Assembly (NCBI GenBank): GCA_015654985.1
Contig: JAATFW010000165.1
Location: forward strand, 1 to 32,514
Reading direction: 5' to 3'
Source: Sphingobacteriales bacterium
Lineage (GTDB): Bacteria; Bacteroidota; Bacteroidia; Sphingobacteriales; Sphingobacteriaceae
DNA: 32,514 nucleotides
Shown here: positions 1-32,514 of the stretch, piece by piece
How positions within the stretch are numbered: position 1 is the first letter of the stretch
How the letters are laid out: each line of letters opens with the position of its first letter
Position numbers and translations under genes: made by a program
Notes under the pieces: model-generated
Seen by the model: the letters and a program-made list of their open reading frames with translations, nothing else
Databases searched by the model: none
Told to the model about the DNA's origin: nothing

Positions 1-337
1 ATAATTTTTACCAGTATCAAGTATAAAGACACAAGTATCAGGAAAGAATACCCGGAAATCAGAATCAGAGATCAGATCTGCATTAATTTTTTACATTTAT
101 CAATCAGCTTCTATATAATTCATATCTCATAACTTATATTCATCATCTATTACCGCTCATGTCTTATAGCTTTCCTGCTACCTGTATATTAATACTTGCG
201 CCCTGATACCCGTGCCTTGTTATCTGTTTCTTGATACTTGTGTCTTGATACTTGTGTCTTTCTTGATACTTGTGTCTTGTTACTTGATACTATCTTCCCT
301 CTTGCACATCCATCCTCTTCTTCCTATCTTAGTGCCG
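1..337. repeat. Gene-free region with degenerate 7-bp repeats
   Basis: No convincing gene lies here. Three blocks show a 7-bp period. Around 13-82 the units run AGTATCA, AGTATAA, AGACACA, AGTATCA and then drift to GAATCAG-like units. Around 118-147 the units are like ATTCATA and TCTCATA. Around 201-293 the units alternate TTGATAC and TTGTGTC, with one 4-bp slip. The first and third blocks are reverse complements of each other in part (AAGACACAAGTATCA against TGATACTTGTGTCTT), so the region could fold into a long imperfect hairpin. The third block ends about 45 bp before dnaX. A 7-bp period is not a multiple of three, so coding use is unlikely. Function is unknown. Confidence 0.75.
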
Positions 338-2188
338 ATGGATAATTTTATAGTATCTGCAAGGAAATACCGTCCGGCAACGTTCGAAACCGTTGTTGGT
401 CAGCAACATATCACAAACACCCTTAAAAATGCCATAAAGAACAATCAGCTTGCACAGGCATTTTTATTCTGCGGACCCCGCGGAGTAGGAAAAACTACGT
501 GTGCCCGCATTCTTGCAAAAACCATCAATTGTCAGAACCTTACTCCCGAAACTGAGGCATGCGGAGTATGCGATTCCTGCCGGTCTTTTCAGAATGGCAA
601 TTCGTTTAGCATTCATGAGCTGGATGCTGCTTCAAATAATTCGGTAGATGATATCCGAAGCCTGATCGAGCAGGTCAGGATTCCGCCTCAGACGGGAAAA
701 TACAAAATATATATTATTGATGAGGTTCACATGCTGTCGCAGGCCGCTTTCAATGCGTTCCTGAAAACACTGGAAGAACCTCCCGCGTACGCTATATTTA
801 TCCTTGCCACCACAGAAAAACACAAAATATTACCAACTATTCTTTCGCGATGCCAGATCTTCGACTTTAACAGGATACGGGTGGAAGATATGGCCCGTCA
901 CCTGACTTCTATATCGCAAAAAGAAAATGTTACATTCGATGCCGACGGACTTCATCTTATAGCCCAAAAGGCCGACGGAGGGTTAAGAGACGCCCTTTCA
1001 ATGTTCGATCAGATCGTTAGTTTTTCAAACAGGAATGTTACCTATAAAGCTGTAATTGATAACCTGAACATCCTTGATTATGATTACTATTTCAAAATAA
1101 CAGACAGCCTGCTTTCCGAAGATGTAGCTTCTGCCCTTCTTATCTTTGACGAGATCCTGGCGAATGGCTTCGATGGAAATAATTTCATTACGGGCTTATC
1201 CTCACATTTCAGAAATCTCCTTGTGGGTAAAGATACATCCACTTTAAAGCTGCTTGAAGTTAGCGAAGGTATCAGACAAAAATACATTGAACAGTCAAAG
1301 AAAGCTTCGGCATCATTCCTGCTATCGGCTCTGAATATTACCAATCAATGTGATCTGAACTATAAGAACAGCAAGAATCAGCGGCTTCAGGTAGAACTTT
1401 CACTGATAAAGATCTGCCATATATCTTCAGCATTGAATTTATCAGCTACTGTATCAGCAGAAGTGCTAAAAAAAAAACGTGATCCCGCAGTAAATGATAT
1501 TCAGGGTTCAGCAGAAGCTGCTGCGCCCGGCGGTATTGCAGCCGCAGAAAAAAGTGTTGTTCCTGTAAATGATCCGGTGCGTTCCGGTGTTACGGTTACA
1601 GTTCCTTCCGATGTTACAGTTCCTGTTGCTGCCTCCGTTCATATTGCTGCAATCACTCCTTCTGCAACATCGGCTCCCTTGCCTGAAACTACAGAAAAGC
1701 ACAAAATTGTGATTAAGCCTCTAAAGGCCAGCCCCTCTTTAATTCCCAATCTGAACGACCTGAGCCGTCCGTCTGAAGTGGCAGAAGATGACGCACCCAA
1801 ATACATTTCGGGAGAAAACAGGGAACATTTTGAGCCAAACGATATGTTAGCGGCATGGAATGAGTATGCAGAAGAAATAAAGCACAGCGGGAAGATCAAC
1901 CTTTTTACATTAATGACTTCAAATGCCCCTGTTCTGCTGGATAATTACCTGATAGAAGTGCTTATCGAAAACAACCTTCAGGAGGGCCTGCTTAACATCG
2001 AAAAAGTCGACATTCTGAATAATCTCAGGGTTAAGCTAAAAAACTTCAGCATCAATATTGTTACCCGTCATGCTGAAAAAAATGAGAAAAAACGACTGTA
2101 TACAGCCCACGAAAAGTATCAGCATATGGTTGAGAAAAACCCCCATCTGGAAGAATTCAGAAGGAAGTTTAATCTTGAAATCGGATAG
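338..2188 (+). CDS. dnaX: DNA polymerase III subunit gamma/tau
   Basis: This is the clamp-loader ATPase that loads the beta sliding clamp and, in its long form, ties polymerase to helicase. In the 616-residue product I see Walker A GPRGVGKT (46-53), zinc-binding cysteines C65, C75, C78 and C81, Walker B IIDEVH (126-131), and the SRC sensor with arginine finger (170-172). Domain III ends near residue 370. A low-complexity Ala/Pro/Val/Thr linker follows (about 385-480), then a tau-like C-terminal domain. The start is the ATG giving MDNFIVSARKYRP, the usual beginning in this phylum; the frame stays open to 212, but that extension only translates heptad repeats. An A10 run at 1468-1477 lies just after domain III, and a -1 shift there gives Thr and then TGA, so a short gamma-like form of about 381 residues is likely. 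Confidence 0.96.
   Translation: MDNFIVSARKYRPATFETVVGQQHITNTLKNAIKNNQLAQAFLFCGPRGVGKTTCARILAKTINCQNLTPETEACGVCDSCRSFQNGNSFSIHELDAASNNSVDDIRSLIEQVRIPPQTGKYKIYIIDEVHMLSQAAFNAFLKTLEEPPAYAIFILATTEKHKILPTILSRCQIFDFNRIRVEDMARHLTSISQKENVTFDADGLHLIAQKADGGLRDALSMFDQIVSFSNRNVTYKAVIDNLNILDYDYYFKITDSLLSEDVASALLIFDEILANGFDGNNFITGLSSHFRNLLVGKDTSTLKLLEVSEGIRQKYIEQSKKASASFLLSALNITNQCDLNYKNSKNQRLQVELSLIKICHISSALNLSATVSAEVLKKKRDPAVNDIQGSAEAAAPGGIAAAEKSVVPVNDPVRSGVTVTVPSDVTVPVAASVHIAAITPSATSAPLPETTEKHKIVIKPLKASPSLIPNLNDLSRPSEVAEDDAPKYISGENREHFEPNDMLAAWNEYAEEIKHSGKINLFTLMTSNAPVLLDNYLIEVLIENNLQEGLLNIEKVDILNNLRVKLKNFSINIVTRHAEKNEKKRLYTAHEKYQHMVEKNPHLEEFRRKFNLEIG
1468..1482 (+). other. Probable dnaX slippage site (A10) with -1 frame stop
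   Basis: Ten consecutive A (1468-1477) encode the end of Leu377 and Lys378-380 of DnaX. A -1 ribosomal shift, or one extra A added by RNA polymerase, reads ACG then TGA at 1480-1482. Loss of one A also meets a stop, after six codons. Escherichia coli makes gamma by -1 frameshifting in dnaX and Thermus by transcriptional slippage on an A run, so the location and outcome fit. I do not see a well-spaced downstream stem as in E. coli, which favours slippage on the run itself. Confidence 0.65.
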
Positions 2189-2535
2189 CGTGAAAGTTGA
2201 AAGTTGTGGGTTGAAAGTTGCGGGTTGAAGGTTTCTGGCGATTAATAAAATTGATTTTAGACATACAGCACATTTTTTATAGTTGATAATCATTGAGTTG
2301 GAAATGTGTTGTACAGTTTGAAAGTTGAAAGTTTCCGGCGATTCTAAATTTGATCTAAACACATAACACATCTTTTAAGACTGACAATCAGTGAATTGGA
2401 AATATATTTTACAGTTTGAAAGCTGAACATATTACGTTATAACTTTCCTGGCGAATGATTAAGCGCCACGACTTTCAACTTTCAACTTTCAACTTTCAAC
2501 CCTCAACTTTCAACTTTCAACCTGAAACCCTCAAC
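2189..2535. repeat. Inverted heptad repeats flanking a 100-bp direct repeat
   Basis: This is a gene-free stretch between convergent genes. On the left (2193-2231) the units are GTTGAAA, GTTGTGG, GTTGAAA, GTTGCGG, GTTGAAG. On the right (2471-2536) the units are mainly ACTTTCA, with ACCCTCA variants, which is the reverse complement of the left family. Between them two diverged copies sit head to tail, at about 2225-2324 and 2325-2422. Both start with a TTGAA(A/G)GTTT(C/T)(C/T)GGCGATT-like core and end with ACAGTTTGAAAG. A third partial copy may begin near 2441. Transcripts from either side could form a long stem, so it may act as a two-way terminator; this is inference. Confidence 0.8.
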
Positions 2536-2985
2536 TCACTTAAGGTAGTCACTATCATCCGGATCAGCATCGCTCTTCGGGTATCCTTCTTCGTCCAGAT
2601 CATCACGCTCATCTTCGGATGTTTGGGCCAGAGCCTCATCCGCATCGTCCAACCTGGCAATTTTACCACTATCTATATGCATCCCATATTCCTCCACCAC
2701 GGGATCTTCGTCATCATTGATCTTGTGATACTCATCTGCCGCTGTAATGTTTGCTTCGTCGTAATCAGAGTCGAAATCGCTCCCGTTCTTTGCGGAAGTA
2801 TTATAGGGATCAGGATGGTCATAATCAAGGTCGTCACTTTTAACATCCAGCTCAAAGCTGTCGTCTTCAGTATTATAGGTAAGGTCGTCCTTATTTATTT
2901 CGGCGCCCGGATCATCTTTCATTTTCTTATCCCTATCCAGATTTTCATCGTTAAAGCCAGGATAGAATTTATCTTTATTACTCAT
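2536..2985 (-). CDS. Hypothetical very acidic small protein
   Basis: The product is 149 residues, starting MSNKDKFYPGFNDENLDRDK. I do not recognise a family. About a third of the residues are Asp or Glu (37 D and 14 E by my count) against about 15 Lys/Arg, spread over the whole length in runs such as DDLDYDHPDP and DERDDLDEEG. No signal peptide, membrane segment or cysteine is present, so a soluble, probably disordered cytoplasmic protein is expected. Codon phasing and the clean ATG support this strand; the long opposite-strand frame over the same bases gives an Ile/Val-rich sequence that is a mirror of the GAT/GAC codons. It is divergent from icd and convergent with dnaX. A nucleic-acid mimic or a chaperone-like acidic protein are possible roles, but neither is shown. 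Confidence 0.72.
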   Translation of the reverse strand: MSNKDKFYPGFNDENLDRDKKMKDDPGAEINKDDLTYNTEDDSFELDVKSDDLDYDHPDPYNTSAKNGSDFDSDYDEANITAADEYHKINDDEDPVVEEYGMHIDSGKIARLDDADEALAQTSEDERDDLDEEGYPKSDADPDDSDYLK

Positions 2986-3086
2986 AATATTCAGATTTAT
3001 CTATATATAAAGAGAAAAGAACGGTTAAATGTTTGTAATAAATACGTTTGAATTTCCTGCAAACATATCTGTCGTTTCAAAATTTA

Positions 3087-3094
3087 TATCTTTG
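3087..3094 (+). promoter_or_regulatory. Candidate -7 promoter element for icd
   Basis: TATCTTTG matches the Bacteroidota -7 consensus TAnnTTTG exactly. It lies 37 bp before the chosen icd start, giving a leader of about 30 nt. I see no good TTTG at the expected -33 spacing, so the call rests on one element. It also argues against the upstream in-frame ATG at 3048, which would precede the transcript start. Confidence 0.4.
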
Positions 3095-3131
3095 GATGTC
3101 TGAACAAATACTCAAAAACAAAAATCGAACT

Positions 3132-4370
3132 ATGTCAGTGCAAAAAATTAAAGTAACCAACCCCGTAGTAGAACTTGACGGCGATGAGATGACGCGTATC
3201 ATCTGGAAATTCATTAAAGACAAACTCATTCTTCCTTACCTTGATCTTGATATTAAATATTATGATCTGGGAATTGAATACCGCGACGAGACCAACGACC
3301 AGGTTACTATAGATGCAGCGAACGCTATAAAAGAATATGGAGTAGGAATTAAATGTGCTACCATTACTCCTGACGAAGCCCGTGTAAAAGAGTTTAACCT
3401 GAAGCAGATGTGGAAATCGCCGAACGGAACTGTCCGCAATATCCTTGATGGCACGGTATTCCGCGAGCCGATCGTGATGAAGAATGTACCCCGCCTGGTG
3501 CCTAACTGGACTGCCCCGATCTGTATCGGGCGTCATGCTTTTGGCGATCAGTACAGGGCAACGGATTTTCTGACAAAGGGAAAGGGAAAACTCACCATCA
3601 CATTCACTCCCGAAGATGGCGGCGAACCTCAGTCATATGAAGTATTTAATTTTAAGGGGGATGGTGTTGCCCTTGCGATGTATAATACTGATGAATCTAT
3701 TAAAGGATTTGCAAGAGCCTGCTTTAACCAGGCCTTATTAAAACAATGGCCTTTATATCTTTCAACCAAAAATACCATCCTGAAGAAATACGACGGACGC
3801 TTTAAAGATATTTTTGAGGAAGTTTACGAACAGGAGTTTAAAGCAGAGTTCGATAAAACCGGCCTCACCTACGAACACCGTTTAATAGACGACATGGTTG
3901 CTTCTGCATTAAAATGGAACGGCAACTTTGTATGGGCCTGTAAAAATTACGATGGTGATGTACAATCGGATACTGTTGCCCAGGGATTCGGATCACTGGG
4001 ATTAATGACATCCACCCTTGTCACTCCCGATGGTAAAACTATGGAAGCTGAAGCAGCTCATGGCACTGTAACCCGTCACTATCGTGAGCACCAGAGAGGG
4101 AATCCAACTTCAACCAATCCCATTGCATCTATTTTTGCATGGACAAGAGGACTGGAATTCCGCGGCAGGCTTGATGACAACCAGGAGCTGATCGATTTCT
4201 GTCAGGCCCTCGAGCAGGTTTGTATCGAAACTGTAGAAAGCGGTAAGATGACCAAAGACTTAGCGATCACAATCAAGCCTAAAGTAGAGCACGGTACAGA
4301 TTACCTGTACACAGAGGAATTCCTGGAAGCGATCAATGAAAACCTGAAAGCGAAACTGGGAAAAAGCTAA
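3132..4370 (+). CDS. icd: NADP-dependent isocitrate dehydrogenase
   Basis: This cytoplasmic TCA-cycle enzyme oxidises isocitrate to 2-oxoglutarate and CO2, reducing NADP+. The 412-residue product is of the homodimeric type shared with animal IDH1/IDH2, and is close to those in length and sequence. Visible signatures are [11 protein letters not shown] (15-25), KSPNGT (95-100), the substrate arginine R134 in [14 protein letters not shown] (equivalent to human IDH1 R132), K213 in [21 protein letters not shown] (251-257), the metal-binding aspartates in YDGDVQSD (273-280), and [12 protein letters not shown] (307-318) in the cofactor region. The start is set at [11 protein letters not shown] because this matches the family length; an in-frame ATG at 3048 would add 28 unrelated residues. 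Hairpins downstream probably end the transcript, so it appears monocistronic. Confidence 0.97.
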
Positions 4371-4701
4371 AAAGGGGTTGTCTTCTCTGGTTAAAAATAA
4401 GCCTTAAATATTCTATTGTTCTTTTAAAGAACGCAATAGTTATTACTGTCCTGTTGGAATATGGATAACTGAAAGATTACCGATATTCCAACAGGACTTT
4501 TACGATCAAGGCCGTGCCGGAAATTAGCACTCAGGAAGTGGCAGGGTTTTCCGTTAAGTTCAAATAAGTTTTGTTAACACCAACAAAGGCCCACTTTATA
4601 AGGCTGACTATCAGCACATAGTTATAAAAAATAAGAGAAGGGCCTGTATAGATACTGTTTTACTCATGCCTGGGTAAGAGACCATTTTATAAAACGGTTC
4701 A
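4371..4701. other. Gene-free region between convergent icd and PUL end
   Basis: I see no gene in this 331-bp stretch. It holds an imperfect hairpin at 4413-4439 (CTATTG/CAATAG arms around a TTCTTTTAAAGAA core), a perfect 15-bp hairpin at 4448-4497, a small TTTGTT/AACAAA hairpin at 4570-4587, and a near-palindrome at 4681-4698 (ACCATTTTATAAAACGGT) just past the stop codon of the last PUL gene. The stretch therefore looks like the shared 3' ends of two converging transcripts. Confidence 0.6.
4448..4501 (+). terminator. Probable intrinsic terminator after icd
   Basis: A perfect 15-bp inverted repeat, GTCCTGTTGGAATAT at 4448-4462 and its complement at 4483-4497, encloses a 20-nt loop and is followed by TTTT. 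It lies about 80 bp past the icd stop codon. The T-run is short, so termination may be partial, and the loop is longer than usual. Confidence 0.55.
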
Positions 4702-6660
4702 TCATTTAATTAATCTTTGAGAATGAGTATCAGTTCTGAAAGGCGATGCAGGTAAACCATCCTTATTATAGAGATTTGCCCCTTCAGGATTATCGGCCCA
4801 GGCATATCGCACATATACCGGTTTACTGATCTGATCGCTCCACACAATGATCTTGTTGCCTGTAATTCTGGCGTTTGCCCATACGAACCTGCTGTCCTTC
4901 CCTGCTATTGAAAAGTATTTTAAAGGTTCTCCTGCCTTCGGCATCAGCCCGCTTCCGGTATGACGGAAGGAAAGGATAATTTTGTTTCCCGTAATTTTCC
5001 CTGAACGATAAACAGGACCTGAATAGACCAGGTTTTTTTCATTATAGGCTACTTTACGTGCCGCAAGAGCTAAGCGTTTACCAACATCTTCTTTGTTTTC
5101 CGGATGGACGTCATTCCATTCTCCCACGTCAATGGTCACCGCCATTCCCGTATTGGATACGGATAAAGCCATCGTCTGGGCTTCACGCAGTTCGGCCCAC
5201 TGACTTTCAGCAGGTCTCTCCGTCCGTTGGAGATAAGATGTGAGCTGAACATAAAGGAAAGGGAAATTGCCGGAACGCCATTGTTTCCGCCAGTCGGCGA
5301 TTAGAGCAGGAAAAAGCCTGCGGTATTCGGCAGCCCGGTTAGTATTCGCCTCTCCCTGGTACCAAATAACACCCTTTATAGCATATCCGGTTAAAGGAGC
5401 GATCATTGCGTTATAGAGGCCTGCTGGTTTATAGGCGAATGTGGTATTCCGGGGTATAGAAGGCAGAATAACTCCGGCTTTGTATTTCCATTGTCCTTCC
5501 AGGCTAATTGATTCGCCGCCTGCAACCAGTTTGTAAGGCTTATCCCTAATGAATCCACCAGGAACGTTTTTAACGATGATACGAACGGCAATGACATTTT
5601 TACCTGGTTTCATCAGTCTTGCTGGTATCTTATATTCCCTTAAAAAATAGCGGCTGCTGACAGAGCCTACTTTTGTGCCGTTAAAATAGGTATCATCGTC
5701 ATCTGTGATATTGCCAAGACATAGAACTGCCTCTTGGGAAGCCATTTTATCTGGTAAATTGATTTCCTTTCTGACCCACAAAACGCCACTGCTGCTTTTA
5801 TCTCCTATTATCCTCTCCGGCAGGTTTGGAACCAGAAAATCGCTCCATCCTTCTGCATTATATGTTGTGCTATACCATAGATTATTGGTATCTGACATTC
5901 CCTTGTCTTCGTTTTTTGCACGGGAAAACCACTCGTTTGAAGCCTGCCTGTCTTCCGCAATGATCTGCTTTACGAGAAGGCTGTCTTTTAATCTTGATGC
6001 CTCATCATAATAAGCAGGAAAAGGCTTCAGGGCTTCCGCGCTTATCCACGCCTCTGCAGGGCTGCCGCCCCGGCTCGAATTGATCAGCCCGACCGGCACC
6101 TTGTACTTGTCATAAAGCGATCTCGCGAAGAAATACCCGACAGCCGTAAACTGAAGAACATTTTCCGGAGTGGCGCATTTCCATCCGTCTGATTCTGTGT
6201 CTTCTTCTGGCGTCATAAAATCATAATTTTGTTTAACCAGGAATTGCCGGATCTTTGAATTGTTTGAAAAAGCGATAATGTCTCTGTATTTCGTTTTTAC
6301 CCTTCCCATCCAAAATTCCATATTTGACTGTCCTGAACAAATCCATACGTCGCCTATGAGAATATCCTTAATAATAATTTGATTGCTGCCTGTAATCTTC
6401 ATGGAATAGGGGCCGCCCGCTTTCATTGCGGGTAATAACAGCCGCCATTTTTTATCGGCCGTTGCAAAAACCGTATAATGTCTGCTGTTAAAAGTCACGC
6501 TGACCTTTTCGCCGGGCAGAGCCCAGCCCCATACCGGAATTTTTTTGTCCCTTTGTAATACCATGCCGTCACTGATGAGGCGCGGCAGTTTTACTTCTGC
6601 CTCCAGAACCCCGGGAAGGAGGAATGTATATAGCAGTACGTTTATAATGATTCGTTTCAT
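4702..6660 (-). CDS. Sialate O-acetylesterase-like (SASA family) secreted esterase
   Basis: This is a predicted carbohydrate O-acetyl esterase, removing acetyl groups so that the glycosidases of the locus can act. The 652-residue product has a signal peptide (about 1-21). The SGNH/SASA hydrolase fold shows the nucleophile motif GQSNMEFW with Ser112, WYQGEANT (433-440), and DVHP with His519 as probable catalytic His. A GH2-like jelly-roll sugar-binding insert lies at about 255-395 (GWSDF, VLWVRKEI, YFNGTKVG), usual for this family. Its start lies 2 bp from the stop codon of the next gene, in a tight operon. The family name comes from sialate esterases, but in a plant-glycan PUL a pectin or hemicellulose acetyl ester is the more likely substrate; that is inference. 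Confidence 0.88.
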   Translation of the reverse strand: MKRIIINVLLYTFLLPGVLEAEVKLPRLISDGMVLQRDKKIPVWGWALPGEKVSVTFNSRHYTVFATADKKWRLLLPAMKAGGPYSMKITGSNQIIIKDILIGDVWICSGQSNMEFWMGRVKTKYRDIIAFSNNSKIRQFLVKQNYDFMTPEEDTESDGWKCATPENVLQFTAVGYFFARSLYDKYKVPVGLINSSRGGSPAEAWISAEALKPFPAYYDEASRLKDSLLVKQIIAEDRQASNEWFSRAKNEDKGMSDTNNLWYSTTYNAEGWSDFLVPNLPERIIGDKSSSGVLWVRKEINLPDKMASQEAVLCLGNITDDDDTYFNGTKVGSVSSRYFLREYKIPARLMKPGKNVIAVRIIVKNVPGGFIRDKPYKLVAGGESISLEGQWKYKAGVILPSIPRNTTFAYKPAGLYNAMIAPLTGYAIKGVIWYQGEANTNRAAEYRRLFPALIADWRKQWRSGNFPFLYVQLTSYLQRTERPAESQWAELREAQTMALSVSNTGMAVTIDVGEWNDVHPENKEDVGKRLALAARKVAYNEKNLVYSGPVYRSGKITGNKIILSFRHTGSGLMPKAGEPLKYFSIAGKDSRFVWANARITGNKIIVWSDQISKPVYVRYAWADNPEGANLYNKDGLPASPFRTDTHSQRLIK

Positions 6661-6662
6661 TC

Positions 6663-8285
6663 TTATTCAATGGTAACATCGGTATCTTGAGTCTCTGTCA
6701 GTCCAACCAGTTTAGCCTGCTGCCGGTCCAGCTTTGCTCCTTTTATTTTAATACCGGCACTCTTTATAATATGGACGGCTGCAGCCTCTCCGGAGGGAGC
6801 ATCGGCTTTTAAATTGCTGATGCTGCTGTTAAATACATCGTCAAGGATAATAGCAGGGCGGGAATCAGGATTTCTGAGACTGAGTTTCAGGTTATTGATT
6901 TCAATGCCCTTTGCATGCCGGATATAAAATCCGCTGGCGGGGTATACCTCGCCGTACATTCTGTTTTCAGGATAAGCAGAAGGGTTTTCCCTCAGAGGCA
7001 TTTTGCCTTCTTCGTACGTGCCTTTCCCCATACTGCTGATGGTAATATTATTAAGTTTAATATTTTCGGCATAATATCCCGGCAATGCAGTAATAGAAGA
7101 AGGCATTTTACTGTGTGATATGGCTGTAATGTTTTCTATCGTCACATTTTTTATGCTCCCTGCAGGCGACTTACCTGAAGAACCCACTGCGTTCCTTCCC
7201 CGGTTACCCAAAACAATAAAAATAGGGGTTTGTACGCCTGTCATCCGGATCCCGGATATTTCAACACTGTCTATACTGGCCCCATCAACGGTCTCAAGTG
7301 CAATGCCGGCCAGTACAGTTACAGGGAGCTCGATAAACTTTAATTGTTTTTGCCAGTGTCTGATATGATCGGCTGATGCGGCGGTAATGACACAATCGGA
7401 TATCTTCACATTTTTGAGACCGCCTATGCCAACGGTTCCGAACTTGATCGCATTACAGTTGGACGCTATTTTGCAGTTTCTGACAATAATATTTTCACAG
7501 ATGTTTTTCCGTTCATGGTTTTTAAAACAGATCCCGTCATCGTCCACATCAATTTCGCAGTCTTCAATGAGCACATTACGGGCATCTATATCCATGCCGT
7601 CCTGGTTATAATTAGAATGATTGTAGACCTTCAGTTTTTTTAGATGAAGATTACTGCAGCCCAGATAATTTTGCATCCAGTAGGCTGAATTAGTCAGAAA
7701 AATACCTTCCACTTTTATTTGCGTGCAATTGATAATTAGTAGTCCGCAGGGACGCTGACGGCTTTCGGCTGATGCTCCGTCATTGCCCAGATCGAATTCA
7801 GGGCTGCCGCCATTGCCATTGATAGTACCGCGCCCGCCTATTGAGATATTTTCGGCGCCTTCGGCGAAAATAAGTGCCCTGCTCATCTGCACTGTTCCCT
7901 TATTGCTGTGTGTAAATATATTCTGATAGTGTACATTGTTAAGCGGATAATCCTTTAAAGAGGGGCTTCCTAACAACACAGCGCCCTTTTCAAGGAATAA
8001 ATTGACATTGCTCTTAAGATAAACAGTGCCCGTCAGAAAAGTACCTTGTGGAAAGATGACCCTGCCGCCGGTTTTACTGCACGCATCAATAGCAGTTTGT
8101 ATAGCTTTGGTATTAAGGAATTTTCCATCCCCTTTTGCGCCAAACCGGAGTATATTATAGTTGTTTCCCTGCGATGATTTTAATTCATGAAAACAGAATG
8201 CTTCCTCCGGCCGGTTCAATAACAGAAAGATGATGATAATAATTGCTGAGAATATGAAATTTCCTGATTTTCTTTTGTATTTCAT
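6663..8285 (-). CDS. GH28-fold (polygalacturonase-like) exported protein
   Basis: The 540-residue product has an N-terminal hydrophobic segment (about 10-24) and a right-handed parallel beta-helix of the pectinase type, beginning YNILRFGAKGDGKFLNTKAIQTAI and going on through many repeated coils. Acidic residues fit the GH28 centre: NQDGMDID with Asp229, and DVDDDGIC with Asp248-250. Two other GH28 hallmarks are changed: where GHG is expected the sequence reads SNCNAIKFGT (275-284), and where RIK is expected it reads GIALETVDG. The paralogue at 11145-13175 has the same changes, so they define a subgroup and are not decay. Expected role is cutting uronic-acid- or rhamnose-linked pectic glycans outside the inner membrane. 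It is packed 2 bp from both neighbours in the operon. Confidence 0.87.
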   Translation of the reverse strand: MKYKRKSGNFIFSAIIIIIFLLLNRPEEAFCFHELKSSQGNNYNILRFGAKGDGKFLNTKAIQTAIDACSKTGGRVIFPQGTFLTGTVYLKSNVNLFLEKGAVLLGSPSLKDYPLNNVHYQNIFTHSNKGTVQMSRALIFAEGAENISIGGRGTINGNGGSPEFDLGNDGASAESRQRPCGLLIINCTQIKVEGIFLTNSAYWMQNYLGCSNLHLKKLKVYNHSNYNQDGMDIDARNVLIEDCEIDVDDDGICFKNHERKNICENIIVRNCKIASNCNAIKFGTVGIGGLKNVKISDCVITAASADHIRHWQKQLKFIELPVTVLAGIALETVDGASIDSVEISGIRMTGVQTPIFIVLGNRGRNAVGSSGKSPAGSIKNVTIENITAISHSKMPSSITALPGYYAENIKLNNITISSMGKGTYEEGKMPLRENPSAYPENRMYGEVYPASGFYIRHAKGIEINNLKLSLRNPDSRPAIILDDVFNSSISNLKADAPSGEAAAVHIIKSAGIKIKGAKLDRQQAKLVGLTETQDTDVTIE

Positions 8286-8287
8286 GA

Positions 8288-10990
8288 TCAGTTAAGCTGT
8301 ATTAATTTTGACTGAATATTTGCATTAAATCCGTCGGTTACCAGTTTTACAGTATTGCCGGGGACATCTTCTGCCGGCATGCGGATGGTAACAGATTTTG
8401 ACTCGCCCGGAAGCAGGTTAAAAAAATTGTCTGAGTAAAAAGCCGGTTTAATAATTTTTCCTTCTGTGGTCTGAAGCTTTAACTGGGTGAAAAAAGATAA
8501 GGCCTCCGAAGTATTGGTTACCGTAACCAGGATTTGTTTATTCTGTACACTGACCGTGGTATTCAGATTTACCCCGGGCAGTTTATTGATATCTTCAAAC
8601 CCCGATACGGCCGGTCCGGTCATCGTCCATGCACCCTTATACTGATCTTTTGATCTCCAGTAAAACGAATCGGAGACCGGCTTACCTGCGGAATCCCTCA
8701 GAGTTAATTTAATAAAATGCACCTGCGATATAGTTTCCGGAAAGGTAAGCTTCAGGGCATCTTTAACCAGTCCGTCTGACGGTATGTCGATTGTCTTTTT
8801 ATTTTCTGAGATCTTTTTAGAGTTGAGATCATAAATTTCGGCAGTCAGGCTGTAATTTTTGAAACTTCTCCTGTAGTCATTATAAACAGAGACCGTGTTT
8901 TTAAGATAGTCAAACTGGGCATGCAGCGGCTGCAGCCCGTTTTGCGAATAGTACAGAGCCGCCGTTGGTTCCAGACTCCAGTCGTACATGCGCCCCCCGG
9001 TTTGCCGTACCGGGCTGTTATGGTACCAGAACAGGAAACCCGAAGCAAAGCGGTCTCCCCAGTTAAATTTATTGTAATTCCACACTTCCCATATCGCCCG
9101 GTAGTTTAAGGCGCCTACGAACTGGGCTTTTTTTGCAAATTCTTCTATAGAACCTGACTTGCCGAACATATCTACTGCCTGACGGTACCTGGTGGTGATC
9201 TGGTGAAATCCGCCGCCGTCCAGATAGTTCCACACGCTGTCGTTAACCGGCCATAAATCTTTCTCCGGCATCATTTCGCGAAGAGATTCTACCGTTGGCA
9301 GGCATGGGGTTCCATATTCCGGATTAAATCCATCTACCCGACTCCCTCTCGCTGATGCAGTGTTTTCGAAATACTGCATCGGGTTTTCATACTTGTAAGG
9401 ACTGCCGTCGTGAACGCCGCAGCATTCCGATTGCTCCTGGTATCCTCTTGTGGGATCCAGTTGCCTGATCAATTCTCCGGTTCCCGGAATTTCGGTAGAT
9501 TCGTTTGATGCAACGTGATATGCCAGAGACGGATGGTTCCTGATCCTTTTTATGGTAGACCTGATATTTTTTAAATAAAGCGCTGTATCCGTGGGCTGGC
9601 GTGTATCTCCGGTCATCCAGTATTCATTCCACAACAGGAAACCCATTTCATCGCACAGATCGAAGAAATAATCCGATTCAGCAATGCCTCCTCCCCAGAA
9701 ACGGATAAAGTTAATGCCCGCCTGCCGGGTATAAGTTAACTCGGCTTTTGTACGCTTGGCCGAATTCCGAAGCATTGCCTCCGGTATCCAGTTCGTGCCC
9801 CTTACAAAAACAGGATATCCGTTCACCAGGAACCTTCTCGAACTGTCGGGGGTATTTTGATCAGAGGTGATCTCACGGATGCCGAAGCGGACCGACAACT
9901 GATGGCTTATTCGTTTATTTTGAACGAAGTAAAGGCTTAAATGGTACAGGTTCTGATTGCCCTTGTTAACAGGCCACCATAGTCTTGGATTTTTGATGAG
10001 TAGCTGTTTAAATTCCTGAGGTGTGAATGTTACCGTTCTGGTTTCCCTGGGATTCAGACTGACTGCCTTTTGAAAGGAGATGTTTCCCTCACGGATCACC
10101 CCTTTTAAAAAGCCGTTTTGCTTGCTGCCTGATGCATTGGTCATTTCTACTGAAATAGTCTGAGCGGATGAAGAAGTGTCGGGCAGGGAAAGTTTAGTCA
10201 TTACAAAAGGATGTTCCAGTACGACATCGTCTGTAGCAAACAATTCTACTTCTCTCCATATCCCTGTATTACGGTCTCTGATGCCATCGGGAAAAGTAAA
10301 GTCCCAGCCTGCACTCATCAGCATGGTGACATTCTCTCCGATAAGGCCGTCTCCTCCGTTGTTATTTTCGCCCGGCGCTCCGTTTCGTCTTTCCTTCTTC
10401 AGTCCGCTTTGACCTGGTACATCTACCGGTATAACATTTATGGCCAGTACATTTCTTTGTTTTCTGTCAACAATGTTCGTGACGTCGAATTTTGCCGAAT
10501 TAAACATTCCGGCCAGGGTACCCAGCTTTTTCCCATTTAACCAGACTTCACTTCTATAGTTTATACCGTGAAGCTTTAACCAGATTCTTTTCTTTGTAAA
10601 ACTTCCTGGCACATTAAAATCTGTTCTATACCAATAGTGATAAAATTCTCTTCCTGCGTCTGCCATATCTGGTATGATCTTATGGCTACGCTTATTTACG
10701 TCTCCAAAATAGGGATCGGGATACACTTTATCAGCCACAAGAGATGTTAAAACTGTGCCGGGCACAACAGCTTTCTTCCACCCATTCGTATGATATTCAG
10801 CAGTGGACAATTCGTCGCCAGAAGCCTTTATTCGGTCAAATCTTTCGAAATACCAGGTAAATTTCCCGTTATGAGTTAAATCGGAGGTTAAGAAAACAGA
10901 TTGTTGAGCACTACTTTTTGATAGCGTCTCTGGTTGTGCGTAACTTTTTAAAGCAGTAACGAACAGAAATAAAAAAAATAGATTCTTCAT
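8288..10990 (-). CDS. Glycoside hydrolase family 2 (mannosidase/glucosaminidase-like)
   Basis: This is a retaining exo-glycosidase of family GH2. The 900-residue product begins MKNLFFLFLFVTALKSYAQ, a clear signal peptide; a TTG 27 bp upstream keeps the frame open but adds a poor N-terminus. The order is a jelly-roll sugar-binding domain (about 40-255), an Ig-like domain (about 265-375), a TIM barrel (about 380-660) and C-terminal Ig-like domains. The acid/base is probably Glu497 in HVASNES and the nucleophile Glu558 in FNPEYGTP. WGGGIAESDYFFDLCDEMGFLLW is the typical barrel strand region. Overall it resembles the beta-mannosidase and exo-beta-glucosaminidase side of GH2, but substrate cannot be set from sequence alone. 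A 154-bp gap separates it from the gene upstream. Confidence 0.9.
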   Translation of the reverse strand: MKNLFFLFLFVTALKSYAQPETLSKSSAQQSVFLTSDLTHNGKFTWYFERFDRIKASGDELSTAEYHTNGWKKAVVPGTVLTSLVADKVYPDPYFGDVNKRSHKIIPDMADAGREFYHYWYRTDFNVPGSFTKKRIWLKLHGINYRSEVWLNGKKLGTLAGMFNSAKFDVTNIVDRKQRNVLAINVIPVDVPGQSGLKKERRNGAPGENNNGGDGLIGENVTMLMSAGWDFTFPDGIRDRNTGIWREVELFATDDVVLEHPFVMTKLSLPDTSSSAQTISVEMTNASGSKQNGFLKGVIREGNISFQKAVSLNPRETRTVTFTPQEFKQLLIKNPRLWWPVNKGNQNLYHLSLYFVQNKRISHQLSVRFGIREITSDQNTPDSSRRFLVNGYPVFVRGTNWIPEAMLRNSAKRTKAELTYTRQAGINFIRFWGGGIAESDYFFDLCDEMGFLLWNEYWMTGDTRQPTDTALYLKNIRSTIKRIRNHPSLAYHVASNESTEIPGTGELIRQLDPTRGYQEQSECCGVHDGSPYKYENPMQYFENTASARGSRVDGFNPEYGTPCLPTVESLREMMPEKDLWPVNDSVWNYLDGGGFHQITTRYRQAVDMFGKSGSIEEFAKKAQFVGALNYRAIWEVWNYNKFNWGDRFASGFLFWYHNSPVRQTGGRMYDWSLEPTAALYYSQNGLQPLHAQFDYLKNTVSVYNDYRRSFKNYSLTAEIYDLNSKKISENKKTIDIPSDGLVKDALKLTFPETISQVHFIKLTLRDSAGKPVSDSFYWRSKDQYKGAWTMTGPAVSGFEDINKLPGVNLNTTVSVQNKQILVTVTNTSEALSFFTQLKLQTTEGKIIKPAFYSDNFFNLLPGESKSVTIRMPAEDVPGNTVKLVTDGFNANIQSKLIQLN

Positions 10991-11112
10991 AATTTGAGCA
11001 TAACAATATTTCCTCAATCTAATCGGATATTAAGGCAAGAAGTCTCTGTATACCCCAAAACGGGTCTTTGGTGAGAGAATAAATGCCCTAATACCTGATG
11101 GTAAAGAACGGA

Positions 11113-11150
11113 TCCTTATTTAAGGAATACCTTAAAATTAAAAATTAAGG
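11113..11150 (-). promoter_or_regulatory. Tandem AT-rich hairpins in the PUL operon
   Basis: Two inverted repeats sit just after the fusion-lipoprotein gene: TCCTTATTTAAGGA at 11113-11126 and CCTTAA/TTAAGG arms at 11130-11150, the latter overlapping the stop codon. They fall in the only sizeable gap of the enzyme operon (10991-11144). They could shape mRNA stability and uneven expression between the upstream SusCD part and the downstream enzymes. There is no T-run after them, so they are not classic terminators. Confidence 0.35.
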
Positions 11151-13175
11151 AGCCTGAACACATCTGACCGAAAACCATCTTGGAGTCTTAGTAGATCCAT
11201 CTTCTACAGCTAAAACACCTTTATTACTGGTGAGTGTAGCCGTTTTCTTACCGTCTGCTTTATCAGCCAAACGCCATACACCCTGTTCTCCCCATAAAGT
11301 CCAGCTTCCCGAATTGATTCCTGCATAGGCGCCACCTGCTGCAGACCGCCAATATTGAGCACCCTCTGAATTAGGGTTAGCATCAATAATGGCTTTAAGA
11401 GCCTGAGCTTCTTCAAAAGTCGGGAGACGCCATCCCGGAGGAACAGCATTTACTTTGTTATCTGCATCATAATAATATCCATTTTCACCCTCGGCCTTGC
11501 CAGAATAAGTGGTTGCAGACGATATACCCTCTCTGGAATTCGTAACCATCCAGCGCAAGTTCCCATAGACCATAGTTTTATAGGTATTTGTACCTACAGT
11601 AAAAGTACCATCGGCGCCTATCGTTCCCGGATCATCCGGGGGAGTGGCTGGATCTTCTTTTCCTTTATCATAAATTTCTCCGTCAACTGTAAGATCTTCA
11701 GTAGAAATCTGCCTGATAAATAAGGCTTCTGTTACAGATTGAGGGGTACTGTTCTTTAAAGAAGCGCCTTTTACGTCATTAAAGTAATAGTATGGTCTTG
11801 CATCGTCATTCTGTTGTGTTATGCTAACGTTCTCAAAAACAATATTTTTAACATGTCTTACATAAAATCCGGATGCCGGAAGCACATTGCCAAACATATT
11901 ATTCTCAGGATATTGATCGTGAACTTCCGGTACGCTCAATCTGGCTTGAGAAGTATTTCCGCCACCTAAAACCGTCATTTTTATATTTCTAAGAATAATG
12001 CTGTCTGCATAGAAATTATCCGTCCCAAGACTTACTCCTGTTATAGAATTGGTTATTAAAGATTCAGATTTAGCAGTCACATCACTGATCGTAATACTTT
12101 TTATCTGGCTAACTCTTCCTGAATAGGTTCTGCTTCTATCGCCCAACCTGATAAAGATTGGCGTCTGTACGTCTTCCATTGTTATTCCGGATATTTTAAC
12201 ATTATCCAAAATTCCGCCATCTACAGACTCTAAGGCTATGCCGGTAAGGCTGGTTATTGATTTGCTGATACCGGCCCAGCGAAGACTGGTCTGCCATTTG
12301 CGAAATCTGTCTTCTGATGCCTTTGTAATTGATATATCTGAAATATCAATATTTCTAAAACCTCCAAATCCTGAAGTACCTAATTTAATTGCATTACAGT
12401 TAGTTTTTACTGTACAATTCTTTACAACTACGTCTTCACAAATTATTGGCAGGTCGCTTTTAATGCATATTGCGTCATCATCCACATCAAAATGGCAGTT
12501 CTCTACCGACACATTTTTACTATCTATATCTATCCCATCATTATTCCAGTTACCATGGCTGTAAACATTGACATTCCTTATACTAACTCCATCACAAAGC
12601 AAATAATGTTGTACCCAAAAAGCGGAGTTTCTTAATGTTACCCCTTCAACAATTACATTTTTACAATTAATCATCATTATAATCTTGGGCCTTCTTTTAG
12701 CATTATTTTCCTGTGGAAAAGCAGGATCATCTCCGCTGCCGTCTATTGTGCCATCGCCGGTAATTTTTACATTTTGTGCATTATCAGCAAAAATCAGCGC
12801 AGGAGTATATGGTGCAACTGACGAGGAAATAGATCCGAAAACATTCGGATAAAATGCATTAAAATAAATATCCATATTTGCTATACCCTTCAGTACGGCA
12901 TCTTTTTCAACATTTAATGTTGTATTGCTTTTAAGAAAGATTGGCCCGGTAATAAATACGCCCTCAGGTATCACTATTGTTCCCGAAGTTCTGGCAGCAT
13001 CATCAATAGCCGCCTGAATGGCCTTGGTATTATCTGTTTTACCATCCGCAACGGCACCATAATCTAAAATATTTACTGTTCTGTTTTCTATGTCTCCTGA
13101 TTTATCAGAATCTTTTTTACATGCAGACATACCTAGCGCCAGCGTAAATAAAAAGAGATAAGCTATCCTTTTCAT
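11145..13175 (-). CDS. GH28-fold lipoprotein with C-terminal FISUMP domain
   Basis: The 676-residue product starts with a lipoprotein signal, LGMSAC, Cys19, followed by KKDSDKSGD; the acidic residues fit surface export in Bacteroidota. The pectinase-type beta-helix spans about 33-505, with NNDGIDID (Asp213), DVDDDAIC (Asp232-234), and the same subgroup changes as its paralogue: NCNAIKLGT in place of GHG and GIALESVDG in place of RIK. A Pro/Asp linker (505-520) leads to a C-terminal domain (521-676) with YYYDADNK, PPGWRLPTFEEAQAL and RWFSVRCV, which is the Fibrobacter succinogenes major paralogous (FISUMP) signature. Its role may be carbohydrate binding or cell-surface display. It lies 40 bp after the DUF5018-like gene, in the part of the operon coding for surface proteins. 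Confidence 0.87.
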   Translation of the reverse strand: MKRIAYLFLFTLALGMSACKKDSDKSGDIENRTVNILDYGAVADGKTDNTKAIQAAIDDAARTSGTIVIPEGVFITGPIFLKSNTTLNVEKDAVLKGIANMDIYFNAFYPNVFGSISSSVAPYTPALIFADNAQNVKITGDGTIDGSGDDPAFPQENNAKRRPKIIMMINCKNVIVEGVTLRNSAFWVQHYLLCDGVSIRNVNVYSHGNWNNDGIDIDSKNVSVENCHFDVDDDAICIKSDLPIICEDVVVKNCTVKTNCNAIKLGTSGFGGFRNIDISDISITKASEDRFRKWQTSLRWAGISKSITSLTGIALESVDGGILDNVKISGITMEDVQTPIFIRLGDRSRTYSGRVSQIKSITISDVTAKSESLITNSITGVSLGTDNFYADSIILRNIKMTVLGGGNTSQARLSVPEVHDQYPENNMFGNVLPASGFYVRHVKNIVFENVSITQQNDDARPYYYFNDVKGASLKNSTPQSVTEALFIRQISTEDLTVDGEIYDKGKEDPATPPDDPGTIGADGTFTVGTNTYKTMVYGNLRWMVTNSREGISSATTYSGKAEGENGYYYDADNKVNAVPPGWRLPTFEEAQALKAIIDANPNSEGAQYWRSAAGGAYAGINSGSWTLWGEQGVWRLADKADGKKTATLTSNKGVLAVEDGSTKTPRWFSVRCVQAP

Positions 13176-13215
13176 ATGATTAAATTTTAAATACGTATAA
13201 TTAAATGAACAGAAC

Positions 13216-13587
13216 CTATGGAGCAGGGTATATCAATATCGTCCACTCCCTGGCAATCGTCCCCCCGGGAGAGACTACCTGAATTATTTTTGGTTCCGAA
13301 TAGTCTAAAAAGCCTGTTGCCAAAGCCGGATTAACTGTCGCCCCTGCTGACAGTGTCAGATTAATTTTAAGCTTTTTAATATTTTCACCAGGCTTCAGCC
13401 TGACTATTATTAACCTTGTAGGGACAGATATATCAAACCCCGAGACGGCACTGGCTAAGTTTTCATTGAAACAGGCTATTGACGTTACATCTGCTTTTTC
13501 AAAAGCGGCTGTAACCGTAAAATCATCATCCTTTTGACAAGAAAATAATGCAGTTACAAATAATAAGATAATTAGATAAATTTTCAT
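13216..13587 (-). CDS. Small surface lipoprotein, DUF5018-like
   Basis: The 123-residue product has a signal peptide ending LFSC (Cys17), followed by QKDDDF, which closely fits the QKDDE-type surface export signal known in this phylum. The rest is one beta-rich domain with LKPGENIKKLKINLTLSAGATVNP and a final REWTILIYP. This pattern (LxPGxxIxxLxxxxxLSxGAxxxP, then WTI) resembles DUF5018 domains that occur in PUL-encoded surface glycan-binding proteins. Here the domain stands alone, directly after susD, where SusE/SusF-like or SGBP proteins are usually coded. A glycan-binding or complex-assembly role is inferred from position only. Confidence 0.68.
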   Translation of the reverse strand: MKIYLIILLFVTALFSCQKDDDFTVTAAFEKADVTSIACFNENLASAVSGFDISVPTRLIIVRLKPGENIKKLKINLTLSAGATVNPALATGFLDYSEPKIIQVVSPGGTIAREWTILIYPAP

Positions 13588-13644
13588 TAGAATCTATTTA
13601 ATGAGCTGTCGCTTAATTATTTAAATCTTAGTTGATAGAATAGA

Positions 13645-15357
13645 TCACCATCCCGGATTATTGGGTGCCAGCTTTGGATTTTTGTCCATTGCTGATTGCG
13701 GAACAGGCAGCCAATAATTTTTGGCGGCACTGAACGCCTTATCCACCACTTTAAATATGTTATATGTAGGAACAACTTCACCGCCCGGATCCTTTTTGTA
13801 GATTATATTCATTCCATGAACAGATCCGTTTAAAGTCTCTTCACCGATGTGCCAGCGAATAATGTCGAAATAGCGTTTATTTTCAAAAGCAAGCTCGATT
13901 CGTCTTTCGTGGCGGATCCGTTCGCGCATTTGATCTTTACCTAAGCCATCAGGAAGATCTGGTTGCCCGGCCCTTCTGCGAACGGCGTCCACAGCATCAT
14001 ATACACTTGCATCCGGGCCGGAAACTTCGTTTCTTGCTTCAGCATACGTCAGAAGTATTTCGGCGTAACGAAGAACAATTAAATTATGGCCTCCGCCGAT
14101 TCCCCGGCCTCTGTTATCATATCCACAGATAACCGGTTCATTAGAGTGTTTTCTCATGTAATAGCCGCTGATAGTAGCATTGGTGGCTGTGGTATTCCAA
14201 AGCCCGTTAGGCGCGTTTTGAACAAATGCGTTTGCCGAATTGCTCCAGATATTCGAGCTGGTCATCAGTTGCTGTCCCTTCCACGGAATATCATTGTACA
14301 GAATACTGGCGTAAAACCGTTCATCGCGATTGGCATAAGGGTTAGCAGCTTCTCCGGCGTTATTCCAGTTAAAGGAAGAACCATCTTTCATTTCATAAGC
14401 ATCCACAATTTCCTGTGTCGGAAAGTTCCGGCCCCATCCATAATCATTTCCCGGACCGGGGGCTGGTGGTGCTACCATCGTTTGAAACCCTGTGGTCTTA
14501 TATGGATAGGCATACTGAATGTCGAAAAGTACTTCGCTGTTATTTTCGTATTCTTCGAGGAACAGATTTGCGTATTTTTCCCTTGGGGTAGCCCCGGTTT
14601 CAAACAACGAATATTTTCCCTTTAAATCGCCGTTAATTAAAATATCGGCTGTTTCGGCGGCATTCTCATAATACTGAGCATCGACTACACCTGCACCGAA
14701 CAGGTAAGTTATTGCCTCCATTCCTATGGCAGCCCCCTTTGTTGCCCTTCCGGTCTCGCTGTCGGGAATATCCCTGGGCAGCAAACCGGCAGCCGTTTGA
14801 AATTCGCCGGCGATAAATTCAAGTACCTCTTTCTCAGAGCTCCTTTCATAAAAGACGTCATCAGTGTTACGGTCCAGCGCCTTGGTAATGATAGGTACTT
14901 TGCCATAGTATCTGAAAAGTTCCAGGTAAAACATTCCTCTCAGGAAATGCAGATCGCCCAGGTAACGGTCCCTATCTTCGGACAGCAGCACCGTTGATTC
15001 CCCTACCTTTTCAATACCAAGATTCGTTTTCCTGATTTTAGTATAAGATGCAGACCAGCGATCTATCGGGGCATTTGAAGCTGTAAAGTCAAGAAGGTTC
15101 CAGCTTGCCAGGTTCCTTACCAGATCATCGGTCATGAAATTGTCCAGCATCCATGAAGCATCCAGGTTAGTAAAATCATATAACGGGCCGTTCAGGTTGT
15201 TGTATACATCAGTTACATACTGCATTACGCCGTTGGCTGTTGACCACACCGCCTCATCAGTAATAGAATCACGGGGCGTTATATCCAGAAAGTCGTCCTT
15301 ACAGGCGGTTACTAAAAATAGCAGGATCAATGCCGTATTTTTTAATATCTTATTCAT
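13645..15357 (-). CDS. SusD/RagB family outer-membrane lipoprotein
   Basis: This is the surface lid protein that captures oligosaccharides and closes over the SusC channel. The 570-residue length is normal for the family. The lipoprotein signal ends LVTAC (Cys19), followed by KDDFLDITPRDSITDEAVW, a typical SusD beginning. The N-terminal helical TPR-like part includes FLRGMFYLELFRYYGKVPIITKAL (near 137-160), and the C-terminal part has ILLTYAEARNEV, RRRAGQPDLP, RHERRIELAFENKRYFDIIRW and a final NPGW, all standard family signatures. It lies 11 bp after susC, as expected for a coupled pair. The nearest relatives would be pectin or hemicellulose SusDs, which cannot be told apart by eye. Confidence 0.95.
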   Translation of the reverse strand: MNKILKNTALILLFLVTACKDDFLDITPRDSITDEAVWSTANGVMQYVTDVYNNLNGPLYDFTNLDASWMLDNFMTDDLVRNLASWNLLDFTASNAPIDRWSASYTKIRKTNLGIEKVGESTVLLSEDRDRYLGDLHFLRGMFYLELFRYYGKVPIITKALDRNTDDVFYERSSEKEVLEFIAGEFQTAAGLLPRDIPDSETGRATKGAAIGMEAITYLFGAGVVDAQYYENAAETADILINGDLKGKYSLFETGATPREKYANLFLEEYENNSEVLFDIQYAYPYKTTGFQTMVAPPAPGPGNDYGWGRNFPTQEIVDAYEMKDGSSFNWNNAGEAANPYANRDERFYASILYNDIPWKGQQLMTSSNIWSNSANAFVQNAPNGLWNTTATNATISGYYMRKHSNEPVICGYDNRGRGIGGGHNLIVLRYAEILLTYAEARNEVSGPDASVYDAVDAVRRRAGQPDLPDGLGKDQMRERIRHERRIELAFENKRYFDIIRWHIGEETLNGSVHGMNIIYKKDPGGEVVPTYNIFKVVDKAFSAAKNYWLPVPQSAMDKNPKLAPNNPGW

Positions 15358-15368
15358 ATTATTGATTT

Positions 15369-18300
15369 TTAAAAGGTTATGTTTACTCCAAGAGTGCTGA
15401 CAAACTGTTGCGGATAGGAATTATATGTCAGATTTTCACTATCAAAATCATCAGGCATTTTAGAGAAGATGTTCCATACGTTATAGAAATTTAGATATAC
15501 CCGAGCATCGTTGATAAAAAGTTTTTTTGTCAAACCTGGCTTAATCCGGTATCCCAGTTCGATGGATTTCAATTTTATATAGGATGAATTAATCATCCAG
15601 TAATCCGAAACTTCATAATTGGGCGTACGCTTGGTAGCCGACAGCCGTGGAAATCTGGCGTTTGGATCAGGATTATCAACTGTCCATGAACCAGCCTGGG
15701 AAACCAGCGGTTTGCCATTCTCAAAAGGATAACGGACGCCGCGGTCAGCGCTTCCCAGGTAATAATCAGAATTACCTGTGCCCTGAATCATGGCACCGAG
15801 ATCAAAACCTTTGTAGTTAAGGGACAGATTGTATCCCCACATAATTTCAGGTGTTGCATTACGTCCGATCACCACCTGGTCTTCCGCATCTATTTTCCCG
15901 TCTCCGTTAATATCGACATACTTAATGTCGCCGGGCAGCACAGACGAATTTTGGTAAGCCCAGTCAGCAATGTCTTCCTCATCTTTAAACAAACCGGCCG
16001 TTTTATAGCCCCATGTTAAATTGCCGGGCCTTCCGGTTCTCCTTTTTCGGGGAACGTTTTTCGTGCCAGCCGCTTCACGGATCTCTATTTGCTTGTTCCT
16101 GGTAAAACCAAAGACCAGGTTATTCCGCATGCTCAGGTTTCCGGTAATTTTTGTACGGTTGGTTAAAGTAAGATCAATGCCCCAGCGTGATTCTTTTCCC
16201 GCATTCTCATCCGAAAGGCCGATTCCATATTCGGCAGGAACAACTGCATTAGGAGCCAGAATTTTATCATTTCGTTTGTCGCGATAAATATCGAACTCAA
16301 GCCCAAGTAATCCCCTCCACATATTCAGGTCTAACCCCAGGTTCGCTTTCCAGACTGTTTCCCAGGTCAGAGCAGTATTGGGTTCCTGTCCTTCATATAC
16401 GCCCTGGTATTGCACCGGGCTGGCAGTCCCATTACCAAAAATATAGCTGTTGGTAACCAGGTACTTGGAAAGATAGGCAAATTCCTGGCCCACAGGATTG
16501 CCTGATTTACCATAAGACGCCCGTAATTTCAGATCATCAAGAAATTTAAAACGTCCTTTCAAAAAGCCTTCCTCTGAAACACGCCACCCTACAGATGCAG
16601 ACGGGAACAGGGCGGTTCTGCGTCCGGGTGCATACCGGTAAGAGGCATCATAACGTCCTGCAACTTCCAGCAGGTACTTTTGATTATAATTGTAATTGAT
16701 CCTGGCCACAACGCCTTGCTGGGCATATTCACTGGAATACCCGCCGTTACTCTGGTATTCTTTATTTGAACTGCCCATATTGAGTTCCGGAATATCAAAG
16801 TCATATTGTGTGCGGCCGGCCGACAATTCAGATTTATCGCCCCACCTGCGTTCATAGACGGCCAGTGCCTGCAGGCTGTGTTTCCCGAATTGATTTTGAT
16901 AATTGAGGTATCCCTGGAAAGTATAGTTTGTCCAGAACCGGTCGCCTTCCTCTAATGTTGGTTTCGAAGTTTCCCACCCGTTATGTTCCACGTATTCGCT
17001 CTCATTGTTTAGCTGATAGGATATATAGGGTTCAGACCATTGCTTCCACTTGTATAATTGCTTGTCGTAAGCGAAATTGGCTTTAACCGACAGGCCTTTA
17101 AGAAAAGGTAATTCCTGGTTCATCGTTAAACTGATATTCTGGAATTCATTTCGCTGAATGTTGCTGCCGCTATGTAACTGAGCATAAACACTCCCTCCCA
17201 GCGTAGGTGAAAAGGCTGGCAGTCCGTTACTGTAAACATCGGGTTCGGTGGCGGGCAGACGGTAAAGATCGAGCATCAGGTCGGCCGAACCAATACCCTG
17301 AAATCTTCTTTGATCATTAATAAGACTGAGATCAACTGAAAAAGTGGTTAATGGAGTGGGTTTTATATCGACATTTGAGCGGATGCTATATCGTTTATAG
17401 CCATAAGTATCACCCATCATATTTCCCTGATCAAGATATCCCAGGGAGACAAAAGCCCTTGTCCGCTCATTACCTCCCGAAGCGCTGAGGTTGTGTTGCT
17501 GTGAGTTAGAGGAATTGAGATAATTACCCACCCAGTCAGTGTTGGGATATTGATCAGTGCCTGTTCTATAGAGATCCATAATATCTTCAGATACTACCTG
17601 GTCGGGTTTCCCGTCCATGATCAGGGCTGTATTGCGCAGAGCCATACTTGAATAGGAATCCATGAATTTTGGAGTATTCATCGGCTTCTGCCATCCGTAC
17701 TCGCCGTTATAAGTAAATGAAACTTTTCCCTCACTCCCTCTCTTGGTGGTAATAAGCATTACGCCGTTAGCTCCTTTCAGACCGTAAGGTGCTACTGCGG
17801 AAGCATCCTTCAATATCGAGACTGAAGCAATATCGGCTAGGTTAACTTTATCCCACGGCCTTTCCACTCCATCTACAAGTACCAGCGGAGCGTTTCCTCT
17901 GAGTAAGACAGATGCGTTGTCCAGGCCGGGTTCGCCCGATGTTTGTCTGGTAATGATCCCGGAGACTTTTCCGCCTAAGGTATTAGAAACGTTTCCAACG
18001 GGACCGATATCAAGATCGCTGCCGGAAACCGTGCTTATCGCGGCTGTTAAGCTGCTTCTCTTTTGCGTGCCGTAGCCAACAACCACTACTTCGTTCAACT
18101 GGCTTTCGTTTTCATGCAGAACGGCATTGATTGTGTTTTGGGATGTTACTTTGATTTCCAGAGGCCGGAATCCGATAAATGAGATGACAAGAGTAGCATT
18201 TTGCGGCGCCGTTAATTTAAACCGGCCTTCACCGTCGGTCGTAACTCCCCTTCCTGAAGCGTTTTTAACAGTTACCGAAGCTCCGGGCAGCGAAACGCCC

Positions 18301-18740
18301 GAAGAGTCTTTTACTGTTCCGGTAACCACTATATCCTGAGGAGGGGCTGTTACTGTTAAACTATTGATGTGCTCCGCGGAAGTAATGCTGACAGTACCGG
18401 CAATGAGTTTAAATCTAAGATTTTGCTCCTCCGTTAACAGTTGGAGTACTTCCGCAATTCCTGCATTTTTAATTTGTATAGTTACCGGTCTCGTATTACG
18501 GATCAATTCATCATTATACAGAAACCTGTAATGGGTCTGCCTCCCGATTTCTTCAAAGGCCTGCTCAAGAGTAGCATCTTTGAGTGAAAGGTTAACCTTT
18601 TGCGCTAATCCTTTGGCTTGTACCCCAACGATCAATGACAGCATCAGAAGGAATGTAATTTTCATGGTCAGCATGATTTTGCAAAAAAAAGGACAACAAA
18701 CAGAGTCATCCGGCTTTTTGCCAAATGGAAAGGAATTCAT
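15369..18740 (-). CDS. SusC/RagA TonB-dependent receptor with signalling domain
   Basis: This is the outer-membrane channel importing glycan fragments with TonB energy. Of 1123 residues, the signal region is about 1-46 (hydrophobic core at MKITFLLMLSLIVGVQA). An STN (secretin/TonB short N-terminal) signalling domain spans about 48-120 (LSLKDATLEQAFEEIGRQT), then a carboxypeptidase-regulatory-like beta-sandwich (about 136-200), a TonB-box-like NEVVVVGYGTQ (216-226), the plug, and the beta-barrel ending SYPQQFVSTLGVNITF. The STN domain is the part that contacts FecR anti-sigma factors, and a matching FecR/ECF pair lies directly upstream. Methionines at 23 and 26 are other possible starts; the first gives an N-terminus typical of this family. 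The start codon overlaps the -7 box of a predicted antisense promoter. Confidence 0.95.
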   Translation of the reverse strand: MNSFPFGKKPDDSVCCPFFCKIMLTMKITFLLMLSLIVGVQAKGLAQKVNLSLKDATLEQAFEEIGRQTHYRFLYNDELIRNTRPVTIQIKNAGIAEVLQLLTEEQNLRFKLIAGTVSITSAEHINSLTVTAPPQDIVVTGTVKDSSGVSLPGASVTVKNASGRGVTTDGEGRFKLTAPQNATLVISFIGFRPLEIKVTSQNTINAVLHENESQLNEVVVVGYGTQKRSSLTAAISTVSGSDLDIGPVGNVSNTLGGKVSGIITRQTSGEPGLDNASVLLRGNAPLVLVDGVERPWDKVNLADIASVSILKDASAVAPYGLKGANGVMLITTKRGSEGKVSFTYNGEYGWQKPMNTPKFMDSYSSMALRNTALIMDGKPDQVVSEDIMDLYRTGTDQYPNTDWVGNYLNSSNSQQHNLSASGGNERTRAFVSLGYLDQGNMMGDTYGYKRYSIRSNVDIKPTPLTTFSVDLSLINDQRRFQGIGSADLMLDLYRLPATEPDVYSNGLPAFSPTLGGSVYAQLHSGSNIQRNEFQNISLTMNQELPFLKGLSVKANFAYDKQLYKWKQWSEPYISYQLNNESEYVEHNGWETSKPTLEEGDRFWTNYTFQGYLNYQNQFGKHSLQALAVYERRWGDKSELSAGRTQYDFDIPELNMGSSNKEYQSNGGYSSEYAQQGVVARINYNYNQKYLLEVAGRYDASYRYAPGRRTALFPSASVGWRVSEEGFLKGRFKFLDDLKLRASYGKSGNPVGQEFAYLSKYLVTNSYIFGNGTASPVQYQGVYEGQEPNTALTWETVWKANLGLDLNMWRGLLGLEFDIYRDKRNDKILAPNAVVPAEYGIGLSDENAGKESRWGIDLTLTNRTKITGNLSMRNNLVFGFTRNKQIEIREAAGTKNVPRKRRTGRPGNLTWGYKTAGLFKDEEDIADWAYQNSSVLPGDIKYVDINGDGKIDAEDQVVIGRNATPEIMWGYNLSLNYKGFDLGAMIQGTGNSDYYLGSADRGVRYPFENGKPLVSQAGSWTVDNPDPNARFPRLSATKRTPNYEVSDYWMINSSYIKLKSIELGYRIKPGLTKKLFINDARVYLNFYNVWNIFSKMPDDFDSENLTYNSYPQQFVSTLGVNITF

Positions 18741-18747
18741 ACATTTG
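18717..18747 (+). promoter_or_regulatory. Antisense promoter over the susC start codon
   Basis: TTTG at 18717-18720 and TACATTTG at 18740-18747 are separated by exactly 19 bp. This matches the Bacteroidota housekeeping promoter consensus (TTTG, about 19-21 bp, TAnnTTTG) at every defined base. It faces away from susC, on the opposite strand, and its -7 box starts at the first base of the susC start codon. No protein gene follows it on the + strand for several kilobases. Confidence 0.6.
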
Positions 18748-18752
18748 AGTGG

Positions 18753-18836
18753 TTAAGTGTTACTAAATGAATTTCTTCGAAAAAATGGATATGTAGCCTT
18801 AGCTTTACGGGGGTGGTGCAAACACTCCCGTTTTTT
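18753..18836 (+). ncRNA. Predicted cis-antisense small RNA to the susC leader
   Basis: A transcript from the promoter at 18717-18747 would start near 18753 and end at the hairpin/T-run at 18807-18836, giving about 85 nt. It would be fully complementary to the susC 5' leader between fecR and susC. Antisense RNAs in just this position (DonS-type) are known to repress PULs in Bacteroides fragilis. Start and end are predictions from motifs; no expression evidence can be seen in sequence. Confidence 0.5.
18807..18836 (+). terminator. Intrinsic terminator on the strand opposite susC
   Basis: A 9-bp stem (ACGGGGGTG with CACTCCCGT, one G-U pair) encloses a 7-nt loop and is followed by a run of T (six in a row, 831-836, the first paired). 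It is directional: the opposite strand would have an A-C mismatch and no T-run, so it ends + strand transcripts, although all genes around it are on the - strand. Confidence 0.7.
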
Positions 18837-18898
18837 AATAGCGATTATCCCGTTGGAAAGTAATAATTTGTCATAGAGTTTAATTTTAGGTTATACAT

Positions 18899-20065
18899 TC
18901 ATGGTTTTTCAGGAACATTAAAAGATACGCTTACCTTATGCTGGCCAATTTCGAAATGGGCTTTACTAACAAATTGCAGCATTTCTAACACTTCAGATAA
19001 ATTTACGTTCCTGCTAATGCTTCCACTGTAACGTTTATTGGGAATTTTGCCTTCATATTCAATTGTTAGGTCATACCAACGAGCCAATTGCTGCATGATA
19101 TCTGTAATCCTGTCGCTTCTAAAGTAAAAGTCGCCTTTTTTCCAGGCTATTGCCTTGGCGATATCAGCTTGTCCAAGCAGAATGCCGTTCTCTGAGACAA
19201 CAGCTTGCTGACCCGGATTTAATATCTGTGTTTCTTTGTTTGAAATGACTTTAACCGCGCCTTCCAATAAAGTAGTTGAAGTAGCAGAAGTATAGGCATT
19301 TACATTAAAATGAGTGCCTAAAACTTCAATTTCGGCGCCATTAATTTCAACCCTGAATGGTTTCGAGGCATCTTTGGACACTTCAAAGTAGGCTTCACCC
19401 TGCAAGTACACTTTCCTTTCCTTGCCGGCAAATTGAACAGGGAATTTTAATTGAGACAATGCATTTATCCAAACCCTGGTGCCATCGGGAAGAGTGATCT
19501 GATAGGTACCGGCTTTGGGAACCAATAATGTGTTGAAAATAATTTTTTCAGACCCGGGTACTTTGTTATCATAAGAAACCCCGCCGCTTTTTCCGGTTAT
19601 TTCTGTCCCATCCTGCTCTTTCAGATGATTAACGGCCTCATTCAGAGTTATCCTTCGCCCATCGGATAACAGGAGTTCCGCCTTATTGCCACCCGGTAAC
19701 ACATCGTTCCGGGATTTTTCGGCGTTCTTTACAACTCTATACGACTTTTGGGGCGCCTTCCACAACAGCCAGCCCATTATCAGCAGAACAATAGCTGCAG
19801 CATAGCTGCTGTAGCGAATCAGCCGTTTTATTACAACTCCTTTTCGCCGTTCCCTTGCCCTGCTCCATGCAGCGTCAACATCAAGACGGTCAATAAATTC
19901 AATTTCCTTTTGTATCGGCTTTGCATCTCTGAACGATTCCAGTAACTCTCTGTTCGACTCTTTTTCGCAGAGCCATTGCTGCAATATTTTTTCCTCTTCC
20001 GACGTGAGCTCATTCCGGAGATATTTTGTAATAATTGGGGCAATATTGAACGAATTAGGTCTCAT
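18899..20065 (-). CDS. FecR-family anti-sigma factor
   Basis: This inner-membrane protein would hold the partner ECF sigma factor in check until SusC signals substrate binding. The 388-residue product has a cytoplasmic N-terminal helical sigma-binding part (about 8-75; YLRNELTSEEEKILQQWL), one membrane span (about 85-103), a periplasmic FecR domain (about 180-275; LPDGTRVWINALSQLKFP, VYLQGEAYFEVSKD, VLGTHFNVNAY) and a C-terminal DUF4974/STN-like domain (about 312-382; FRSDRITDIMQQLARWYDL). This is the complete standard layout. It lies 59 bp after the sigma gene and 158 bp before susC. Confidence 0.95.
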   Translation of the reverse strand: MRPNSFNIAPIITKYLRNELTSEEEKILQQWLCEKESNRELLESFRDAKPIQKEIEFIDRLDVDAAWSRARERRKGVVIKRLIRYSSYAAAIVLLIMGWLLWKAPQKSYRVVKNAEKSRNDVLPGGNKAELLLSDGRRITLNEAVNHLKEQDGTEITGKSGGVSYDNKVPGSEKIIFNTLLVPKAGTYQITLPDGTRVWINALSQLKFPVQFAGKERKVYLQGEAYFEVSKDASKPFRVEINGAEIEVLGTHFNVNAYTSATSTTLLEGAVKVISNKETQILNPGQQAVVSENGILLGQADIAKAIAWKKGDFYFRSDRITDIMQQLARWYDLTIEYEGKIPNKRYSGSISRNVNLSEVLEMLQFVSKAHFEIGQHKVSVSFNVPEKP

Positions 20066-20124
20066 TGATTGTATAAAGAAACCTGAAAGAGAAAAGCGGG
20101 TGACAGGAAATAAATATTTTATAA

Positions 20125-20688
20125 TTATCTGCCGGCAGTCAGTAGTAAAAGGAGTGCAAACAGTTCAGGATTAAGTTTAGCCCGGAAGATTTTCAGGCCC
20201 CGTTGCTTCTGGGTTTTAACTGTGTTAATACTAATGCCCAGTTGTTTTGCAATTTTCGGATTCGGAAGGCCCTCAAGATAGCCCATCCGGAATATCTGAC
20301 GGCAGCCATCAGGAAGCAATTCCATAATCTTATGGATCTCGCTGAGAACTTCGGAGCGAATCATAGAGTCGAGAGCTTTTGCATCTTCAGAAAGATCTTC
20401 GTCAAAGCTTTCCATGTACCTGGCTTTTATCTTTTCGTGCCGTATGGTGTTATAGCATAAATTTCGTACAGAAGTATACAGAAAATTTTTTATAGCCACC
20501 GGATTGGTGGAAACATCATTTTTGTGTTTCCAGAAGGCAAAAAAGGCATCCTGTACAATATCTTCGCAATGCTCATGGTCATTGAGCAATTGCCAGGCAA
20601 AATGGCATAGCCCTGGATAATATTTTCTGAAGATCTTCTCGTCAGATAGATTTTCCCATTCCTTATCCAAAGCCGTGTTTTCTGTCAT
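20125..20688 (-). CDS. ECF RNA polymerase sigma factor (PUL regulator)
   Basis: This sigma-70 family factor directs RNA polymerase to the PUL promoter when freed by the FecR protein. The 187-residue product has region 2 at about 22-88 (YYPGLCHFAWQLL, CEDIVQDAFFAFW, IKNFLYTSVRNLCYN) and region 4 at about 115-170 with the helix-turn-helix GLPNPKIAKQLGISINTVKTQKQRGL-like segment (140-165). Only the two core domains are present, as in all ECF factors, and the sequence is of the large Bacteroides expansion family. The C-terminal tail ALLLLLTAGR is hydrophobic, as often in this group. It is the first gene of the locus; I see no clear -7/-33 promoter in front of it. Confidence 0.95.
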   Translation of the reverse strand: MTENTALDKEWENLSDEKIFRKYYPGLCHFAWQLLNDHEHCEDIVQDAFFAFWKHKNDVSTNPVAIKNFLYTSVRNLCYNTIRHEKIKARYMESFDEDLSEDAKALDSMIRSEVLSEIHKIMELLPDGCRQIFRMGYLEGLPNPKIAKQLGISINTVKTQKQRGLKIFRAKLNPELFALLLLLTAGR

Positions 20689-20891
20689 CCTGGGATTATA
20701 ATTGGAATTTCAATTCTAAATAAAAAAAGTGAAACCGGCAAGGAAATGCATGTTTTTTATATTTGCCTGTAAATCTCATGTTGATTTTCGGCGTTTTTCA
20801 GATCATGTGAACCTGGCTACCGGCAGTGATGCCTTCGTCCTTATGAAACTCCCCCGTTTATTTGGGCCAATAAAATGGTTGACCGGTTCTT

Positions 20892-21476
20892 CTAAAGACC
20901 TGTACCTTCGTATATTTCTTTTAGTGATAACTGAATTCCAACGGTTTGAATAGTTAACAGGGCTTCAGGAGATTTGTATTCCTCTAACTCCCAGTTTCCA
21001 TTTAAATTAACTCTGAATGCTTCCACATTAACCGACTCTGAATCGATAAGGATATATTCTTTCAGCTCAGGGATATCGCGGTATAATTTAAACTTTACAC
21101 CCCTGTCGTAACTTTTGGTAGAAGGTGATAGTATCTCTACCAGCGCAACCGGCCCGGTAACAGGTTCATTATCTTCTTCACCGGTAATTTCTTTGCATAT
21201 AACAGAAATATCAGGATAGGTAAATAAAGAATTTTGCGGGATGTGAATCCTCAGATCGCTCCCGTAAGGCTGGCACTGCTTCCCTTTCAACCGGTATGCC
21301 AGCTCGCCGTAAACGTTCCTGAAGATAACATTATGCCTCCTTCCGGCACCTGCCATAGCAAATACTTCGCCATTATAATATTCATGCTTTTCTGCCGAAG
21401 TATTCTCTGAATCAAGATATTCCTCAACGGTCATCTTTCTTTTATTATACGCAACCGCTGGTTCGTGAAGTTCCAT
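20892..21476 (-). CDS. Uma2-family (PD-(D/E)XK nuclease-fold) protein
   Basis: The 194-residue product belongs to the Uma2/DUF820 family of nuclease-fold proteins, common in cyanobacteria and Bacteroidota, with no settled role. Core motifs are present: the [10 protein letters not shown] beginning, [13 protein letters not shown] (33-45), YPDISVIC with Asp89, [22 protein letters not shown] with Glu114 and Lys128 or Lys130, and YILIDSE. The putative catalytic Asp, Glu and Lys are intact. The start at 21476 ([20 protein letters not shown]) fits the family; the frame is open 87 bp further but gives a Phe/Tyr/Cys-rich, unlikely extension. It sits between the SYLF gene and the sigma factor on the same strand, with a 203-bp gap before the PUL, so it is probably not part of it. 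Confidence 0.88.
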
Positions 21477-21612
21477 GATGATGAAAGTAATATATAAACT
21501 TAAAGAAAATTTATATCTAATTCTGCAAAAGCAATATATGAAACAATTTCTCCGGACCTCCAACCTGACCTGTATCTGATATCCGGCTCCCGGTCATTCA
21601 TCACTGTTACGC

Positions 21613-22296
21613 TTAATCGTACAATCCTTTTAAAGTCGACTTTAGCGTAGCAACTTCGTCAGACTTCGTTTTAGACGCTCCCGAAAACAGGGTTTTAGAG
21701 CTGATGGACTCGCCGTAAAAGCCAGAATCGGCCTTATCATCAATTTCAAGGGCAGCACCGCTCAGACTGATCCCCGCAAAGAGCCCTTTACTTCTTGAAT
21801 AGGAATACACTTCGGCTTCCAGCTTGTAATCGGTACTTGCAGATGAGCTTCTGCCAACCGGACCGGCGGCAACAGAAATGTCACCTCCCAGGGTAAAGCT
21901 TGCCTTACTGATATCCATCAGGCTTTCCTTATGTTTAAATATTAAAACCAGGTCTACTGCCTGCACCCCTGCCTGAAAACCAAAACTGCCTCCCGTAAGT
22001 GTTACAAAAACAGGGTCACTCCAGCTACCGGCTGCATTTTTAACCATTGCAATCCCCTTACCTCTCTTACCGCCAATAACCAGTCCGGCATTAATCATTT
22101 TAGGAATTATGATGATGCCTTCTGTCATTTCCAGAAGTTGCGAGGGTATCGATTCTTTCATCTGGCCAAAGTCCTTCAAAACATTTGTTGAAGCTTCAAC
22201 CTTTTTCAGTTCCTTTTCCTGGGCACCGGCAGAAACACAGAAAAGTAATCCTGCTGATAACAATATTGCCGTTCTTACTCTTTTTAACGTTTTCAT
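21613..22296 (-). CDS. SYLF (Ysc84-like) lipid-binding domain protein
   Basis: The 227-residue product has a signal peptide (about 1-25, ending VSAGAQ) and a SYLF domain over most of the rest: IPSQLLEMTEGIIIIPKMINAGLVIGGKRGKGI, WSDPVFVTLTGGSFGFQAGVQAVDLVLIF, then FTLGGDISVAAGPVGR and YSYSRSKGLFAGISLSGAALE. SYLF domains bind phosphoinositides in eukaryotes; bacterial versions are exported proteins of unclear role linked to the envelope. Twelve bases before the start codon lies one end of a perfect 21-bp palindrome, which is found again before the Crp/Fnr gene at 23186. This suggests shared control. Confidence 0.9.
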   Translation of the reverse strand: MKTLKRVRTAILLSAGLLFCVSAGAQEKELKKVEASTNVLKDFGQMKESIPSQLLEMTEGIIIIPKMINAGLVIGGKRGKGIAMVKNAAGSWSDPVFVTLTGGSFGFQAGVQAVDLVLIFKHKESLMDISKASFTLGGDISVAAGPVGRSSSASTDYKLEAEVYSYSRSKGLFAGISLSGAALEIDDKADSGFYGESISSKTLFSGASKTKSDEVATLKSTLKGLYD

Positions 22297-22308
22297 CTTT
22301 CAAACTAA

Positions 22309-22364
22309 GATAAACTTGTTTTATATGCAAGTTTACATAAATCTGCATATAAAACAAGTTTATC
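22309..22364. promoter_or_regulatory. Perfect 21-bp palindrome, copy 1 (SYLF upstream)
   Basis: Arms at 22309-22329 and 22344-22364 are perfect reverse complements across a 14-nt centre. Each arm contains ATAAACTTGTTTTATATGC. An inner site AAACTTG-N9-CAAGTTT (22312-22334) overlaps the left arm and centre, giving three copies of the AAACTTG half-site in all. The end next to the SYLF gene continues into TTAGTTTGAAAG and the start codon, nearly the same as at copy 2. A dimeric regulator site is more likely than a terminator since it stands at gene starts. Confidence 0.7.
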
Positions 22365-22399
22365 GATCTCTCATCTTCCTTTGAGGAACAGTTTTATAG

Positions 22400-22513
22400 A
22401 TGAAATTTACTAAACGTAAAAGCAGAAGGAAAACATTTAAGCTCAATGATATTCCGTCAATACCGGCATCTCTCAGAGATTCAGCACCATCAGGAACCAG
22501 CAAGGTTGTTTAA
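22400..22513 (+). CDS. Possible small basic peptide (37 aa)
   Basis: An open frame starts at ATG 22400 with GAGGA about 12 bp upstream and stops at TAA 22511-22513. The product begins MKFTKRKSRRKTFKLNDIPS and ends in a Ser/Pro-rich tail. The first 14 residues carry eight or more Lys/Arg. I know of no family. It lies just past the palindrome at 22309-22364, facing away from the SYLF gene, so the palindrome could serve as a divergent control region. Short length makes chance occurrence possible. Confidence 0.33.
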   Translation: MKFTKRKSRRKTFKLNDIPSIPASLRDSAPSGTSKVV

Positions 22514-22588
22514 TTAACATTATTTAACATCCGGGCCGCGCATAAAATGATACTCATCTGTTATGACCGGACATCAAACTTCGTATTG

Positions 22589-22603
22589 TGATAATTGTTA
22601 TCA
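22589..22603. promoter_or_regulatory. Small palindrome before the META lipoprotein gene
   Basis: TGATAATTGTTATCA is a perfect 6-bp inverted repeat with a 3-bp centre, ending 13 bp before the start codon of the META-domain gene. The position fits a repressor operator. The sequence is unrelated to the long palindromes on either side of this gene. A protein cannot be named with confidence. Confidence 0.35.
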
Positions 22604-22616
22604 TTCATAAAGATCC

Positions 22617-23015
22617 ATGAAAAACTTATTTCCGCTGCTTATTTCTATAATCATCCTGCAGGGATGTGCATCAAAAAGGATAAACGTAAATCTTGAGGGA
22701 AAACAATGGGGATTGGTTTCTGTTGAAGAAAAACCGGTTTCCAATTCAGGTTCCTATATCCGGTTTGATAAAACCGCCGGGAAAGTAAGCGGCAAAGGAG
22801 GATGTAACGGATTTGGCGGAACTTATACTGCCACTGAGAGTAACATCAGAATAGAAGGTAATATCAGCACTAAAATGGCCTGCGACCGTCTTGATACAGA
22901 AAATGCTTTCTTCAGAGCACTTGAAAACACCGACCGGTATACGATAAATAACGACACCCTCCTCCTTTACCATGGAGAGTCGCTGCTTGCTACCCTGAAA
23001 GCCCTGCCTCTCTGA
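22617..23015 (+). CDS. META-domain (HslJ-like) lipoprotein
   Basis: The 132-residue product has a lipoprotein signal ending ILQGC (Cys17). No acidic residues follow the cysteine (ASKRIN), so retention on the periplasmic side is more likely than surface display. The META domain covers the rest: GKQWGLVSVEEKPV, YIRFDKTAGKVSGKGGCNGFGGTYTA (the GxGGCNxxxGxY signature), TKMACDRLDTENAFFRALENTDRYTINNDTLLLY (the TxMAC and F...L signatures). Related HslJ is linked to heat shock and novobiocin resistance in E. coli. It lies alone between two copies of the AAACTTG palindrome, which hints at membership in the same stress response. Confidence 0.9.
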   Translation: MKNLFPLLISIIILQGCASKRINVNLEGKQWGLVSVEEKPVSNSGSYIRFDKTAGKVSGKGGCNGFGGTYTATESNIRIEGNISTKMACDRLDTENAFFRALENTDRYTINNDTLLLYHGESLLATLKALPL

Positions 23016-23120
23016 TTTTATATTTGTACATTTTATTTATAAAACTATTCTTCAAAGGAAGGAGAGGCCGGTAACTGCGCAGCACTCATGAACTCCTTTA
23101 AAAAACAAATTACATTGTGA

Positions 23121-23172
23121 ATAAACTTGTTTTATACAGATAATGCGAACTTGCATATAAAAACAAGTTTAT
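23121..23172. promoter_or_regulatory. AAACTTG palindrome, copy 2 (Crp/Fnr upstream)
   Basis: ATAAACTTGTTTTATA at 23121-23136 is mirrored by TATAAAAACAAGTTTAT at 23156-23172, with one extra A. A further half-site GAACTTG (23147-23153) pairs with the CAAGTT on the right across 10 bp. The sequence then runs CTATGTTTGAGTG into the start codon of the regulator gene, closely matching copy 1 (CTTAGTTTGAAAG). The distance to the ATG is 13 bp here and 12 bp at copy 1. Autoregulation by the Crp/Fnr protein is the simplest reading. Confidence 0.65.
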
Positions 23173-23185
23173 CTATGTTTGAGTG

Positions 23186-23767
23186 ATGTATGAGTTATTG
23201 AATCAGAAAATCCGGGAAAAAATATCCCTGACAGACGATGAATTCCAAATTTGCAAACAGGCCTTTGTTCCAAAAACACTTCACAAACACCAGTATCTTT
23301 TGCAGCAGGATGATGTTGCCCGGTACCTGGCCTTTGTAAATGAAGGCGCATTGAGAATGTTTGCCTCCGGAGAAAAAAACGGAGAGATCGTTATTCAGTT
23401 CGCGTTTCCCGGATGGTGGATAACCGATAATTTCAGTTTTCTGACAGGCGAGCCAACAGTATATAATATCCAGGCTCTTGAAAACACCTCGGTACTGCTT
23501 ATCGGGAAACAGGCATGGGAAGACCTCTTTGATAAAGTTCCAAAACTTGAACGTTATTTCAGGATCCTTCTGCAAAATAACTATATCGCTACACAGCGAA
23601 GACTGGTAAGCTCCTTGTGTCAAACAGCAGAAGAAAAGTATCTTTCGCTAATAAAAGCACAGCCAGACATTATACAGCGTGTACCTCAGCATATGATTGC
23701 TTCATACCTTGGCATTACTCCAGAAACCCTGAGCAGGATCAGAAAACAGGCTTCTTACACGAGGTGA
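23186..23767 (+). CDS. Crp/Fnr-family transcriptional regulator
   Basis: The 193-residue product has an N-terminal cyclic-nucleotide-binding-type beta-barrel (about 20-115; KHQYLLQQDDVARYLAFVNEGALRMF, GEIVIQFAFPGWWITDNFSFLTGEP), a dimerisation helix (about 118-150; LERYFRILLQNNYIATQRRLVSSLCQ) and a compact helix-turn-helix near the end (RVPQHMIASYLGITPETLSRIRKQ). The cAMP-contact residues of E. coli CRP are not evident, as usual for this Bacteroidota group. A GTG directly before the ATG at 23186 could also serve as start. The palindrome at 23121-23172 probably is its own operator, and the same element lies before the SYLF gene. Confidence 0.93.
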   Translation: MYELLNQKIREKISLTDDEFQICKQAFVPKTLHKHQYLLQQDDVARYLAFVNEGALRMFASGEKNGEIVIQFAFPGWWITDNFSFLTGEPTVYNIQALENTSVLLIGKQAWEDLFDKVPKLERYFRILLQNNYIATQRRLVSSLCQTAEEKYLSLIKAQPDIIQRVPQHMIASYLGITPETLSRIRKQASYTR

Positions 23768-23978
23768 GCAAAGCGGTGCTTCACGCTGCATTTTCTTGGT
23801 TTAGATCAATTGCATTTCTTATTCTATATCAATGCGCGGCAGATTTGCCCGCAATATCTTTGTACAGGAATAGGAATTAAACTTAAAGACATGACAACCG
23901 TTTTGGACAGTGGCCGGCAATGGAATACACAGACTGAAGCCGGTTGCGCTACCGTCCTTCTAGTTAATTGATACAGAC

Positions 23979-24806
23979 ATGAAATCAGCAACATTTAAAA
24001 AACTGACAGATGGGTTAACATGGCAGGAAGAACGTATGCCGGTACTTTTTGTCGGACATGGATCTCCGATGAATGGCATTGAAGACAATGAATTCAGCCG
24101 TACCTGGAATGCGATGGCAAATAAAATACCGGTGCCAAAAGCAGTGCTCGTTATCTCTGCTCACTGGTTTACCAGGGGAACGCGTATCACCGCAATGGAC
24201 TTCCCTCCAACCATACACGATTTCAGAGGTTTCCCGGCAGCCCTTTCTGACGTTGAATATCCTGCCCCGGGAGACCCCCTGCTGGCTTCAGAAGCCGCCT
24301 CTCTTGTAAAATCTGCCGGCGTAATCCAGGATCACGACTGGGGGCTTGATCACGGAGCCTGGACCATAGTACGCCATATGTATCCAAACGCCGATATCCC
24401 TGTACTACAGATGAGTATCGATTATACCAAACCCGCAGAATATCATTACAGGCTGGCCGCAGAACTTGCCGGCTTAAGAAAAAAGGGAGTGCTGATTCTT
24501 GGCAGCGGCAATATGGTACATAACCTGCGGTTAATGTCGTGGGAAATGATCAATGGCGGAGGTTACGACTGGTCATTAACGATGAACAGTAAATTTAAAG
24601 ACCTTATTGCAAACAACGATCACACAGCGCTCATCAATTACGAAAAGCTTGGGCCTGAAGCTGCTATGGCAATTCCAACTCCCGAGCATTACCTGCCGCT
24701 TCTTTATACTCTTGGGTTGCAGGAAAAAAAGGATGCAGTATCATTTTTTAATGACAAAGCTGTTGGTGGTTCTTTAACCATGACTTCAGTAAAACTTTCA
24801 TCTTAA
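23979..24806 (+). CDS. ygiD: LigB-type extradiol dioxygenase (4,5-DOPA dioxygenase-like)
   Basis: The family comprises YgiD-like class III extradiol dioxygenases and plant DODA, which open the catechol ring of L-DOPA using a bound metal. The 275-residue product shows GHGSPMN (His28), SAHWFTRG (His62), DHGAWTIVRHMYP (His125), GSGNMVHNLR (His181) and PTPEHYLPL (His237), covering the metal ligands and catalytic His of the family. The physiological substrate in bacteria is not settled. The start could also be at residue 20, where the conserved domain begins. A 211-bp gap separates it from the Crp/Fnr gene and contains TATCTTTG (23855-23862), a -7-like box with no clear -33 partner. Confidence 0.92.
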   Translation: MKSATFKKLTDGLTWQEERMPVLFVGHGSPMNGIEDNEFSRTWNAMANKIPVPKAVLVISAHWFTRGTRITAMDFPPTIHDFRGFPAALSDVEYPAPGDPLLASEAASLVKSAGVIQDHDWGLDHGAWTIVRHMYPNADIPVLQMSIDYTKPAEYHYRLAAELAGLRKKGVLILGSGNMVHNLRLMSWEMINGGGYDWSLTMNSKFKDLIANNDHTALINYEKLGPEAAMAIPTPEHYLPLLYTLGLQEKKDAVSFFNDKAVGGSLTMTSVKLSS

Positions 24807-24857
24807 TTCTTTTATACCTGAAAAGCTTCGTATATTGCATGCCCTTAATTATAAGCC

Positions 24858-25469
24858 ATGCAATTATATCGCATCCTCATAAAACTCCGTTTTATAGTCC
24901 TGATTTCAGGAATTTTCAGTCTCTGTATTACTGAGGGAAAGGCTCAATATATTGATTCTTCAGGATTGGAAGGCGGACTGGCTGGCCAGATGCTGGGATC
25001 AGCTAAAGAACATAAGAACAGAACAATATATACTTCTCTCAGCCCTGAGATTATAGATTCTATTCCCGACAACAAACTGGGCCAGGTAATAACAGACTAC
25101 GTCAGGTCAAAAATGGACCGTGGACTGAGCAACGAATCAGAAGTATTAATGAAAGAACCTGAAATCGGGCGGTCGGTATATATTATTTCTCAGGTAGAAG
25201 CTGAAGTAAATAACGGAGGATTCAAACAGTTCTTTTCCAGTTCTGCAGGAAAACTGGGGGATCAGGCAGAAGAAGCATTCAGAGCGATACATGCACCTTT
25301 GTTTGCCGGCCTGTTAAAAAAGGCTAATTCTATCTATAAGCAGGAGGGCAATACCGACCGGTTAAAAAGCCTCGATGAAGAATTTTATTCTTTATACGAT
25401 AAAGAGAACCTGGGCAAACTGATAGTAAATTACATCAGGAAGAACAAAAAAGCATTTAAAAGCACTTAA
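24858..25469 (+). CDS. Exported DUF4375 (DMP19-like) protein
   Basis: The 203-residue product begins with a basic and then hydrophobic stretch (about 8-27) that looks like a signal peptide with cleavage near GKAQ. The mature part matches DUF4375: VYIISQVEAEVNNGGFKQFFSSSAG (108-131; NNGGFxQFF is the hallmark), EEAFRAIHAPLFAGLLKKA, and LDEEFYSLYDKENLGKLIVNYIRKN. DMP19 of Neisseria, the best-known member, is a DNA-mimic protein acting in the cytoplasm, so export is at odds with that role and suggests a different function here. It lies 51 bp after the dioxygenase gene, so the two may be cotranscribed. Confidence 0.8.
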   Translation: MQLYRILIKLRFIVLISGIFSLCITEGKAQYIDSSGLEGGLAGQMLGSAKEHKNRTIYTSLSPEIIDSIPDNKLGQVITDYVRSKMDRGLSNESEVLMKEPEIGRSVYIISQVEAEVNNGGFKQFFSSSAGKLGDQAEEAFRAIHAPLFAGLLKKANSIYKQEGNTDRLKSLDEEFYSLYDKENLGKLIVNYIRKNKKAFKST

Positions 25470-25535
25470 GCAAATTATATTTCTACCTTCGCCAAAACCG
25501 GCATATTAAACAATCTTCCGGAACAAGAAAAAGCC

Positions 25536-26483
25536 ATGTCTGTTACAAAACAACCGCACGCCTCTGCCCTGCTGGTAATAGTTGCCTTTGCCACTGTTTA
25601 TATAGTTTGGGGCTCTACCTACTTTTTCATACAAAAAGCGGTTCATTATATTCCTCCGTTTCTAATGGGAGCAATGCGGTTTCTAACGGCAGGGATCCTG
25701 CTTCTGGGATGGTGTTCATACAGAGGAGAAAAGATATTTGAAAAAAGGCATATCCAATCTGCCGTTGTAAGCGGCCTCCTGCTTTTATTTATCGGCAACG
25801 GAGCAGTAATATGGGTAGAACAATTTCTGCCAAGCGGAATGGTAGCTATTATGGTATCATCCGCCCCGGTATGGTTTGTGCTGCTTGACCGGCCAAAATG
25901 GTCACAAAACTTACGGAATATAAGCACCATTACCGGTCTGATCATCGGTTTTGGTGGAATAGTCCTGCTTTTCAGCGATCAGATCGGCGATTCTTTTCAG
26001 ACAGGAGGCGATCATAAAAAATTAGCCGGGTTAGGTTTATTGATTTTAGGTTCTGTCGCCTGGTCTGCGGGCTCTTTATATTCAAAATATCACTCAGTGG
26101 AAGGATCCGCAATACTAAATACAGCATGGCAGATGCTCATAGCAGGACTTGCCTTTATGCCCTGCAGCATTCTTTCAGGAGAATTATCAGATATATTATG
26201 GAAGTCCGTTCCTTCCGAAGCCTGGTTTTCATTGATCTATCTTATTCTGATGGGTTCAATTGCAGCATTCAGCGCTTATATCTGGTTACTTCAGGTAAGG
26301 CCTGCAACACAGGTCAGTACTTACGCCTACGTTAATCCGGTCATTGCAGTGCTTTTAGGAATACTCTTTGCACACGAAACAGTGTCATGGAATCAAACCG
26401 GAGGCCTCGTGATTATTTTAGGAAGCGTATTGCTGATTAACCTTGCAAGGTATCGTAAAAAGATAACCAATTCTAAACTGTAA
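25536..26483 (+). CDS. EamA-family drug/metabolite transporter (YedA-like)
   Basis: This is an inner-membrane exporter of the DMT superfamily. The 315-residue product has about ten hydrophobic spans in two EamA repeats: the first begins FATVYIVWGSTYFFIQKAVHYIPPF (near 17-42) and includes GLLLLFIGNGAVIWVEQFLPSGMVAIMVSSAPVWFVL; the second begins near residue 170 (GLLILGSVAWSAGSLYSKYH) and includes YAYVNPVIAVLLGILFAHETVSW. These are standard signatures of the YedA/RhaT side of the family. The substrate is unknown; amino acids or metabolites are usual. It is followed by a 257-bp gap before the LuxR-type gene. Confidence 0.93.
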   Translation: MSVTKQPHASALLVIVAFATVYIVWGSTYFFIQKAVHYIPPFLMGAMRFLTAGILLLGWCSYRGEKIFEKRHIQSAVVSGLLLLFIGNGAVIWVEQFLPSGMVAIMVSSAPVWFVLLDRPKWSQNLRNISTITGLIIGFGGIVLLFSDQIGDSFQTGGDHKKLAGLGLLILGSVAWSAGSLYSKYHSVEGSAILNTAWQMLIAGLAFMPCSILSGELSDILWKSVPSEAWFSLIYLILMGSIAAFSAYIWLLQVRPATQVSTYAYVNPVIAVLLGILFAHETVSWNQTGGLVIILGSVLLINLARYRKKITNSKL

Positions 26484-26740
26484 ATGTCTCTTTAAGGCTT
26501 TTACGCACCCTATGGCGGCTAAACAAGGCTGGCCAGGCGTCACGAGCTTTAAGCAGGTGTAAGTTCAGTTCCATGCCCGTTTAACAATCTGATTAAGCCC
26601 TTGCCAGCTCTCTAATAAATCTTTCAACAATCTTAACTTATTTATAACAAATCTAAATAAAATCGTGTTTTATTAATAAGTTTGCGGCCTGAATCTTAAT
26701 TTCCGGTAAGGCCTCCGAAAAGGGAATTTTTATTATTAAC

Positions 26741-27343
26741 ATGCTAAAAGGGAAAAAAATTGCAATTATATCGCCAAATTGCCTGACCAGTCTGGGGTTA
26801 AAACTCATACTGATTAACTCTTTTAATCCCGACAGCGTTTCTATCTTTTTTAATTTTGAGACATATATAGCAAATTCAGAATCGGCTCTTCCTGATTTTA
26901 TCTTCCTGGCACCAAATCTTTACGTAATGTTTAACGAGCATTTCAGGAATATTAAAAGTAAACTTATCATCCTGATAGAGAATGCCCGCGATTCACTTCC
27001 TAAACAGGCAGCAATAGCAACCCTCGACGTTAATATTACCAAAGCGGATATGCTGGAAAAGCTGGAACAGATTTTCTATTCCCGAATTAAATGCACTTCG
27101 ACAATTAAACAGGGAGACTTATCAGCCCGTGAAATGGATGTTCTGAAATTAATAGCCCTCGGTTTCATGAATAAACAAATAGCCGATGAATTATCCATCA
27201 GCCTGCATACCGTCGTCTCCCACAGAAAAAATATTATCAGAAAGCTCGGCATCAATACTATATCCGGACTTACCGTTTATGCCATACTGCATAGCCTTAT
27301 TTCTGCCGCAGACCTCAATACCGCAGAAGGAAGAATATCCTGA
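26741..27343 (+). CDS. LuxR-type regulator with degenerate receiver domain
   Basis: The 200-residue product has a receiver-like N-terminal domain (about 1-115) and a LuxR/NarL helix-turn-helix (about 125-188; LSAREMDVLKLIALGFMNKQIADELSISLHTVVSHRKNIIRKLGI). In the receiver, the acidic pocket at the N-terminus (KIAIISPN) lacks the usual Asp pair, and the phosphorylation site position reads FIFLAP with no Asp, so it cannot be phosphorylated in the normal way. No histidine kinase is nearby. A TAAGTTTG -7-like box lies at 26677-26684. The gene stands directly before the porin-imelysin operon in the same direction, so it is a plausible regulator of that operon. Confidence 0.88.
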   Translation: MLKGKKIAIISPNCLTSLGLKLILINSFNPDSVSIFFNFETYIANSESALPDFIFLAPNLYVMFNEHFRNIKSKLIILIENARDSLPKQAAIATLDVNITKADMLEKLEQIFYSRIKCTSTIKQGDLSAREMDVLKLIALGFMNKQIADELSISLHTVVSHRKNIIRKLGINTISGLTVYAILHSLISAADLNTAEGRIS

Positions 27344-27455
27344 TAATTTCCTCCATATACTGCACGCCCCTTTACCAGTGGATAACAATCAACTCATAAC
27401 CCCTATCCTGTACCTTTACCAGTGAAATAATCCATTAACCCATACCGGTAAAACA

Positions 27456-27497
27456 ACTCATAACTCATAATTCATCACTCATCACCCATAATTCCCA
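27456..27497. repeat. Heptad repeat, ACTCATA type
   Basis: Six 7-bp units in a row read ACTCATA, ACTCATA, ATTCATC, ACTCATC, ACCCATA, ATTCCCA. Looser related units extend to both sides (from about 27385). The block lies in the gap between the LuxR-type gene and the operon promoter at 27575-27607. It has the same period as the repeats at 1-293 and 2193-2536 but another sequence. Confidence 0.7.
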
Positions 27498-27574
27498 ATA
27501 GCCTACATCCCCTTTACAGGTGATATAAAAAGCCTGACAGAGACAATTAGGCCATTATTATACCTGATATACGG

Positions 27575-27607
27575 GATTGTTCTTTATTTAGAACCATTCT
27601 ACATTTG
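27575..27607 (+). promoter_or_regulatory. Operon promoter with overlapping Fur-like inverted repeat
   Basis: TACATTTG at 27600-27607 matches the -7 consensus exactly; ATTG at 27575-27578 is a fair -33 box with a 21-bp spacer. The inverted repeat TAGAACCATTCTA (27589-27601) within ATTTAGAACCATTCTA sits in the spacer and overlaps the -7 box, where a repressor would block polymerase. Its form resembles iron-responsive (Fur-type) sites of Bacteroidota. The porin start codon follows 28 bp downstream. Confidence 0.55.
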
Positions 27608-27635
27608 GATATCCTTAGGATTTAAGGACTTGTTT

Positions 27636-28895
27636 ATGAAAAAGTTAGCCTTTTTATTATTTATTGTATCAACACTTCCCAGGCATGCCTTTTCGCAAAG
27701 GCCCGATTCGACCAACTCTTTTAAACGTTTTCGTCTGGGAAGCTACGGCGAAACGCTGTTTCAGCACATGGATTATGGCCCCGATCGTTATTCCGACCCC
27801 AAAGGCGCCCCTTCCGACAACCGGTCTGTTATCGGAATTCCCCGGATGAATTTATCGTTCGATTATAATTTCACCCCTAAAATCACCCTTACAACGGAGA
27901 TTGAATTCGAACATGGCGGTACCGGTGCAGCCATGGAACTCGAATACGAAGAAGCTGGAGAATACGAAGCTGAAATTGAAAAAGGCGGCGAGGTAGCCCT
28001 GGAGCAGATGTTTTTAACCAGAAAGTTCTCCGACGCCTTTCAGCTCAGGATCGGACATATGGTTGTTCCGGTAGGCCAGACCAATAACCGCCATGTACCG
28101 ATCTTATTTTTCGGAACGGTCCGTCCCGAGGGAGAAAACACCCTTATTCCCTTAACATGGCATGAAACAGGAATTTCGGTACTTGGATATCTTCCAAAAT
28201 GGTATTATGAATTTCAATTGGTCAGCGGACTGGATCCCAACGGTTTTTCATCGCCTTACTGGATCAAACGGGGCAGGCAGGGTGCATTCGAAAATGTAAA
28301 TATGACTAATCCGGCCTGGGTAGGAAGAATAGAGAATACATCCTTAAAGCATCTTCGGTTAGGTATTTCCGGCTATTACGGCAACACCGGAAAAAATGCT
28401 ACCAAACCGGAAAAAATGAAGAATATTAAAGGGACTGTCTCTATTGATTCGGCAGAAGCGGAATATAACGACCGGAAGCTCGTTGTAAGGGCAAACATTC
28501 TTAGCGGAAATCTTGACGACTCTTACAACATCACATCCCGTAACAAAACCATCTCCTCCGCTACTCAATACCTGAGATCGCCGGTAGCCAAAAGAGCTCT
28601 GACCTGGGCTGTAGAATCCGGGTTTAATGTATTCTCATTCTTCCATACAAAAGAGAAATTATTCCCCTTTGCCAGGTACGAATATTACAACAGCATGGAA
28701 AGCACTGAAAAAGGAATACTGGCCGACGAACGCTATAAAAGAAATGTGCTGACCCTGGGAATGAACTATTGCTTTTTACCCAATGCCATCCTTAAAATGG
28801 ATTACTCCATGCGTGAAATCGGCGGCGGAAAATATAACAACGAAAACACATTTGCATTGGCCCTGGTGTATACCGGATGGCTGATAAGATTATAA
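27636..28895 (+). CDS. Porin-like outer-membrane beta-barrel protein
   Basis: The 419-residue product has a signal peptide (MKKLAFLLFIVSTLPRHAFS) and alternating beta-strand pattern to a terminal aromatic strand (FALALVYTGWLIRL), as in phosphate-selective-porin-like (OprO/OprP) barrels. Segments such as FRLGSYGETLFQHMDYG, MNLSFDYNFTPKITLTTEIEFEHGG, LEQMFLTRKFSDAFQLRIGHMVVPVGQTN and WHETGISVLGY are typical of barrels in this family. A very acidic loop (EYEEAGEYEAEIEKGGEVALE, near 105-125) could bind cations. A TTG 6 bp upstream is in frame, but the ATG starts the signal peptide. It is the first gene of an operon with imelysin and di-heme proteins, suggesting a channel for iron or heme compounds. 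Confidence 0.8.
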   Translation: MKKLAFLLFIVSTLPRHAFSQRPDSTNSFKRFRLGSYGETLFQHMDYGPDRYSDPKGAPSDNRSVIGIPRMNLSFDYNFTPKITLTTEIEFEHGGTGAAMELEYEEAGEYEAEIEKGGEVALEQMFLTRKFSDAFQLRIGHMVVPVGQTNNRHVPILFFGTVRPEGENTLIPLTWHETGISVLGYLPKWYYEFQLVSGLDPNGFSSPYWIKRGRQGAFENVNMTNPAWVGRIENTSLKHLRLGISGYYGNTGKNATKPEKMKNIKGTVSIDSAEAEYNDRKLVVRANILSGNLDDSYNITSRNKTISSATQYLRSPVAKRALTWAVESGFNVFSFFHTKEKLFPFARYEYYNSMESTEKGILADERYKRNVLTLGMNYCFLPNAILKMDYSMREIGGGKYNNENTFALALVYTGWLIRL

Positions 28896-28912
28896 CATTA
28901 AATATAAAAAAA

Positions 28913-30034
28913 ATGAAACAAAAGCTACTCTGCTCTGCCCTCCTTTGTTCGCTGATATTTATTACTGCCGGCTGCGGTAAAAACGACAGCCCCGACGGCG
29001 ATTCGCCCATAGACGATTATGATTATACCGAAATCCTTGCCGACTATGTAGATAAAACAGTAATTTCTACGTATGCGGAAATGAAAGACCAGTCGGTGCT
29101 GCTGAATGAAGCAGTAGAAACCTTTAAAGAAAACCCGACCCAGGCAAATCTGAATGCCTGCTGTGATCAATGGGGGAAAACACGGTCGCCCTGGGAAAAA
29201 AGCGAAGCCTTCCTTTTTGGCCCTGCCGAATACAAAGGCCTTGATCCGCTTCTTGATTCATGGCCTCTTGATGAATCGCAGCTCAACCAGGTATTGGCTG
29301 GAAATCAAGCCTTAACCGCTGTCTATGTGAGAGAAGGACTTGGAGCTGTGTTACGCGGCTTTCATACGATTGAGTATCTTCTGTTCAAAAACGGGCAATA
29401 CAAAAACGTAGCAGAAGTAACACCAAGGCAAATAGACTACCTGACGGCGGTAACTACCGTACTGAGAGACGATTGTATAACCCTGTGGGTATTGTGGCAG
29501 GGTGAAAGTGGTTTGAATGCCCGTGAAAAGGAAATTATCGAAGAACTGGAAATAACTGCGGGCAAAGGATTTGGATATGAATTTAAAAACGCAGGAAATG
29601 CAGGCAGCAGGTATGCTGCACAAAAAGACGCGATAGATCAACTGATCCAGGGCTGCATAGACATTACCGACGAGGTAGGAAACTCAAAAATTGCAGGGCC
29701 TTATACATCTAAAAATGTACTGACCGTAGAATCGCAATATAGCTGGAATTCGCTCAGTGATTTTAAAGACAATATCCGGAGCATCGAAAATTCTCTTTAT
29801 GGCGGAAGTGACCCTGCCAAACGCGGCACAGGGCTCGCACTGCTTATTAAAGAGAAAAATCCTTCGCTTGAAGCCGAAATAGCACAAAACATCCAGCTAG
29901 CCATTGCTGCTATCGGCGACATTCCCGAACCCTTCAGAAATAATCTGAATGCCGATGTTAAGATCACATCCGCAATGGCTTCCTTAACTGCTCTTGGAAA
30001 ATCGCTTGAAAAAGTAAAAGCATTGCTGGGGTGA
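28913..30034 (+). CDS. Imelysin-family lipoprotein (M75/EfeO-like)
   Basis: Imelysin proteins are iron-regulated envelope proteins thought to bind iron or heme. The 373-residue product has a lipoprotein signal ending ITAGC (Cys21), followed by GKNDSPDGDSPIDDYD, an acidic stretch fitting surface display. The imelysin domain shows WEKSEAFLFGPAEYKGLDPLLDSWPLD (94-120) and the hallmark GFHTIEYLLF (149-158), the family GxHxxE motif with His151 and Glu154. The start is the ATG 17 bp after the porin stop codon; the frame is open further upstream inside the porin gene, but that would remove the lipobox from the N-terminus. Its TGA overlaps the GTG start of the next gene. Confidence 0.92.
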   Translation: MKQKLLCSALLCSLIFITAGCGKNDSPDGDSPIDDYDYTEILADYVDKTVISTYAEMKDQSVLLNEAVETFKENPTQANLNACCDQWGKTRSPWEKSEAFLFGPAEYKGLDPLLDSWPLDESQLNQVLAGNQALTAVYVREGLGAVLRGFHTIEYLLFKNGQYKNVAEVTPRQIDYLTAVTTVLRDDCITLWVLWQGESGLNAREKEIIEELEITAGKGFGYEFKNAGNAGSRYAAQKDAIDQLIQGCIDITDEVGNSKIAGPYTSKNVLTVESQYSWNSLSDFKDNIRSIENSLYGGSDPAKRGTGLALLIKEKNPSLEAEIAQNIQLAIAAIGDIPEPFRNNLNADVKITSAMASLTALGKSLEKVKALLG

Positions 30035-31461
30035 GAAAGATCATTGAACGCATACTTACTATAAACCGGCTGATCCTGGGTTTCGTGGTCATTATCTTTC
30101 CTGCTTCCTTATCTTTCATACAGGGTTGCAGCGAAGCTAAAGACGACGATATTTATACTTCAACAGGGAAACTGGCAGATCCTGCAGAACTCTCTGCAGG
30201 CCTGTCAACTGTTTTTACCGCATCGAACAAGGCTTTTGATACTCCGGCAGACTGGGCAACCGGCGACCTGTATCAGCGCTTTCTTTCAGGAGACAAGCTG
30301 TATGACGATCCGAGAGTTACCAGTAACGGGCTTGGGCCTGTATACGTAGGCTACGCATGCGGAAGCTGCCATATAAACGCCGGAAGAACTCTGCCTACTT
30401 TATTCTCCAGCGGAGGTTCAGGAAACTATGGATTTTCGTCCTTTCTTACTTTTCTGCGTTCGAAGAACGGACAGGAACTCCGTAATTATGGCAGGGTACT
30501 GCACGATCAGGCTGTCTACGGCTACCGCCCTGAAGGAAAACTGCGTGCTGAGTATACAGAGCAGGAGTTTCAGTTTGACGACGGTGAAAAATACGCCCTG
30601 ATCACTCCGCATTATCAGGTTACCAACTGGTATGCCGATTCCATAAAACCTGAAGATCTGATATTAAGCATCAGGATCCCGCTCCGGCATGTGGGACTCG
30701 GGCTGATGATGGCTCTCGACAGGAACGAACTGCAGCAACTGGCTTCAAAAAGCTATCCCGAATATAACATAAGCGGAAAGTTAAACTGGATCACTGAAAG
30801 AGGAATTTACCAGATCGGACTTTCCGGCCATAAAGCCGAGCATGCAGATCTTACTGTTGAGCTCGGGTTTTCATCCGATATGGGAGTAACCAGCGACAGG
30901 TATCCCGATGAGGTATGTAAGGGACAGGAGCAGGACCCCGGCCAGCATCCCATAGAAATAAGTACCAAAGACATGGCTGATGTTGATTTTTACCTTCAGT
31001 CCCTGGGTGTTCCGGCCAGAAGGAATGTGAACCGTGCGGATGTACAAAAAGGTGAGATCCTGTTCAGCAGGGCCAAATGCAATCTTTGCCATGTCAGTAC
31101 GCTTCACACAGGCAGCAACCCTCCCGTTTTAATTGATGGCAAAACCAAAATGTGGCAGCTAACCGGGCAAACCATTCATCCCTACAGTGATTTTCTGCTC
31201 CACGACATGGGGAATGAGCTCGGCGACGCATACCCGCAGGGCAAAGCCACCGGAAACGAATGGCGCACCACTCCGTTATGGGGAATCGGCCTCCAGGAAA
31301 CGGTAAACGGGCACACCCATTTTCTTCATGATGGCAGGGCCAGAAACTTTACGGAAGCTATTATGTGGCATGGCGGTGAAGGCGATGCTTCGCGAAAGAT
31401 CTTCAAAAGCATGTCTCAGGAAGAGCGTGCCGCACTTCTCGAATTCTTAAAATCATTATAA
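30031..31461 (+). CDS. Di-heme oxidoreductase-family (DHOR/DUF1111) lipoprotein
   Basis: This is a predicted periplasmic or surface c-type cytochrome with two hemes. The 476-residue product has a lipoprotein signal ending FIQGC (Cys33) followed by SEAKDDD. Heme-binding CxxCH motifs are CGSCH (110-114) and CNLCH (350-354). The C-terminal region with LLHDMGNELGD, EWRTTPLWGIGL and FLHDGRARNFTEAIMWHGGE is the typical end of DHOR/thiol-oxidoreductase-like proteins. The GTG start overlaps the imelysin stop (GTGA), a sign of translational coupling. Pairing of imelysin and DHOR genes is common in bacteria, and the electron partner and substrate are not known; reduction of ferric iron is a reasonable guess. 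Confidence 0.92.
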   Translation: MRKIIERILTINRLILGFVVIIFPASLSFIQGCSEAKDDDIYTSTGKLADPAELSAGLSTVFTASNKAFDTPADWATGDLYQRFLSGDKLYDDPRVTSNGLGPVYVGYACGSCHINAGRTLPTLFSSGGSGNYGFSSFLTFLRSKNGQELRNYGRVLHDQAVYGYRPEGKLRAEYTEQEFQFDDGEKYALITPHYQVTNWYADSIKPEDLILSIRIPLRHVGLGLMMALDRNELQQLASKSYPEYNISGKLNWITERGIYQIGLSGHKAEHADLTVELGFSSDMGVTSDRYPDEVCKGQEQDPGQHPIEISTKDMADVDFYLQSLGVPARRNVNRADVQKGEILFSRAKCNLCHVSTLHTGSNPPVLIDGKTKMWQLTGQTIHPYSDFLLHDMGNELGDAYPQGKATGNEWRTTPLWGIGLQETVNGHTHFLHDGRARNFTEAIMWHGGEGDASRKIFKSMSQEERAALLEFLKSL

Positions 31462-31466
31462 AGAAT

Positions 31467-32514
31467 ATGGATTATTTTGACCTTTCTTACCAGGATCTGG
31501 ATGTCTCTGTAAGCGGATCAATTTTTGCCGGCTGCGGCAGGCGCACAGAAATACACCTGATGCTTCAGCCATATGCCGCATTCAGCAGTTTCACAGAACA
31601 GATCAGCAATCTTAACCAGGCCAGGCAACGTATTCTTTCATCAAATATCTTCAGGCGCATGGAGATTGTTTTCGAAAGATACTTTCTGAGCGATGCAGCC
31701 AACCAGTATCCATCACTGGAAAAAACGGTTAAACAATCAGGAAGTTCAGCCATTTCTATCGTACAGCAGCCCCCGCTCAATGGAAGTAAAGTTGCCTCCT
31801 GGATCTATCTGATGCAGGATGTAAAACCGCGAAAATCCGGCGACTCCGATTGTCAGGTGCTTGCAGGCCCCTACCGTCATATCTGGTCGGCCGGACTTTT
31901 TTCAAACAAAACCGGCACGTCAAAGCAAACGGAGGAAGTTTTTGCAAGCTATTCAGAACGGCTGAAAAAATGGGAAGGAACTCTTGCGGATAATTGTATC
32001 CGCACATGGCTGTATGTACAGCAGGTAGATGTTAATTACAGCGACGTAGTAAGTTCGCGCAAGTGCTGGTTCGATCGTCATGGCCTTACACAAGCTACTC
32101 ATTATCTTGCAAGTACCGGCATTGAAGGCCGGCATTACCTGCCGGAAGTACGGTTGCTGGCCGATGCTTATGCAATCTCCGGATTGCAGCCGGGGCAGGT
32201 GAGCTACCTGGAAGCCCCCGGATATTTAAACCCTACTTATGAATATGGGGTAACCTTTGAACGCGGCACTTCAGTGAGCTATGGCGACCGCCGCCATCTT
32301 TTTATCTCCGGAACCGCCAGCATAGATCATACCGGGGCTATTGTTTATCCGAATGATATCGGAGGGCAGATCGGGCGGACACTGGAAAACATTGGCGCCC
32401 TGCTGCATAACGGAGGGGCCTCCATGAGCGACCTTGCCCAAATGATCATTTACCTCCGCGACACGGCCGATTACCAGTTTGTAAGGCAATATTTTAATAC
32501 CCATTTCCCGGAAG
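31467..32514 (+). CDS. Rid/chorismatase-like protein, cut by window end
   Basis: The frame is open from ATG 31467 to the window edge, giving 349 codons with no stop, so the C-terminus is missing. The N-terminal half (about 1-250) is the extra domain seen in chorismatase-type proteins: RTWLYVQQVD (179-188), HYLASTGIEGR (212-222), and DAYAISGLQPGQVSYLEAPGYLNPTYEYGVTFERG (233-267). The C-terminal half from about 270 is a YjgF/UK114 (Rid) fold: GDRRHLFISGTASID (273-287), RTLENIGALL, SDLAQMIIYLRD. FkbO, Hyg5 and XanB2 are relatives that hydrolyse chorismate; the catalytic glutamate near their C-terminus would lie beyond the window. It starts 5 bp after the di-heme gene, so it is in the same operon, which is odd company for a chorismate enzyme. 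Confidence 0.82.
   Translation, partial: MDYFDLSYQDLDVSVSGSIFAGCGRRTEIHLMLQPYAAFSSFTEQISNLNQARQRILSSNIFRRMEIVFERYFLSDAANQYPSLEKTVKQSGSSAISIVQQPPLNGSKVASWIYLMQDVKPRKSGDSDCQVLAGPYRHIWSAGLFSNKTGTSKQTEEVFASYSERLKKWEGTLADNCIRTWLYVQQVDVNYSDVVSSRKCWFDRHGLTQATHYLASTGIEGRHYLPEVRLLADAYAISGLQPGQVSYLEAPGYLNPTYEYGVTFERGTSVSYGDRRHLFISGTASIDHTGAIVYPNDIGGQIGRTLENIGALLHNGGASMSDLAQMIIYLRDTADYQFVRQYFNTHFPE

Follow-up and report, generated by a model that had tools for sequence, protein, structure and literature searches.

A predicted antisense RNA opposite the susC leader of a PUL in a Sphingobacteriaceae-like genome, and the recurrence of its layout at FecR-linked susC genes of Bacteroidota

Does the short gap between fecR and susC in a PUL encode, on the strand facing all the genes of the locus, an RNA directed against susC? 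The question is raised by a stretch of 32,514 nucleotides from a Sphingobacteriales bacterium (hereafter the window), and PUL-associated cis-antisense RNAs are already known from Bacteroides (PMC7366714, PMC11697453, PMC10994844, PMC9723704). We put at roughly 0.7 the probability that the plus strand of this gap encodes a short cis-antisense RNA acting on susC by the mechanism proposed below. Support at the sequence level comes from a promoter box, a terminator, the recurrence of both and the selection for folding of the antisense strand. The features of the locus are the following.

4702-13175, minus strand: remaining genes of the PUL, namely an esterase (SASA), two GH28 enzymes and a GH2-type enzyme (domain matches)
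13645-15357, minus strand: susD (domain match)
15369-18740, minus strand: susC, with STN, carboxypeptidase-like and Plug domains (domain matches)
18717-18720, plus strand: TTTG within susC codons, a candidate for the -33 box of the antisense promoter
18721-18739, plus strand: 19-bp spacer between TTTG and the -7 box
18740-18738, minus strand: ATG start codon of susC (ORF start)
18740-18747, plus strand: TACATTTG, antisense promoter -7 box (TAnnTTTG) that overlaps the start codon of susC
18741-18898, minus strand: fecR-susC gap, the stretch that the leader of the susC mRNA would cover and the target of the antisense RNA
18752-18836, plus strand: predicted antisense RNA, about 85 nt in length, whose complement is the susC leader between -12 and -97 (from the position of the -7 box and the terminator)
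18807-18836, plus strand: intrinsic terminator with a 9-bp stem, a 7-nt loop GUGCAAA and a T-run
18899-20065, minus strand: fecR anti-sigma gene (domain match)
20125-20688, minus strand: ECF sigma factor gene (domain match)

The plus strand, on which the RNA is predicted, opposes the ECF sigma factor, fecR, susC, susD and enzyme genes, all of which lie on the minus strand, and 158 bp separate fecR (last base 18899) from the susC ATG. We infer the substrate of this PUL to be pectin-like. Among five named genomes, the DnaX protein of the window genome was nearest to Sphingobacteriaceae, with identities of 63% to Pedobacter (839 bits), 63% to Sphingobacterium (805 bits), 61% to Mucilaginibacter (798 bits), 47% to Chitinophaga (572 bits) and, over a shorter stretch, 57% to Niabella (526 bits), the family placement of Sphingobacterium and Niabella being general background.

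The promoter described in the original prediction, a TTTG, 19 bp and a -7 box at the susC start codon on the plus strand, was found in full where it had been placed, and its -7 box, TACATTTG, shares its first position with the start codon. Because such a box is located at -12 to -5 relative to the transcription start (PMC9723704), the predicted RNA would begin at 18752 instead of the 18753 first proposed and would measure about 85 nt. The pattern TTTG-N18-21-TAnnTTTG was obtained in 0.95% of 2000 dinucleotide shuffles of 18711-18898 and occurs eight times, window copy included, in 489,782 strand-bases of loci from the window's own genome, which overlap in part. The strong plus-strand terminator that had been announced is also present: the hairpin at 18807-18831 comprises nine pairs, one of them G.U, and a 7-nt loop, and is followed by T from 18832 to 18836, a plus-strand terminator of -12 kcal/mol or better being found in only 0.4% of 2000 dinucleotide shuffles of 18711-18898. 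Its folding energy is -15.1 kcal/mol on the plus strand and -9.7 kcal/mol on the minus strand, where a mismatch replaces the G-U pair, confirming that this pair exists on the plus strand only. On the minus strand, 18711-18898 contains no terminator reaching -12 kcal/mol, and a looser scan returned two weaker minus-strand ones within the first susC codons. No Rfam family reached its gathering score in the window or in 20 loci, the one sub-threshold match (E 0.16) lying at the gap edge on the minus strand.

The recurrence of these elements was examined in the window's own genome, where all 41 FecR_C matches at E 1e-6 were taken and a following ORF was found in 41/41. In this first count, the 41 loci displayed 21 antisense terminators, no sense-direction terminator and 22 TAnnTTTG boxes over the start codon, versus 2, 1 and 2, respectively, at 36 susC genes without FecR, and 2.4%, 0.7% and 2.2% in shuffles. 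The controls were 36 of 115 Plug matches, without FecR upstream and with enough DNA. Two of these SusC genes without a FecR_C match, one with an antisense terminator (L023) and one with the box (L024), have a layout similar to that of the FecR kind, of which they may be orphan members.

The count was extended to the family with 121 fecR-susC gaps of 20-400 nt from 11 genomes (own, five of the genus and five of the family); 15 of 158 gaps fell outside 20-400 nt and were left out, as were three loci without a downstream ORF (L122, L167 and L203). The same-family loci were 90 of 229 FecR matches, of which 30 were taken by best E-value and 60 hand-picked down the list. An antisense hairpin with a T-run was found in 90 of the 121 gaps versus 6/363 shuffles, and a sense-direction one in 10 versus 1/363. 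TAnnTTTG was present at the susC ATG in 83 gaps (offset 0 in 39, offset 4 in 44), versus 0/363 shuffles at these offsets, and all other positions from -60 to +18 yielded nine boxes; the same scan of own-genome susC genes without FecR gave an antisense terminator in 2/36 and a box in 2/36. The antisense -7 box (TAnnTTT[GA]) occurred together with the terminator in 75 gaps. When a single gap was kept per similarity cluster (68 gaps), 51 antisense terminators, six sense-direction ones and 45 boxes were counted, one cluster gathering 49 gaps owing to the lenient alignment of A/T-rich DNA. The antisense terminator was undetected in 31 of the 121 gaps and the exact box absent from 38; three of the 90 terminator matches sit at the chosen ATG, likewise 3/41 in the named-genome set described below, perhaps reflecting a wrongly picked susC start.

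Among 377 further ORFs of at least 250 aa, the box was found at the start of 18, 17 of which were taken as SusC judging from their length, place and N-terminus, and 12 of the 18 also carry an antisense terminator. The ATG falls in either of two registers of the box (CAAATGTA or CAAANNTATG), an argument for conservation of the box itself and not of the protein start or the translation context. The -33 box was not found as a family feature at spacings of 12-27, TTG at 18-20 nt from the box being seen in 11/39 gaps of one register and 1/44 of the other. The two-box consensus promoter of the original prediction has both boxes in the window, but its -33 TTTG lacks conservation in the family. The check on relatives, where absence of both boxes and hairpin was to count against the antisense RNA, came out in favor of that RNA, the -7 box and the hairpin being conserved. 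In one locus of the same genus (L149), the loop is identical to that of the window, GUGCAAA, with an A-U in place of the window's G.U; in the nearest homologue (L032/L202), whose SusC is 57% identical, the box and a 12-bp hairpin are kept and the other DNA is unalike.

Wobble pairs were used to determine the strand on which the hairpin is selected, with a scan that treats G.T and A.C alike. In 62 family hairpins, 52 wobbles are G.U on the antisense strand and two would be G.U on the sense strand, and in a second set, of 33 hairpins, the counts were 34 antisense and one sense. The sense-direction scan, under the same rules, returned 11 hairpins with wobble counts of 0 and 10, and terminators elsewhere had 20 versus 19 (35 hairpins) and 60 versus 46 (113 hairpins), the latter control being masked only for 800 bases at each SusC start, such that antisense terminators of neighboring genes may remain in it. 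Because the wobbles are G.U 52 times in the antisense RNA and twice in the sense strand, the hairpin is selected in the antisense RNA. The greater stability of the antisense hairpin in 78/90 cases was set aside, being biased by the choice of hairpins on the antisense strand, and the symmetric G.U/A.C count serves as the strand test for this reason.

The loops of these hairpins are also constrained. A loop of 6-8 nt was found in 92 of 106 unique antisense hairpins, versus 14/35 and 51/113 terminators elsewhere, and 57 of these 92 loops start with UU on either strand, as compared with 1/14 and 10/51 in the other terminators and with 7.7 in permutations (sd 2.6, maximum 18 in 3000), which were rerun with the constraint of the stem definition. 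The commonest of the 33 UU-start loops of 6 nt are, on the UU strand, UUAGCG (7), UUGCAG (4) and UUAGAG (3). YUNR, the stricter U-turn motif, is present in 57/92 loops versus 29.8 permuted, with an enrichment in set D (42/62, permuted 20.5, sd 3.6) that is less pronounced in the replication set E (15/30, permuted 9.3, sd 2.5). In published cases of loop-to-loop antisense pairing, a YUNR U-turn lies in the recognition loop of either partner (PMC6562991, PMC4485353). The sense loop of the window, UUUGCAC, contains YUNR as UUUG, and the terminator loop would double as a candidate recognition loop. Loops starting with UU are what U-turn recognition loops would lead one to expect, and we read these constrained loops as a putative kissing loop; a protein site is also conceivable. 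That no loop falls in both loop classes follows necessarily from how stems are defined, and this mutual exclusion was not used. A supposed resemblance to the target loops of plasmids (UUGGCG) was dropped, UUGGCG being absent from the papers that a literature search listed.

The same layout recurs at many SusC genes in several Bacteroidota orders. The named-genome count considered 84 loci, of which 64 were usable, with 30 of 46 FecR matches taken for Bacteroides and 30 of 152 for five other named genomes; the 64 loci, 12 of them single loci of further genomes, harbor 41 antisense terminators, one sense terminator and 27 boxes. Bacteroides oleiciplenus and B. xylanisolvens together display the antisense terminator in 12 of 24 usable gaps and the box in 11, and the antisense terminator was found in Mucilaginibacter dorajii (5/5), Niabella drilacis (6/6), Chitinophaga filiformis (4/5), Pedobacter terrae (4/6) and a Sphingobacterium (2/6), and in 5/6, 6/11, 1/2 and 0/3 loci of four genomes outside the family. 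In a collection scan of 78 named SusC loci (2/80 being skipped), the 21 with FecR upstream carry 14 antisense terminators, 11 boxes and one sense terminator, versus four of each among the 57 without FecR. Positives include Flavivirga, Neptunitalea, Mariniphaga, Parabacteroides and Croceivirga, and neither element was seen at five of the 21 FecR-linked loci (L261, L274, L278, L311 and L313). The antisense box and terminator accompany susC genes linked to FecR, and most susC genes without FecR lack them. They do occur at a few SusC genes where no FecR was detected. The meeting of an ECF/FecR switch and an antisense RNA at one locus, first seen as a peculiarity of the window, is a real co-occurrence, yet it is the rule (terminator at 14/21 loci with FecR versus 4/57 without). 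A search of the open-access literature returned no report of this anatomy in these other orders.

Can these observations be explained otherwise? Single elements are common, with 26 sigma-70-like sites in 10 kb versus 21.7 in shuffles and 15 terminator-like sites versus 9.4, and promoter and terminator could be a chance match at the window locus alone; given shuffle rates of 0.4% for the terminator and 0.95% for the promoter, and the recurrence of both elements in the family, we grant this a very low probability. The start codons of Bacteroidota favor A-rich surroundings and the stretch following the ATG is A/T-rich, in line with CAAATGTA / CAAANNTATG being a translation-initiation context instead of an antisense -7 box, but this is very unlikely, as TAnnTTTG is kept whichever of the two registers the ATG occupies (39 and 44 gaps), and as the box is rare at other genes, with a single non-SusC case among the 18 found in 377 ORFs, and present in only 2/36 SusC genes without FecR. 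It would be just as surprising if the hairpin were an element of the susC mRNA 5' leader, involved in stability or attenuation, with the T-run a chance A-rich tract and no antisense RNA made: the hairpin does form in the sense strand too, more weakly (-9.7 kcal/mol), but the wobbles are G.U in the antisense strand by 52:2 and 34:1, the T-tract is on the antisense side in 90 gaps versus 10, and an antisense -7 box accompanies the terminator in 75/121 gaps.

A rather unlikely, though more serious, explanation accepts the antisense unit as real and assigns the RNA little effect, transcription itself acting through the collision of antisense initiation with the ECF-driven sense polymerase while the terminator shields fecR. 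The promoter is indeed convergent and overlaps the gene start, and an antisense terminator lies ahead of fecR in 90/121 gaps; such collision nevertheless leaves the constrained UU loops of 6-8 nt unpredicted (57/92 versus 10/51 in other terminators).

An RNA acting on susC, our preferred reading, is best compared with DonS, one of a family of antisense RNAs of 78-128 nt (PMC7366714) and whose mechanism is stated as unknown (PMC11697453). According to published accounts, antisense RNAs accompany 15 PULs in B. fragilis, and ten, later 32, PUL antisense RNAs were listed in B. thetaiotaomicron, some being seen by Northern blot. The original paper on DonS and the Bacteroides PUL antisense RNAs is reportedly that of Cao et al. 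(2016). PUL repression by an antisense RNA is described as demonstrated for one, in B. fragilis, and correlations between PULs and antisense RNAs are both negative and positive; repression may not be general because some B. thetaiotaomicron pairs correlate positively. In F. johnsoniae, the -7 motif alone is stated to have been found, as in the family examined here, and a flavobacterial paper listed 287 antisense transcripts and named PULs as a case to study.

The window RNA shares with the DonS kind its location opposite the 5' region of a PUL susC, a housekeeping-type promoter and an intrinsic terminator as judged from the DNA, and a predicted length of about 85 nt, inside the 78-128 nt range (PMC7366714); two Bacteroides genomes moreover have the same anatomy in their fecR-susC gaps. 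It differs by its host, which belongs to another family (Sphingobacteriaceae being nearest by DnaX), by its pectin-like PUL, by being predicted from DNA alone and by a -33 box that is absent in most relatives of the locus. The comparison with the DonS kind draws on published descriptions of layout and size. The predicted family RNAs, with a start put 6 nt past the box, have a median length of 93 nt (range 74-134, n=79), and it is from the fit of predicted lengths to the known RNAs that the window locus is filed with the DonS kind, of which its RNA is likely a member. The DonS-type antisense RNA against the susC leader put forward in the original prediction is well supported by the conservation of box and hairpin and by the strand asymmetry of the wobbles. 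The U-turn loop pairs of hok/Sok and of RNAII/RNAIII of pIP501 (PMC6562991, PMC4485353) offer a further comparison, the window case differing in that it concerns chromosomal nutrient-uptake genes and in that its candidate loop sits on the terminator hairpin itself.

From the sequence, we infer that the RNA would be produced and the PUL repressed, the antisense RNA probably holding susC down. A housekeeping-sigma promoter, its -7 box overlapping the susC start codon, would drive an RNA of about 18752-18836 up to the intrinsic terminator, and this RNA would pair with the leader of susC, starting near -12 and extending upstream. The first contact would involve the loop of the antisense terminator and the complementary loop of the susC mRNA, a U-turn in one or the other favoring the contact, and the resulting duplex would block ribosome entry or expose the susC mRNA to cleavage. 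Always made at a low level, the antisense RNA would set a threshold for ECF-driven sense transcription to exceed, while sense polymerase would for its part traverse the antisense promoter. This threshold would prevent leaky expression from turning on the SusC-FecR-sigma feedback. Regarding the sense ECF promoter, no positional motif except an A-run was found upstream of the hairpin in the fecR-susC gaps, and dyads above shuffles, where placeable, lie within fecR codons and give no sense promoter. The hairpin in the susC mRNA stays putative because no sense promoter was found.

A broader scheme, to which we give somewhat less than even odds, is that of an ancient antisense layer that, throughout Bacteroidota, forms part of the wiring of SusC genes under ECF/FecR control: the -7 box would be built into the susC start codon, an N-terminal extension of SusC would make room for the promoter, the terminator hairpin would double as a U-turn kissing loop, and together with FecR the whole would form a bistable switch in which the housekeeping-sigma antisense RNA and the ECF-sigma mRNA are mutually exclusive.

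The anatomy predicts the start and end of PUL antisense RNAs from DNA alone, extends this prediction to orders for which our open-access literature search returned no such reports, and ties PUL antisense RNAs to one type of regulator, ECF/FecR with STN-SusC. The loop represents a testable candidate for the first contact, and a threshold against leaky positive feedback a testable logic.

Several minor observations were made alongside. AGGAGG, present in 48/121 stretches, was rejected as a signal: in 27 of the 48 it stands at a fixed distance of 24 nt ahead of the fecR stop, as part of the fecR coding sequence, where it corresponds to codons of a conserved FecR tail (L061-L241). TTAACC occurs in 42/108 fecR-susC gaps, some copies being 16-25 nt upstream of the ATG, and is perhaps a translation signal. 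FecR-linked SusC proteins (window 18665-18740, L061-L241) have an N-terminal extension ahead of the signal peptide, the hydrophobic core starting at a median of aa 21 (n=95) where the box is present and aa 18 (n=48) where it is absent, compared with aa 11 (n=36) in SusC without FecR, and the DNA of the antisense promoter is the coding stretch of this extension. Elsewhere in the window, the minus strand encodes a 123-aa ORF without a Pfam match between susD and a GH28 gene (13216-13587) and, directly upstream of the ECF sigma factor gene, a Uma2-family putative nuclease (20892-21563), while a weak porin-like match, imelysin and di-haem oxidoreductase genes lie in a row on the plus strand (27630-31461).
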